From: a virus
Virus record (IMG/VR): IMGVR_UViG_3300025120_000055
Coordinates: 1 to 58,074 of that record
Length of the DNA stretch: 58,074 bases
Direction: 5' to 3' (one strand)
Numbering within the stretch: the first letter of the stretch is position 1; every line of letters begins with the position of its first letter. Below are positions 1-58,074 of this stretch, one piece after another. The notes beneath the pieces were generated by a model that saw nothing but the letters and a program-made list of their open reading frames with translations, was not told the origin of the DNA and did no database searches. A program made the translations under genes and the position numbers.

Positions 1-177
1 ACAGACGCATTAGAAAGTGGTAAACCTTTATTCGTACCTAGATTTGACGCTCGTGCAATACGCCCACGATTTACAGTAAGACAAGATATACAAGATAAAA
101 TGCCTTATTCAATGTCGGATATATACACTGATAATCCACCAATTAATTACTATGACCCAAAAAATTATGATGAATAA
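1..177 (+). CDS. C-terminal fragment of an unidentified protein
   Basis: The window opens inside a gene. Reading from base 1 gives 58 residues before a TAA stop. The visible tail is hydrophilic, rich in Asp, Pro, Tyr and Arg, and ends in a Tyr/Asn/Pro-rich stretch (NYYDPKNYDE). No domain can be recognised from so little. The next gene follows after about 15 bases with its ribosome site straddling the stop, so the two are probably co-transcribed. Confidence 0.7.
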   Translation, partial: TDALESGKPLFVPRFDARAIRPRFTVRQDIQDKMPYSMSDIYTDNPPINYYDPKNYDE

Positions 178-192
178 AAGGTGGAATTGTTA

Positions 193-609
193 ATGATTCG
201 TAAAGAGCGTGTAAGTCCTGAAGCCAAGCGACACAAGTTAGAATATGACAAAAAGTATGAGTCATCACCTGAGCGTGTTAAATACCGTGAAGAGTTGAAC
301 CGTGAAAGACAAAAGCGTGGTATGTATGGCGACCATTCTCACCGTGACATATCTCATACAGCAGGTGGAAAACTCACTGTAGAGGATGAGGGTAAGAATA
401 GAGCACGACACTTCAAAGATAAAGGTACTCTAAAACCTATTACTAAAGGTATACGACACGATTTAGCGTTATTAAGAGGTTTGATAAATGGCCCAATGGA
501 TGAACAAGATAAGAAAATTGCTCAAACAGTAATACTATCTTTAGACGATTATCATAATGATGCTGAAGTAGAAGATAAAAAAGAGTTAATGCACCCTTAC
601 CCGTTCTAA
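193..609 (+). CDS. small basic phage-type protein, HNH-like
   Basis: The product has 138 residues and is strongly basic. It carries a Ser-Pro-Glu-Arg and KYREELNRERQKRG helix followed by DISHTAGGKL and an Asn-x-Ala-Arg-His segment. That arrangement resembles small phage proteins related to HNH nucleases, where an Asp-x-xHis motif is followed by Asn and Arg/His residues, but I do not see a full classical HNH triad, so nuclease activity is uncertain. I chose ATG 193 over GTG 181 because AAAGGTGG (177-184) lies 8 bases upstream and overlaps the GTG itself. The C-terminal half is acidic and helical. Confidence 0.6.
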   Translation: MIRKERVSPEAKRHKLEYDKKYESSPERVKYREELNRERQKRGMYGDHSHRDISHTAGGKLTVEDEGKNRARHFKDKGTLKPITKGIRHDLALLRGLINGPMDEQDKKIAQTVILSLDDYHNDAEVEDKKELMHPYPF

Positions 610-724
610 TTATCTTGTTTGTATTGATTGTCTAATGTATTGTATAGACTAATATATTATTTGAATTATCACAATAGTATAGACAATACAAACGACAAAC
701 GATACAAAGCACCCAGTAACCTTT
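610..724. promoter_or_regulatory. AT-rich intergenic region with inverted repeats
   Basis: This 115-base stretch is the longest non-coding gap in the window. GTTTGTATTG (617-626) is the reverse complement of CAATACAAAC (684-693), and ATTGTCTA (627-634) matches TAGACAAT (680-687). Between them lies an AT-only run, TAATATATTAT, that could serve as a TATA box. The layout fits an operator or promoter for the membrane/GTPase genes that follow, or a long imperfect hairpin. No conserved RNA is recognised. Confidence 0.4.
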
Positions 725-1342
725 ATGATGACCTTCGTAGTGGCAAGTCCAGTGAACACTATGAATAACCAAGACCATCACGATGCAGAAATTAGGTTAA
801 TGGGTTTAATTTTAGCCCAAAGCGCACTTGTCGGAGTAGCCGTTGGTATCTTTGATTCCAAAATTTGGTTGACACAAGACAGCGTTTGGATTAATGGTTT
901 TACTTACGCTATGGGTGCTTTCTTTATGCAAGGTATTGCTTATTATTTCTTCAAAATGTTCTTTGAGCAGAACTTACAAGAAAGAGCAAGACATGGTAAC
1001 ATGGAGAAACAAAGAAATCACCAATACCGTAGTATGCAACAGCAGTTTGATAATCGTAGAGCCGACATGGAAATGCGTATGCAAGAAGCGCAACTTGAGC
1101 GTGAACTTAGGTGGATGGAACAAAACCCCGGTAAAATGCCTCCAAGTTGGGGAGTACAAGGTGGCTCTCAATCTATGATTGGTATGTTTGACCAACAGGG
1201 CGGTGGCTCAAGTGTATTCGATTCTAGTAGTATCCCAACACACGAAGCAAAAGTAGTACAGCCTCTAACTCTTGGTGTAGAAAATGACACACCCTTGAAG
1301 AAAGATGGGACTCCTGACAAGAGATTTGAAAAGAAATCTTGA
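725..1342 (+). CDS. membrane protein with two TM helices and a coiled-coil tail
   Basis: The 205-residue product has two likely membrane helices, roughly residues 25-43 and 58-80, separated by a short polar loop. A long charged, Gln/Met/Arg-rich helix (about 82-135) should form a coiled coil, and a Gly/Ser-rich low-complexity end follows. It is not a family I recognise. No clear ribosome site precedes ATG 725, so the message may be leaderless, as is common for first genes in archaeal operons; a later ATG (761) is possible. It is the first of three small membrane proteins around the GTPase gene, which hints at a shared membrane-located job. Confidence 0.7.
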   Translation: MMTFVVASPVNTMNNQDHHDAEIRLMGLILAQSALVGVAVGIFDSKIWLTQDSVWINGFTYAMGAFFMQGIAYYFFKMFFEQNLQERARHGNMEKQRNHQYRSMQQQFDNRRADMEMRMQEAQLERELRWMEQNPGKMPPSWGVQGGSQSMIGMFDQQGGGSSVFDSSSIPTHEAKVVQPLTLGVENDTPLKKDGTPDKRFEKKS

Positions 1343-1355
1343 ATGAGGTTTACTC

Positions 1356-1613
1356 ATGGGCCGAATTTTTCGCACACCATCTGATGATGCTACAGAAAGT
1401 ACACTGCGTGCTATCCATATAGCAAACACTGTGGATACTACTTATGAAAGAGCATGGGGTTGGGTTAAAACAGTCCTTGCTTCGATTATTGCTACTTTAG
1501 TAATTAGCGGCATTGAGTTTTATAATCCTGAATTTAGTATTTATGAGAACACAGTAGATTGGGCTGTTGAAAAACTTGAGAATTTTATTAAATGGCTGAA
1601 ATGGTGGGATTAA
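1356..1613 (+). CDS. small single-pass membrane protein
   Basis: This 85-residue protein has a hydrophilic N-terminus and one membrane helix at about residues 36-53 (VKTVLASIIATLVIS), followed by an amphipathic Trp/Lys-rich end. GAGGT lies about 8 bases before the ATG. It sits 13 bases after the two-helix membrane protein and 3 bases before the GTPase start, so these three genes look like one transcription unit. The function is unknown. Membrane anchoring of, or partnership with, the GTPase is an inference from position only. Confidence 0.65.
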   Translation: MGRIFRTPSDDATESTLRAIHIANTVDTTYERAWGWVKTVLASIIATLVISGIEFYNPEFSIYENTVDWAVEKLENFIKWLKWWD

Positions 1614-1616
1614 TGA

Positions 1617-2339
1617 GTGGTAGATGCAGGAGGCACAGCATTAGTTGGGGCTGCTATGTGGGGTCAGCACTTATTCAATTCATATAAACCAAGAAGAGTA
1701 GGAGTGTACGGAGCACCAATGGTGGGAAAAACTACCTTAGACCGTTACTTAACTACACCGGGTGAAATGGAAGAAATAGGCGAAGATGACCGGACTTCAC
1801 ATGGTCGTATTCTCAAAATTGGTAAATTTAAAATGCCAAAACCAACTAGAAAAAGAGTTTCTTGGCAAGGTGAAAAAAGAGTTGTATATTCGTCTGATAT
1901 AGGTGGTCAAGAGCGTTTTTGGAACTTATGGATTGAAGATATGGTTACACGAAATGTAGAAGCAATAGTGTATATGTTTGATGATAGAGCGTTTAAAGGT
2001 GGTGACGATGGCTTACAACAAGTTGCTGGGTTTAGATACTTAGTAGATTGCTTGATTAATCGTAATTATCGTTATCGGTCATTTTGGTCTAGGTTTAGAG
2101 GTAAGAAATATCATCCTAAAGTTGTAATGTTAGTTGCTAACAAAGCAGATAGATTTTTTGATGATGCTGCATCTAAACTTTGGCACGATGGTAGAATAGG
2201 TGAACATAAAATTTTTGACCCGTTTAGAGATGATTTAATTAGACTACAAAAAGCAGGAGTTCCTACTCGTAGGTCTTTCATGGCAACAAGAATAGGATGG
2301 AATGTAGAAAAGACAATGGTGAGCCTATTGACATCATGA
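1617..2339 (+). CDS. Arf/Ras-like small GTPase
   Basis: The 240-residue product carries the full set of small-GTPase motifs. G1/P-loop is GAPMVGKT (32-39), a candidate G2 threonine is Thr60, G3 is DIGGQE (94-99) with the usual catalytic Gln98, G4 is NKAD (175-178) and G5 is MAT (222-224). The DxGGQE form is typical of Arf, SRP-receptor-beta and related GTPases. About 25 residues with a mildly hydrophobic Gly/Ala segment precede the P-loop; I see no lipidation Cys at the C-terminus. The GTG start is preceded by GGTGGGA at good spacing. With all binding motifs intact, it should bind and hydrolyse GTP. Its target is unknown, but flanking small membrane proteins suggest membrane work. Confidence 0.85.
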   Translation: MVDAGGTALVGAAMWGQHLFNSYKPRRVGVYGAPMVGKTTLDRYLTTPGEMEEIGEDDRTSHGRILKIGKFKMPKPTRKRVSWQGEKRVVYSSDIGGQERFWNLWIEDMVTRNVEAIVYMFDDRAFKGGDDGLQQVAGFRYLVDCLINRNYRYRSFWSRFRGKKYHPKVVMLVANKADRFFDDAASKLWHDGRIGEHKIFDPFRDDLIRLQKAGVPTRRSFMATRIGWNVEKTMVSLLTS

Positions 2340-2394
2340 CCAAATAAATGACCCCATAGGTAGCCTTTTCAATAACAACTCTTTCGGTGTAATT

Positions 2395-2586
2395 ATGTCA
2401 GGCGGTCAATCATCTACAACTTTAGTATCTACAGGTGGCGGTAGTCGTAGTTTAAGAACTACTATACCAATATGGATTGTAGAGCATTTTAATCTTAATG
2501 CTGGAGACAATGTTAGTTGGAAATTTGTAGTAAAAGATGATAACATTGTAGTAGTAATGACTCCTACGCTCACTCAAGAGGTGTGA
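2395..2586 (+). CDS. AbrB/SpoVT-like swapped-hairpin DNA-binding protein
   Basis: In this 63-residue protein, residues about 17-56 fit the AbrB/MazE swapped-hairpin pattern: a beta strand with Arg-Thr-Thr-Ile-Pro, a short helix (IVEHFNL), the turn NAGDNV and two closing strands with a DDNIVVV core. Family members bind DNA as dimers and act as transcription regulators or antitoxins; they are very common in archaea. No toxin gene is adjacent, so a regulatory role is more likely. The N-terminal 16 residues are Ser/Gly-rich and probably disordered. GGTGT precedes the ATG by 5-6 bases. Confidence 0.75.
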   Translation: MSGGQSSTTLVSTGGGSRSLRTTIPIWIVEHFNLNAGDNVSWKFVVKDDNIVVVMTPTLTQEV

Positions 2587-2588
2587 TT

Positions 2589-3518
2589 ATGTTTACAAGA
2601 CAACCTCAGCAAACTCTAACTGAACCACAGTTAGCAAGTTTGGCTATGCAAGGTAATGAACAATTAACTCAGGCTGCTCTTCAAGAAATGTTAGTGGCTC
2701 AACAAGGTATGCAAGAAGTTGCTGCTGCTCAAAACATTGAAGTTCCTAAAGTTAATTTCTATCCTAGCCGCCATCCTGACCCGAGAAAGGCTCGTCGTAA
2801 AGACATAAAACAAGCATACAAGTTATTAGAGCCAGCAAAGCGTTCTATATTCAACCCAATGCGATGGTTATTTGGTAGAAAATATCGTTATAACAAAGAC
2901 ACAGGAACTTGTGTAGTTGATGGTGCTAATGTTGCTGAACTAATAAAGCACGACAATCTATACATGCGAATATGCGATGATGAAACAGGTCGCTCGCTGT
3001 GGGAAATGTATTGGCAAAACCCAGTCACTGGTCAACCTGAAGCCTTTATCGCTAGAGAAAAAATAACAAGTGGTAAAAAAATGAGAGGTACATATTGTCC
3101 TGAGCATCTTCACTTGTATCATTTATTGTGTAAGTGGGAAGCAGAAGAGGACAAACAGAATGAAATGAACCCAAGTCGTCTTAGAGATAAAGTCAAAAGA
3201 GGGGTTTCAATAGTGTCTGTCCCTGTGTCGTCGGTTAAGAAAAAAGACCCTACTCCTGCTATGTTACAAAAGTACGAGCCTTTTTTTGCTGAACTTGAAA
3301 GAGATGCTGGTATGACTAAAGGTATTAATGTGTTACATTATGCAAATCCAGCCACTGGTCAAAACGATGTAACGATGGTAGTATTTGACTTGCGTATATT
3401 CCAAATGGAGTTACAACAAATGAACATACCAACTCAATCATTTCAAGACTTAATTAATAGTGAAAATGCAAAAATCCAGCAGAACCTTGATGTTGCAGTA
3501 GTTGCTGGGGAGGTTTGA
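2589..3518 (+). CDS. unrecognised protein with Q-rich N-terminus
   Basis: This 309-residue protein begins with about 50 Gln/Ala/Met-rich helical residues. A basic segment follows, then a globular part with aromatic and charged residues and a small Cys/His group (CPEHLHLYHLLC) that could bind a metal. I do not recognise the family. ATG 2589 is preferred over GTG 2583 because GAGGTG (2578-2583) sits just upstream at proper spacing. The gene begins directly after the AbrB-like gene and is followed 4 bases later by another Q/M-rich protein, so they are likely co-expressed. Confidence 0.65.
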   Translation: MFTRQPQQTLTEPQLASLAMQGNEQLTQAALQEMLVAQQGMQEVAAAQNIEVPKVNFYPSRHPDPRKARRKDIKQAYKLLEPAKRSIFNPMRWLFGRKYRYNKDTGTCVVDGANVAELIKHDNLYMRICDDETGRSLWEMYWQNPVTGQPEAFIAREKITSGKKMRGTYCPEHLHLYHLLCKWEAEEDKQNEMNPSRLRDKVKRGVSIVSVPVSSVKKKDPTPAMLQKYEPFFAELERDAGMTKGINVLHYANPATGQNDVTMVVFDLRIFQMELQQMNIPTQSFQDLINSENAKIQQNLDVAVVAGEV

Positions 3519-3522
3519 TACG

Positions 3523-4185
3523 ATGTTTGGCTTTGGTAATCAGCAGCAACAAAATAGTGGATTAAATCTTTCTCAAACTGGAGGAGGAGGTTATGGTATG
3601 CAACAACCGCAAAGCGGTTTTACTCTTGGAGCACAACCAATGCAGCAACAACAGGTAAATCAAGGATTTATGACTGGTATGATGGGTGGCGCAGGGATGA
3701 CACCTCAGCAACAAATGATGATGCAAAATGGTCAATTCGCACCACCAAGTGAAATGGAGTTATTTGGTGCCCTGCTACAATCACAAAATCCTATTCATCG
3801 CTTTATTAAAGATGGTGGGTTAAATTCTCTAATAGATTTAATCGCCGCTACAACGAGTTTAAGTTTGTTAAATATTCTTAAAAATACTAGTTTCACTGTA
3901 GATGACGATGGTAAAATGCAATTAGACCCTGCTAGTTTGCCGTCTGATTTACAAACTTTGAGTGTAGAAAATGTAAGTATGTTACTAAATAACATGGTAT
4001 CTCAAAGCAATCAAAAATTCCAAGAGGCTGAAATGCAAAGACAACAAATATTTGCTGCTGCCGAGCAGTCCTTAATGGGTAGCGCTCTTGGTGCTGCTTT
4101 ACAAGACGAAGGAATGATGAATAAAGTCGGTGGCGGAATTGGTAGTGTCGCTCGTGGATTAATAGGACTACCTAGAACTAGGTGA
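3523..4185 (+). CDS. Q/G/M-rich low-complexity protein with helical domain
   Basis: The first 75 or so residues of this 220-residue product are almost entirely Gln, Gly, Met, Asn and Pro, predicted to be disordered and possibly aggregation- or condensate-prone. The rest is helical, with a hydrophobic helix at about 95-112 and a coiled-coil-like Gln/Glu-rich stretch. It is not a recognised family. I chose ATG 3523 because GGGGAGG lies at the correct distance. It is adjacent to a two-helix membrane protein (4190-4438). Confidence 0.65.
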   Translation: MFGFGNQQQQNSGLNLSQTGGGGYGMQQPQSGFTLGAQPMQQQQVNQGFMTGMMGGAGMTPQQQMMMQNGQFAPPSEMELFGALLQSQNPIHRFIKDGGLNSLIDLIAATTSLSLLNILKNTSFTVDDDGKMQLDPASLPSDLQTLSVENVSMLLNNMVSQSNQKFQEAEMQRQQIFAAAEQSLMGSALGAALQDEGMMNKVGGGIGSVARGLIGLPRTR

Positions 4186-4189
4186 TTAA

Positions 4190-4438
4190 ATGCAACCAAG
4201 AACTTTTACTGATTATGGAATTAAACTAAGTCAAGCAGGTAGTAGTATATTTGCTCCAAGTAGAAATATCATTATAGAAATGATAATGGTTCAGTTTATT
4301 GCTATAATTATTGCTTTAGCATCTATTTTAGTTTTCAAAGGAGACACTATGGCTAGTAACGATATCACTGTATTTATCGTTGGTATTTTTGGCTCTATGG
4401 TTTTCTTAGGTACTTTATACAGTAGAATTAGTAGATGA
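4190..4438 (+). CDS. small membrane protein with two TM helices
   Basis: This 82-residue protein has two strong hydrophobic helices at about residues 28-49 (IIIEMIMVQFIAIIIALASI) and 60-77, joined by a short polar loop, and a basic end (YSRISR). It could be a holin-like or scaffold membrane protein; two short helices and a charged tail are holin-compatible but not diagnostic. It starts 4 bases after the preceding stop. Its last 24 bases overlap, in convergent orientation, the end of the minus-strand zinc protein gene. Confidence 0.65.
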   Translation: MQPRTFTDYGIKLSQAGSSIFAPSRNIIIEMIMVQFIAIIIALASILVFKGDTMASNDITVFIVGIFGSMVFLGTLYSRISR

Positions 4439-4681
4439 CCACTTATCAATTGGGCATGAGACAGAAGGCGCTAGCGCTTTTATTTTCATAACACAATTAC
4501 AAAGTCTACAAGTACCACTTCGCTTTCTCATATACGGGCATTGATAACATTCATTTAGTCTATCTGTGTAATCTTTTTTACTAACTCTTTTACCTGTAAC
4601 AGCGTCTTTTGATGCTTTCAATAAATCTTTACCACGATTTTTTAGAGGCTGCTTGGGAATCCTCTCATAAGGTGGGAGCAT
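4415..4681 (-). CDS. small phage zinc-binding protein
   Basis: This is the only convincing minus-strand gene. Its 88-residue product has a compact Cys array: Cys45, Cys48, Cys58, Cys61, Cys63 and Cys76, in the order C-x2-C-x9-C-x2-C-x-C followed by a Met-Lys-Ile-Lys helix and CPIDKW. That pattern (ending in CPxxKW) is seen in small uncharacterised proteins of many marine phages. GGAG lies a few bases upstream of the start on the minus strand. The role is unknown; a zinc-stabilised DNA-, RNA- or protein-binding module is likely. Its opposite orientation suggests expression at a different time from its neighbours. Confidence 0.75.
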   Translation of the reverse strand: MLPPYERIPKQPLKNRGKDLLKASKDAVTGKRVSKKDYTDRLNECYQCPYMRKRSGTCRLCNCVMKIKALAPSVSCPIDKWSSTNSTV

Positions 4682-4740
4682 GTATCTCCGAAAGCGTATC
4701 TAGGAAAAAGGATTATGGGTAATGCTGCTTTAAGCGTGTC
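4682..4740. promoter_or_regulatory. divergent intergenic region with possible leader ORF
   Basis: These 59 bases separate the minus-strand zinc gene from the start of the packaging string, so they must hold at least one promoter for each direction. A 15-codon reading frame starts at ATG 4715 behind a good ribosome site (AAGGAT) and ends at 4762. It overlaps the ATG 4741 of the real gene in another frame. It may be a leader that tunes translation of the packaging operon, or chance. Confidence 0.4.
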
Positions 4741-5424
4741 ATGGCGGAGGGGAACCCTATAACGAAAAGGTCTTGCCCCCTTTGTCAACATCCCAGTCGT
4801 GCTGATTTAGAAAAAGGCTTACTAGATGGTGAAATATCATCAAAACAGTTGGATAAAGACATGGGTTGGCGACTTAATACTACTGACAGACATGTTAGAA
4901 ATCACATGGGTGAGTATCACATGGCTTCTAATCCCCAGTGTAAAGTATGTGCACATCCCGATAGAGCAGAATTTGAGCATAGATATTTTGAAAACGGAGC
5001 AGAATCTCATGCTATTGCTGAAGAATTAGGTATTGCTGAAACTTCTGTTTATCATCACATGAAGCATCACTTTCAACCGTTAGTTCAAAGAAGTGTAGCC
5101 GCTGAGATAACTTTAGTGGTAGGCGAAGAAATAAATACACTTAGGTCAAATGTTGAACTTCTTAATGTTAAGTTATCAGAACTGCTTAACGAGGGAAGTG
5201 TTCATGAAGATGGTTTTGTCAGGGATGCAGTATCGCTGCACAAAGAAGTACGAGAGTCAATAAAAGACCTATTAAAGATGAATGAACAGTGGAGTCCTAC
5301 TACTGAAAATGGTCAAATCAATAACACTATCAATATCCTTAAAGTTGAACTTGGTAAAGAAAGCCCCGATTCGTGGGCTAGAATTCGCAGTCAATTAGTA
5401 GAACACGCAGGTGATATGATTTGA
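4741..5424 (+). CDS. double zinc-finger/HTH protein, candidate small terminase
   Basis: The 227-residue product contains two tandem copies of one unit. Copy 1 (12-56) reads CPLCQHPSRADLE, then a helical part ending in His51 and His56; copy 2 (67-110) reads CKVCAHPDRAEFE, then a helix-turn-helix-like part (AIAEELGIAETSVYHHM). Each unit has two Cys and several His able to hold zinc. The C-terminal half is helical and could oligomerise. As the DNA-binding first gene of the coupled string ending in terL, it is a reasonable small-terminase candidate, but sequence alone does not prove this. No upstream in-frame start exists before the stop at 4720. Confidence 0.6.
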   Translation: MAEGNPITKRSCPLCQHPSRADLEKGLLDGEISSKQLDKDMGWRLNTTDRHVRNHMGEYHMASNPQCKVCAHPDRAEFEHRYFENGAESHAIAEELGIAETSVYHHMKHHFQPLVQRSVAAEITLVVGEEINTLRSNVELLNVKLSELLNEGSVHEDGFVRDAVSLHKEVRESIKDLLKMNEQWSPTTENGQINNTINILKVELGKESPDSWARIRSQLVEHAGDMI

Positions 5425-5822
5425 TGCCAGTTCCAGTCCCTGACCTTTTACAAATGACCCATCCCGGTTATCTTATGGTAGATAGTCAGATAGTTATTTC
5501 AGAAAACAGTTTACCAATGTATCTTGATTTTTGTCGTTGTATGACAAAGAGATTCGAGCACTACGGTGAGTTAAACATCACACCTCCCGACATGTTCAAG
5601 TTGCTCGCAAAGTCTTTTCAAACAGTCTTTGAAGATGATAATCCTGTAACATTCTTTCCAGCATATCATCTGATACCTCGTTTGCTTGAAGAGTTTGAAT
5701 ACACAATAGAAAACATGACTTCAGCGTTTCAAGAAAGCCCTAGAATTACATCATTCTATAGAAAAGTAGCCCAAAAATTGCGACAGTGTTTTGAATACCA
5801 TATACTGGGGGATATATCATGA
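5424..5822 (+). CDS. unrecognised helical protein
   Basis: This 132-residue, mostly helical protein contains several aromatic residues and a pattern like a compact globular domain (MYLDFCRCMTKRFEHYGE). The family is not recognised. Its ATG overlaps the previous stop (TGATG), with AGGTGAT about 9 bases upstream, so it is translationally coupled to the zinc/HTH protein and may work with it. Its own end overlaps the next start by 4 bases. Confidence 0.6.
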   Translation: MPVPVPDLLQMTHPGYLMVDSQIVISENSLPMYLDFCRCMTKRFEHYGELNITPPDMFKLLAKSFQTVFEDDNPVTFFPAYHLIPRLLEEFEYTIENMTSAFQESPRITSFYRKVAQKLRQCFEYHILGDIS

Positions 5823-7081
5823 CGGGCGGTATGATGGGGCGAACCTCCGACACAAGAATATACAATCCCCGTTCTGAATCTTCAGAAATGTTCAGGGCTA
5901 ATCATGAAGATGATAGGCCGCCAGCAGGTATGCAAGACGCCACAGATAGAGAAAGTAGACGAGATAAGCGTCAAGAAAAGAAAGAGCGTGAAGAAAAAGA
6001 AGATAAAAGCATTCGACACATCAAAGTTAGAGGTCATCATCTTGGTATAGATAAAAAGAAAGAGGGTGAAGAAACCGATGAGGAAGAAGATAAATTCAAA
6101 CCTCGTGGTTCTACTGATAACCCAGCCACTCAGACAATGCCAAGCGGCGCTGGTGGATTTATGACGAGTCTCGCTATGGGTGCTAAAGGGCCGGGCGCTG
6201 CTGGTGGAGAGATGATTCAAATGTCTGAACCTATGGATATTGCTTGGCAGTTACTAAAACAAGATACGATTCAAAAAAAAAGTTCTCGTTCAGTAGCCCG
6301 TAGGCGTAAAAAAGAAGGATACGCTAAGTGGCGACCATCCACAGGACAGTTTGAACGCCCAAAAGGAGGCGGTGACCCCCGTAATGCTTCATCGAGGCGG
6401 TCAAAAAACATCAGTCGTAATCTTCCTTTAGGGAGAAAAACAGGGTTAATGAGGCCACATCTTTCTGTAGAGTTTTCTCACCGAGGTCTTGCTAGTAAAC
6501 AACCTATGTCAAAAGACCCGCAAAAATACAATCAATACTTGGCTTCTCAAGATGCTCGCAAACTACAAGGCGGAGTAAGAAACACAACTACTCCTCACAT
6601 GAGACATAGCCAACGCTCATTCATATCAGGTCAAACTGGTGGTGGTCGTTTGACAAATACTCTACAATATCCTCGTGTTCCAAGACCACGACTTCATTCA
6701 GTTCGTGCGCCGAGTATAGTTCCTCCTAAGATGAAAATGCCAAAACTGCAAAAACCAAAGATGCCAAGTATGGTTACAATGAGTGAAGATGAGCCACAGC
6801 ATAGCGATATTCTCAAATCTAATTCTTATCAAGCAGCATTAATGAGAATCGCTCTCAAAGAGATTCGTGAACTAATGCGTGAAAAGAAAGATAAAGATAG
6901 AAAAACAAAAGGTAAGGGAAATCCCGATACTGCTGGTGCCGCCAGTAATTTACCTAATTATCCAGCCAACAATCCTGTTTCAACTACTAAACCTGAAGGT
7001 GGGACTGAAGATGAAACAGACGCACGCAAGTTTGGGTTAGACCCCGGTGCTAATGTAGGTAGAGGGAGTGGGCGAGTTTGA
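5819..7081 (+). CDS. large disordered, charged protein
   Basis: The 420-residue product is dominated by low complexity. Residues about 40-100 are Lys/Glu/Arg repeats, the middle is Gly/Met/Pro-rich, and residues 140-300 are very basic with many Arg and Lys. A second Lys-rich helix (about 340-365) precedes an acidic, Pro-rich end. Such composition suits a nucleic-acid-binding or internal head protein, but no family is recognised. ATGA overlaps tie it to the gene before, and its stop overlaps the TTG start of the gene after. Confidence 0.55.
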   Translation: MTGGMMGRTSDTRIYNPRSESSEMFRANHEDDRPPAGMQDATDRESRRDKRQEKKEREEKEDKSIRHIKVRGHHLGIDKKKEGEETDEEEDKFKPRGSTDNPATQTMPSGAGGFMTSLAMGAKGPGAAGGEMIQMSEPMDIAWQLLKQDTIQKKSSRSVARRRKKEGYAKWRPSTGQFERPKGGGDPRNASSRRSKNISRNLPLGRKTGLMRPHLSVEFSHRGLASKQPMSKDPQKYNQYLASQDARKLQGGVRNTTTPHMRHSQRSFISGQTGGGRLTNTLQYPRVPRPRLHSVRAPSIVPPKMKMPKLQKPKMPSMVTMSEDEPQHSDILKSNSYQAALMRIALKEIRELMREKKDKDRKTKGKGNPDTAGAASNLPNYPANNPVSTTKPEGGTEDETDARKFGLDPGANVGRGSGRV

Positions 7082-9384
7082 GTGTATTAGTTCGTAAATC
7101 TATTATTCTCAAAGGTGATGGTGTTTATGCATATTATGGTGGTCAAGGTCACTTACTGACAGCACCCCCACCCGAAGCGATGCACCCTGACCCGAACACA
7201 CCTGATGTACCACTTTATGCACATTATGGTGCTTACAGACCTCACAAGTCAGGTCATGCTGGAATGGGTGAATTAATCCCCGGTAAGTTTGGTGTAGGTA
7301 AACATGGCGAGATGGTATACATTGATGAAAACGGTGAGGCTCACCATCACGGCATAGATGGTGTCATTCACGCAATAGGTGAATCGCTTGAAAAAAATGG
7401 TATGCTTGGTCAAAACCATCCTATACTCGGAAAGTTAGACCCTAAATTGTTAGTGCAAAGAGCCATTGATATGACAAACAGCGAACACGCTGACAAAACA
7501 GGCGCTCAGAATATACCCGATGTAGACGATATGAAACATCGTAAAATTCGCATCGCTGGTTACGGTGGTCGTAGACCAACTGTTAGAGCGCACAATACCC
7601 CAAAAGGCGATTACATCACAGCCTATACCAACAGACCTAATCGACAAGAAAGAATAGGAGCGATGATTGAATCTTATGCTGTTCCTTACAATCATAACCT
7701 TTCAAGAATACTACTCGAAACATTGGGTCTTGATGATTTAGCAGGTTCTGAGTTTCTTGATAACCCACACATAGATATCGCTGACCTTCATCCTCGTGGT
7801 CGTAGAATAAGAGGAAAAGGTGGCGACGCTATTCAGCAAAGACCCGATGGTTTTTATTTACCCGACAGTCATATCAAAAACTCCCCTAAAGGCGTTACTC
7901 ATAATGCAGCCCACACAGGTATTAGGTCTTGGGAAATTCAACATCACACTCCTGATTTTTTGCACATGACAGGAAACAGCAAAGGTAATCCTAATGCTAT
8001 AGCGAGTGCTAATCATCATATTGATGAGGCTTTAAAACTTATAGACCCTGATAAAATACCTGATGTTGAAGTACCTATTAATGCAACTCCTGACTCAGCA
8101 GGAGTTCCTAGATACACAATGATGAATCTAAGAACAGTGCTTCGTAGCCCAAGTATGCGAGGTAATATGATTAATGAGTTATCAAAAACTCCTGCTTTTG
8201 TAAAACTATTTGGTCGTGTTAATTCAGGCGGTGTTAATAGACCCGGTGTAGGGAAGAGAGCATTTGAACATATCATACAAGCATTCGGTGGAGAAGATAG
8301 TTATAACACAATAAAAGACCATGCTGTTGCTGGTGCAAAATTAGCAACCCTCCCTCCAAATCTTAAAAAATTAGGAACACATGCAAACGCTGCTAAATTT
8401 TACGCTAAAGCCATGATGAGTGGCCCACATGAGGAATATGATAGCGCTCTTCGTGCTTATATGCCGAGAGATGCCGAAGGTAACATAGATGGTGCTACAC
8501 TTACCGCCATGGGTCTAAAGATGCAAAGTTACGATACAATACCACAAAGAAGACAAGCCACTCAAGCAATTGCTGATTTAGTTAGCGATGCTTTTGGTCA
8601 TGAAACTCGTCGTGCATTACCGGAAGAAATACCAACAACATCACTAGCATCTCGTATGATAATGGGTTATCCTGAAAAATTGATTGAGAAATTACCTGAG
8701 CATATTCCTTTCTACGAAGATGCTGGTCTTGCTCCTGTACAAAGACAAAGCGTTACACAACTTCAACCTCAACCATCAACCGTAAGACCGGCTGCTGAAA
8801 GACCCCCTCCTGCTACTGTCGCTCCCCCAGTAGCGGTACAACCTAGACCACCAATTGAACCTCAATCAATAGCAACACCTCCTAGGGGAGCACCATCTTT
8901 TAGACCACAATCACCTGAGTTGGTGGCTGCTAGGCAACAAGTCGGTCAGGCAGACCCTATGCGACTAAGACAAATTATGGAGGCTGCTGGAGTTCGTATG
9001 CCTCAAGGCCAAGGTCAAGAACTCTCACCTCGTGAAGCACAGTTTCAGCAAATGATGGGTGACCCTCGCCAACAGTTACTAACTCAATATATGAACAAAT
9101 CAAATCAAGAACTATCTCCAATGGATAGAGTAATGAAGGCCATGGAAGATATGCAAATGGATGACGCTCGTGGTGATTCAAAAATTATGAAGCATGCTTT
9201 ACCTCGTCAAATTAACATCGCTGACCTTCATGGGATTAATCATCTTGCCAAGAGTATTAATCTCACACCAGTAGATATTCGTTCAATTGCACATTCACAT
9301 GGAGATTGGGAACGCATCGCAAAGAAACTCAATGTTTCAACTGATGTTGTAAAGGTTGTCAAAGTAAGCGTAGGTGGTATCTGA
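7078..9384 (+). CDS. 768-residue unknown protein, His-rich N-terminal part
   Basis: Translation begins at a TTG whose bases overlap the previous TGA. The N-terminal part (about 1-110) is Gly/His/Tyr-rich and includes GEAHHHGIDG. The middle (about 150-560) looks globular, with many His, Asn and Arg. Residues about 570-680 are a Pro/Gln linker, and the last 60 residues (after QINIADLHGINHLAKSINL) form a small helical unit resembling a helix-turn-helix. No family is recognised. Sitting two genes before terL in a coupled operon, it may be a packaging accessory or internal virion protein. TTG is likely because the next in-frame ATG lies far downstream. Confidence 0.6.
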   Translation: MSVLVRKSIILKGDGVYAYYGGQGHLLTAPPPEAMHPDPNTPDVPLYAHYGAYRPHKSGHAGMGELIPGKFGVGKHGEMVYIDENGEAHHHGIDGVIHAIGESLEKNGMLGQNHPILGKLDPKLLVQRAIDMTNSEHADKTGAQNIPDVDDMKHRKIRIAGYGGRRPTVRAHNTPKGDYITAYTNRPNRQERIGAMIESYAVPYNHNLSRILLETLGLDDLAGSEFLDNPHIDIADLHPRGRRIRGKGGDAIQQRPDGFYLPDSHIKNSPKGVTHNAAHTGIRSWEIQHHTPDFLHMTGNSKGNPNAIASANHHIDEALKLIDPDKIPDVEVPINATPDSAGVPRYTMMNLRTVLRSPSMRGNMINELSKTPAFVKLFGRVNSGGVNRPGVGKRAFEHIIQAFGGEDSYNTIKDHAVAGAKLATLPPNLKKLGTHANAAKFYAKAMMSGPHEEYDSALRAYMPRDAEGNIDGATLTAMGLKMQSYDTIPQRRQATQAIADLVSDAFGHETRRALPEEIPTTSLASRMIMGYPEKLIEKLPEHIPFYEDAGLAPVQRQSVTQLQPQPSTVRPAAERPPPATVAPPVAVQPRPPIEPQSIATPPRGAPSFRPQSPELVAARQQVGQADPMRLRQIMEAAGVRMPQGQGQELSPREAQFQQMMGDPRQQLLTQYMNKSNQELSPMDRVMKAMEDMQMDDARGDSKIMKHALPRQINIADLHGINHLAKSINLTPVDIRSIAHSHGDWERIAKKLNVSTDVVKVVKVSVGGI

Positions 9385-10538
9385 TGACGCAGTATGTAGG
9401 TGTAATTCGTAAAGAATTATCGGCTGTGATGACTCCACAAGGGCCACAAATGCAACAGAATATTGGAGGTAATAATCCAGTAGACATGAAACCTGACCAA
9501 TTTGGTCAGATAGGAGTTAGAAATCAAAGAGCACATCAAGAAAAAAATCCTCAACCTGTGGGAACAGGTAATGTGTTGTTATATGATGCAGAAAATAACC
9601 CTACCTCACGAGTGCCTGATGCTATGGCAACTAGAGCAGTCGAAGAAAGAGCAAGAAAAAGAGGTGGAATTGGACAAAAAATAGGTCAAGGTATTGGTGG
9701 GGCGATAGGTGTTATGGGTGGGTTAGTTAGTCTTGCTAATGCTGGTGCTGCTGGTCAAGATGCTATCAGTGGTGGAGTTAATGCTTATCAAACAGGTCAA
9801 TATCTTACTCAAGAGGCTAAACCTAGACTTGGAAATCTTGTCGGTACTATTGGTGCCCATACAGCACTTCCTGTAAGAGTTACAAGAGAAAAAACATCTG
9901 ATGTAGCACCTATGGTTGCCTCTCCTACTAACACTCCTGCTGCTACTCCTGTTGCCGTTGCTGCGCCGACTGCACCGTTACCTACTGACAAAAGAAAAGT
10001 TCTTGGTGTTGATAACTATGAAGGAGCACAAAAAATACAACAAGAGGCTATGAGTATGTTAGGAAATCCTCACTATAATGCTGGAGCGTTTAGTGCAGTT
10101 AACACTACTGATGACCAAGGTAGGACTGTAGGTGTGCAGGGTGCTGGCCCTGCTCAAAATCAATATGACCCTACGGCTATTAATCCAAACCAACTCAATC
10201 CAATTACACCAGCAGGAACACTTCGACTAACTAAACCGGATGGCACTGCTTATCAATCCCCACAACAGGTGGCTATTACTAAACCTACAGTTGCTCAGCC
10301 AACCACACAACAAGACCCCGGCAAAGTGATAGCGAATGAACTGGGCACAATTCAACAATCCCTACCGCTACCTGACCCCAATGAACCAACAGATGCCGAG
10401 AAAACAATAGAATCTAGTGCACAGACTGGTAAAACGATAAGCGACGCTCTTAAGATAAAGATGTTGAAAGCAGAAATTTCAGGTCGTCGGGCTGCTTACG
10501 ATTACTTTACTAAAATGTTTATCGAGGTGAAACCATGA
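9384..10538 (+). CDS. unknown protein with Gly/Ala hydrophobic segment
   Basis: In this 384-residue protein, residues about 93-130 form a glycine-, alanine- and isoleucine-rich hydrophobic stretch (GQGIGGAIGVMGGLVSLANA) that could insert in or associate with membranes. The remainder is Pro/Thr/Gln-rich and probably extended, ending in a basic helix (ISDALKIKMLKAEISGRRAA). The family is unknown. The start overlaps the previous stop (TGATG) and its end overlaps terL (ATGA). An ejected internal protein is one possibility; nothing in the sequence proves it. Confidence 0.55.
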   Translation: MTQYVGVIRKELSAVMTPQGPQMQQNIGGNNPVDMKPDQFGQIGVRNQRAHQEKNPQPVGTGNVLLYDAENNPTSRVPDAMATRAVEERARKRGGIGQKIGQGIGGAIGVMGGLVSLANAGAAGQDAISGGVNAYQTGQYLTQEAKPRLGNLVGTIGAHTALPVRVTREKTSDVAPMVASPTNTPAATPVAVAAPTAPLPTDKRKVLGVDNYEGAQKIQQEAMSMLGNPHYNAGAFSAVNTTDDQGRTVGVQGAGPAQNQYDPTAINPNQLNPITPAGTLRLTKPDGTAYQSPQQVAITKPTVAQPTTQQDPGKVIANELGTIQQSLPLPDPNEPTDAEKTIESSAQTGKTISDALKIKMLKAEISGRRAAYDYFTKMFIEVKP

Positions 10539-12019
10539 GCAAGCGTGAAGAAGAAAAGCAGATGAAAGAACTCATCGTTGAAATGGATACTAAAATGTCC
10601 GAGCGCTCTTTCAAGTATTTCTTTGAAACAGTGTTAGATTTTGATTATGCAGGGCATCACCAATCTTGGAATGATGGTTTAGAAAACAACCGTTACTACT
10701 GTGTTAAAGCGAGTCGTGACCACGGTAAATCTGTATTCTTTATGTCCTATGCTCTTTGGTTAGCGGCTTTTAAACCTAATACTCATATCATGATTTTCTC
10801 ACACTCTCTTGAACAGACATTGGAACACATGCGTTTTATTCGTAATAATATAGATGCTGCTGCTTGTCTACAACATCTCAAACCAAGTGGTATACCATGG
10901 AGGAAAACATACTTCGAGTTTACTAATGGTAGCCGTATTATGGCTAAGTCGGTTGGTGGAGCAACTCGTGGTTTCCACCCTGATGTAGTAGTATGTGATG
11001 ACATTTTATCAGGGACAACTGGTAGTGAATTACAGCGTGCTGCTGATTGGTTTTACGGTGTTCTTCTACCTGTTCTTCACCACGAAGGAAAACTTATGAT
11101 GGTAGGAACTCCGTTTAGTTACAACGATTTGTATGCTGAGTTAGAAAGAAAAGAAACATTCCAAGTGGAGACTTATCCCGCTATCAATAAAGAAGGTGAA
11201 CCCTTATGGCCTGTTCGTTGGAGTCTTGAAGCACTAGAACAAAGAAGATTATCTATGCCAGCAATTCAATTTACTCGTGAGTATCTGTGTGAACCAATTC
11301 ACGATGTAGCGAGTATGTTTCCAATGACTATACTTGAAAAGGCTCGTGATAGAGAACTGGTTTTACTTGACCATGCTGAAAATGAATACGATGCTAATGG
11401 TGACGCTACAGGTATTTTTGGTCATCATTTTATTGGGTGGGATACTGCGATTGCATCTGACAAGAATGCTGACTTTACCGCCATGACTGTTTTACGACAA
11501 CCACCTGATGATAATGTAAAACAAATAGTTGGTATTGTACATGAGCGTGGACTGAGTTCTGTAGCACAGAAGCGACAAATTATTTTGTTGAATCAAAGAT
11601 TTCAACCTGATTTGATTGAACTTGAAGGTAACAATTTCCAGCGTATGTTTGCTATGGAATTAAATGAAATGCGAGAAGATATTCCTATTAGAACATTCAT
11701 GACGACTCGTACAAGAAAGGAAAGTCTCTTCATGTCATTACTCATGGCTTTTGAACAGGGACATCTTAAAACACCCTATGGTAACGAGAAGAGTAGAATA
11801 TTTACTCACAAATTAGAAGAAGAATTGAACAGGTTTGGTATGCAGAAAAACGGTAGATTAGAGAGTGTAGGAGTACATGATGACTTGGCTATGAGTTTAG
11901 CCTTGGCTAATTGGGCAACCAAAGAATTTAGAGGTTCAATTGTAATGTTAGATGATATTTTACCCGGTCTTGATAATATCATAACCGGCAGAAGTAACGG
12001 CGGATGGATGATACCATGA
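10535..12019 (+). CDS. terL: terminase large subunit (packaging ATPase/nuclease)
   Basis: The 494-residue protein has both terminase domains. In the ATPase the P-loop is SRDHGKS (60-66), Walker B is VVVCDD (151-156) and the coupling motif is GTP (191-193). The RNase H-like nuclease has its first Asp in GWDTAIASDKNADFTA (Asp303), acidic residues in IELEGNN (362-364) and the closing HDDLAMSLALA (Asp449/Asp450). It should cut concatemeric viral DNA and drive it through the portal into the procapsid. Length is typical and all key residues are present; there is no intein. ATGA overlaps link it to genes on both sides. Confidence 0.95.
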   Translation: MSKREEEKQMKELIVEMDTKMSERSFKYFFETVLDFDYAGHHQSWNDGLENNRYYCVKASRDHGKSVFFMSYALWLAAFKPNTHIMIFSHSLEQTLEHMRFIRNNIDAAACLQHLKPSGIPWRKTYFEFTNGSRIMAKSVGGATRGFHPDVVVCDDILSGTTGSELQRAADWFYGVLLPVLHHEGKLMMVGTPFSYNDLYAELERKETFQVETYPAINKEGEPLWPVRWSLEALEQRRLSMPAIQFTREYLCEPIHDVASMFPMTILEKARDRELVLLDHAENEYDANGDATGIFGHHFIGWDTAIASDKNADFTAMTVLRQPPDDNVKQIVGIVHERGLSSVAQKRQIILLNQRFQPDLIELEGNNFQRMFAMELNEMREDIPIRTFMTTRTRKESLFMSLLMAFEQGHLKTPYGNEKSRIFTHKLEEELNRFGMQKNGRLESVGVHDDLAMSLALANWATKEFRGSIVMLDDILPGLDNIITGRSNGGWMIP

Positions 12020-12678
12020 AAGAAAATAAGTTAGGCGGAAAAAAACACGGAGTTGTATTGATAATATCAGTAGGTAAGAAGGGTGACAAAGACCCTACAA
12101 AAGAGTCTGACCCTGATACAAAGAAAAAAGCCAGTGTAGAAGAGTTACAACAAGAAGCACAATCAATGCGTGACGCTGGTGATAAAACAAGTGCAAGAAG
12201 ATTTGGTAGTGTTGCTGATGCTATGGGTAGAGGCCCGGCACTTCGTCAAAATTTAATTGATAGACTTGGAACACAGGCTGCTAATGCTTTAGTGGCACAG
12301 AATCCCGAAATGGAAGGGGCTGAAGGACTCAATGAATTAATGTTTGAAGAGGGAAGAGAAAGCCCTGATTATCAAGAGGCACGCTCGGATTCATCTTATC
12401 TTGGTGATGATAGAAGCGCATTTATGCAAGCCATGAGTGCTTTATCGAGAGGTAAACAACAAGTTACTGAGCGTGATAAATCAGCACAAGAAATGTTACA
12501 ACAACTAATTGAAGACGACCCTACAAAATTCTTTGCTGATAAAAGAATGAAAGACACGCAAACAAAAAGCATGGTAGACCCTAGTGTTCAAATTGCTGAA
12601 AATAGAGGTGGAGTATTGTCGGGTCTAACAGGTTCTACTCTAACAATGTATCAGGCTTTCAAATCAGGTCGTTTCTGA
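12016..12678 (+). CDS. unknown acidic helical protein after terL
   Basis: This 220-residue protein has a short basic and hydrophobic N-terminus, then an acidic, Ala/Gln/Met-rich helical body (ASVEELQQEAQSMRDAGDK and similar). The family is not recognised. I chose ATG 12016, which overlaps the terL stop as ATGA, over ATG 12004 inside terL, because every other junction in this string uses such an overlap. Its position between terminase and portal is often used for small head-assembly proteins. Confidence 0.6.
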   Translation: MKENKLGGKKHGVVLIISVGKKGDKDPTKESDPDTKKKASVEELQQEAQSMRDAGDKTSARRFGSVADAMGRGPALRQNLIDRLGTQAANALVAQNPEMEGAEGLNELMFEEGRESPDYQEARSDSSYLGDDRSAFMQAMSALSRGKQQVTERDKSAQEMLQQLIEDDPTKFFADKRMKDTQTKSMVDPSVQIAENRGGVLSGLTGSTLTMYQAFKSGRF

Positions 12679-12687
12679 GGTGATAAA

Positions 12688-13602
12688 ATGACTGATGTAA
12701 ATATTTACGAAGTTGGCCCTCGTGATGGTTTACAGAATATTACTGAAAACACTCCTACTGATGATAAAATTTGTATGATACAAAGACTACATTATGCTGG
12801 GTTAAAAAATATGGAAATCACATCATTTGTACATCCTAAGTTAGTTCCTAACATGGCAGATGCTGAGGAAGTATTTGCCGCTACTAAAGACATTGATGAC
12901 TTCAGTGTTCTAGTTCCTAATCAAAAAGGACTCGATAGAGCAAAAGCCGTTGGTGCTAAAAAATTCAATGTATTCTTTTCTCCTATTGAATCATTTAATA
13001 AAGCAAACTTGGGCACAGATATGGATACTTCTATTGATAATATTTCTACTATGTTAGGTGATATTGATAGAGAAAGTGTTAGGGCTTACATTTCTTGTGC
13101 ATTCGGTACTACTACTGAAAAAGTCAATGAATATAGACTACTGTGGGCTATGCAAGCAGCAGATAACTTTGCAGACACTGTAGTTTTATGCGACACAGTA
13201 GGTATTGCTCATCCTTCGTCTATGACTAGAACATTAGAACTTTCAAGACACATTGATGCTAACATAGCACTGCATCTTCATCACACTAAAAATAAAAGAG
13301 ATAATATGTTTCCTAATATTCAGGCTGCTTTAGATTGGGGTATCACTGAATTCGACGCTAGCATAGGTGGTCTTGGTGGTTGTCCTTTTATGAAGGGTAG
13401 TGGTGGTAACTTATCTACTAACGACATGGTAAAGTATCTACATAAAAATAACTACGAAACAGGACTAGAAATATGGGAATTAAACGCTATTGCTAATTCT
13501 TATGCTGAAGAACAAATAATACCCTTTACACCAATGAGACTTAGAGTGCGAAATAAGTTACAAGAAATCATAAATAAATCGCCTATTGGTAGCAAGTGGT
13601 AA
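12688..13602 (+). CDS. HMG-CoA lyase family enzyme (DRE-TIM metallolyase)
   Basis: The 304-residue protein is full length for this family, which splits 3-hydroxy-3-methylglutaryl-CoA into acetyl-CoA and acetoacetate. Visible signatures are EVGPRDGLQN with Arg12 and Asp13, EITSFVHPKLVPNMAD, the metal-binding His196-Leu-His198, and GGLGGCPFMKGSGGNLST with the mobile-loop Cys232 and Asn241. The usual HxHDTYG continues here as HLHHTKN, so residues beside the metal site differ from cellular enzymes. GAGGTGAT lies just before the ATG. It sits between terL and portal, where metabolic genes are rare. A related aldol-type lyase with another substrate is possible, but the Cys-loop signature favours HMG-CoA lyase. 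Confidence 0.88.
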   Translation: MTDVNIYEVGPRDGLQNITENTPTDDKICMIQRLHYAGLKNMEITSFVHPKLVPNMADAEEVFAATKDIDDFSVLVPNQKGLDRAKAVGAKKFNVFFSPIESFNKANLGTDMDTSIDNISTMLGDIDRESVRAYISCAFGTTTEKVNEYRLLWAMQAADNFADTVVLCDTVGIAHPSSMTRTLELSRHIDANIALHLHHTKNKRDNMFPNIQAALDWGITEFDASIGGLGGCPFMKGSGGNLSTNDMVKYLHKNNYETGLEIWELNAIANSYAEEQIIPFTPMRLRVRNKLQEIINKSPIGSKW

Positions 13603-13627
13603 ATAGGTCAATGTGGAGGTCAAATAT

Positions 13628-14860
13628 ATGTGGGGTTCGGCTATGATTGAAGATGACTTTGGTGAGGTCTATACCCACACCCCTGTTTCCACTGAAGAAA
13701 TCAAATCAATTAAAAAACAGCATCATTTTGCACCAAACGGTGATGGTTGGTTTGAAGCATCACTTGGATGTAATGCGGAAACTCTTGTAAAAAGATTAAG
13801 AAAAGCAAGAAGAAACAACAAAGACAATCGTAGTGAAATTGATAATTTCATCAATGATGTTAGGATGATTAAATCATTAGAAACTAATATGACAATCAAA
13901 TCTTTGTCTTGGGCTGAACCTTATGAAGACACTATCAAACAGTTAGGATTAAATGACCGTAAACTCAAAAGTCTTCGTAAGTTTGGTGAGACACGCTCTT
14001 TGAATCTCGAAAGAGCATGTATGATGTGGGATAAGGCAGAATTAACTCTTAAAATGCTAGATGAGCATGAAGATGTATGGGGTGCAGAAGAACAACAGGC
14101 TTGGGCTTCTGCTATGCAAGATAGAAGTTCTGCTAGAAAAATGTGGTCTAATTCACTTCATCCAATTGACAAACTTAGCAAGGCTGAGAAGAATTTTTTA
14201 GAATTTGCCTCTCAAGAATTACTCGAAAAAGGCCCAATGAAAGTAACTACCATTCGTAGTAATTTTTCCGATGCTGGTATGCTTAAAAAATCTCAAACTG
14301 ATAGAAAACTCGCTACACTCATGAACATGTATGGTGAAGATATGGATATTGTAAAAGGAGCACTACGAGGAACTTATGTTCGTATTTCCAGTGATGGACT
14401 GGTGTTAAAAGATGTGTGGTCTTATAGTGCTGGTTTTATTGATGCTGACGGATACATTACTATCACTGAGCGTGGTGAACCTCGTGCTGGAATGATAGCC
14501 ACAGGTGATAGAGGAAAAGTTCACTGTGAAGATTTGTACAAAACGCTAGACTGTGGTGTACTTTCTACTGATAATAAAGTGTACAAAGATTCTCAAAGAA
14601 GTCAACATAGATTACAATTCTATTCTAAGGCTGACTTGCGAAAGTTACTTCATGGGGTGTCCCCTCACTTAAAAATGAAGTCTACTCAAGCAAAGGCTGT
14701 ACTAGCCTATATTGATGAAAAAGATAAAACTAGAAAGCAAGAATTAAAACGCTTAGTAAGATACGAAAATTGGAAGGATGATAAGCGAAAATCTAACGCT
14801 TTGTTACAAGAATGGGGAATTGACATGGATACTATTGGTAAATACGGAGAGGGTCTATGA
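13628..14860 (+). CDS. LAGLIDADG-type homing endonuclease-like protein
   Basis: In this 410-residue protein, residues 268-275 are AGFIDADG, a clear LAGLIDADG helix, preceded by WSYS and followed by YITI strands, a GDRGKVHCEDLYKTLDCG unit and a LRKLLHGVSPHLKMKSTQAK ending typical of one LAGLIDADG half. Only one motif is present, so it would act as a dimer if active. Residues 1-250 are helical and include a winged-helix-like stretch (about 190-250) that may bind DNA. GGAGGT (13615-13620) selects ATG 13628 over GTG 13613. It could be a free-standing homing endonuclease inserted beside the lyase, or a DNA-binding regulator derived from one. Confidence 0.75.
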   Translation: MWGSAMIEDDFGEVYTHTPVSTEEIKSIKKQHHFAPNGDGWFEASLGCNAETLVKRLRKARRNNKDNRSEIDNFINDVRMIKSLETNMTIKSLSWAEPYEDTIKQLGLNDRKLKSLRKFGETRSLNLERACMMWDKAELTLKMLDEHEDVWGAEEQQAWASAMQDRSSARKMWSNSLHPIDKLSKAEKNFLEFASQELLEKGPMKVTTIRSNFSDAGMLKKSQTDRKLATLMNMYGEDMDIVKGALRGTYVRISSDGLVLKDVWSYSAGFIDADGYITITERGEPRAGMIATGDRGKVHCEDLYKTLDCGVLSTDNKVYKDSQRSQHRLQFYSKADLRKLLHGVSPHLKMKSTQAKAVLAYIDEKDKTRKQELKRLVRYENWKDDKRKSNALLQEWGIDMDTIGKYGEGL

Positions 14861-16647
14861 TGGCTGAAGAAAATCAAAGCATCGTTAGTAGATTTTTGTC
14901 TGCTCTATCAAGTCCATTTAGAAGAAGAACAACTCCTCAACCTCAGATGCCGTTGTATACTACTGGTATACAAGAGCCAGTTTTAGCACAAGGTATTACT
15001 TTACCAGCGCTCTATGCTGTCTCAAATGAAAATTTAATTCTCAGAACTGTTATTACAAAACTTGGTCAAGAAGTATTCCGTAGAGGTTACTACTGGGAAA
15101 AGAAGTTTCGTATGAAATGTGTTGAATGTGAAGAAGAGTTTCAACATGAAGTTGATGAATGCTCGACCTGTGGTGGAGAAGTTCGCAAACCTAACCCCGA
15201 CCAAGTATTGTATCCTAAGTGGTTACTTCAACAAGAAAACTCTATGGAACAAAGTTTTATGCAAATCCTTCATGAGATTGAGCGTGATTTGAATGTTGTA
15301 GATGATGCATTCTTGTTAATGATTAAAGAATACTATGTAGATGAAAAGACTGGTGAAGTACAATTCTATAGAATAAAAGAGTTAATTCGTGGTGACCCAA
15401 TCTTTATGCGAATTATCGCTGATAAGCGTGGTGTTCGTGGTGGGCGATACAAGATTTGTCGTATCCATCGTGACCAAGTTGCTTATCCGGGTCAAGAGCC
15501 AAAATGTAAAATATGTAACTCTCGTTTAGTTGATGCTCACTATGTTAACATGGCGGGTTCAGGTAAGAATCAATATTTTATGAAAGGTGAAGTTCTCCAT
15601 GTATCAAAATATAATCCGGGTAAATTATATGGGCGTGCTCCAGTAAACACGCTATGGCGACAAGCCATGACTCTTACTGCTATGGATAATTATATCTATA
15701 CTGCGTATCAAAAGCGTAGAATACCAAAGGGTATTGTGAGCGTCACTACAGATAATCTCGAATCTATGAAGTCTTTTTGGAAAGGCGTTGATGAAAAAAT
15801 GGAGCGTGACCCACACTACATTCCTAAAGTTGGTATCGAATCTTCTTCAGGCCGTGGTGGTGTGAACTGGGTCAAGTTTATGGATACACTTGAAGAGATG
15901 CAATACATAGCAGTGCGTGATGAAATAAGAAATCGTATTGCTGCTTTTTATGGTGTGTCTTCTATCTTTATGATTGATAATGGTAAATCAGGCGGTCTGA
16001 ATAACGAAGGTTTGCAGATTCTTGTAACTAATAGAGCAGTTGAATACGGACAAAAAGTGTATACAGATTTATTATTCCCTAGAATGTTGCGTGAATTAGA
16101 TGTCACTGATTGGAAATTAACTCTATATCCAAACGAAGAGGAAGATGAAATTACAAGACTACGCCGTGATGAAATGGAAGTTAATCTTGCTCAAAGAATG
16201 GCTATGCTTGGATATCAGCCTGAATTGTTAGAAGAAGGAGATAGAGATGTTAGGTTTAGTTACAAAAAGAAACCACCACAACCTGAAGGTCAACAACCAC
16301 AAGGTCAACCTCAACCACAAGGTCAACCTAGACAGGCTATGCCACCACAAGGTGGTATGCCTCCTAGACAGGCTATGCCACCTAGACAGGGTATGCCACC
16401 ACAAGGTGGTATGCCTCCACAAATGATGCAAGGTGGTAGAATGCCTCCACAAATGATGCCTCCATCACAGCCCGGAGGAGAGGGGATGGGAATCCGCACT
16501 CCACGCTCTCCGGCACGACCTCAACAAAGAGGTAGTCCGGGGGCGGGTGCACCTGTAACTAGTGTACAACAAAGAGGACTCCCTCCTAATATCCAACAAC
16601 AAAACAGTAGAACAATCCAAGATAGCAGACGCCTTAGAGGGGCGTAA
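14857..16647 (+). CDS. portal protein with two added zinc-binding sites
   Basis: This 596-residue HK97-type portal is the dodecameric ring through which DNA enters and leaves the head. The body has the expected order: N-terminal helices, a clip/stem region with AVRDEIRNRIAAFYGVSSIF and the LNNEGLQILV helix. Two Cys clusters are unusual: Cys87, Cys90, Cys101, Cys104 and Cys200, His203, Cys216, Cys219. From about residue 465 the tail is a Pro/Gln/Met repeat (MPPQGG, MPPRQ units) and disordered. ATG 14857 overlaps the previous TGA; the second ATG (14860) is equally possible. Residue numbers here count from 14860. Confidence 0.88.
   Translation: MMAEENQSIVSRFLSALSSPFRRRTTPQPQMPLYTTGIQEPVLAQGITLPALYAVSNENLILRTVITKLGQEVFRRGYYWEKKFRMKCVECEEEFQHEVDECSTCGGEVRKPNPDQVLYPKWLLQQENSMEQSFMQILHEIERDLNVVDDAFLLMIKEYYVDEKTGEVQFYRIKELIRGDPIFMRIIADKRGVRGGRYKICRIHRDQVAYPGQEPKCKICNSRLVDAHYVNMAGSGKNQYFMKGEVLHVSKYNPGKLYGRAPVNTLWRQAMTLTAMDNYIYTAYQKRRIPKGIVSVTTDNLESMKSFWKGVDEKMERDPHYIPKVGIESSSGRGGVNWVKFMDTLEEMQYIAVRDEIRNRIAAFYGVSSIFMIDNGKSGGLNNEGLQILVTNRAVEYGQKVYTDLLFPRMLRELDVTDWKLTLYPNEEEDEITRLRRDEMEVNLAQRMAMLGYQPELLEEGDRDVRFSYKKKPPQPEGQQPQGQPQPQGQPRQAMPPQGGMPPRQAMPPRQGMPPQGGMPPQMMQGGRMPPQMMPPSQPGGEGMGIRTPRSPARPQQRGSPGAGAPVTSVQQRGLPPNIQQQNSRTIQDSRRLRGA
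16290..16460 (+). repeat. short in-frame repeats in portal tail
   Basis: The end of the portal gene holds tandem, imperfect units built from CCACCACAAGGTGGTATGCCT and CCTAGACAGGCTATG, encoding MPPQGG, MPPRQA and similar blocks. The units differ by small changes, as expected from slippage and recombination. The encoded tail is Pro-rich, extended and probably disordered. Confidence 0.75.
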
Positions 16648-16665
16648 GACTATTTAGGGTGATAT

Positions 16666-16681
16666 TACTACGACTGTAGTA
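16666..16681 (+). promoter_or_regulatory. perfect RNA hairpin before a start codon
   Basis: TACTAC and GTAGTA form a perfect 6-base stem around the tetraloop GACT, directly followed by GAGG and then ATG 16693. In RNA the stem would lie against the ribosome site and may modulate translation of the 114-residue protein. It lacks a U-run, so it does not look like a terminator. Confidence 0.4.
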
Positions 16682-16692
16682 GAGGCGTTATT

Positions 16693-17037
16693 ATGGACTT
16701 ACTAAAAATGAATCCGATGGCTAGAAAACTAACTGTTCACACAGATGCATTTAACAAAGCATTAGAGAGCAGCGACCCATTTGCAGCACAGCAACATCTT
16801 AATGAAATTATGAAGTTTGCTGGATTTCTAAATGATGATATTCATGCTGCTGTTAAAAAAGCAGAATTACATGTTGGAGTTGTTCAACCGGGTGAAAGTA
16901 CAATATTAAAAATGAATAAAACTGGTCAGAAAAAAGGCACTTCAAAAGGTGCTGTTCTTCCCGGTACAATTAGGTCATCTCGTGTGGGTAATGGTTTCAC
17001 AAAACACTCCGGTACTTTTGGCCGCTATTCTCAATGA
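16693..17037 (+). CDS. small unknown protein after portal
   Basis: This 114-residue protein has an N-terminal helical half (MDLLKMNPMARKLTVHTDAF) that looks globular and a Lys/Gly/Thr/Ser-rich C-terminal half likely to be flexible. The family is not recognised. GAGG lies 8 bases upstream, just after a small hairpin. Placement between portal and the protease suggests a minor head or head-assembly role. Confidence 0.6.
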   Translation: MDLLKMNPMARKLTVHTDAFNKALESSDPFAAQQHLNEIMKFAGFLNDDIHAAVKKAELHVGVVQPGESTILKMNKTGQKKGTSKGAVLPGTIRSSRVGNGFTKHSGTFGRYSQ

Positions 17038-17047
17038 AGGTGAATAA

Positions 17048-17395
17048 ATGAGTGAAGAATCTGTTGCTGAGCGTTTAATGAATGCTCTAATAACAAAAAT
17101 GGAAAATATGGATTCCGACCTCCAAGTAATAAAAGCCGAAAACGCTCGACTAAAACAAGCAGTGAAAGACCCTATCACCATGTTAAGAAAAGCAGGTTTT
17201 GTTTCTGCTGCCACACCATTAAGTCAAGATGTCTCAACTGATGGATTTAGAGGAGATGTAGGGGTGGAAAACAACATGGATTCTGCTCTACTAAAAAGCC
17301 AAAACGAGTATACTAACAATGAAATCCACCTAATGTCGTGGGAAGAAATTCATGAAATGGCTGAACAAGCCAAATCAACCGAGGTGATACAATGA
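17048..17395 (+). CDS. small coiled-coil protein with scaffold-like C-terminal motif
   Basis: The N-terminal part of this 115-residue protein (about 5-45) is a coiled coil (LITKMENMDSDLQVIKAENA). The C-terminus contains MSWEEIHEMA (96-105), which closely matches MTWEEVHQLA (446-455) at the end of the protease-scaffold protein. Such a shared tail could bind the same surface, for example the inside of the capsid shell. AAGGTGA precedes the ATG. The next gene overlaps its stop (ATGA). The function is otherwise unknown. Confidence 0.65.
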   Translation: MSEESVAERLMNALITKMENMDSDLQVIKAENARLKQAVKDPITMLRKAGFVSAATPLSQDVSTDGFRGDVGVENNMDSALLKSQNEYTNNEIHLMSWEEIHEMAEQAKSTEVIQ

Positions 17396-18144
17396 AGCCA
17401 ATACCATCCCTAATAAGCAGACAAGCCCTAGACCTAATGAACAAAGCACAAGAACTAAGTGAAAGAATTAACATTTTCAAAGGAAAAGACTGTTGTTCTC
17501 AAATGACCAAGATGGGAACTTGTAAAAGTAGTTGTAATTCTATGGATAAAGATAAGAAAGATAAACAATTTTCTATTGCTGACTCTTTAGCACAAGATGC
17601 TGGTAAAGTTGCACCGGATGAATTTATGCCGGGAAGAAATATGCCAAAATTCAAACCCGGAGAAGATGCTAAACCCATGGGTGAAGCAGCAGAACTAGGA
17701 GGTAAAAATGAAAAACCTGAAAAAGAAATCTCTACTAAGCCAAGCGAAGGAAAACCTCGTGACCAAAAGCGTGGAGAAGCAGGTCGTGGTGTAAAGGTAA
17801 AGCGCCCCGGTTTCCGTGGTACTGAAGCCATGCCCTTAACTGATGCATCCGCTACTGGAACTAAAATGGAAAAAGCAGTAACAGAAGGCTCTCAACCCGG
17901 ATTTACTACAGCCTACGATTCAACACCTCAAGGTGTTATGTTTATGTCTGAAACTGGTGGTCAAACAAGAAACGCCTACTACACTACAAATCAATATCCA
18001 TACAACGCTCAAGATGTCGCTAACAAAGGTGCTACATCAGTGCAAGTAAGTCTTGACAAATTAGCCTCTATGTTGAACCCGCATGAAGGCGGAGGAGTCA
18101 GCCGTCTTGATGATGGCGGGGTATTGAGAGACAACCCCTATTAA
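17392..18144 (+). CDS. unknown minor head protein candidate with Cys cluster
   Basis: This 250-residue protein begins with an amphipathic helix, then a small Cys group (Cys34, Cys35, Cys44, Cys48) that may bind zinc. A long Lys/Glu/Gly/Pro-rich disordered middle follows (about 50-150), and the Tyr/Asn-rich end (about 185-250) looks more ordered. The family is not recognised. It overlaps the upstream coiled-coil gene (ATGA), so both are made together. Its place in the portal-to-protease interval suggests a structural or assembly role in the head. Confidence 0.55.
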   Translation: MKPIPSLISRQALDLMNKAQELSERINIFKGKDCCSQMTKMGTCKSSCNSMDKDKKDKQFSIADSLAQDAGKVAPDEFMPGRNMPKFKPGEDAKPMGEAAELGGKNEKPEKEISTKPSEGKPRDQKRGEAGRGVKVKRPGFRGTEAMPLTDASATGTKMEKAVTEGSQPGFTTAYDSTPQGVMFMSETGGQTRNAYYTTNQYPYNAQDVANKGATSVQVSLDKLASMLNPHEGGGVSRLDDGGVLRDNPY

Positions 18145-18156
18145 GGGGGCGATTGA

Positions 18157-21100
18157 TTGATTGAAACACCTACTGACTGGTATTATAGAAGTAGAAATGA
18201 ACTTCTAAAATCTGTGTTAGACGGCCATGATTGGTTAAACTCATTAGGTGAGTATAAATTTGCTAAGATGAATTTAGAAGCACACAATGAGATAATACCA
18301 CAAACGACATTAGATGATATAACTAACTCTATTCTAAAAGCAGCCAATGAGCAAACTTTTGAAAGAGGCGCTGAAATGCGCTTAGGTTCACATCCTTGGC
18401 AGAATAGAGTTCGTGAAAGAGTCTTACATGAAGTAGCGGCGTCGTATCCCCATGTTGAGTTTGCACAAGGCCAGCACTTTGCTGAATCTCATCCTCATCA
18501 TCCGAAGCATCACCCTCTTCGTCAAAAAAATACCATCACTGGTAGGTCGAAAATGATAGAAAAATTAAGACAATTCTACTTACCTTCTGCACCGGGTGAA
18601 AGAAGTTTGTCATACGACTATAAGATGGCTGAAAGAGGGAAAGAACAGTTAGAGCGTAAAAATGAAAATCCTTCTGTTATAGGTAAAAAAAGATTCGACA
18701 CTAACGAAAATAAAGAAGTAGAACATCATAATTTCTTAGGCCCATTAAATGACCATTATCTACATGATATTTATTATGATAATTTTTTGGAGTGGCAAAG
18801 AAATAATCCTGACACTGTAAAAGAAATGATAGAAAAGTTTCCTAAACCGGAAGAACATGAGCATGCTTTACAATTAAAACACTTTGAAGAGTTTGCTGAT
18901 AGTTTAGAGAGTGACCAAAATCATGGGACACTTTACGACCCAAAAGAAAATTTAACTGAAGCAGAAATTCAAGAGATAACATATAGTGGTGATTTTGAAT
19001 CTTTAACCCCTTTTCCAATTAAAGAAGGTTTAGGTTATGATGGTTACTTGTATGGTCTTGAGTTTCTTCCACCTATTGATAGATTCAAAGTGCTAAAACA
19101 CCTTCATGAAAAAGGAACAGATGCTCATGATGCTCAAACTATACAACTATCAAATGGTAAAACAATAAGTGCTGGTAGGATAAAAAGAAATCTTGCTCAA
19201 CGATTTACTGGTGAGTTTGACCGCTATATGCGACCTCAACACATGCATGGAGCGAATGTTAAGAAACACTATGAAACAATAGATGACGACCCAAGAGATA
19301 GCGATAGAGTCATGAAGCAATCATTACTCGATGCTATGAGATTAGTTCCTCATGAAGAAGGTAGCACTATTAGTGTATACGATAAATTACTAGAGCAGTA
19401 TAATACTATGTTGAATAATCATAGAGATGAGGGTACAGAAAGTAGTCTTACTCATTTACCAATTAGAGGAATGATGCAAGGTAGAAAAATAAACAAAGGT
19501 GCTATTCAGCACCCAACTAGTCATGGAGAAGGTATACTTCAAGAATTACAAACTTTAGATGATGACCCGTTTACATTTACAGATTTGAATACTATGTTAG
19601 GTTTGTTAGGATACAATAGTGACATGACTGCTATGGATAATCATCCGTTATTACTAGACTTTGAAAACCCGTTGGTAGACCATGATAAAGTAAAAGAAAT
19701 TATCATGAAGGCTCAAGATATGTCGCAAGTATATCAACAACAAAAACCAATTCGTAATCACGATTTCTTCCATCATGGTGGAAAGAATGGCCCTGATATT
19801 AACGATATTCCTGAAGAAGAAAGAGAGCATTACCTCACAGATGACGAAGGTAACATCATAGGATTAGGGGCACACTTTGCTGATGAGTTCCATCATCAAG
19901 GTGGTATGGGAAGAAATGTTTTACATTACTTAGAAATGATGCACGACTCTCTACCAAAAGACAATAATGGGTATTCTATTATTGGTAGAGTAGATGGAGG
20001 AGAATTAATTCCTAATCCAAAAACAGTAGGACTATGGGGAAGATATCTCCCCTCATTATTTTCTAAAGATAGTGGAACTCATCAAGGCCCACACGGTATT
20101 TCATCTCTTTGGGACTCTTCTAGTCATATAAGAACTAAACCAAGAAATAACAAAAATCTACCTCATAGGCAAATGTCGTCTTTGATAGGTGGTTATACTA
20201 ACTTAGTTAGATATATGACTGATAATGAAAGAAAACAATACTTCAGTGTAGGTCAATCTAACAGGGGAGAGTTAGGTGGTAGGAATTTCTTTACTACAAA
20301 TCCTATCAACGCAATAGGTGGTAAGGGTGGTAAGGCTACTCAGACCATAAACAATCAAATCCACAGTGGGAGATTAATTACTTCGGGTGGAAGATATCAT
20401 CCGCCTCATGAGCCAATGAAAAAGAAACAACGCCTTGGAAGAAAAGATATCCGTGCTGATTCAAAATTAGCCCATAGTGAAGGTAACTTAACAACATACA
20501 GAACTATACAAGGGCATAAGAAATTAGCAGGTAAAGATTTACCTCTTACTAATCAACAACAACAACAAATTGATGAATTAGACCAAAAGTATGATGAAAT
20601 AAGTAATATAATAATGAATTTTGAAGAAGGTTCTGAAGAATATGGTAATCTTAATTTTCAATTACATGATATAGAAGGTAAAATTGAAGAAATAAATAAT
20701 CAGGCTGCTAAAGAGAATAAAAATTCCTATAATCAAATATCTGATAACGCTCAGATAAAAGATGAAAAAGACCATGAAGCCATAATGATTATGGCGAAAA
20801 AATTAAGACCTGAGTTTTTGAAGAAAGACCCTGATGCGTTTAATCCTGAGATGCCTGACAAGTTCTTAGCCAACACTTCTCGTTTGATGAGAGATGCTAA
20901 TATGGCTTTATTGAGATTACCTCATTCGGTACATGGACTATTTACTCATGGATATGGAGAATATGAAGATGTTCATCAAAGCGCTGCTGAGTTATTAACA
21001 GATGATGAAGATGAAGTTGTATCACCACATCACACTATTGCTAGTGTTCTAGGTAATGCTGGTAAACTAATTGAACCTACCATGTCGCTAGCAAAAGTTA

Positions 21101-23571
21101 GAGAGTTACTAAATTTACCTGATGATGATGCACATAATGATATGATTGAAAGATTGTTAGAAGGTCGAATGTCTCCTGTTAAAGTTTTAAAACACGGTGA
21201 TTTGTTAGGCACTGGGGTTAGTTTTGCTGGTGAAGAGGCTAACAGTATGTTTACTACAGACGACCATCATTCAGTAATAAATGGTATATTAGATGAGCAT
21301 ATTTCATCAAGACCTCACCACACTGATTATTCTCGAAGGGCGAGTGCTGACAAAAAATTCGGTAGAAACTTAGGTGAAAAATATGCAAAACATCTTGGCT
21401 TAATAGACAGATTGTTTAGACCTAATCAACAAAACCAATTAGACATGCATGGTTTATCTCGTGTTCAATTATCTCATCGTGATGGTGAATATGGTACAGG
21501 TAAGAATGCGCTTGGAGCAACAACAGGCGATATAGATGGGCCAGTAAATAGAGCCAAGAGTTTAGTTCATGACCTTTATTTGTTCGACTCTCAAGAAGCA
21601 CAGACCATGGATAAAGTAGTCGCCCCTGCTACAAAAGTCAAACTGGCTGGTTATAGGTCACAACCTATTCACCCAGCCACTTCTACAGGTGCATCAGTTC
21701 AAGACATGTATATTTCAGGTGGTATGGATAGTGGATATCCAATGACACCATCAGTCGGTATGGAGTTCCCCGGTAACAAAAAGGCTGTAGCCGGAACAAA
21801 TACAGAAGAGCAATTCTTACATTCTATCCCTGAAGAAGTGATGAATGACCTCCATGGTGAAGAGGCCGTGCAACAGGTCTTATCATCTAATTATCAAGTT
21901 CCAGTTAACACTACTAATATGAGTAGAACAAATGTAATGGCGCTACCAGCCAACTCCGATATGTCGTTGTTTACAGCAAGCGACCCTACTGAAACTCTTA
22001 CCGTATTGATGAATCCTGAAGCATTGTTAAAAGAAGATAAATCAAAACCACCACCCATTCTACCTATGCATAGAATATTTTCTTTGAAAGATTTTGATGC
22101 ACTTAGAGGATTTAGTGGGGATTGGGTTGTATCATCTTTCTATGATGGTGAGAGAATGATAATCACTAGAAAGAGTAACAAAGTTTCTGCTTACGATGAA
22201 AGTAACGATAATGTAATGTTAACTACTGATGATAAAAAACACTTGAAAGCACTAACTGAGAAAAACTTCATGGTAGACGCTGTTAGAATGAAAAACAATA
22301 TCCATCTCATAGATATCCTAGAATATGATGGGACTAACATAGCAGATATGACCGTAAAAGAGAGATTGAAAGTTCTTCGAGGTCAATTTGACAGTCATGA
22401 GCATGTATTAGTTCCCAGCCCGTTTGATACAAGAATTACTGAAGATGGTGGTTTAAAGTCTACTGTTGAGAATTTACAAAACGAACATAAGCAACTATTA
22501 CTTCGTGATGCTAACTCTACATACATGCGTGGTGAGCGTAGACATCCTAAGTGGTTTTTACTTCGTAAGAACAAGAATGTTAGTTTCATTATATTAGATG
22601 TTAGAGGTAAAGGCCCGTACACTTATCGCTTAGGGGCAGGGCCACTTGACTCCGAAGGCTTTGGTAATAGAGGTGTAGATTATGAAGGTAAACAATATCT
22701 TGATGTTGGAACAATCAAAAGCCCTAAGCCATTCAACGAAGGTGATACTGTGTCTATATCTGTATCGGGTGTTAAGAAAAGAAATCGAAATGGTAAAACA
22801 TTGTATGATGTAACCTCCTCAAAGATAGTAGGAGAAGCAGAAGCAGAAAGCCCTGCGAGCCTAGAGACTCTATCTTTACTAGCAAAATCCCACCCTGTGA
22901 TACCAGTGGTGTATGATATAGTCCTCAAAGAAAATGAAATATCAGTCGTTTTTGAGGGGTTAGACGAGGTAGTTTACAAAGCAGAATCATCTCATACTGG
23001 TAATTGGGTACACTCTCCTAAATCAATAATAGGTGAATTAAGTCATTCTGATTATACTTTACAGTTGGCTGAAAGCGTTAGACCACTATGGAGTCAGGCT
23101 GTATCTTTGATGTTAAAAGGTGTGGATAAGAAAAAAGATAGTGTAGTTGAAGAGATTATTCCTCAACCCACATATCATTCAATGCATGATAAGAAAAATA
23201 GAGAACATAGTGAAGAACAGTCACATGGTATAATAGATGCTGATGATGAGAAAAACCTACTCAAAGTAAAGATGCTAAAGACTCTAAGTAGAATAGCAGA
23301 TTTTTCAGATAGAATTGATGCTTTACAAAAAGAAAAAATGTCAGGTGGCCCCGGTGCTCGTGGTATGGGTATCAATGTTGGAAGCGCTATAGAATCACCA
23401 AGAGGCCCAACTAGTCTTACCAGTGAAGAGAGTGTACCTGATTGGGATATGATTGAGCGACCAACTGAAGACCCCGAAGAAGAATACCCAATTGCCATGA
23501 TGAGGAGACTTAAGCAGAAAAATGCTAAGCAGTCTCCTACTTATGAAGCAGAATCAGATTATGAGGCATAG
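18157..23571 (+). CDS. 1804-residue probable head protein with degenerate DNA-ligase-like domain
   Basis: A TTG start follows GGGGGCGAT. Residues 1-1290 are unrecognised, very His/Asp-rich, with a coiled coil near 800-870. Residues about 1300-1560 resemble the catalytic core of ATP-dependent DNA ligases. FYDGER (1328-1333) aligns with motif I KxDGxR, DAV (1374-1376) with motif III DGE, LIDILEYDG with motif IIIa, LLLRDANSTY with motif IV and PKWFLLRKNK (1464-1473) with motif V. An OB-like part (about 1475-1560, GKGPYTYRLGAGPL, then VGTIKSPKPFNEGDTV) follows. The nucleotide-accepting Lys is Phe1328, the motif III Glu is Val1376 and the motif V lysines are altered, so it should not be an active ligase. 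Position between portal and protease fits a minor capsid or internal protein. Confidence 0.65.
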   Translation: MIETPTDWYYRSRNELLKSVLDGHDWLNSLGEYKFAKMNLEAHNEIIPQTTLDDITNSILKAANEQTFERGAEMRLGSHPWQNRVRERVLHEVAASYPHVEFAQGQHFAESHPHHPKHHPLRQKNTITGRSKMIEKLRQFYLPSAPGERSLSYDYKMAERGKEQLERKNENPSVIGKKRFDTNENKEVEHHNFLGPLNDHYLHDIYYDNFLEWQRNNPDTVKEMIEKFPKPEEHEHALQLKHFEEFADSLESDQNHGTLYDPKENLTEAEIQEITYSGDFESLTPFPIKEGLGYDGYLYGLEFLPPIDRFKVLKHLHEKGTDAHDAQTIQLSNGKTISAGRIKRNLAQRFTGEFDRYMRPQHMHGANVKKHYETIDDDPRDSDRVMKQSLLDAMRLVPHEEGSTISVYDKLLEQYNTMLNNHRDEGTESSLTHLPIRGMMQGRKINKGAIQHPTSHGEGILQELQTLDDDPFTFTDLNTMLGLLGYNSDMTAMDNHPLLLDFENPLVDHDKVKEIIMKAQDMSQVYQQQKPIRNHDFFHHGGKNGPDINDIPEEEREHYLTDDEGNIIGLGAHFADEFHHQGGMGRNVLHYLEMMHDSLPKDNNGYSIIGRVDGGELIPNPKTVGLWGRYLPSLFSKDSGTHQGPHGISSLWDSSSHIRTKPRNNKNLPHRQMSSLIGGYTNLVRYMTDNERKQYFSVGQSNRGELGGRNFFTTNPINAIGGKGGKATQTINNQIHSGRLITSGGRYHPPHEPMKKKQRLGRKDIRADSKLAHSEGNLTTYRTIQGHKKLAGKDLPLTNQQQQQIDELDQKYDEISNIIMNFEEGSEEYGNLNFQLHDIEGKIEEINNQAAKENKNSYNQISDNAQIKDEKDHEAIMIMAKKLRPEFLKKDPDAFNPEMPDKFLANTSRLMRDANMALLRLPHSVHGLFTHGYGEYEDVHQSAAELLTDDEDEVVSPHHTIASVLGNAGKLIEPTMSLAKVRELLNLPDDDAHNDMIERLLEGRMSPVKVLKHGDLLGTGVSFAGEEANSMFTTDDHHSVINGILDEHISSRPHHTDYSRRASADKKFGRNLGEKYAKHLGLIDRLFRPNQQNQLDMHGLSRVQLSHRDGEYGTGKNALGATTGDIDGPVNRAKSLVHDLYLFDSQEAQTMDKVVAPATKVKLAGYRSQPIHPATSTGASVQDMYISGGMDSGYPMTPSVGMEFPGNKKAVAGTNTEEQFLHSIPEEVMNDLHGEEAVQQVLSSNYQVPVNTTNMSRTNVMALPANSDMSLFTASDPTETLTVLMNPEALLKEDKSKPPPILPMHRIFSLKDFDALRGFSGDWVVSSFYDGERMIITRKSNKVSAYDESNDNVMLTTDDKKHLKALTEKNFMVDAVRMKNNIHLIDILEYDGTNIADMTVKERLKVLRGQFDSHEHVLVPSPFDTRITEDGGLKSTVENLQNEHKQLLLRDANSTYMRGERRHPKWFLLRKNKNVSFIILDVRGKGPYTYRLGAGPLDSEGFGNRGVDYEGKQYLDVGTIKSPKPFNEGDTVSISVSGVKKRNRNGKTLYDVTSSKIVGEAEAESPASLETLSLLAKSHPVIPVVYDIVLKENEISVVFEGLDEVVYKAESSHTGNWVHSPKSIIGELSHSDYTLQLAESVRPLWSQAVSLMLKGVDKKKDSVVEEIIPQPTYHSMHDKKNREHSEEQSHGIIDADDEKNLLKVKMLKTLSRIADFSDRIDALQKEKMSGGPGARGMGINVGSAIESPRGPTSLTSEESVPDWDMIERPTEDPEEEYPIAMMRRLKQKNAKQSPTYEAESDYEA

Positions 23572-23612
23572 GGTTTTATTAATATAGGTAAACAAATAGA
23601 GAAGGAATTAGT

Positions 23613-25001
23613 GTGCTACGAACAAAGCGGAGAGAACTTGAACTGCTCAAAGGGTCTAACGACCTTATTGTTGCAGGTTATGCCTCAGTTGAACTAGTAG
23701 ACAAACAAGGAGATTTAATTACAAGGTCAGCATTGAAAGACGCTTTCAAAAAATTCATGTCAGACCCCATGTACAGGAATGTTCAATTAGCGCACTCAAA
23801 TATTCAAGTTGGAGAAGTAATATCAAATTATACTGACAATCAAGGGAGGTTATGGAAAAGCGAAGTTGACGATGCTGGAATGTTTGTTGTAGTAAAATTA
23901 CGAAACGACATTGAGAAAGCACGAGAAGTAGCATCCGAGATACGAAAAGGAAATCTAACAGGATTTAGTATCGGAGGTCAAGCATTCAAAAGAGTTAACA
24001 AAAGCGATAAAAACCATGGCTCTTATCAAGAAATCTCAAAATTAGAATTACACGAAATAACAATATGCGAAAAAGGAATAAACCCGGAAGCCACATTCAA
24101 TATACTAAAAGAAGATAAAAAAAACAAGGTGAATAAAATGACTGATGAAGTAATGGAACAAATGAACGATGTACTAACCCGCTTAGAAGGGCGACTTGAC
24201 TCTATGGAAAAAGGTGAAATGCCACCCGGACTCAAAGAGCACATGAAGAACAAAAAAGGTAAGAAAGACCACGACGATGACGACGATAAAAAAGACGACA
24301 AAGAGAAGGGTAACTACATGAAAGATGAAGATGACGACGATAAAAAAGACGGCAAAAAGAAGTCTGAATATTCTGATGTTATCACTGCTGAATACCTAGA
24401 TTGGATGGAACATACTCTAAAGTCTGCTGGTGTTGACACTGGCGCTGCTCGTACTCACTTTGATACAGTAGCAAAAGCAAACCTTGGTTCTACCCCTGAA
24501 GATATAGGAGACGGTGCTAACTACTTTGCAGGACAAGTAAAAGGTCGTGTTCAAGAAGGTGGCAGCCCATCTACCAACGCTATCCAGCGTGCTGGTCTAA
24601 GTGGCAAAGGTGGAAAAGTTGAGAAATCTGATTTCATTAACGCTTCTCAAGTAGATTCTCACAGATTAGAAGAAGCATACGGTGTCTTTAAGGCTGCAAA
24701 GCAAGAAGAAGAGTTCCGTAAGTCTCTTGAACAGAACTTTGAGGGTCGTTTCGCACAAGAAAATCAAGCAGAAATAGCAAAAGCACAAGCACAAAACTTC
24801 GACGCTCGTGCTCCTCTTGATGAAGTTATGAAGGCTCTTGGGGCACTCAATGACCGAATCGACAACATCTCTAGCGGTGCTGGCGAAACAATCGCAAAAT
24901 CTGCTGGTTCCAATGTTGAAGTACCAAGTACACAAGACTTGGCTAACATGACATGGGAAGAAGTACATCAACTCGCTGGAGGATTATACCGAGGCGAGTG
25001 A
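23613..25001 (+). CDS. prohead protease (S78-like) fused to scaffold
   Basis: Residues about 1-165 of this 462-residue protein are a herpes/HK97-type serine protease: His61 in VQLAHSN, nucleophile Ser119 in GFSIGG, and LELHEITICEKGINPEA, as in the Peptidase S78 group. A Lys/Asp-rich linker (about 205-250) follows, then a helical scaffold part ending in MTWEEVHQLA (446-455). The protease cleaves scaffold and probably capsid protein during head maturation. The GTG start has GGA about 8 bases upstream. An internal start at 24138 can make the scaffold alone. Position directly before the capsid gene is the standard one. Confidence 0.88.
   Translation: MLRTKRRELELLKGSNDLIVAGYASVELVDKQGDLITRSALKDAFKKFMSDPMYRNVQLAHSNIQVGEVISNYTDNQGRLWKSEVDDAGMFVVVKLRNDIEKAREVASEIRKGNLTGFSIGGQAFKRVNKSDKNHGSYQEISKLELHEITICEKGINPEATFNILKEDKKNKVNKMTDEVMEQMNDVLTRLEGRLDSMEKGEMPPGLKEHMKNKKGKKDHDDDDDKKDDKEKGNYMKDEDDDDKKDGKKKSEYSDVITAEYLDWMEHTLKSAGVDTGAARTHFDTVAKANLGSTPEDIGDGANYFAGQVKGRVQEGGSPSTNAIQRAGLSGKGGKVEKSDFINASQVDSHRLEEAYGVFKAAKQEEEFRKSLEQNFEGRFAQENQAEIAKAQAQNFDARAPLDEVMKALGALNDRIDNISSGAGETIAKSAGSNVEVPSTQDLANMTWEEVHQLAGGLYRGE
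24138..25001 (+). CDS. nested scaffold protein from an internal start
   Basis: Inside the protease gene and in the same frame, ATG 24138 (Met176) is preceded by AAGGTGA at ideal spacing (AAGGTGAATAAAATG), a stronger site than that of the full gene. Translation here would give a 287-residue protein lacking the protease: acidic/basic linker, helical scaffold and C-terminal motif. Phage lambda C/Nu3 and other phages make scaffold from a nested gene in this way. The strong site suggests scaffold is made in excess over protease, as assembly requires. Confidence 0.7.
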   Translation: MTDEVMEQMNDVLTRLEGRLDSMEKGEMPPGLKEHMKNKKGKKDHDDDDDKKDDKEKGNYMKDEDDDDKKDGKKKSEYSDVITAEYLDWMEHTLKSAGVDTGAARTHFDTVAKANLGSTPEDIGDGANYFAGQVKGRVQEGGSPSTNAIQRAGLSGKGGKVEKSDFINASQVDSHRLEEAYGVFKAAKQEEEFRKSLEQNFEGRFAQENQAEIAKAQAQNFDARAPLDEVMKALGALNDRIDNISSGAGETIAKSAGSNVEVPSTQDLANMTWEEVHQLAGGLYRGE

Positions 25002-25006
25002 AACTC

Positions 25007-25044
25007 AGGACAATAAAAAAAAATATGGAGAGATAAATATGGCA
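25007..25044 (+). promoter_or_regulatory. duplicated leader before the capsid gene
   Basis: AGGACAATAA (25007-25016), an A-run and ATGGAGAGATAAATATGGCA (25025-25044) precede and include the capsid start at 25039. The same two blocks recur before the next gene at 26211 and 26235. The leader contains a strong ribosome site (GGAGA) and a 3-codon ATG-GAG-AGA-TAA mini-frame. It probably ensures very high translation. Confidence 0.65.
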
Positions 25045-26211
25045 AGAAATTATGTAAGAACAGTAACAGACATGGAAAGATACTACTACGGAGCAGGTAA
25101 CTCAATGGGCTATACCTACACAGGAAGCGAACTATTGAAGTCCGATGCACCAATGCTCAGCACAACTGCTGGAACATACCAAGCAATCTACGGTAGAAAA
25201 GTTTGGTCACAACTAAACCAAGAATTTAACGCATTTTCAATTCTACCTAAGAAACCATGGGAAAGAAGTGGATGGAGAGTTATCACAGCAAAGCCAAACG
25301 GTGGAGCAGTTCACGGTGGAATAGCAGAAAACGGTACACTACCTGAAACTGTCAAACCAACCTTCCAACATGTAGCAGCAAAACCAAAGACAATCGCTCA
25401 CTCATTCGATGTAAGCGAAGTCGCAGTATTCCTTGCTGACAAAGATGACGGTATGGGTGACATGCGCTCAGTTCTAAAAGAAGAAATGGGTAAGCACCAC
25501 GCTGAAATGGTTAACCTAATGCTACTACAAGACACCAGCACAGTCGCTGGAAACAACTTTGAATCACTTGACAGAATCACTGCCGGTGACGGTGCAGGAA
25601 CAGGTCTAACTGGTCTAAGAACTACTGGCGGAAACGAGCATGTAGACGCAGCAGCAGACCTAGATATCTACAGTATTGACCGAAGTGCAAACGCTTGGTC
25701 ACATGCTGAGGTAAACTGCGCAGCAGACACTCAAGCAGCAAACAAGCGTGTTCTATCATTAGACCACCTAGACACAATCTTCCAACAAGTTTGGGAGCGT
25801 GGTGGTAATCCAAAGGTTATCCTAACTGGATATGATACTCTAATGAGACTACAACAACTTCTACAAGCACAACAAAGATTCATGGAAGAGAAGAGAGTTA
25901 CACCAACCTACAACGGTGTTAAGGGTGTTCCGGGTATTGAAGCCGGTTTCATCGTAGCAACCTACAATGGTGTACCAATCATCCCATCTAAGGATGTTGT
26001 CGATGCTGACGGACTAAGCAGAATGTACTTACTAGACACTGACTACATGTACTTCAGTACAGCAATACCAACTCAATACTTTGAGTCCGGTATCGAAACT
26101 GGTGACCCATTCGCAATCAACCGCCTCGGTCAAGAGGGACTTTACCGAACAATGGGTGAAATATGGACTACTTTCTTTGGAGCACAAGCAAGCATTCGTG
26201 ACTTGAAGTGA
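25039..26211 (+). CDS. major capsid protein (HK97 fold)
   Basis: This 390-residue protein forms the icosahedral shell. Evidence is its place directly after protease-scaffold, typical length, and an HK97-like layout: N-terminal arm, long-helix region with ADKDDGMGDMRSVLKEEMGK, beta-rich P-domain and a C-terminal segment with ESGIETGDPFAINRLGQEG. Codon choice is distinct: by my hand count Asn is AAC in about 15 of 18 cases here but in only about a third in terL, as expected for the most highly expressed gene. The leader before it is duplicated ahead of the next gene. Confidence 0.87.
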   Translation: MARNYVRTVTDMERYYYGAGNSMGYTYTGSELLKSDAPMLSTTAGTYQAIYGRKVWSQLNQEFNAFSILPKKPWERSGWRVITAKPNGGAVHGGIAENGTLPETVKPTFQHVAAKPKTIAHSFDVSEVAVFLADKDDGMGDMRSVLKEEMGKHHAEMVNLMLLQDTSTVAGNNFESLDRITAGDGAGTGLTGLRTTGGNEHVDAAADLDIYSIDRSANAWSHAEVNCAADTQAANKRVLSLDHLDTIFQQVWERGGNPKVILTGYDTLMRLQQLLQAQQRFMEEKRVTPTYNGVKGVPGIEAGFIVATYNGVPIIPSKDVVDADGLSRMYLLDTDYMYFSTAIPTQYFESGIETGDPFAINRLGQEGLYRTMGEIWTTFFGAQASIRDLK

Positions 26212-26254
26212 GGACAATAAATAAATAATAAAACATGGAGAGATAAATATGGCA
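26211..26254 (+). promoter_or_regulatory. second copy of the duplicated capsid leader
   Basis: AGGACAATAA (26211-26220) and ATGGAGAGATAAATATGGCA (26235-26254) match the capsid-gene leader base for base, separated here by an AT-rich spacer. A weaker third copy (GGAGATGAATAAATATGGCA, 27030-27049) precedes the 75-residue gene. This suggests that several capsid-surface genes share one expression signal. Confidence 0.6.
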
Positions 26255-26659
26255 GCAGAATTAACAATTACAGGAACAGCAGCAGGAAACGCAACAATAG
26301 TTGGAGCATGGGAACTTAGAGCAGGGTCACACGACACCACAGAATACTTGGCTCGTGGTGGAACATACCCGGGTAACATCAACGCATTTGCACCCTTAAA
26401 CGGTGACGACTCCACTTCAGGAGACGCAGCAAATGGATACGACCCAGCACCTAAGATGGCTTTGATTACACTTGGTTCAACCACTGACGGACAAACAATC
26501 GTTCTAGGTGGAGGAGCAACCAGTATCCTATCACACATAGTATCCGGTGGAACAGCAAACAATGGTCAAACTATTGGCGGTAACCACACTGGACTTACTA
26601 TTACATTTGAAACAACAGGAACTGTAACAAGCGGTCAATTAGTAGTGTTTTACAACTGA
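26249..26659 (+). CDS. probable capsid decoration protein
   Basis: This 136-residue protein is rich in Gly, Thr, Ala and Asn with beta-like alternation (TGTAAGNATIVGAWELRAGS). It follows the major capsid gene directly, shares its leader and codon preference, and has the small beta-rich make-up of head decoration (cementing) proteins, which bind the outer shell in high copy. No specific family is recognised, so the role is inferred from size, composition and place. Confidence 0.6.
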   Translation: MAAELTITGTAAGNATIVGAWELRAGSHDTTEYLARGGTYPGNINAFAPLNGDDSTSGDAANGYDPAPKMALITLGSTTDGQTIVLGGGATSILSHIVSGGTANNGQTIGGNHTGLTITFETTGTVTSGQLVVFYN

Positions 26660-26669
26660 GGTGCTTTAA

Positions 26670-27041
26670 GTGCCTACAGTAACCTACATAGGTCGTTCTT
26701 GGTCTAAAAGAAACATAGACCCTTCCTATCCTGAATTTATACGAGGTAGACCCCAAGAAGTCACCACCGCATGGTGTGACAAGTGGGCTGGTCGTCTTGG
26801 AGACAATTACAAAGTAGAAGGCTATGAGCCTGTAGATGCGATAAACTCATCAAAAACACCTGATGAAACTTGGAAGCGAGGCGACATCGTTACTTGGCTT
26901 GCTAAGTATGGCATCAAACCAAAAGGTTATGCAACCAAGACAACACTACTCGAACTTGTAGCAACTGTAATGAGTCCTGACGGAGTTCAAGAAACAGAAG
27001 CACTTGTAGAAGAATCAAAAGAAACAAACGGAGATGAATAA
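26670..27041 (+). CDS. small head/neck protein with SAP/HeH-like helices
   Basis: In this 123-residue protein, the segment about 67-101 (TWKRGDIVTWLAKYGIKPKG, then ATKTTLLELVATVM) has the helix-extended loop-helix look of SAP/HeH domains, which often bind DNA or proteins. The start is GTG with GAGGTG upstream. The acidic tail is probably disordered. It sits between decoration and connector genes. A head-completion or neck function is possible but not shown. Confidence 0.6.
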   Translation: MPTVTYIGRSWSKRNIDPSYPEFIRGRPQEVTTAWCDKWAGRLGDNYKVEGYEPVDAINSSKTPDETWKRGDIVTWLAKYGIKPKGYATKTTLLELVATVMSPDGVQETEALVEESKETNGDE

Positions 27042-27043
27042 AT

Positions 27044-27271
27044 ATGGCAGTAACAATAGACCCAAGACCAACTTACTTTGGAGACAGAATGATAGTAACA
27101 GGAAGCGCCACTACTGGTGAAGCAGTAGACCTTAGCAGTTTACTCGCATCAATTGATGGTGCTATGGTGAACGCTATAGGTAACGCCGCTACTGTAACTC
27201 ACGGTATCAACGGTGCTGTCTTAAATGTCGGCGCTGCTTGCACTTTTGTCGCTATGGGTCGCCGTTCTTGA
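27044..27271 (+). CDS. small beta-rich virion protein candidate
   Basis: This 75-residue, Ala/Gly/Val/Thr-rich protein with short strands (ATVTHGINGAVLNVGAACTF) is preceded by a degenerate copy of the capsid leader. The family is unknown. Its size, composition and shared leader suggest another shell-surface or decoration component. Confidence 0.55.
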   Translation: MAVTIDPRPTYFGDRMIVTGSATTGEAVDLSSLLASIDGAMVNAIGNAATVTHGINGAVLNVGAACTFVAMGRRS

Positions 27272-27281
27272 GGTGACCTAA

Positions 27282-27476
27282 ATGGCTGACTTAGTACCTA
27301 AATACAAAGTAGTCGGGCCTTTCTCACCTAGAGAATTTACAGACCCTGCTACAATGTCAACTACTATTGCTACGGCAGTAGGTACACTTGGTGATGCTAG
27401 TTCTACTACAAGTTTAGTAGCATCAGACCCAATCGTTGTATTAGGAAATATTTACATTGTAGTGAGTTATGTTTGA
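27282..27476 (+). CDS. small hypothetical virion protein
   Basis: This 64-residue protein has AGGTGA at correct spacing. It has a Ser/Thr/Ala-rich centre and ends in a strongly hydrophobic beta strand (PIVVLGNIYIVVSYV), similar in style to the end of the probable decoration protein. The family is unknown. It is probably part of the head-surface gene group. Confidence 0.5.
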   Translation: MADLVPKYKVVGPFSPREFTDPATMSTTIATAVGTLGDASSTTSLVASDPIVVLGNIYIVVSYV

Positions 27477-27491
27477 GTGTGAGGAGTATGT

Positions 27492-27791
27492 ATGTCGCTA
27501 GGAGAGCAAACAATTGACCTTACGGACATTGAGCGTTTTCAAAAGCAAGGCATTCGTTCTGACGCACAAACTCTTCTTGGTAAAGTAATTGATGAAGAAA
27601 ACCCACTTAAGGGTGTTACTTCACAGCAGCGTAATCGTAATCTCAAAGCCAGCGATGTTCTAAACATCGGCTCAGGCACTCGTTGCCAACATTGTGGTAT
27701 GCTTCATTTTATGTGGAGAGAAAACTGCGGTAGTTGTGGTAAACCTATGGAATATAATCTTGCTTTTGTAGACGAGGAGAATAGAGCATGA
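27492..27791 (+). CDS. small zinc-ribbon protein
   Basis: This 99-residue protein carries CQHC (Cys65, Cys68) and CGSC (Cys79, Cys82), forming a four-cysteine zinc ribbon, preceded by a charged helical half. GAGGAG lies just upstream of the ATG. Its function is unknown; in this position it could be a head-completion or connector accessory. The next reading frame overlaps its stop (ATGA). Confidence 0.6.
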   Translation: MSLGEQTIDLTDIERFQKQGIRSDAQTLLGKVIDEENPLKGVTSQQRNRNLKASDVLNIGSGTRCQHCGMLHFMWRENCGSCGKPMEYNLAFVDEENRA

Positions 27792-27901
27792 CACGATGTA
27801 AATTCCTTGATGATTGGTTTGATGCTAAATCAAAACAAGTAGATAAGAAAGAGTCTAAGACTAAAAAATGTTTTGTAACGGGGGATAAGAAATGCCAGTA
27901 G
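27788..27901 (+). CDS. 37-residue basic Cys-containing protein
   Basis: This short frame starts with an ATGA overlap on the zinc-ribbon gene and ends inside the first codons of the connector gene (stop 27899-27901, next ATG 27892). Its product is Lys/Asp-rich with Cys4, Cys28 and Cys36. The double overlap fits the local gene packing and fills a 100-base interval otherwise empty. It may be a real microprotein or simply a coupling frame that carries ribosomes to the connector start. Confidence 0.5.
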   Translation: MTRCKFLDDWFDAKSKQVDKKESKTKKCFVTGDKKCQ

Positions 27902-29454
27902 TATTTAACCCCGGAGAAGCAGAAACAAGACCACTAGACCCCACAGCCATTGTATACACCACAGCACAGAAAGTTGCTGATTTCCTATCAATTGGCCCTC
28001 AAGATGCTGTATTAGTAAGTGCAGATAGTACATCAACTGCTGTGTTTGTCACAGGGGCTGATTATAGAACTATTGGATTTCAAAAGGATGACACTATACT
28101 CATTTACTCCGACGCTGACCCGTTAGGTCTTGAAAGAGTTATTACTTCTATAGGAACAAGTGCTAGTGGGGTGCAACTAAACTTTGCTGAAACTATTACT
28201 GCCGCTGACTATCAAGCGGCTGACAACGCTTATGTTCAAAACACAGCGTCGTTTACTAACGGTAAAACTCGTGGTATGAAGAAATCTATAGTAGAGGCTC
28301 GTATCAAAGAGGCTCAAGATAAGATTGACAACTTAACACACAATGCTTGGCGACCTTATCTTGTTAGCGCTGAGTACATCAACTTCGATACATACAAACC
28401 ATACAGAAGACGATACTATACTGATTATGTAGGAACAGCCCCTCTTTTGTTTAGAAATGTTCAACAAATCCTTCGTTTAGAACTATGGCAAGGTGATGAT
28501 TATCGTGAGATATGTAGCGCTGAAGTTCGGATTAAATTACCTGAAGATGTGAGAGCACTGTCAGGTTCTATCGTTATGTCGCCGGGCAACGGAACGGCTG
28601 CTACACTAACAATCGGAACGGCATCTAATCAATGGCGTGCTGATTTTGATGCTGCTACTACTGGTCAAAATCTTGCTGATTTAATTAACAAAGAAGATAG
28701 AGTAAATAAAGCAGCAGTGGAATTTGCACCCGCATTTACATTAGAAGGCTCTACAGCGAATGTAGCACTGAACAATGAATTCTACGCTAGTGCTAACGCT
28801 GATTACGGTACTGGTCAAGTCAAAGTAACAAGTATGCGTGCAGGTAAAGGCGGAGAGGTTTGTTCAATAGTTGTCACTGACAGTAATATAGAACTTGCTC
28901 AAGTAGCAACCCACACCGCCAATGTCACTAGCGTAGTTAACACTACAGTCAATGTAGATAGCACTGAAGCGTTTGCCGCAGCCGGTGTTTGTGTGAAAGG
29001 GGATACTGTGTTTAGATATACGGGTAAAACTAATACATCTTTTACAGGATGTGTTATTGTAATAGGCTCTCCTTTGGGTGACATTTCCGGTGCTATTTCT
29101 CAATCTACTTTGGTCATTGACTTACAGGGTGGTAGTAGTAAAGGCGACAATGCAAGGCTTCGTGACTGGTGGCTTGACCATGAGATTGGTCAGATTTATT
29201 TCAATAACTCCTATCCTTTCTTTGAGTGGAATGCAATTAAGTGTTCTTACATCTATGGTGAAAGATATCTTGAGAAGGCTATAGAAGAAGCCGCTACAAA
29301 AATGGTGGCTTGTGATGTCTTGATGTCCGATGACAGAAGTGTTTTAATCCCCGAAGGTACACAGAATGTAGATTTAACTTCTAAGATTCAGTTACTGAAA
29401 GCAGAAGTAGACAGTATACTTGCTAGATATATCGAGATAATAGTATTTGAGTGA
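27892..29454 (+). CDS. head-tail connector (adaptor) with inserted beta modules
   Basis: In this 520-residue protein, the first 215 residues and the last 100 resemble a connector: helices around KKSIVEARIKEAQDKIDNLT, and a terminal ERYLEKAIEEAATKMVACDV and LKAEVDSILARY helix pair typical of adaptor proteins that dock under the portal. Between about 215 and 410 lie beta modules: one with TTGQNLADLIN and GKGGEVCSIVVTD, and one with VNVDSTEAF, then YTGKTNTSFTG. These resemble phage surface modules and make it far longer than a normal adaptor. It begins the neck genes. Confidence 0.65.
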   Translation: MPVVFNPGEAETRPLDPTAIVYTTAQKVADFLSIGPQDAVLVSADSTSTAVFVTGADYRTIGFQKDDTILIYSDADPLGLERVITSIGTSASGVQLNFAETITAADYQAADNAYVQNTASFTNGKTRGMKKSIVEARIKEAQDKIDNLTHNAWRPYLVSAEYINFDTYKPYRRRYYTDYVGTAPLLFRNVQQILRLELWQGDDYREICSAEVRIKLPEDVRALSGSIVMSPGNGTAATLTIGTASNQWRADFDAATTGQNLADLINKEDRVNKAAVEFAPAFTLEGSTANVALNNEFYASANADYGTGQVKVTSMRAGKGGEVCSIVVTDSNIELAQVATHTANVTSVVNTTVNVDSTEAFAAAGVCVKGDTVFRYTGKTNTSFTGCVIVIGSPLGDISGAISQSTLVIDLQGGSSKGDNARLRDWWLDHEIGQIYFNNSYPFFEWNAIKCSYIYGERYLEKAIEEAATKMVACDVLMSDDRSVLIPEGTQNVDLTSKIQLLKAEVDSILARYIEIIVFE

Positions 29455-29459
29455 TTGAT

Positions 29460-29801
29460 ATGGTAAGAACGGAGCAAGATGAGTTCTTAGAAATGCTGAC
29501 TGCTGAGTTATCCGACCCTAAATATCAAGAAGAGATAAGACAAGTTGTTACTAAAAGACCTGAAGTTTATCGAGAAAAGGTAGAAGCACAAGAACTAGGT
29601 GGAAGAGGTATTAGAAAAACTGAGGGTGGGTACAAAAAAGGTAGTCAACCAGCCTCTCAAAGCGAAGTTGATGCTGCCTTAAACGATGCTGACAAGCGTA
29701 TGCTTCGTGAATCACCCATGTTAATTCAGCATAAATTGATATTCAAAGGTGGTCTACTTTTACCTGACCACGAGGCACATAAGAGAGAGGAGGGAAAGTA
29801 A
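29460..29801 (+). CDS. unknown small neck-region protein
   Basis: This 113-residue, highly charged helical protein has a Lys/Glu/Arg-rich middle (GGRGIRKTEGGYKKGS) and a more hydrophobic end (MLIQHKLIFKGGLLLP). ATG 29460 is chosen because GAGTGA lies 5 bases upstream; GTG 29451, overlapping the previous stop, is an alternative. Position in the neck block suggests a head-completion or stopper partner, but no family is recognised. Confidence 0.55.
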   Translation: MVRTEQDEFLEMLTAELSDPKYQEEIRQVVTKRPEVYREKVEAQELGGRGIRKTEGGYKKGSQPASQSEVDAALNDADKRMLRESPMLIQHKLIFKGGLLLPDHEAHKREEGK

Positions 29802-29802
29802 C

Positions 29803-30249
29803 ATGGTAGCGACTTTTACTGAATCTTTAGATATGGTGATAAACACTCTCGACAATTGGAATCGGGCTAACACTGGTAACATAAAACCAGTCATAGCGGA
29901 TATCACTACGCTACAACCGGAGCGAGGTAAGAGAATAGACTTGTCTCGCCATGATTATATTCTATGTTACGAGACGGCTCACAACGAAGAAGCCCCTGAA
30001 TTATTGTATGATTTCGTAACTACCCGTCTAAATATCACCGTAGATGCTCGTACCGCTAGGGGTAGAAAGCATCTACAAGCCATGGAAAACGAGATACGCC
30101 GCCTTATACACAGTGTAAGAAAAGGTGACGGCGTGAACTTTGACCGCATGGTATACAAAACTCGCACTGACTTGTCTGATAGGTCAAAGGTTTTATTTCG
30201 TATGACCTTTCAGATAGAAGTAGTTATCTTTGCGGAGTTAGTGCCTTGA
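29803..30249 (+). CDS. putative tail completion/terminator protein
   Basis: This 148-residue protein has an alternating helix and strand pattern: an N-terminal helix (ESLDMVINTLDNWNRANTGN), strands with DYILCYETA and a long central helix (RKHLQAMENEIRRLIHSVRK), then RMTFQIEVVIFAEL. This is the usual plan and size of tail-terminator or neck proteins, and the gene lies just before the tube gene, where they are found. GGAGGG precedes ATG 29803, so the longer frame back to 29749 is not used. Confidence 0.6.
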   Translation: MVATFTESLDMVINTLDNWNRANTGNIKPVIADITTLQPERGKRIDLSRHDYILCYETAHNEEAPELLYDFVTTRLNITVDARTARGRKHLQAMENEIRRLIHSVRKGDGVNFDRMVYKTRTDLSDRSKVLFRMTFQIEVVIFAELVP

Positions 30250-30260
30250 GTTGAACGGAC

Positions 30261-32507
30261 ATGCCATCTACAGTATACAAAGGAGATTTGACCGAAGTTT
30301 CATTCGGTCACGAGACAGGATTAAAACTAGAACACAACTACGCAGGGTCTTTTGCTTGGCTACATCCAACTGGTGGTGTAAACAGTAACGCTAATACAAG
30401 CATAATTGAATTTACTGGAGGCGATGCTGCTACTCCTTGTCAAGCCGGTCTTTTACGATACCCAGTCGGCATGCTGGTAGGTTGTAGGATTTCAATCATC
30501 GGTGGGGGTGCTTTTTCCGCTGATGATTCTCATGATACTGGTCGGACATATACAATTATGGAACATAAAAACTTTCAAAACAACGCTGTAGCAACTGTCA
30601 CAGTCACCAGTAATGGTAACGGTGGTTATTCCAACGGTTCAGGAGTAGCCACCACAGGCGGAACAGGAACAGGACTTACTGTTGACACTACAACAAGTGC
30701 AGGAGGGGTAGCGAGCGTTACTATCGCTGCGGCTGGTAAAGGTTACACAGTTGGTGATGTTATCACTATCACAGGTGGTGGAGCAAACGCCACACTTAGT
30801 GTTACTGGTTTAACTGCTGGAGCAAGTAAAACTCAACTAACTTTAACACCTGCTTTGAAAACAGCCGTTGCTACAAGCAGCGCTACGGGCGATGTCCTTT
30901 ACATTGAATCATTCGGGACTCCTACTTTCGACGCAAGCATGTCGAGTTGGAATATTACAGCAGCCTCTAGCAGTGAGCGTGTGTTGACTGACCAGTTTCT
31001 CGGTCTTGCTGCTACACTAACTCTACCTGAAACAAAAGTAGACCTCAAGCGATATCACATTGTAGGGCTTGGTCGAGATACAGCAATACAAGTTCCGGGT
31101 CGTTTCTTAAATGAAGGTGGCTCTTTTGAAGTAAACATGCACAATCCTCGTTGGTTGTATTATTGTTTAGGTATGGAATCAGTATCGGTAGGTGACCAAT
31201 TCGACGGTCTTACAAGCGCTAATAGAGAATTAAGTGGTAAAGTAGAGAAAGGCGAGACTCTCATTACACTAAACGGCGCTGCTGAGTTTACAAGCGCTGC
31301 TAATGGTGGTACTGGGACATCGGCTGTCGCTGCTGGCGATTATGTTCTTTTCAAAGACGATAGTGTAGAGGATATTGTGACATTCAAAGAAGCAGGTGAC
31401 TTAGGCGCTAGTGCTGCTTTTGGCGCTGATAATGTGACAGGAACTACATATTTTGACCAAACAGAAAAACAAGAAATTCGCCGTATCGCTGCTGTTAGTG
31501 GTACAAAAATTTGGCTTGATGACGGTCTTTGTTATGCTCATGCTACTGGCACTGATTTGAGATTTATTCGTTATAATGGAAGCGCAGGAGGAGCGACAAA
31601 AACTGGTAGCCCTCATCGTGAATCAACAGGAGCGCTTACCAATAGTGTTACACGACTACTATATTCTCGTGATGCTATTCCATCTTTTGCTTTAGAGGTC
31701 AGTATTCGTAGAAGAGATGTAGACGGCGCTGACGCTGATATCACAGATAACGGCCCAAGCGACCCCAAACAATTAACTCGTGTATTCAAAGGATGTAAAA
31801 TTAAGGATTTTTCTTTAACCGCTGATACAGATGCTGCTTTAAGACTAAGCGTTAACTTTGATGCTGCACTTTGTTATACAGATACTGGTCGTCTTGAAAC
31901 CACTGCTGTAGGTCACTACTCAACAGGAACAAAAGGTGACCGATACAAAACTCATCGTATGTTTGAAGAAACCGCTGGTGACCTAGTAGGTAGAAAAGAA
32001 GCCGGTATCGAAAAGGGCACACAGAAGCCTTTCATGTTCTACAACGGAACAGTGAGTATCGCTGGAATCACAGTCGGACAAGTTGTATCATTCACTATTG
32101 CAGGTAGCACTGGAGTTCAACAATTCTATACTATCAACGGCGCTGCTGTGACTGATAGTGCTACTGACCAAATTCCATTTGGTGGTGCTCGTAATGCTTC
32201 GCTCGCAGTTGAGGGTAAGACTGAATATTCCATGGACTGCGAGATTATAGTTGATGACCCAGTATTCTATCATAAAGTTCGTAGAACTATAGACCACGAG
32301 GCTTCTACAGCAAATATGATTCGTTTGTCTTTTACTAAACCGGGAACTGCTAGCGGAAGAGAACAACTCGATATCTTGATAGATGATTTCTATATCACTG
32401 AAGCACCGCTTCCTATACCGGAAGATAAAGGTGTTATTAGAGCACCACTGAAGATTCTACCAAAGGCTATCCGAATTGTATCAGTTGATACACTATTACA
32501 TTCTTGA
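30261..32507 (+). CDS. large tail tube-like major tail protein
   Basis: This 748-residue protein is placed where the tail tube gene belongs, before the chaperones and tape measure. Strands such as CKIKDFSLTADTDAALRLS and YSMDCEIIVDDPVF look like tube-fold pieces. Residues about 111-184 contain a Gly-rich module (GTGTGLTVDTTTSAGG, then GKGYTVGDVITITGGG) found again three times in the giant adhesin. Tube proteins are usually 150-400 residues, so much of this one is probably surface decoration. No strong ribosome site precedes ATG 30261. A tail sheath or fibre is less likely. Confidence 0.6.
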   Translation: MPSTVYKGDLTEVSFGHETGLKLEHNYAGSFAWLHPTGGVNSNANTSIIEFTGGDAATPCQAGLLRYPVGMLVGCRISIIGGGAFSADDSHDTGRTYTIMEHKNFQNNAVATVTVTSNGNGGYSNGSGVATTGGTGTGLTVDTTTSAGGVASVTIAAAGKGYTVGDVITITGGGANATLSVTGLTAGASKTQLTLTPALKTAVATSSATGDVLYIESFGTPTFDASMSSWNITAASSSERVLTDQFLGLAATLTLPETKVDLKRYHIVGLGRDTAIQVPGRFLNEGGSFEVNMHNPRWLYYCLGMESVSVGDQFDGLTSANRELSGKVEKGETLITLNGAAEFTSAANGGTGTSAVAAGDYVLFKDDSVEDIVTFKEAGDLGASAAFGADNVTGTTYFDQTEKQEIRRIAAVSGTKIWLDDGLCYAHATGTDLRFIRYNGSAGGATKTGSPHRESTGALTNSVTRLLYSRDAIPSFALEVSIRRRDVDGADADITDNGPSDPKQLTRVFKGCKIKDFSLTADTDAALRLSVNFDAALCYTDTGRLETTAVGHYSTGTKGDRYKTHRMFEETAGDLVGRKEAGIEKGTQKPFMFYNGTVSIAGITVGQVVSFTIAGSTGVQQFYTINGAAVTDSATDQIPFGGARNASLAVEGKTEYSMDCEIIVDDPVFYHKVRRTIDHEASTANMIRLSFTKPGTASGREQLDILIDDFYITEAPLPIPEDKGVIRAPLKILPKAIRIVSVDTLLHS

Positions 32508-32517
32508 GGTGACTATC

Positions 32518-33039
32518 ATGCCAACACCATCAGAAAGAGCGTACCAATACGGAAAACTATCTCACGCTGAATATGCCAGTTGGTATGGTCAGCAGATAGG
32601 GGTAGTTTCAGGTGACCTCGTTGCCGCTGGTGAGAAGCGCACATTGGGTCTTATCGAGAAGGCTGTCGAGGCTTGCTTACCAGCACCTATAGAGGAAGTA
32701 GTAGAAGTGGAGGAAGAATTAGCAACTCCTGAAGATATAGGAGATACTGAAAACTTCCCAGCAGAATTAACTTACGATGCTATGACAGCGAAAGAACTGA
32801 AAGCATTATGCAAAGACCGTGGGCTACCTGTCTACGGCACAAAAGCCGAACTCGCCTTACGCCTAAAGCGTGATGACGAGGGTATATCCGAGTCCCCGAC
32901 AGAAACCGAAGCCCCCGCTGATGAAGCGGCTGCTGAAGAAGAGTCGGACACCCCCGCTGATGAAGCGGCTGTGACCATAGGTGAGACAAATGACGAAAAC
33001 AGTAATAGCGAACAAGAACTTATTGATGAGAAAGAATGA
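32518..33039 (+). CDS. SAP-domain protein with acidic repeat tail
   Basis: In this 173-residue protein, residues about 84-118 (LTYDAMTAKELKALCKDRGL, then VYGTKAELALRLK) are a clear SAP domain, a helix-loop-helix unit that usually binds DNA. The flanks are acidic, and the C-terminal 50 residues include two TEAPADEAA-like units encoded by a direct repeat. GAGGTGA precedes ATG 32518, after the tube stop. It overlaps the following gene by 50 bases. The role is unknown; a DNA-binding motif in the tail block is unexpected. Confidence 0.7.
   Translation: MPTPSERAYQYGKLSHAEYASWYGQQIGVVSGDLVAAGEKRTLGLIEKAVEACLPAPIEEVVEVEEELATPEDIGDTENFPAELTYDAMTAKELKALCKDRGLPVYGTKAELALRLKRDDEGISESPTETEAPADEAAAEEESDTPADEAAVTIGETNDENSNSEQELIDEKE
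32912..32971 (+). repeat. 21-base direct repeat in the SAP-protein tail
   Basis: CCCCCGCTGATGAAGCGGCTG occurs at 32912-32932 and again, exactly, at 32951-32971, 39 bases apart and in frame. It encodes repeated Pro-Ala-Asp-Glu-Ala-Ala units. The intact copies point to a recent duplication. Confidence 0.8.
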
Positions 33040-33367
33040 TGAACAGAAACACGAAGTTAGAGTAGACCCCGACGACCCCGACCTCATAATGGAGGTTTGG
33101 GTTAGAGATGTCTCTTTCTTCGACATTCAGCATGCTGCTCAGCAAATGTTCGACATTAAAAAAGACGGTCAAATGTCTCTAAACCTAGAAGGTTTTTACA
33201 AATATGCATTCACTAATTGGGTAGTGAGAACTAATCCTAAATTATCTAAGGATGAATTACTTAATTTAAAAGGCTATGTCGGTGAACAAATCTCCGCATT
33301 ATTACCAAGCCCTAACGAACTTGGTGAGATGATGTCAGGGGGGTTTACAAAAGGCGGGAAGAAGTGA
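32990..33367 (+). CDS. putative tail assembly chaperone (gpG-like)
   Basis: This 125-residue protein follows the tube and SAP genes and precedes the tape measure by one gene, the usual place of tail chaperone 1. It contains VRDVSFFDIQHAAQQMF and LLNLKGYVGEQISALLPSP helices. AGGTGA overlaps the SAP gene and selects ATG 32990. Its stop overlaps the next gene by GTGA, which lies in the -1 frame, as in chaperone pairs made by frameshifting, although I see no clean slippery heptamer. Confidence 0.6.
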   Translation: MTKTVIANKNLLMRKNDEQKHEVRVDPDDPDLIMEVWVRDVSFFDIQHAAQQMFDIKKDGQMSLNLEGFYKYAFTNWVVRTNPKLSKDELLNLKGYVGEQISALLPSPNELGEMMSGGFTKGGKK

Positions 33368-33642
33368 TTGAGGCATTCCTCAGTCGCAAACTTATACAAA
33401 CCCCCGCCGATGTAGAACTGGCTACTGAAATGAGAGTCTATGTTGTGGCAAAGCATTATGGGATATCAATAAAAGAGGTACATGAGATGACTCCGCAACA
33501 GTTCCTACAATCCTTCGCTTGGGCCATGGTTGGTCGTAAAGAAGAAGAGAAGGCTCAGAAAAGAAGTAACCAATCTAGCAATAGTGGTGGAAGAGAAACA
33601 GTATCACTCGATTATGATTTCTTAAATACGGAGGATTTCTGA
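33364..33642 (+). CDS. putative tail assembly chaperone partner (gpT-like)
   Basis: This 92-residue protein starts at GTG inside the stop of the preceding gene and ends one base short of the tape measure start (TGATG). It is helical and contains IKEVHEMTPQQFLQSFAWAM, similar in plan to the second tail chaperone of many siphoviruses, then a Ser/Asn-rich flexible end. The pair probably coats the tape measure until the tube forms. Separate start or ribosomal frameshift cannot be told apart by eye. Confidence 0.55.
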   Translation: MIEAFLSRKLIQTPADVELATEMRVYVVAKHYGISIKEVHEMTPQQFLQSFAWAMVGRKEEEKAQKRSNQSSNSGGRETVSLDYDFLNTEDF

Positions 33643-34958
33643 TGGTAGCACTAGCAGCCATGACTATAGCCCTAGGTGGTTTATCATCAGGAGCAAGTGC
33701 AGTCTCAGGTATTTTTGGAGCAATAGGTAGTATATTCAGCGCAGCAATAGGTGTAGTAACAAGTGTATTTTCAACAGCAATTAGTTTTATCAAAGAGAAA
33801 TTTCAAGGAGTTAAAGACTTCTTTGATGAAAATATCATGCCTATTTTCCAAGAGTTCTTTGAATTTATATCACCAGTAGTTGAATTAATTGGTGCTTTAA
33901 TAAAAGACTCGCTAGGATTAGCATTTGAAGGTATCAAAATATTATGGGAAGTGTTAGTATTAGCCATGGATAAATATTGGAATGATTTTATCGTTCCTTT
34001 ATGGAATTTAATAGGCCCAGTAATCGAAGCAGGTATCGCTGTTATAGGAATACTGTGGGATACTTTTGTAGGTGCTATGAAAGTTATTTGGGATAATCTA
34101 ATAGTTCCTTTGTGGAATTCAGTTGGCGACCCTATGACTATGGGTATTACTGCAATCGGTGCTATATGGGACACTATTATGGGGTTGATGGCTAACACCT
34201 TTAACAAACTCATAGTTCCTTTATGGGATTTAGTTGGCACTCCAATTATGGCTGGTATTAATCTAATTAAGGATACTTGGCTTTTCTTATTAAACACAAT
34301 GTTTAGTCTTTGGATGGCGATTATAGAGCCGATTTGGAGTTTTATTGGCCCTCCGATTATGGCTGGTATAAACGCTATCAAAGATAATTGGGATATTCTT
34401 GTTGATGGGATGTGGACTATTTGGGATAAGACATTAGGCGGCACTCTTGAGTTAGCGTTTGCTGGATTAGGTTTAGTCTTTGACGGGCTTAAAATGGCAT
34501 GGGATGCTCTAGTAAGTGGTATAGATTGGGCTTGGAATAATATTCTGAAACCAATCTTCGACGCTTTCAAATATGTTATAGATTTAATAATGGTACCAAT
34601 AGAATTTATTGCTGACGCTATTAAAGACATCTTAGGTGCTGGAAAGAAGATTATTGGTAAAGCGATGGACTTCATAGGATTTGAAGATGGAGGGATATCA
34701 ACTGGGCCAGCGTCAGGATATCCAGTAATGTTACACGGTACTGAGGCTGTAGTCCCATTACCTAATGGGCGCTCTATTCCTGTAGAAATTAGTGGTGGCG
34801 GAGGTGGCGGAGGTGGAAACACCTTCAATATTACAATCAACGCTAGTGGTATGACAGATAGAAGTGATAAGCGTGAATTCGCTAGACAAATAAGTAACAC
34901 TATACAACAAGAAATTGCTCGTGCTTCGGGTGGTTCAACAATGAGGTCGGGTAGATGA
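33642..34958 (+). CDS. tape measure protein (tail length)
   Basis: This 438-residue protein has an N-terminal hydrophobic stretch (about 1-55), then four 37-residue Trp-rich repeats from residue 117 to 264 (IVPLWNLIGPVIEAGI and variants), and a C-terminal GGISTGPASGYPVMLHGTEA, then VVPL motif that is typical of phage tape measures, followed by a Gly-run. It fills the tube and sets its length; at about 0.15 nm per residue the tail would be near 65 nm. It begins with TGATG coupling to the chaperone gene. The antisense ORF across it is a shadow. Confidence 0.85.
   Translation: MVALAAMTIALGGLSSGASAVSGIFGAIGSIFSAAIGVVTSVFSTAISFIKEKFQGVKDFFDENIMPIFQEFFEFISPVVELIGALIKDSLGLAFEGIKILWEVLVLAMDKYWNDFIVPLWNLIGPVIEAGIAVIGILWDTFVGAMKVIWDNLIVPLWNSVGDPMTMGITAIGAIWDTIMGLMANTFNKLIVPLWDLVGTPIMAGINLIKDTWLFLLNTMFSLWMAIIEPIWSFIGPPIMAGINAIKDNWDILVDGMWTIWDKTLGGTLELAFAGLGLVFDGLKMAWDALVSGIDWAWNNILKPIFDAFKYVIDLIMVPIEFIADAIKDILGAGKKIIGKAMDFIGFEDGGISTGPASGYPVMLHGTEAVVPLPNGRSIPVEISGGGGGGGGNTFNITINASGMTDRSDKREFARQISNTIQQEIARASGGSTMRSGR
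33990..34433 (+). repeat. four 37-residue tape-measure repeats
   Basis: Four consecutive 111-base units each encode a 37-residue block beginning IVPLW or IEPIW, followed by G-D/T/P-P-I-M-x-G-I and Trp about 23 residues in. The match is clear in protein but diverged in DNA, so the duplication is old. Adding or removing one unit would change predicted tail length by about 5.5 nm. Confidence 0.8.
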
Positions 34959-36211
34959 GTGACGGCTACGGTACACCAATACGCCTTCACTTCGACGGCG
35001 GGATACTAAGTGGTGTTCCTTTCTTTGGTTATGGTGATGACCCTTTTCCTCCTATGGAACTTCAGGCTCTATCTATCGCACTCAGTGTAGAGCGTAAAGT
35101 CGGAGGTATGTCTTTACCGCTTATGGGAGGTAAAAGGTTAGGTATTGACCTAAATATGGTAAATTCTACTATTGTTATTGAAGGAATTTTTACTGATGAT
35201 GATGTAAACAGAAGGATAGGTATCAGCAGCCCGGCTAATGGTTTTATTGATTTTTCTATAGAACAATCATATCTTAATGCAATATATGGCTCATCTATTG
35301 TAGCAAATTCTCAGTTCGCAAAACTAGTAGGTAGTGAAAGCAAGTTAGTCATAACACAAAAAAATGGAGATAAAAAAGAGATAAACTTTGCATTGAATAA
35401 TACTGGTAGTTTTTACACTAATCCGGGTGTAACAAATGTTGTAACAGGTGGTGGGACTACTGTAGTAAATATTCATGGTACTAATTTCCTTACCCCTGCT
35501 CAGATGGCTAAATCAATACAGACTGCGCTAGGAGGGAGTCATCTAAATTCTACTATTAATGGTACACTTGCTGCTTCAGATTTTACTGGTTTGGCTGATT
35601 CAAAAATTGTATTAACTGAAACTGTAAATGGTAGAATGAGTGGTGCTGGTTCTATAGTATTCAAAAACGCTAGCGTATACGCTCCGATGCATTCACCTCT
35701 TACTGGGGGTAGTGATGCTTCCTCTAACAAACCAAAGTCTGCTGGAGACAAGGTACAAGATTTGTATGGTATCCTACACAACACAAGTAGAGGAACTGCC
35801 GCATTAGTAGCAGGTGCTCTTATCGGTCTTGTCGCTGCTCCTGTTGCTGCTACGGCTGGTACTCTCGCTATAGCAGGTGGTGCTGGCGCTGCCGCTGGTG
35901 CTGTTGCTGGGCTTGGTAGTTTCTTTAATGGTGACTATCCAATCGGCTTGCAGATTCCTTACAACTCAATGATAACAGCGGCTGATGGTAAAAAATACAG
36001 CGTTAGAAATTTCTTGATACGCACTGGTATAAAATCAACTAATGAGAAAGTATCAGATGACAACAACCATAATGCTAACCGAGCATTCGATACAGGAGAT
36101 GACACTACGGGTATACAGGGTACTATTCAAAAGTTTGATGTAGGTTACAGTGCTGGAGAGCAGCATTATACTTATCAAATGGTCTTTGCTCCAATCGACA
36201 TGATAATTTAA
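34955..36211 (+). CDS. tail/baseplate protein with hydrophobic Gly-Ala segment
   Basis: This 418-residue protein resembles a distal tail or baseplate component by position, between tape measure and the giant adhesin. The N-terminal half is beta-rich (SIALSVERKVGGMSLPL) with an inserted Thr/Gly module about 150-250. Residues about 278-323 are a long Gly/Ala/Val hydrophobic run (ALVAGALIGLVAAPVAATAG, then TLAIAGG) able to enter a membrane. The C-terminal part has IQGTIQKFDVGYSAGEQHYT. The start overlaps the previous stop (ATGA). The exact family is not recognised. Confidence 0.6.
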   Translation: MSDGYGTPIRLHFDGGILSGVPFFGYGDDPFPPMELQALSIALSVERKVGGMSLPLMGGKRLGIDLNMVNSTIVIEGIFTDDDVNRRIGISSPANGFIDFSIEQSYLNAIYGSSIVANSQFAKLVGSESKLVITQKNGDKKEINFALNNTGSFYTNPGVTNVVTGGGTTVVNIHGTNFLTPAQMAKSIQTALGGSHLNSTINGTLAASDFTGLADSKIVLTETVNGRMSGAGSIVFKNASVYAPMHSPLTGGSDASSNKPKSAGDKVQDLYGILHNTSRGTAALVAGALIGLVAAPVAATAGTLAIAGGAGAAAGAVAGLGSFFNGDYPIGLQIPYNSMITAADGKKYSVRNFLIRTGIKSTNEKVSDDNNHNANRAFDTGDDTTGIQGTIQKFDVGYSAGEQHYTYQMVFAPIDMII

Positions 36212-36220
36212 GGTGATAGA

Positions 36221-39200
36221 ATGCCAATTATGTTACAGTCGAATCACGCTCTTTTCTTTGATGGAGTTAGCGATAGCGTTATCATTCCTCAAGGTAGTTT
36301 TAGTAGACTAGGAAGAGATTATGATTCGAGCAATAAAAGTTCTAGTGATATAATTGCTACAAGTTCTCAAGGTAACTCGGGTAAAGGTGCCATAAGTGAT
36401 GTTTTTGGTAAAGGTCTTGCTATCGAAGCGTGGGTTGTTCCTGATTGTGGTGGTGTTATATTATCAAAAGATGGTCAATTCAGATTATCAATAGGTAGCG
36501 TAGACACTCCCGGGCCTGTTGAATTTGAAGTCAATATACAAGCACCCGCTACTGGTAAAATGAAAGTGTTTGCGAGAACGGCGTTACCTGAGACAAATAA
36601 TTTCAACGGCCATGTTTATCCTGTTACCACCTTTGGTGGGCTAGATGATTCGTATAACCGCTTTGATGGTAGTAAAGATAAAGCAACATCACTATCGCTA
36701 AATCAAAGACCATTGTATCATATTGTTGCTGCTTTAAATAATAACGCAGCAGAAATATATGTCAATGGGGCTTTAATGTCCCAGCAAAGAATTCCCAAGG
36801 GTTCGGAAATTCTTGAGAATGACTCTCATGTTTACATCGGTGGTAAGGGTGGTGAGTTTAGAGGTGTTATAGAAGGTATACATGTTTCATCATCTTTTAA
36901 TCCTGAAATGACAACTCGCAACCCTGCTTTACTGACGGAGAAATCAATTTCTCTTTTTAGATTTGAAGAGCCTATCTCTACTTTTGACTCGGTGTATACT
37001 ATCAATAGTATTGACTCTACATATAGCGACACAGCAGTTACTGAAAATGACTTAACTGCTATCACTATATCTACTACTGAAGCGCAATCTTTGGCTAATT
37101 TATTGACTGGTAAGACTGTAACAGATTATGTAGATTTCACAGTCTCACCTTATTCCACTGGTAATTATTCTGTCGTTGACAGATTCACCACACCCGGTAC
37201 TACTAACAAAAGAAGTATACCGCATGTACCATATAATCTTCTAATTAACCCCGGCTCTATCAATCAAGATACTAAGAAGCCAAACGGTAAACCACCCGAG
37301 CGTGTAAGACTTCATAGAATTAATATTTCAACAGGTGAAATATTAGTATCGAGTATCCACTTAGATTTTCCCAACTCAACTAATGGAGATGGGTTAAGAC
37401 CGATACTACACAGCACTCATACTTCTGCTAATGGTGCTAATTCTTTTGTTGTTATAGCGGCTGACTATCTAATTGAAAACGGCACAGGTCGCCCTTATCA
37501 ACCACCTCATTTATCTACTCAAATTATCGACAGAACAGGGCAGATGTTGATTGATGAAGGTAATTATGAACAGCATGCCTTAGCGTATTCTAGCAGAATG
37601 GCTACTACTACGAACAGCCCTAATAACCCGTTTAAAGTTACTTGGCCCGCAGATATTGACGAACTGTTCCAAGTAGGGCACTCAGGAAGGCATACTCTAA
37701 ACCATGTCGAGGGTCATCATTATCTAAGAACTATGCCTCGTGCTAATAACGAAGCATTAGACCAACAAGCAGGTAATTCAGACATTCTGACTGTGATGTA
37801 TGATGAAACAGCGAAGGGTATAGATAAATTATTTCCGGTAAACAGTAAAATAGATTACTATAGAGAAGTTGCTCATTTTGAAATTGTCGATGCGGTTAAT
37901 TCCAGCATAGTTCACGAAGTGGTAACAAACGGATTAACAGGTGCTAATAAAAAACTTATAGCCATAGGCGGGACAAAAGCCAATTCAGTTTCCTTTAATC
38001 CTTTACCGTTTGTTCTCAAAGGCCCAGTTCCTATAGATATAAACAATGTTGATGCTGATTTAAATAAGTTTCACTTACATCCTTCTAGTAAAAGTAGAGT
38101 AGCATTACTTAGTGTTCCTACTCTTGCTAGTCGTGGTATCGCTCCTTATGTAGAGGTTCATTACAACGCTATAGATTTTTCAGGTGCATCAATGAGTAAA
38201 ACAACTCCTATGATAATGATAGAAAAAACTGTACCTGCGTCTAATCTACAGATAGGCGGGGCGTATATTGTAGATGATATAGCAACTGATGTCGCCGCTG
38301 GTAATGCAACGCTATTTGCACCCGGTGGTTATATTGATGTTGGAAAAACAAAAGAAGGTAACTTAGGCCAAGTTGCTTTTAGTCATTCTTTAATTGGAGA
38401 TAATAGCGAAGGGTTCGAGGCTGATGTAGAGTTAGATGAGCGATTAACTCCTCAAAATTTCACAGCAACGGCTAATTTAGGTAACACGACTCCACAAAAC
38501 ATTTCTTCTTCTCAAACTACAAAAGCCGAACATGACTCAGTGTTTCATAAATTATTTTTAGAAAGAAATGAAATTGAAAGTGATGTTAGTAAAGTTGTAG
38601 AGTTTTCAAGGCAAACACCTACTACAGTACACGGTAGTCCATCAGCAGGTCAGTTTGATGTTGGTATAACTTCTTCAGCATCATCCACACATGAAATGTT
38701 TGATATCATTGATAATTTACAGATAGGACACTTACAAGGAGTCACTCATCGTTTCTTTATTCAACCCTCGGATAGAAGAAGAACTAATCAATTACAACAT
38801 GTGTTTTCACTACAAGATAGAATTAACGATGCTAATCATGCAATTATACTATTTTTAATGAGTACGGCTAGACTTCGTGGTATAGAACAAATAGAAAACG
38901 ATAATGGTAGATTTACTACCATATCTGCCGTAGGTCTTACAGATGTGGCTGCTACTAGGAGCGTTAACGAGTTAGCATCAGGTAGTCCTGACTCCCATGT
39001 AGTGAAAGAAATAGACCCTAATGCTCCAGTAGTAAGTGTAACTCTTGGTGGTGTAGGGCAAGGAGGTTTTGATACTAAACCATCTTTTGACCGTAGCACT
39101 CTAGCCAACTTACCTTACAGTTCTCGAAGAGGTTTTTCTTGTTTAGCAACTAAACTTAGAGTAGACCGTAACCCAACTAACAACTTTCAATTTATCGAAG

Positions 39201-42200
39201 TAGCCCCATTAAACAACACCTCTCCTGATTTGAAGAGTTGGGGGACATATCCATTCCCAAAGGAAGGGCGAATATATTTGAAGAACGGAGCAAGTGCAAA
39301 ATATAGTTCTAAAACTGGAAGTTGTTTTATATTTACAGATTCTACTTTAGCAACTCGTAACTTCATAATACCGAGTGGGGGGGTAGTAGCCACTTTTCAA
39401 GAGTGGGTTGCATCTAGTGGATTAAGCGCCAACGCTGCCACTCTCACAGGGACTGCTGCTGATGTATTCCCTATAGGTGAAATTTTGATGGGAGACGGTA
39501 ACTTTTTCATAGAAAACTTACAAACTGATGGGAGTACAGTAAACGATAGAATGTTTCAGTCAGCGGATAATATATCTCATGATTATCAATTAGGAACACA
39601 GTTTGCTTCAACTCGTGCGCTTGTAGAAATACCGTTGTTTAGGGGGCAGTTCTTTGCAGACAAACTAAACGGCATTTATCCTGCACCTGACAACTCGTTA
39701 AAGTTACATATAGACCCAACTATGACAGCGCACACATGGAATCCTTCACCAGTTGGTAGACGCTTTCAAGACATTCCTGCTTCTGATAGAACAGCATTTA
39801 GTGCGTATGCTAAAAATGCGCTAACTAACAATAAAACCAATCAAACATCTATTACTCACTTTGGTCTTTTTGGTACTAATTATAGAATAACTGTTGCTAA
39901 TACAAAGGTATTTCCGGCTTCTATTACAACTTCTATCGCTCTCTTTCAGCAACCGGACAAAGTAATGGCGTACAGAAGAGCCTTCCTACCTTCAGGTGAG
40001 TGGTGTATTTACGACAACGACCCTGAAACAGATGGGTATTTACAATTTCCTAATACCACAGCATTTTTCTCAGAAAATTTCATTACTGAAATGAATGAAT
40101 CTATAGGTCTACCATTATTAATTGGAAACTCCTTAGAGTCAGAAGTTTTAGTTCCTCTAAAGGGTGATACGCTAAATAAAGTATCAGAAATTGAAAACAG
40201 GTCTGAATATTATCACGATGCGGCTAGTGTAAAAACTCAAGGCGGTAACATAGATTACGGACTCAGGCAGTATGTAAGTGCTGTTGAGTTTAAAGCGGGG
40301 CCAATGACTAACCCACATGCTGCTAAAACAAAAACAGGAAGAGCCGAGGGGACTATAGTGAATGTAGAACCTATAATGAGTGGGTCTACCTATAGTGGTT
40401 ATGCTAGATTAATAATGAGTGATGAAGATGCTGATTTATTTCCTAACATAGACCCAGCAGACCTAGGAGAATCATTTAAAGAGTGGAGAATGGGAGAAGC
40501 ACATTATACTTTAGAAATAATAGTAGGCGCCACCACTCATATATTTACTTACATGGGTCACGGTAATGATTTAAAAATAACTGGTAACGCTATTCTTGAT
40601 GATGCGATTTCAAGTATCATAGTTAGAACTAAAGAAATTGGGGGTACTGCTCCTGCTTATTTACCTAACTTAATTGGTAATTCTGCCCTCTTAAGCAGAT
40701 ATGGTTTTAATCAACATTTTGATACTGATAAAGAAAATGTACTGTTGAACCAATCAAACAATCTTTCTAACACAGCAAGACCTACTCATTATTCTTATCC
40801 TTGGAGTATTGTATCTATCACTGGGAGTAATCAATTACTCAGGGTAACTTGTCCTAAGACAGAATTGTTACAATCTAACACGCTTAATATGAGTATACAA
40901 GATGGTGATTATGTATACGCTGAAACTATCGGTGTCAACGCACTTGGGAGCACTCCTACTTCTTCTATATATTTAGGACAAGTAAGTAAAATAGAAGAGG
41001 GGATGATACAAAACAATCCAAACGCCGCTGCTAGCATTGAATGTATTATTAGTTTAGCAGCAGCAGTCCCAGCAGCGCAGTTAACTTTACTCAATGATGC
41101 TATTTCTAATGGCGCTATAAGTGTAGTTTTAAGAGTTGGTTGTCATGATATAATGAAAAATGACGATACCGCTTGTTTAAACAAATCATGGAACTATCCG
41201 TTTGCTCAAGGTGGTTTAAGACACGGTGATACAATATGGATGAATATGACATACAACAATCCTCATGCTGTACAAGGTTTGTTTTGTAAGAGTAGAGGGG
41301 TGTTTAACGAAGCGTTAGTTTACAAGTCTTTCAATGGTGGAAAAGGTGACACTGCTAATCTTCCTAGAGATTCTATACCTCTTGAAAATTTCTTAATAGG
41401 AGATACTTGTTTAGAAACTGCTAACAATTTTGTGCAGCATGTAAACAAAACAATTCAATTAAATTATAATAATTTAGGTATGACTCACGCACCTACTATA
41501 GCATACCTAGACCCGTATCTAGCCAAAGAAGGACATGCTCGTGTGCTTCTCTACGATGTTTCTCATGACCGTGAATTTATCGCATTCCAAGATATACACA
41601 TGCAGGTTCAAAGTTCTGCTAAGGCTTTAGAAATAGGGTACGAAAGATATACTGCTACTTCTAATTTTGCTGACGGAACTGATGAAATAGACTTAGGTAA
41701 TTATTCTGTTGTATACAACGGCGGTGCACAAAATCCTTTCATAACTCAAATTGATGTTGCTAACGGTTTCCCTTCTCAAAACAAGTATATCAGAAGTAAT
41801 CAACGCTCTAACTTTATGGAAAGTGCGTATGCTCATAACATAGCAAATAATATTGCTAATGAAATGTTACAACCTGAAGTTGGTAAAGTTAGCAGTTTGG
41901 TTCATTTAGGAAGAGGTAATACTACGCTTAACCAAAGAGGAAGTGGGTATAGCAACGCCAATGGAGTGGCTACCACTTCTCTTACTGGTCAAGGAACAGG
42001 TTTGACTGTGAATATTACTACAGTTCAAGGCGAAGTTGTATCCGCTGTTGTTGTAAATTCCGGTACTAGATATATCAACACTACTAATGCTTTTGAGTCT
42101 AAAGTAAGAATAACTGGTGGTAATAATGACTGTGTAATGGCTGTTAGCACTACAAACGCCAGCCTGATAAGCACTATATCTTCTATAGAGCAAAGCGTAG

Positions 42201-45200
42201 TCTATGGTAAAGCACATGGTCATTTTGTTCAAACAGGATACTACACAGGAGGGTTGTCATCTAGTGAAAGAAGTATAGGTGATAGTATAATTTCACGAAC
42301 TAATAGAGGTGTGGTTTTATCGTATTTTGCAGAAAAAACCCATATAAAAACTAGAGAGTTATATTCGAGTGATAAGTTTATCGTAAAAGAACTGATGCAG
42401 CGTAAAACTGGAGATTTAGAAAGACAACTAGGTACTGTAGTTGCTGGTGGTAGTGGTTATAATAATGGTACATTTTACAATGTGATAACTACTACTAATG
42501 GGAACGGTAGAGGTATGACTGTAAATGTAGCAATTAGTGGCGGTGTTGTTCAAACTGTTGTTATAAATAGAGTAGGAGATGGTAATTATAAAAACGGAGA
42601 TGCTATCTTTGTGGGTGATAGAACTTTAGATTCACCAAATGCTGCTTCAAATGTTAGTGGAAACGGTTTGGCAAATGCTATTCTTAATGTCGGTCACAAA
42701 CATCACGAAACTTCTACTCTATTCGACACACCTGACGGAACTAGAGTTATACCTGCTTTCCTTGCTTTAAAGGGAATACGCTCCGCCCCGTTAGATTTAA
42801 CCAATCATCCCGAGGCTAACACTAGAGGAATTAATTTACTTCCTCAGTGGAGTCAAATGGATTTCGTTAGAAGATTAACTATTGACCTTGGAGAAGTTTC
42901 TATCATAGAAGGAATCACCAACATAGAGGCTGCTGCTAATGAAGTAGTTAGGATGATAAACCAAGCAGGGGCTACTGGTGGTAAAACACACGCTCCTAGG
43001 AATAACAAACAATACCCTGTAAAGGTAGTAGGTGACGCAGATTTCGCTGTAACAGGTTCTACCTTTGACCCAACGGTGTGGTGGGATGAAGAGAAAGCCT
43101 TTGCTTCACATGACAAAGGAACTCACATGGGTTATTTGCGTGCACATCTTGGTCGTGTTGTAAAAGATATTGACGGTAATGAAGGTTTCTCAATAGTTAT
43201 TCACAGTACCGTTCCGGGTGCAACAGGTCGTAACTTCGCTGTTTGGTTAGACAATAGTAAAGGTCAAGCCCCGTACAAGCCTGAATTTTTAATAGGTCAT
43301 GGTGGTCGTTTCAGAACCTTTTGGTGTTTACCTGATGAATTGACTGGAGAAAACATGCACCCAGCACCGATGCCGCTTAATAAACACGGTAGACCTTTTG
43401 CGCCTATTACATCGCTTCGACAATTTACACCTCTTGAACAAAATACAGATGTAACATCATCAACTGGTGATTTTACATCTAATCTTTCTAACACTGCCGA
43501 ACCTAAATTAAGAGCGATTTCTGCCGCCACAGGTGGTGGGCAAACTCATAATACTGTAAATGCTGAATCTTTTGAAGCAGAAGGTTTTACTGCATCTCTT
43601 GTTGAAGGGTTAAGAACTGGAACTTCTGCTGTAGGAAGAATTAACTTTGGTGGTTTAGTTGAGGCCGGAGTTCCCGGTTTTGCACCTGATGCTGGTAAAT
43701 GGGGCTTTGGTAGAAAAGGTGATACTAGATTTATGAACGATTACGGGATAGTGACAAAAGTAGGTCAAACCGATGCACCTTCAACTTACACAGGTCATGT
43801 GCCTAATAGAGATGTATTTCCTGAAAATATAGGCGACACTCCGATTTACGGTCTTAAGTTACAAGACCATGTAGGTTCATCTCATGGTATTAGATATATT
43901 TACAAAAATATGGGTGAGAAATTTACTCTTGAAAATACAAAGATACCACAAACTCTTGATAATGAAATTGTTGTTCATTTTAACCATAAAGACTGTTCTC
44001 AAGGTGGATTCACTATAGGTAGACACATGCATGGTATAGGTGACCCAACTGGTCGCTTCCCTGATGCTAGAAACACATCTTTTGCTAATTGGCAAGGCAA
44101 TCTTTGGAGAGGCGCTAGCGCTCCAAACGCTGGATATCTTACCGATATTGTATATAATAAATCAACATCAACTCTCACAGTGACAACTTACGGGCCTTAT
44201 GATGGTCATGACCATCCTGATATATTAGGTTACATGGGATTCCCTGCAACTAACGGGGTAATTCATGTATCAGACCCGTTTAATTGCACAGGGAGTGCTA
44301 CTACTACTGGTAATAATGGAACAGGTTATACAAACGGCACTTATCAAACCACTGCGACAGATAGCGCTGGAAACACATTAACTGTAGATATACTCGTTTC
44401 AGGTGGCGTAGTTCAAAGTGGTAATACTGCTATAGTATCTTTTGGTGATGGTAATTATGCTAACGGTGAAGTATTTACTATTAGCGGAGGAAATAACAAC
44501 GCCACATTTACACTCGGAAACGCTGTAAAGGGTAGTTGGGGTAACATGTTTAATTATACTCATAGAAGTAGACTACCCGGAACTAGTAGCACACATACTT
44601 TCCATGGAGTCACGGCTGATACATTTATTTCTAATCATTCTGTTACCCTTCATAGTGACAGTGCTACGAATAGAGTTGGTCTTGGAACTTTTGTAGTAGG
44701 AGAGGCTACACAGGCTACTCGTGCTATTATAACATCGGTAGCAAATTGGACTACTCTAGTAACAGATGAACTTATGGCTGCTGTAACTGCTTTTGCTATT
44801 AACTTAGATGACCCTAACATAGAGGAGGGGGTTTTCTTTGATTGCACCGATATGTATGCTTCAGATGGTAAGACATTTGGAGAGTGGGGTATAACCCCTG
44901 AGTCAATTAAAGTTAAAGCGTTTAATACTAAAAATAATATCACCCCTATATCTAATTTCTTCACAGCAAGTGTATCTCGAGATATGGGTATCAAAGCAGC
45001 CCATCTTGAATTTGGTGAGATTCCAAGAATAAATGCAGACCCTACTTTTGGTTTAATTAAAGTATCAGGTACTAATAATGCACCAACTACTTCTTTGCTA
45101 GAAGAAGGTAGGGGGATAGAGTGTGGTTATATCCCGAAAACAATTTTACAAATTAATTCAAGAGGTAAAGGAACTAATACCAATACTGCAACTCCTATTT

Positions 45201-48200
45201 TAGTAGATTCAGATAATATTGCTATAGATACAACTACTTGGTCTAAAAACTTAAACGGTCAAAATTTTACAGCATCCAGTGGAGATTTAATTTTACCAAA
45301 CTGCGACAACCCTACTTTGAAAATGACTTCAATTCATCCTACAGGTACTAATATTAATGTAGATACACAAAACGAAATGTGGCATTTTACTAGACCTCCT
45401 ACTGCTGAAAAAGGTTTGCAGATATTAGCAGCAGCACCATCGGCGTTTAATTTGGCTCCTGTTAACGATACCCAATATGTATTTTCTTTTGGTCAAATAA
45501 CTAAAGTAGCCTACGGTTCTGAAACAGGAGTCTTGACTCCGAGAAATAATAATTTAACTTTAACAACTGTTCAATTTTTTGACAGCCCTGATATGAATGC
45601 TATGAGTGAAGATTGGCCTACATCAGCGCCGGGTGGCACTCTTATTATTCAAAAATACGCAGATAAGAGAGCATACTTGTTTGCTGGTAAAAGGTCGCTT
45701 GGTAGTGTACACTCTATACCAATTATACACTTTAGCGGCGGTAGAGATAGTCCCGATAAGTATGTGCCGTTATACTTCGGTGGTGGTTTTACAGGTGCTA
45801 CTATAGACATAAATGATGGCACTAACAATGATTATGCTGAACATAATACTCATCATTATGCTAATGGCCCTACTGGTTCTGCTGGAATACAAAATGCCAA
45901 TGAAATACTTTCATCTTTCTCTACATTAGATTGTAATGCTATTATGGCATTTTTCCCTGCTACTGCTTTACTAAATCAAAATCGTGGCTCAATCAACCCA
46001 CCTGTATATAATAAAAACAACATACTTTCGCCTGATTTAAAACGAGGAGGTCATACACCAAGCAACATATTCCCCGATGCTGCTCCATATACTGCTGGAG
46101 TCCACATGCAAGCACCGTCGCCTATGGTGTTGAGGTTTGCTCATCCTACAGCAAGATACCAAGACCACAAAAATAACATTGATAATAAAACAACATTCAT
46201 CGTATTTGGCCCGGGTCAGGCGTTCCCGCTTACTAGAGATTCAGCCTCACCTGCCAATCAATTTGAACCACATCCCGGTGCTGCTCTTACAGTTGGTAAC
46301 ACTTGGAGTAAAATACCTGCTAAAACTAATGATGGTAATTTCTTGCCTAATCACATAGCAAACTTCAACGGAGATTTCTTGCCGGAGCAATCATCTTTCC
46401 AAACTACACATAGAGAGTTTCATTACAAAACAACTCTCAATTGGGAATCATCTCTCGGTATACCATTAGCAGGGGTAACAGTTAGACACCGACCCGAGAA
46501 CGGTAGAAACTACGGTAGTCAGTTTAGTCCTAAAGCGTTTGAAAATTATACAGCAGCGGGTTCAATGGATGTTTCTGCGGCACAAATTTATGCAATTGCT
46601 CAACCAAATAGACACGCTATACTTGTCCCTAGTGGTATGACTAAAAATGCAGATTTATGTTGGCACATGGATAATGGTAATCACCCCGGTGGTTCTTGGA
46701 TGGATAATCAAATTACTATGAATCCACCTATGCAAACTGGTGATGCGAGAGTAGCAAAGACAGCAGCGACTATCATAAACCCTACAGCGTTTAGAGTAGC
46801 GGGTGTGCTAGCAAATAAAATGTTATACTCAAATGGTAATTCAGGTTCACCCGCATTTCAAGCAGAAACGCTAGATGCTGATGATGTAGACCACGAATAC
46901 ATTGTAGTAGACGCTACACGCTGTCAAAACGGAGAAGAGTTAGCGTGTGTTTTAGGTGCTGCAATCAACACATTCCCCGGTAAAGGTGCACTCAAAGCAA
47001 TTGGTGGTACATTTATGCCGTCTATGGGTAACTCTTCTCGACAAGACCGTTACGGTTGGATTGAGGCTGAGTCTACTGCCATACCTGCTGGTGCTGGTAA
47101 TTCACCAGATTTTGCTAGTATATATGGGAACGGAACAGTCGGTGGCGCTACTGCTGATGCTGATGTAACCAATTTAGGATATTCTAACAGAACCGCTACC
47201 ACTTCACCAGCCACAAGAAGTTCTACTACCACTATTACTTTTACAGGTACAGTTACTTCCGGTAGCGCAACTATTACTGGAGTTACAGTTCCAGCGACTA
47301 TGAAAATTGGTCAATCTATTACCGGAACAGGATTGGCAGCATACACTATTGTTACAGGTTTTGATAGCGGTGCTAATACTGTCACTGTTAGCCCATCGGG
47401 TACATCAACTCCGGGAAGCCCTGTGACATTAACACTAACAATAAACACACTTGGAAATTTACTGTCAAGTTCTACTGTTAAGTTTGCTGATTGTTTCATT
47501 GATTTAAGAATAACCGCACATCAAAGTGTATCTGCTAAAGTTATGGCAAGTAGAATACCATCATCGGGTTGGCTCAGAAGTGAGGCTAAACATAATTATT
47601 CTTATGAACTTTCTAGTACATCTAGTCTTAAAACTCCAGCATGGGCTTGTTACACCAGTAGAGCATTTTATACTCATAACAGTGATTTGTATGTTAGGTT
47701 TTATCTAGGAATAAATAAATTAACAGGGTCTAAATTATTTGAAGATGGTGATGTATGGCAGCAATATGCTAGAAATCTATCAGAAATTGACAGTGTTGGT
47801 AACGGTCAGTATGATGGTTTGACTACACCACATCCTGCACCTAATGCTGGTGATACAATTTGGATATGGTCTAAATCTTCTACTCATTATGTTGATAACT
47901 CTACTAATTTCATAGGCTCTAGGTTTACCAACTACGGTATAGGCGCTGTTCATTTTAACGGATTAGTTGATGCTATAGATAGAACAAAACCAATAGGTGC
48001 AGTTGGTTGGCATGGTGAACGATATTCATATCTTAACACTCTTAATGTTGGGACTGGTTACGCTGCTGGGTTAGGAGCGTGGCACACAGAACTTGGCTTC
48101 TCCCCATACGGTAGTTCTTCATCTTGTGCTACTGTTTTGTCTCACTTACCAAACACAACTCCTTTACCAAACAGCCCTGAAAGCGCACCTCCTATAGATT

Positions 48201-51200
48201 ACAAAAACGACAGAATAGACACTATACCATCACCCGGTAATTTAGAAGGTGAAAATAATAGTGCCGGAGATGACCCTCATGGTTATGGTGACTATACTAA
48301 AAATAATGTTGAAAATTCAAAATTCCATAGCCCACCTATAATGAGGACAATGCCTGAACTACAAAAAGAATTAATCAACCCACAAGGTATATACGCACGC
48401 TCGTTACTTGTGGTGGCTCACGAAGGTGAATTAAGCCTAGTAGCAAGAAAAGATAGAGACGGTTACACCACTACTGGTGATTATTTAGTTAGAGGAGGCA
48501 CTACTGAATGGGATGAAAGATTCCACGATGCTGACCGATTTATCGCACCAGCCAACGCAGGGCCGAATGTAGAGGCTTTGATAGCAGATAACACAACACC
48601 GCCTTCTACTGATGTGAGTAATGAAATTACAGTAAGCGCTTACACTTTACACGGAGCAATTACAGCGGATACATCTTTGTCAAACGCTGAACCTTGTCTA
48701 AATGAAATAGGTGATTTATTCACTGACCTTGATAACAGCATAGGAACTGCATTAAATGAAAACGACATAGGTAGGCGTAATATTAGCCCTGATTATTTTA
48801 CTACTTCTCAAGGTGCAATTATAGCAGAATCAGGAGCAATATCCAACAAGTTTTGGATTGGTGATGTTAACGGATATGATGTTATGAGTAGAAGTCCTCA
48901 CAAAAACTTCAGCACAGAACATGTAGTTTGGAAGCGTATGGATGGTGGTAGCCTTACTTTACCTACCTCTAACGCTCGTGGTCTTGGAGCAGTACCTTGG
49001 GTTACAAGAGTTACAGCAGACGGTGATGGGAACAAAACAGTCGCTCATTTAACAGGAGAAAAATTACTAGGTAACATTAGGTTCTCTTTTGAGTCAACTA
49101 ACACCGCTATGATGCCCGTTCTACAAGCACAAGAAATAGCCCATCCTCAACTAGCAGCGGGTAACTCGGTAACGATTGCTAATGTACTTAACATACCAAA
49201 CGAAGAGTTACAGTTTGAAGACATGAGTGTTATAGATGATACAGGACAATTACATGTTATTCAAGGTGGCTCCCCACTGGGTGTTATAATTAGAGCATAT
49301 AAACCAGCATCAGAAAGACTGTCTACTGGATTAAGCCCTTCGTTTACTAATTCAGGTATAGAGCCTAACTTAGAAATTCAATTACCTAATCCTGATGACA
49401 TACCGGGTAACCTTCTAGTTAGAAGTGGATTCGACCCAGTACAAGCATATCAACACGAAACTATGGGTGATGGTGGTATGTTACCTATGTCTAGTAATAA
49501 CTTAAAACAATTATTCGTCAACGAAAACAAAGCACCTAGGTTAGCCCCTACTATGAACGAGGTAGGGTGGGAGCACATATCTCAAGATAAAAATTTCCCT
49601 GAGTCTAGTCGTGATGGATGGAATGCTGCTACAAACAACAATCCTATAGAAACCTCATACGAGTTACATGATAGAGCACTTTACTTCCATATCACTAAGA
49701 TGGGTCACAGCCACACTGAAAAGTTCCCTACTACCTATACTCATGCTAGTGGTGTACAAAGTCAAACGCTCAGTTTTGTTAGTTTAGTAGGTGCTACTTT
49801 AACTGTTGATGCTACAATTACTCAATCAATTTTTGCTGCTGGGTTTGGGACTCAAGAAGTTCTCGATGAGGGTAGTGGTAAGCGTCGTAGATTCCTTCGC
49901 ATAGCAAACACCGCAGGTAAAAGCGTTGTTGCTTCATATACTGGTATCAGTGGTGCTACATTTACTGGAGTAGTTGGGGATATTGATACCACTCAATTCC
50001 TTGTCGATAATGCTAGCGCTACTCTTACTATTACTCCGTCGTATTATGTTCCTGCTGGTAGCACTCGTATATTTGCAGCACGCCGTTTGCGTGACCATGC
50101 CGAAGTAAGTGGTAGCAGCCCTGACATGGCACACACAATGTATTTTGATGGCGATTCTCAAACTACAATTCACTCAAGATATAGCAAACCACAACTTACA
50201 CCAATGCCGTTACCTCGTATGGGACATCATTATGTTAACGCTACAATGCCTATGATGCCGGGTCACTGGGCGCATCCTTCTTATCAAGGATTATACACTA
50301 GAGCAAACAGCAATAAAACTGTAACTTCACAGGAAGAAGAGTTTAGATTATTAACAGAAGAGTTAGCACTTACGGATGGTAACAGCAACAACACTCCAAC
50401 AATAGATAGTATAGTGAATCAACTTTTCCCACTTAATCCATACCTTATGGTTGGTAGTTTAACAGCAAACCCTTCAGGCCCAAGTGACATACACGGCGGT
50501 GCATTCACACTAATGTTTGAAACCAAAATCAAATATGATGGTTACGGTGTACTTGCTTCTAAAGGTACTGCGGGAGACATCAATAAGGCTGGAGGACATT
50601 CTATTGTACTCGAGGCTGGAGGTAACTACACCCAAGCAAATCATTTCCCTGACCCTGCTGAGGTAGGCGCATATCAAATAATTATCCAGCCAAACTTGTC
50701 AGAAAAACAGTTTACTGGATTCCATAGAAATAACACAACTACTACCGCCTTACCAAATGCTAGCGATATGGATTTGACAAGTCAACAAGTTAATCTTGTT
50801 ATAGGTATAAAGTATGATGAAGAAAGACATGCATCGCTAACTAATGCTGCTAATATAGGTGGTGTAACTCTCATACTAGCCGAGGCTACATTGGCTGATG
50901 TAAGAGGTTGTGAAATATTCATCAACGAGGTAATACTTGACCACGACCCTGACCATGGTAGTCAATTCACTAATATCCCACCAATGCTGCTTTATAACCC
51001 ACTTGGAGTTCAGGGTAGCGAAAGCCCCCACTTTACCCGTAGAGGACATCCTTATCACCCACCTACGACTAATATTAATTTTAAAGACGCTACGCCGGGG
51101 CATACTACAAACATTCCTTGGTGGAGTATCATGCACAAAGACACACCAAATGCTGCAACTTCTGTAGGATTTAGACACTTAGCAATATATCGTATTGATA

Positions 51201-54200
51201 ATTATTATCAGTTCTGTAGAGCGAGTTATGGTTCAGTAGCAGCACAGATAACTCTCGCTGGGTATCCAAGTATCAGCCCTGATATTTATTCAACTATAAT
51301 GGAAAACATCAGTTTAACACCGTCATGTACTATTGTGGGCAATCAAACAGGGACATCTATACAAGTTGATGATGCTTCTTTATTCCCTGAAATTCCATAC
51401 TATGGGCAGAAATTAATAATTCACGATAACCCAACAGAAGGAGAAACTCTTGTAGTAGATTATTCCAGTAGACAAGGAGTTACTCAAGCCCCTTCTACAA
51501 TGAATGAACCTGATATACTGACTTTAAGTTCTAGTGCAACTGTAAAAAATGGTCAAAAAATAACTTTGAGTAAACCTTACTCAACTAAACCAATGAGTGA
51601 GTTGTTTACAATTGATAGCGAATCTATCATTACAAAAAATCTCGGGCAAACTCTAGCAGGGACACGAGACACTAACAGTCTTACTTCAGGCGATGCCTAC
51701 CTATGCGCTTGGAGTCCTAACTTGGGTAGACCGCATACATTTTATTCTGATGCGAGCAGAACATGGATTACTAACGGTGTTAATCATACTGCCGATAGAG
51801 CGATAAACAAAGCAGCATACAATAGTATGCCAAAACATTTTGAGACTATTCACTATCATGATGTAAACTACGCAGCGAGTCATGGGCCTTTTGCATTGAT
51901 GATGAAGTCACCCCAACCGCCTATAAAACTAGACGGAGTAACTATGAGTTTCACAAGTAGTTCTTCGGGTAGCAATTTTGTTATGAATTCTAATCAATCT
52001 TTAGGCGCTGGTTTAATTGGTAAAACAGTTTATGCTAACGGGCAAGTTATAGGTAAGATAACTGCTTATGCCGCCGATACTCCAAGTGCTGGTCAATCAA
52101 GAATATCTACACCCCATGTAATCTTTGGCGGTGATGTTGCTGGTCTTACTGCGTTTGTTGACGGCGACGGGACAGCACTTACTGCTAGTCAAATACATGC
52201 ACTAACAGGATATTCAGCCCAAGGTAGTAACTCTACTATGTATACTAATTTTTGGCCTTGCGGTAGTAGAGGTGGGCCTTTAGTAAGTCGATTAGATGGG
52301 TATGCTACTACAACAGCCGCATGGCATATTCCACAAAATTATGGTCATGATACTGGTAAACACTGGATTGACGATGATGATGATGGGTCTTATTCTGTAG
52401 CAAACGGTATAATAGCCGGTAATTTAATCTCAACAAGAACATATCCGTTTGGTTACCGATTTGGTTTAAGACAACCGTGGAACAGACCTCAATGGGGTCA
52501 TTACGGTATGAGAGCATTCCAAGAGTTGAGTAACCACGGTAGCGCTACACAGATTACCACAGGGTATAGAGCAGGGCCAGTGGTTCATTACGAGAGTCAA
52601 GGGTCAAACACTTGGGTTTACGAAGGTGGTAATGCTTCACAAAGTAACACTACTCTTCAAACAATATACGCTGGAATACTAGAAAGACAAACAACTGCTG
52701 CTGGTATGTTAAATGCAGATAAGTATGAGTGGCAAGTTCGATATAGCGAAGGTCGAAGAATGACTAGAGGGTTTGGTTGCGCTGTTAGAACTATAAGAAA
52801 TCCTAATACTGTAATTAGAGATTGGTGGGGTGATTCTGCCGGTAAGAATTTAAAGAATTTTGGCGCTGCTGTAAAATACTACTTAGTAGATTGGTGGGGT
52901 AATACTCGTGGTGAAGATATACGCAGATTCCCTGTTCGTAGTTTTGGTATCAATCCATCTTGGGATGCTGGGGATGCATACGAATATGATAGAACCTATG
53001 GTAGAACTCCATACGATAGAATATGGAACAACGGTAAACCTATCTTTAATCTAAAAGGAGTTGCCAACTTATCTACTGGCGCTGTTCTATCCTCGCCCAC
53101 ATCTACCATTCCTAGATTCGGTGGTAGAAAAAATACTGGTAACAACAATACAGATACAACACTAGTAGATGTTTTCGCACCAACTAACGCCATGCGTGTC
53201 GGTGATATGGGTGGTGGTCGTGGTGTTAGATTCCCAACTCAATTTAATGAAGATGTGCTAGTCGAACTAGATGCTGTATACGAAAACTCAGGTGTTGTCT
53301 TATCAAGCAGCACTGCTGAGCCTACATTTGGTAAAGGATATCTAAGACCAAGAGACGATGTATTACAACCTACTGAAATTGTTAGAGGTATCAGTAGAAG
53401 ATTAGAAATTGACGAAGATGGGTTGTTAAAACCTGAAGCGACTGTTAGTGATAGAGTAGAAGATATCAGTGGTAACTCGGTACACAAAGATGCTGTATCG
53501 AGGTCATCACCAAGAATAGGTATAGAAGGTCAAACAATGCAGTCATTAACTGGTAGTAATACTAACATGGTTGCTATAAACTCAGAAGCACATAGTCTAC
53601 ACACTAACAGGGGTGTAGGTCAGCGTGTAATTTTACACGGAGGTATGCAATCAGGCTCTCAAACACTAGGTCATTATGATTTGACCACTCTATCTTTTGC
53701 TGCTCAACCCCATGGTGGTGTAATGAGATTTAGCCACACTGCTAACTTCAAACCAATGGGCGGTACTTATGTCTTAGAAAGTCGTAGTTTCGCAAGTCCG
53801 TTTGACGACACAGGATGGGGTAGAAGCGGTATGGCTGTGGATGGTAGTGAAAAGACAAGTAACCCATATCAGATAACTAATTCAGTTTCAGCGCAAACAA
53901 ATAAGACTGATGATTCTGTTAAGTTCTTAGTACGACCAATAAGATTACTTGACAACCAACATATTGCGGTGTTTAGACCGCAACTCGCTTTACACAGTAG
54001 TAGTAAACAAACGGGTAGCACCGCTTACACGGCAACTGCTGGTGGTAAGTACGGTATGTTTAGTTATGAAACAACATCGAGTAGAGCAAGTAGTGGACTC
54101 TACATGCGTGCTACCGACCCTAACACTAACGCTCCTTACCAACCTGTATACTTGGTAGAAGATTCTAGTGATACTGTACCTACTTCTAAAGGCCCAAAGT

Positions 54201-54427
54201 TACTCGGAACAGAAGTTACTGGGTATGACAAGACGACTCTAAAATCAAATGTAACTAGATTAGTCATTAGTGAAAACAGCCTACAGCACTTTAGAAGTGA
54301 TGCACCAAGAAGAGACGGTGTAGACAAAGACTATACTGTAAAGGCTAGATTTAGCCAAGCATTACACAGTAAAGGCCACAAAGGTGATGTTGATTACAGT
54401 AAGAATACACATACGGGGGATAGTTGA
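36221..54427 (+). CDS. giant 6068-residue LamG-containing tail adhesin
   Basis: This single frame of 18.2 kb follows AGGTGATAG. Residues about 1-230 form a LamG/concanavalin-like lectin domain (NHALFFDGVSDSVIIP; HIVAALNNNAAEIYVNG; VYIGGKGG). A second LamG-like domain lies near 4760-4910 (GGAFTLMFETKIKYDGYGVL). Gly-rich GxGY/GDGxY modules occur near 1907-1977, 2073-2134 and 2690-2769, an Ig-like strand module near 3669-3743 (TGTVTSGSATITGV) and a YTG-type module near 4560-4590. There is no TM or signal peptide. It most likely forms a long tail-tip fibre that recognises glycans or proteins on the host. It is about a third of the window. Most of its length has no recognisable domain. Confidence 0.75.
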   Translation: MPIMLQSNHALFFDGVSDSVIIPQGSFSRLGRDYDSSNKSSSDIIATSSQGNSGKGAISDVFGKGLAIEAWVVPDCGGVILSKDGQFRLSIGSVDTPGPVEFEVNIQAPATGKMKVFARTALPETNNFNGHVYPVTTFGGLDDSYNRFDGSKDKATSLSLNQRPLYHIVAALNNNAAEIYVNGALMSQQRIPKGSEILENDSHVYIGGKGGEFRGVIEGIHVSSSFNPEMTTRNPALLTEKSISLFRFEEPISTFDSVYTINSIDSTYSDTAVTENDLTAITISTTEAQSLANLLTGKTVTDYVDFTVSPYSTGNYSVVDRFTTPGTTNKRSIPHVPYNLLINPGSINQDTKKPNGKPPERVRLHRINISTGEILVSSIHLDFPNSTNGDGLRPILHSTHTSANGANSFVVIAADYLIENGTGRPYQPPHLSTQIIDRTGQMLIDEGNYEQHALAYSSRMATTTNSPNNPFKVTWPADIDELFQVGHSGRHTLNHVEGHHYLRTMPRANNEALDQQAGNSDILTVMYDETAKGIDKLFPVNSKIDYYREVAHFEIVDAVNSSIVHEVVTNGLTGANKKLIAIGGTKANSVSFNPLPFVLKGPVPIDINNVDADLNKFHLHPSSKSRVALLSVPTLASRGIAPYVEVHYNAIDFSGASMSKTTPMIMIEKTVPASNLQIGGAYIVDDIATDVAAGNATLFAPGGYIDVGKTKEGNLGQVAFSHSLIGDNSEGFEADVELDERLTPQNFTATANLGNTTPQNISSSQTTKAEHDSVFHKLFLERNEIESDVSKVVEFSRQTPTTVHGSPSAGQFDVGITSSASSTHEMFDIIDNLQIGHLQGVTHRFFIQPSDRRRTNQLQHVFSLQDRINDANHAIILFLMSTARLRGIEQIENDNGRFTTISAVGLTDVAATRSVNELASGSPDSHVVKEIDPNAPVVSVTLGGVGQGGFDTKPSFDRSTLANLPYSSRRGFSCLATKLRVDRNPTNNFQFIEVAPLNNTSPDLKSWGTYPFPKEGRIYLKNGASAKYSSKTGSCFIFTDSTLATRNFIIPSGGVVATFQEWVASSGLSANAATLTGTAADVFPIGEILMGDGNFFIENLQTDGSTVNDRMFQSADNISHDYQLGTQFASTRALVEIPLFRGQFFADKLNGIYPAPDNSLKLHIDPTMTAHTWNPSPVGRRFQDIPASDRTAFSAYAKNALTNNKTNQTSITHFGLFGTNYRITVANTKVFPASITTSIALFQQPDKVMAYRRAFLPSGEWCIYDNDPETDGYLQFPNTTAFFSENFITEMNESIGLPLLIGNSLESEVLVPLKGDTLNKVSEIENRSEYYHDAASVKTQGGNIDYGLRQYVSAVEFKAGPMTNPHAAKTKTGRAEGTIVNVEPIMSGSTYSGYARLIMSDEDADLFPNIDPADLGESFKEWRMGEAHYTLEIIVGATTHIFTYMGHGNDLKITGNAILDDAISSIIVRTKEIGGTAPAYLPNLIGNSALLSRYGFNQHFDTDKENVLLNQSNNLSNTARPTHYSYPWSIVSITGSNQLLRVTCPKTELLQSNTLNMSIQDGDYVYAETIGVNALGSTPTSSIYLGQVSKIEEGMIQNNPNAAASIECIISLAAAVPAAQLTLLNDAISNGAISVVLRVGCHDIMKNDDTACLNKSWNYPFAQGGLRHGDTIWMNMTYNNPHAVQGLFCKSRGVFNEALVYKSFNGGKGDTANLPRDSIPLENFLIGDTCLETANNFVQHVNKTIQLNYNNLGMTHAPTIAYLDPYLAKEGHARVLLYDVSHDREFIAFQDIHMQVQSSAKALEIGYERYTATSNFADGTDEIDLGNYSVVYNGGAQNPFITQIDVANGFPSQNKYIRSNQRSNFMESAYAHNIANNIANEMLQPEVGKVSSLVHLGRGNTTLNQRGSGYSNANGVATTSLTGQGTGLTVNITTVQGEVVSAVVVNSGTRYINTTNAFESKVRITGGNNDCVMAVSTTNASLISTISSIEQSVVYGKAHGHFVQTGYYTGGLSSSERSIGDSIISRTNRGVVLSYFAEKTHIKTRELYSSDKFIVKELMQRKTGDLERQLGTVVAGGSGYNNGTFYNVITTTNGNGRGMTVNVAISGGVVQTVVINRVGDGNYKNGDAIFVGDRTLDSPNAASNVSGNGLANAILNVGHKHHETSTLFDTPDGTRVIPAFLALKGIRSAPLDLTNHPEANTRGINLLPQWSQMDFVRRLTIDLGEVSIIEGITNIEAAANEVVRMINQAGATGGKTHAPRNNKQYPVKVVGDADFAVTGSTFDPTVWWDEEKAFASHDKGTHMGYLRAHLGRVVKDIDGNEGFSIVIHSTVPGATGRNFAVWLDNSKGQAPYKPEFLIGHGGRFRTFWCLPDELTGENMHPAPMPLNKHGRPFAPITSLRQFTPLEQNTDVTSSTGDFTSNLSNTAEPKLRAISAATGGGQTHNTVNAESFEAEGFTASLVEGLRTGTSAVGRINFGGLVEAGVPGFAPDAGKWGFGRKGDTRFMNDYGIVTKVGQTDAPSTYTGHVPNRDVFPENIGDTPIYGLKLQDHVGSSHGIRYIYKNMGEKFTLENTKIPQTLDNEIVVHFNHKDCSQGGFTIGRHMHGIGDPTGRFPDARNTSFANWQGNLWRGASAPNAGYLTDIVYNKSTSTLTVTTYGPYDGHDHPDILGYMGFPATNGVIHVSDPFNCTGSATTTGNNGTGYTNGTYQTTATDSAGNTLTVDILVSGGVVQSGNTAIVSFGDGNYANGEVFTISGGNNNATFTLGNAVKGSWGNMFNYTHRSRLPGTSSTHTFHGVTADTFISNHSVTLHSDSATNRVGLGTFVVGEATQATRAIITSVANWTTLVTDELMAAVTAFAINLDDPNIEEGVFFDCTDMYASDGKTFGEWGITPESIKVKAFNTKNNITPISNFFTASVSRDMGIKAAHLEFGEIPRINADPTFGLIKVSGTNNAPTTSLLEEGRGIECGYIPKTILQINSRGKGTNTNTATPILVDSDNIAIDTTTWSKNLNGQNFTASSGDLILPNCDNPTLKMTSIHPTGTNINVDTQNEMWHFTRPPTAEKGLQILAAAPSAFNLAPVNDTQYVFSFGQITKVAYGSETGVLTPRNNNLTLTTVQFFDSPDMNAMSEDWPTSAPGGTLIIQKYADKRAYLFAGKRSLGSVHSIPIIHFSGGRDSPDKYVPLYFGGGFTGATIDINDGTNNDYAEHNTHHYANGPTGSAGIQNANEILSSFSTLDCNAIMAFFPATALLNQNRGSINPPVYNKNNILSPDLKRGGHTPSNIFPDAAPYTAGVHMQAPSPMVLRFAHPTARYQDHKNNIDNKTTFIVFGPGQAFPLTRDSASPANQFEPHPGAALTVGNTWSKIPAKTNDGNFLPNHIANFNGDFLPEQSSFQTTHREFHYKTTLNWESSLGIPLAGVTVRHRPENGRNYGSQFSPKAFENYTAAGSMDVSAAQIYAIAQPNRHAILVPSGMTKNADLCWHMDNGNHPGGSWMDNQITMNPPMQTGDARVAKTAATIINPTAFRVAGVLANKMLYSNGNSGSPAFQAETLDADDVDHEYIVVDATRCQNGEELACVLGAAINTFPGKGALKAIGGTFMPSMGNSSRQDRYGWIEAESTAIPAGAGNSPDFASIYGNGTVGGATADADVTNLGYSNRTATTSPATRSSTTTITFTGTVTSGSATITGVTVPATMKIGQSITGTGLAAYTIVTGFDSGANTVTVSPSGTSTPGSPVTLTLTINTLGNLLSSSTVKFADCFIDLRITAHQSVSAKVMASRIPSSGWLRSEAKHNYSYELSSTSSLKTPAWACYTSRAFYTHNSDLYVRFYLGINKLTGSKLFEDGDVWQQYARNLSEIDSVGNGQYDGLTTPHPAPNAGDTIWIWSKSSTHYVDNSTNFIGSRFTNYGIGAVHFNGLVDAIDRTKPIGAVGWHGERYSYLNTLNVGTGYAAGLGAWHTELGFSPYGSSSSCATVLSHLPNTTPLPNSPESAPPIDYKNDRIDTIPSPGNLEGENNSAGDDPHGYGDYTKNNVENSKFHSPPIMRTMPELQKELINPQGIYARSLLVVAHEGELSLVARKDRDGYTTTGDYLVRGGTTEWDERFHDADRFIAPANAGPNVEALIADNTTPPSTDVSNEITVSAYTLHGAITADTSLSNAEPCLNEIGDLFTDLDNSIGTALNENDIGRRNISPDYFTTSQGAIIAESGAISNKFWIGDVNGYDVMSRSPHKNFSTEHVVWKRMDGGSLTLPTSNARGLGAVPWVTRVTADGDGNKTVAHLTGEKLLGNIRFSFESTNTAMMPVLQAQEIAHPQLAAGNSVTIANVLNIPNEELQFEDMSVIDDTGQLHVIQGGSPLGVIIRAYKPASERLSTGLSPSFTNSGIEPNLEIQLPNPDDIPGNLLVRSGFDPVQAYQHETMGDGGMLPMSSNNLKQLFVNENKAPRLAPTMNEVGWEHISQDKNFPESSRDGWNAATNNNPIETSYELHDRALYFHITKMGHSHTEKFPTTYTHASGVQSQTLSFVSLVGATLTVDATITQSIFAAGFGTQEVLDEGSGKRRRFLRIANTAGKSVVASYTGISGATFTGVVGDIDTTQFLVDNASATLTITPSYYVPAGSTRIFAARRLRDHAEVSGSSPDMAHTMYFDGDSQTTIHSRYSKPQLTPMPLPRMGHHYVNATMPMMPGHWAHPSYQGLYTRANSNKTVTSQEEEFRLLTEELALTDGNSNNTPTIDSIVNQLFPLNPYLMVGSLTANPSGPSDIHGGAFTLMFETKIKYDGYGVLASKGTAGDINKAGGHSIVLEAGGNYTQANHFPDPAEVGAYQIIIQPNLSEKQFTGFHRNNTTTTALPNASDMDLTSQQVNLVIGIKYDEERHASLTNAANIGGVTLILAEATLADVRGCEIFINEVILDHDPDHGSQFTNIPPMLLYNPLGVQGSESPHFTRRGHPYHPPTTNINFKDATPGHTTNIPWWSIMHKDTPNAATSVGFRHLAIYRIDNYYQFCRASYGSVAAQITLAGYPSISPDIYSTIMENISLTPSCTIVGNQTGTSIQVDDASLFPEIPYYGQKLIIHDNPTEGETLVVDYSSRQGVTQAPSTMNEPDILTLSSSATVKNGQKITLSKPYSTKPMSELFTIDSESIITKNLGQTLAGTRDTNSLTSGDAYLCAWSPNLGRPHTFYSDASRTWITNGVNHTADRAINKAAYNSMPKHFETIHYHDVNYAASHGPFALMMKSPQPPIKLDGVTMSFTSSSSGSNFVMNSNQSLGAGLIGKTVYANGQVIGKITAYAADTPSAGQSRISTPHVIFGGDVAGLTAFVDGDGTALTASQIHALTGYSAQGSNSTMYTNFWPCGSRGGPLVSRLDGYATTTAAWHIPQNYGHDTGKHWIDDDDDGSYSVANGIIAGNLISTRTYPFGYRFGLRQPWNRPQWGHYGMRAFQELSNHGSATQITTGYRAGPVVHYESQGSNTWVYEGGNASQSNTTLQTIYAGILERQTTAAGMLNADKYEWQVRYSEGRRMTRGFGCAVRTIRNPNTVIRDWWGDSAGKNLKNFGAAVKYYLVDWWGNTRGEDIRRFPVRSFGINPSWDAGDAYEYDRTYGRTPYDRIWNNGKPIFNLKGVANLSTGAVLSSPTSTIPRFGGRKNTGNNNTDTTLVDVFAPTNAMRVGDMGGGRGVRFPTQFNEDVLVELDAVYENSGVVLSSSTAEPTFGKGYLRPRDDVLQPTEIVRGISRRLEIDEDGLLKPEATVSDRVEDISGNSVHKDAVSRSSPRIGIEGQTMQSLTGSNTNMVAINSEAHSLHTNRGVGQRVILHGGMQSGSQTLGHYDLTTLSFAAQPHGGVMRFSHTANFKPMGGTYVLESRSFASPFDDTGWGRSGMAVDGSEKTSNPYQITNSVSAQTNKTDDSVKFLVRPIRLLDNQHIAVFRPQLALHSSSKQTGSTAYTATAGGKYGMFSYETTSSRASSGLYMRATDPNTNAPYQPVYLVEDSSDTVPTSKGPKLLGTEVTGYDKTTLKSNVTRLVISENSLQHFRSDAPRRDGVDKDYTVKARFSQALHSKGHKGDVDYSKNTHTGDS

Positions 54428-55851
54428 TGCCGTTAATAAGTTCTCATAGATTAGGCACAGTAGTTAATTCGACTATTATGAAGTCTGTTCGCAAACCTGT
54501 CTTTGTAGACAACGCACTCCACTTAGGTGAATACACAGGTCAAACTAATATACAGAATAAAGTTACTATAAAGCAAAAAAAGACAGCCACATACGGAGTA
54601 GCAACCGGGCGTGCTTACGATATAACTGAATTAGAAAATTCTATGATTGTTAAACATCCTCAAACTCATAGTAGTAAATATCAAGGCTCAGTCTTCTACA
54701 TGGATTCTACTATAACAGATGATAACGCTACTAACAAACCCGTTTTATTTTACGCAAAAGGTCTTACTCATCAAAGATTAAGACCATCTAATGTAATGAA
54801 TAGCGGGGTAGGGACAACTTATTCTGTTAAGAATACTAAGTCTAAGTCGCTTGTTAATTTAGGTTTTGAATCTACTCAAGCACACATAGCACAACCAATT
54901 GATGTTGGTTTAAGAACTACCGACTTAGCGATGCGTATTAGTAGAGATATAGCAGACACTTTGACATCAGTGAATATATCTTTACCATTAAGCGCTGCTA
55001 ATTCTAAAATTGATAGAAGAAGACATAGCCATGTTTTCTTAGGCACTGATTTCCATGGTATTACATTAATAGATGCTTTACGCTTTATTGGTAGACACGA
55101 CGGTAGAGTGGTTCACTTCGATAGATTTGGTAATTTACTATATGTCCCTTTCCAATTCGAGGAAGGTAGTAGAGTAGTTAATGCCGCTGCTAGAGTTGGT
55201 GATAAGATAAACAACCCTATAGAGAACATTTCTAACCGTGTAATAGTAGAAGGTCTACCTACAGCAGTGAACGATACAGCCTTTGCTGAAATTAATGATT
55301 CGGAAAAGCAATCAGGCTTTAATGGTGAGATATTAGAAGAGCCGCAAATTGTAGGAGATTTCACAGTTCGTAGTAACGAGCAAGCAAGAGAAGTTGGTAG
55401 GAATATTTTGAAAGCAAACTCAGTCATGAAAGGTAATTTAAGTAGCAACGGTCATCCTAATTCTTGGGATTTAAGACCGGGGATGATAATACAGTACGAG
55501 GGTAGAAGAAAAATATTAGTAGAAGTTAGACATAACTTAGCAAAGAATACTGCTGACTTAGTATTCCTAAGTGTAGAAAGTGGTGTGGAAGGAGTGTTAC
55601 AAGGTATTCTTGAAGGCACTAGAAATACAGGTAAGCAACAAGACACTATACAACAAGTGATTGAGAAAAACTTGGCCTTCTTTGGTGATGTAGAAATAGT
55701 CTCGATAATCATGACAGAAAAAATAGTTCACGGTTCACCGGGGGATGGATTCATTATAGGTAAAGGTATGGCTAGAGGTGTGCTCGGAGTTGCTAATGCT
55801 GAAACTATGGGTGGAAGTAAATCTACTAAGATAATAGAGGGAGGTGAATAG
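54427..55851 (+). CDS. baseplate hub-like protein
   Basis: The middle of this 474-residue protein resembles phage hub (gp27/gpD-type) proteins: RRRHSHVFLGTDFHGITLID, then LRFIGRHDGRVVHFDRFGNL, NRVIVEGLP, EQAREVGRNILKAN and WDLRPGMIIQYEG. These are the strand and helix pieces that form the ring at the tail tip, plugging the tube. The ATG overlaps the giant gene's stop (TGATG) with GGGGGAT upstream. Presence after, not before, the giant adhesin is unusual. A Dit-like or other hub-ring protein is possible. Confidence 0.65.
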   Translation: MPLISSHRLGTVVNSTIMKSVRKPVFVDNALHLGEYTGQTNIQNKVTIKQKKTATYGVATGRAYDITELENSMIVKHPQTHSSKYQGSVFYMDSTITDDNATNKPVLFYAKGLTHQRLRPSNVMNSGVGTTYSVKNTKSKSLVNLGFESTQAHIAQPIDVGLRTTDLAMRISRDIADTLTSVNISLPLSAANSKIDRRRHSHVFLGTDFHGITLIDALRFIGRHDGRVVHFDRFGNLLYVPFQFEEGSRVVNAAARVGDKINNPIENISNRVIVEGLPTAVNDTAFAEINDSEKQSGFNGEILEEPQIVGDFTVRSNEQAREVGRNILKANSVMKGNLSSNGHPNSWDLRPGMIIQYEGRRKILVEVRHNLAKNTADLVFLSVESGVEGVLQGILEGTRNTGKQQDTIQQVIEKNLAFFGDVEIVSIIMTEKIVHGSPGDGFIIGKGMARGVLGVANAETMGGSKSTKIIEGGE

Positions 55852-56196
55852 ATGCCTATATCGAATCATGTAAGACGATTACTAATCGACACTATAGCCT
55901 CTAACATTAATGAAATGGTAATTGGTTTTGACGGTAGCCCAGCAACTAAAAGCGACGGGTCAGCAGGTAGACCTGCTAAAGTTATCAATCCTACTGTTCG
56001 TATAATTAGTGACTCATCATTGTTAGTAGAGGGATTCTTGCCAGCAACTGATAGTTTCGATGAAAATTTACAAGAAGTATTTGTGCAGTTTAGAGGTGCA
56101 CTCAGTAGTATACCTATCGCTAGGCATACTATAGCATCCTTTAAAAAAACAACTGCTAACGAGATTAGAATTCAGATATTAATTGAGGTGAGATAG
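55852..56196 (+). CDS. small baseplate protein
   Basis: This 114-residue protein has GGAGGTGA before the ATG, which follows the hub stop directly. It has an N-terminal helix (NHVRRLLIDTIASNINEMVI), a Ser/Gly loop and beta strands at the end (IRIQILIEV). Its size and place between hub and fibre fit a baseplate or fibre-attachment protein. The family is not recognised. Confidence 0.55.
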   Translation: MPISNHVRRLLIDTIASNINEMVIGFDGSPATKSDGSAGRPAKVINPTVRIISDSSLLVEGFLPATDSFDENLQEVFVQFRGALSSIPIARHTIASFKKTTANEIRIQILIEVR

Positions 56197-56197
56197 A

Positions 56198-58074
56198 ATG
56201 GCAGAAAATCCAATATCAGGACATACAGCAGGAACTAACGATGGACTAAGAGACGGCGACCACATACTGTCTCCGTCTTTGACTAATATATACGAAGGAT
56301 TACATGGTAATGGTATACTAAACCCACATGATACCGCTTTCGGTAGTGGTGATAGAAACAATATCGCTAACCTACCGGGTGCTGTTACTAATTCTAGTAA
56401 TCATATTCTTTCTATCAAATCATTTCAGTCTATTCTTGATGGAGTATTGTATAATATAGATGATGGTTCAGGTGGTGCAACACTCAATCTTACTCTAGCA
56501 ACTGGTAGTAGCGACTTGTTATCAGGTACTTCTGTCACTGCTTTAACAAGCGGGCAGGAAACTATCTTCGCTATTCTCGCTGTAGGTGGTTTAGATGACG
56601 GTAGTGCGAAATTCGTTCAGGGTTCTATAGTTACTACTGCTGTAGGTAACTACCCATCTTTGTCAGGCAGTAGCGTAGATGCTTACCTAAAGATGAACGG
56701 AGTCGGAGCAGCAGCGAACAAACAAACCATGGTTATTGCTACTGTAAGAGCAACATTTAACGGCTCCCCAGCAGCGGGTAACAACCTTAATCTTACCATA
56801 TCTGAAATAAATGATAAGCGGGTATTTATTCGCCCTTCGCCTTTCTATCTATCCCCTGTTACCACAGGCTCTCCGGGCGATTCAGACCATCTAAACTCAC
56901 ACACTGCTCTAGCACAAATACACGGTAGTGGTGAACATGGTAACTTTGGTAACAACGGTGTCTTATGGATGTCGTATAACCAAGATGACAATGCACCTAA
57001 TCTTTACTTTAGCGAGGCTGACGCAAACGGCTCAAATCGACACACACATTTGCTCGGCCCTAGTCGTATCAAAGCATTAACAGCGAGTCGTGCCTTTGAG
57101 TTTGACGATGCACAAGTGTTCACCTTTACAGGTGCTAGTGCTAAAAATCTAACACCTACTGGGACATTCCCTCCCGGTCACACTGTTATAGCAACGGTGT
57201 TAAGTGGTGGTGTTGTGACATTCGACCCAAGTGGTCTTAACACAGCATTGACCGCTAGTGACGCTGTAATGTTTGTCTATAACGGCAGTGCTTGGGTAAA
57301 GGTCATACATAGTGGTACTAGTTCCTCATCATCAAGTGGTGGTACTGGGTTAGTTCAACTGTCAGACGGTAGCGGAGGTTACACAAGCGACGCTAAATTA
57401 TTTTGGACTACAGCCTCGTCTACGCTCACCGTCAACGGTAAACTCACTGTTACAGGGTTAATTGACCCTACTGGTTTAGTGATTGACGAGAAGGTCGATG
57501 TCGCCGCTACAGGGCATACTACAGCGGCTGGTAAGGGTTTAGTATGGGTTAAAAATGATGCACCTAACAGACTTTACTTCACTGATGATGCTGGGACTGA
57601 TAAGAAGGTTCTACACGCCACAGACAGTGTTACTGAACTGAGTGATGTTACAGCCGTAGGTTCGGGGTCTATCATCAGTGGTGCTGAGAGGACTAAACTA
57701 ACAAACATAGAGACTGCTGCTGATGTTACAGATGCAACAAATGTCAATGCTGCTATCGCTGGTCACACTTACACAGCAGCAACAGTCGCTGCTAACGACA
57801 AAATATTGATTCAGGATACAGATGGTAGTAATGCAGTCAAGACTGTTACTGCTTCTTCTATAGCAGCATTAGGCGGTGGCGGTGGCGGTGGCGGCTCTAG
57901 TATAGCAGATGCTGACAACGACACTAAGATAGATGTAGAAACTTCATCGGATGATGATAAAATAATCATGACTTCCGCCGGAACTGATTTAGTTGAGGTA
58001 ACAAAAGGAGCCTTATTAAATCCTAATTCTGTGAAACTGCTTAACGCAACTGCCCTTACCTTTCACGCAACCGA
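56198..58074 (+). CDS. tail fibre protein, cut by the window end
   Basis: An open frame from ATG 56198 continues for 625 codons to the last base, so the C-terminus is missing. It is Thr/Ser/Gly/Asn-rich with strands of a fibre shaft. Two related segments occur, VLWMSYNQDDNAPNLYFSEA (near 253) and LVWVKNDAPNRLYFTDDAGT (near 446), each before a shaft-like stretch. A seven-glycine linker lies near residue 560, followed by DADNDTKIDVETSSDDDKII, a common fibre pattern. It probably binds the host. Confidence 0.75.
   Translation, partial: MAENPISGHTAGTNDGLRDGDHILSPSLTNIYEGLHGNGILNPHDTAFGSGDRNNIANLPGAVTNSSNHILSIKSFQSILDGVLYNIDDGSGGATLNLTLATGSSDLLSGTSVTALTSGQETIFAILAVGGLDDGSAKFVQGSIVTTAVGNYPSLSGSSVDAYLKMNGVGAAANKQTMVIATVRATFNGSPAAGNNLNLTISEINDKRVFIRPSPFYLSPVTTGSPGDSDHLNSHTALAQIHGSGEHGNFGNNGVLWMSYNQDDNAPNLYFSEADANGSNRHTHLLGPSRIKALTASRAFEFDDAQVFTFTGASAKNLTPTGTFPPGHTVIATVLSGGVVTFDPSGLNTALTASDAVMFVYNGSAWVKVIHSGTSSSSSSGGTGLVQLSDGSGGYTSDAKLFWTTASSTLTVNGKLTVTGLIDPTGLVIDEKVDVAATGHTTAAGKGLVWVKNDAPNRLYFTDDAGTDKKVLHATDSVTELSDVTAVGSGSIISGAERTKLTNIETAADVTDATNVNAAIAGHTYTAATVAANDKILIQDTDGSNAVKTVTASSIAALGGGGGGGGSSIADADNDTKIDVETSSDDDKIIMTSAGTDLVEVTKGALLNPNSVKLLNATALTFHAT

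Follow-up and report, generated by a model that had tools for sequence, protein, structure and literature searches.

The 58,074-nucleotide stretch of viral DNA analysed here (the window) carries, between its portal and prohead protease genes, an open reading frame for an 1804-aa protein whose C-terminal part is predicted to fold as the core of an ATP-dependent DNA ligase and in which, as in its relatives throughout the family, ligase catalysis has probably been lost. We propose, at a probability of about 0.55, that this is a conserved head-morphogenesis protein of magroviruses and that its recruited, inactive ligase core serves as a binding platform. The start site of the frame lies at the same place in orthologues, and the full-length orthologues (101 distinct sequences) are 1699-2147 aa long. 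The gene and the parts of its product are as follows, with motif limits taken from the family alignment and part limits in the main from AlphaFold2 (AF2) models:

18157-23571, plus strand: pseudo-ligase gene, open reading frame of 1804 aa with a TTG start
18157..21726, plus strand: residues 1-1190, mostly helical globular part in the AF2 model, unmatched in Pfam and among solved structures
22045..22599, plus strand: pseudo-nucleotidyltransferase (ligase adenylation) domain, residues ~1297-1481, from PF01068, a PDB profile, AF2 and Foldseek
22132..22155, plus strand: motif I remnant S-S-F-Y-D-G-E-R, residues 1326-1333, with F1328 at the Lys position
22138-22140, plus strand: codon TTC of F1328, at the catalytic Lys position of motif I
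22276..22284, plus strand: motif III remnant D1374-A1375-V1376, replacing D-G-E
22309..22329, plus strand: motif IIIa region, I1385-D1386 to D1391
22489..22506, plus strand: motif IV remnant K-Q-L-L-L-R, residues 1445-1450, replacing E-G-x-x-x-K
22552..22566, plus strand: motif V remnant W-F-L-L-R, residues 1466-1470, replacing W-L-K-x-K
22600..22881, plus strand: OB fold, residues ~1482-1575, in the AF2 model
22882..23130, plus strand: small alpha-beta part, residues ~1576-1658, 3' of the OB fold in the AF2 model and retained in the clade that lacks the OB fold
23362..23487, plus strand: conserved C-terminal tail (ESPRGPTSLTSEESVPDWDMIERPTEDPEEEY), residues ~1736-1777, from conservation among representatives

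The ligase-type core and the parts around it

The initial annotation had read a ligase-type order of motifs in the C-terminal part of the protein, and this reading is borne out by Pfam, NCBIfam, a PDB profile search and the predicted structure. It thus withstood the two tests that the annotation had set as able to overturn it, by profile match and by structure prediction. In a Pfam scan, PF01068 (DNA_ligase_A_M) matched residues 1370-1466 with an E value of 6.9e-5 and a full-protein score of 23.1 bits, which falls slightly below the curated cut-off of 26.2 bits; the score rose to 28.4 bits for the domain scanned alone and to 30.9 bits, passing the cut-off, with frame neighbours summed. The same model matched 35 of 39 relatives, and NCBIfam models of ATP-dependent ligases matched the 1804-aa protein with a best E value of 5.4e-6. 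When the family profile was compared with PDB sequences it found the Thermococcus DNA ligase 4eq5 (E 2.6e-6), in an alignment in which motif I and motifs IIIa to V are collinear.

The structural evidence agrees with the profiles. An AF2 model of residues 1285-1658, built with 39 natural relatives, has a pLDDT of 81 and the strand order of a nucleotidyltransferase (NTase) domain followed by an OB fold, and its top Foldseek matches in the PDB are DNA ligases of Thermococcus and Pyrococcus (E 2.7e-14 to 2e-13, probability 1.00). The large rmsd against full-length ligases probably reflects the relative placement of the NTase and OB parts. On the model, then, residues ~1297-1575 are an ATP-dependent DNA-ligase core composed of NTase and OB fold; a chance match to ligases is ruled out by the profile, structural and family-wide matches together with independently fetched loci. 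Nothing in the Pfam scan of the 1804-aa protein corresponded to the N-terminal DNA-binding domain of ligases. With the archaeal ATP-dependent DNA ligases (Thermococcus and Pyrococcus; 9dfa, 6wbo, 4eq5, 2cfm) the protein shares NTase, OB fold and collinear motif regions, but it differs from them in having no catalytic Lys, no motif III Glu and no first motif V Lys, in being fused to an unrelated N-terminal part of ~1200 residues, and in being encoded among head genes.

In a viral structure library the pseudo-ligase model matched an 827-aa viral protein far better than anything else (BFVD entry A0A516LT18, E 2.5e-26, 23% identity); viral ligases and capping enzymes came next.

The N-terminal part is confidently modelled (residues 1-1190, pLDDT 81.7, pTM 0.76) and resembles nothing in the collections searched: Foldseek found no PDB match with E<=0.001 (best E 1.5), profile comparison with PDB sequences gave no match for residues 1-700 and chance-level matches only for residues 700-1284, and there was no consistent match in Pfam. 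Between clades this part is ~20-30% identical. It had been described as a His-rich part of 1300 residues, which is fair in that the protein's His content exceeds that of every other window protein checked. The lead is small, though, and the enrichment moderate (4.8% over the whole protein, 6.4% in residues 1-700).

Conservation is strong in the C-terminal tail (ESPRGPT...PDWDM...). No other six-frame open reading frame of the window (>=60 aa) contains either the SPRGPT or the PDWDM motif, and with no second occurrence a protease site common to other window proteins is ruled out. The tail is possibly a docking peptide.

Catalytic positions, selection and DNA binding

Scans of viral contigs yielded 282 stretches coding for relatives, with identity down to about 40%; motif counts were made on 209 distinct fragments, 172-175 of which span each motif. 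The motif I Lys is present in none of 172 distinct sequences, its position being held in relatives by Trp, Met, Tyr, Phe, Leu, His, Gln or Ile. The motif III Glu (V1376 in the window) is likewise absent from all 173 sequences, while the motif III Asp is present in 172 of them. At motif IIIa the adenine-stacking aromatic is mostly lost, Phe occurring in only 42/173 sequences, and Asp1386 is kept in 167/173. The motif IV Glu persists in 32/171 sequences (the window has K1445-Q1446), Gly is absent among the residues listed for the second motif IV position, and the motif IV Lys position carries Arg instead in 169/174. The first Lys of motif V is found in 0/175 sequences and the second in 19/175, Arg occupying the latter position in 103/175; the window has L1468-x-R1470. 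All the replacements first noted in the window (F1328 with its TTC codon, D-A-V for D-G-E, K-Q for E-G and L-x-R for K-x-K) were thus confirmed, as was the earlier argument that the motif I change is not a read error: a frameshift or read error at this site is ruled out by the same loss in all 172 distinct sequences.

Amongst all these changes six residues, R1333, R1403, D1451, Y1456, G1459 and W1466, are invariant, and they would either hold the fold or serve in some other role. The extreme conservation of some loop residues could be read as the mark of a protein that is still an enzyme, with its active site rearranged or its chemistry changed, and a Lys does lie one residue ahead of the motif I position in 39/98 sequences. 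This shifted Lys is in a non-canonical register, though, and is not conserved; the motif III Glu and first motif V Lys are missing everywhere, the motif IV Glu and second motif V Lys are missing in most sequences, and the adenine-stacking position is mostly non-aromatic. We regard a surviving enzymatic activity as very improbable. Catalysis by the pseudo-ligase has probably been lost family-wide, and from these residue counts neither adenylation nor nick sealing is expected.

Loss of catalysis has not been accompanied by decay of the domain. The dead NTase is under strong purifying selection: its pairwise dN/dS is about 0.01-0.1 in pairs with measurable dS, which is lower than that of residues 1-1280 in the same pairs, and in a comparison of 49 representatives few stretches of the protein are as well conserved. 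A recent pseudogene is ruled out by this selection together with open frames of 1699-2147 aa. The OB fold has had a different history. It is missing as a block from 22 of the 49 representatives, which form one clade (support 0.99) that retains the NTase and the parts following it; midpoint rooting, in a tree whose root is not otherwise established, makes the OB fold ancestral and lost once.

Ligase cores bind nicked DNA, and in minimal ligases the OB fold is required for DNA clamping. The dead ligase could still bind nicks, ends or the packaged genome and so guard the termini during packaging or after ejection. Consistent with this are the location of the gene in the head module, the invariant R1333, the conserved basic residues at the motif IV and second motif V positions, and the slightly basic NTase and OB parts of the window's own protein (pI 8.8 and 8.1, respectively). 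Arguing against it, the OB fold is gone from a large clade in which the NTase is retained, and 43 of the 49 representatives have an NTase whose net charge is negative or zero. We therefore consider retained DNA binding of this kind unlikely, if still the alternative to be taken most seriously. The suggestion in the initial annotation of a head protein that binds DNA ends or nicks is accordingly upheld as to its place in the head module and weakened as to nick or end binding. That one clade does without the OB fold and that most NTases are not positively charged overall lead us to prefer a protein-binding platform to a DNA clamp or nick sensor; because of the Arg residues at the motif IV and second motif V positions and the invariance of R1333, some contact with phosphate or DNA may persist.

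Gene neighbourhood, virus group and the published magrovirus ligase

The genes flanking the pseudo-ligase gene in the window are these:

14857..16647, plus strand: portal protein gene (phrog_18178, E 1.6e-63), related to the HVTV-1/HCTV-1 portal
16693..18144, plus strand: three small conserved genes lying from the portal gene to the pseudo-ligase gene, in the same order in the loci listed
23613..25001, plus strand: prohead protease (Peptidase_S78, by Pfam), directly downstream of the pseudo-ligase gene
25039..26211, plus strand: major capsid protein (SU10_MCP; phrog_24667, E 1.5e-58)

The placement between portal and protease first given for the gene is correct, with three small genes intervening on the portal side. 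The order TerL, HNH-like gene, portal, three small genes, pseudo-ligase gene, prohead protease and capsid protein is recurrent. A gene of 250 aa lies directly upstream of the pseudo-ligase gene in 145 loci, the other 12 having no upstream marker in the contig, and the prohead protease is the next downstream marker in 156 of 157 loci. To these can be added loci collected without using the pseudo-ligase itself: in all 138 loci that were retrieved through alignments of the protease and capsid protein alone and that extend far enough upstream, the pseudo-ligase lies directly upstream of the prohead protease, and in all 138 the motif I Lys is absent. From this gene order we infer that the product is a virion or head protein.

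The HNH-endonuclease-like gene (13613-14860, phrog_5046), in the interval between TerL and portal, is present family-wide, which is an unusual stability in a homing-type endonuclease. Further downstream, beyond the head and tail genes, the window holds a frame for a 6068-aa protein (36221-54427). Pfam gives this protein one match above cut-off, to a LamG/ConA-like lectin domain close to its N-terminus, and it may be an adhesion or fibre protein of giant size. ARAGORN calls a tRNA-Cys at 28709-28797 on the minus strand, inside the opposite-strand frame 27892-29454, and the call may be a false positive.

PolB is encoded in 10/10 related near-complete records and a chaperonin in 18/18 magrovirus-like records tested (G001-G037), and both genes have been reported for magroviruses (PMC10768690). 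The window, a 58-kb fragment, has a portal related to that of Druskaviridae haloviruses. On the basis of PolB, chaperonin, portal and the link to the literature described below, the pseudo-ligase gene belongs to viruses of Poseidoniales (magroviruses). The chaperonin, as an aside, could help to fold very large head and fibre proteins. Two scans of 84,980 prokaryote genomes found no host or provirus copies of the pseudo-ligase protein, and no relative of it was found in annotated phage records.

The closest cultured relatives found are the haloviruses, and the genes gp113-gp115 of HVTV-1 (Druskaviridae) fill the same slot from portal to protease. There the slot holds a 1313-aa protein with Zeta-toxin kinase and ADP-ribosyltransferase domains (HVTV-1 gp115, L107:13623-17564); the large slot protein of HCTV-1 (L109:14929-18561) has a Zeta-toxin kinase domain. 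Payloads of the Zeta-toxin and ADP-ribosyltransferase types are known from ejected phage proteins, and by analogy the magrovirus protein might be an internal head protein that is ejected and acts in the host, its pseudo-ligase being a decoy or a competitor or partner of replication and repair factors. Comparison of the N-terminal part of the 1804-aa protein with gp113 and gp115, its sensitivity limited by single-sequence templates, detected no homology, however, and in the 1804-aa protein Pfam detects neither the ligase N-terminal DNA-binding domain nor any other effector domain. An ejected effector seems to us quite unlikely.

Almost all magroviruses are reported to encode a DNA ligase in their replication block (PMC10160649, PMC10768690, PMC12999244), and in one account the magrovirus "ATP-dependent DNA ligase" gene is placed beside the prohead protease (PMC7318539). 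Since that gene is set in the same position as the one described here, the two are very probably the same, a match made by adjacency in the text and not by accession. The published ligase is described as part of the replication module, whereas the gene we describe is in the structural module and its product has no catalytic residues; this inactivity has apparently gone unnoticed in the literature. The dead domain is present in 42 of 42 records, the window included (13 of the records exceed 95 kb and many of the others are fragments), and only one, G035, has a second match to PF01068. This magrovirus-like record of 102 kb encodes, besides the dead domain, a phage-type ligase of 379 aa (L186:642-1781) with intact motifs KFDGVR, DGEL, EG and KVK, and its detection indicates that the search finds real ligases. 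A search of 10 records for an NAD-dependent ligase and of 15 records for RNA-ligase families gave no match.

The view that no example of such a protein had been described was mistaken, both because this gene had almost certainly already been listed as the magrovirus ligase (PMC7318539) and because the middle domain of the poxvirus (vaccinia) protein A20 is an inactive ligase made of NTase and OB fold (PMC11142717). A20 (A22 in MPXV), compared here by description only, likewise contains a dead ligase core within a larger viral protein, but it is a polymerase processivity factor of eukaryotic viruses whereas the pseudo-ligase is encoded among the capsid genes of tailed viruses of archaea. In related records PolB is encoded elsewhere than the head module in which the pseudo-ligase gene sits, which argues against a role in a polymerase holoenzyme. 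Dead viral ligases are thus already known. What is new is to meet one in the structural gene module, in tailed viruses with archaeal hosts, and to find it universal in the sampled group; new too are an N-terminal fold with no match among solved structures and the revision of an annotation from which replicative independence has been argued.

A proposed role in the head and its implications

Our preferred reading is as follows. An archaeal-type ATP-dependent DNA-ligase core would have been recruited before the sampled magroviruses diverged; it would since have become incapable of adenylation and of nick sealing, and its OB fold would later have been lost in one clade. The 1804-aa protein would be made together with the portal, protease and capsid protein and would enter the procapsid, where the novel N-terminal part would perform most of the structural work. 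The dead NTase would then provide a rigid platform whose ligand is most likely a further protein of the head or of packaging and may also be the DNA backbone; docking of the 1804-aa protein to a partner may fall to the conserved C-terminal tail.

A more speculative extension, and one we rate as a long shot, is that a ligase-derived, non-catalytic head component fixed order-wide might sense features of the packaged DNA such as nicks, ends or a completed headful. If this were true, archaeal tailed viruses would possess a ligase-based sensor of packaging or its termination.

For the binding platform that we favour, the pseudo-ligase is a clear case of exaptation from enzyme to structure within the head module, joined to a fold of ~1200 residues that is conserved group-wide and unmatched among solved structures. 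Magroviruses are abundant ocean viruses, and their "DNA ligase" has been cited as part of a near-complete replication kit and as an argument for little dependence on the host (PMC10768690, PMC10160649). Since the sole recognisable ligase in most of the records examined is the dead domain of the head module, the viral nicks are probably sealed by the host ligase, and rare magroviruses may seal them with a separate ligase of their own.
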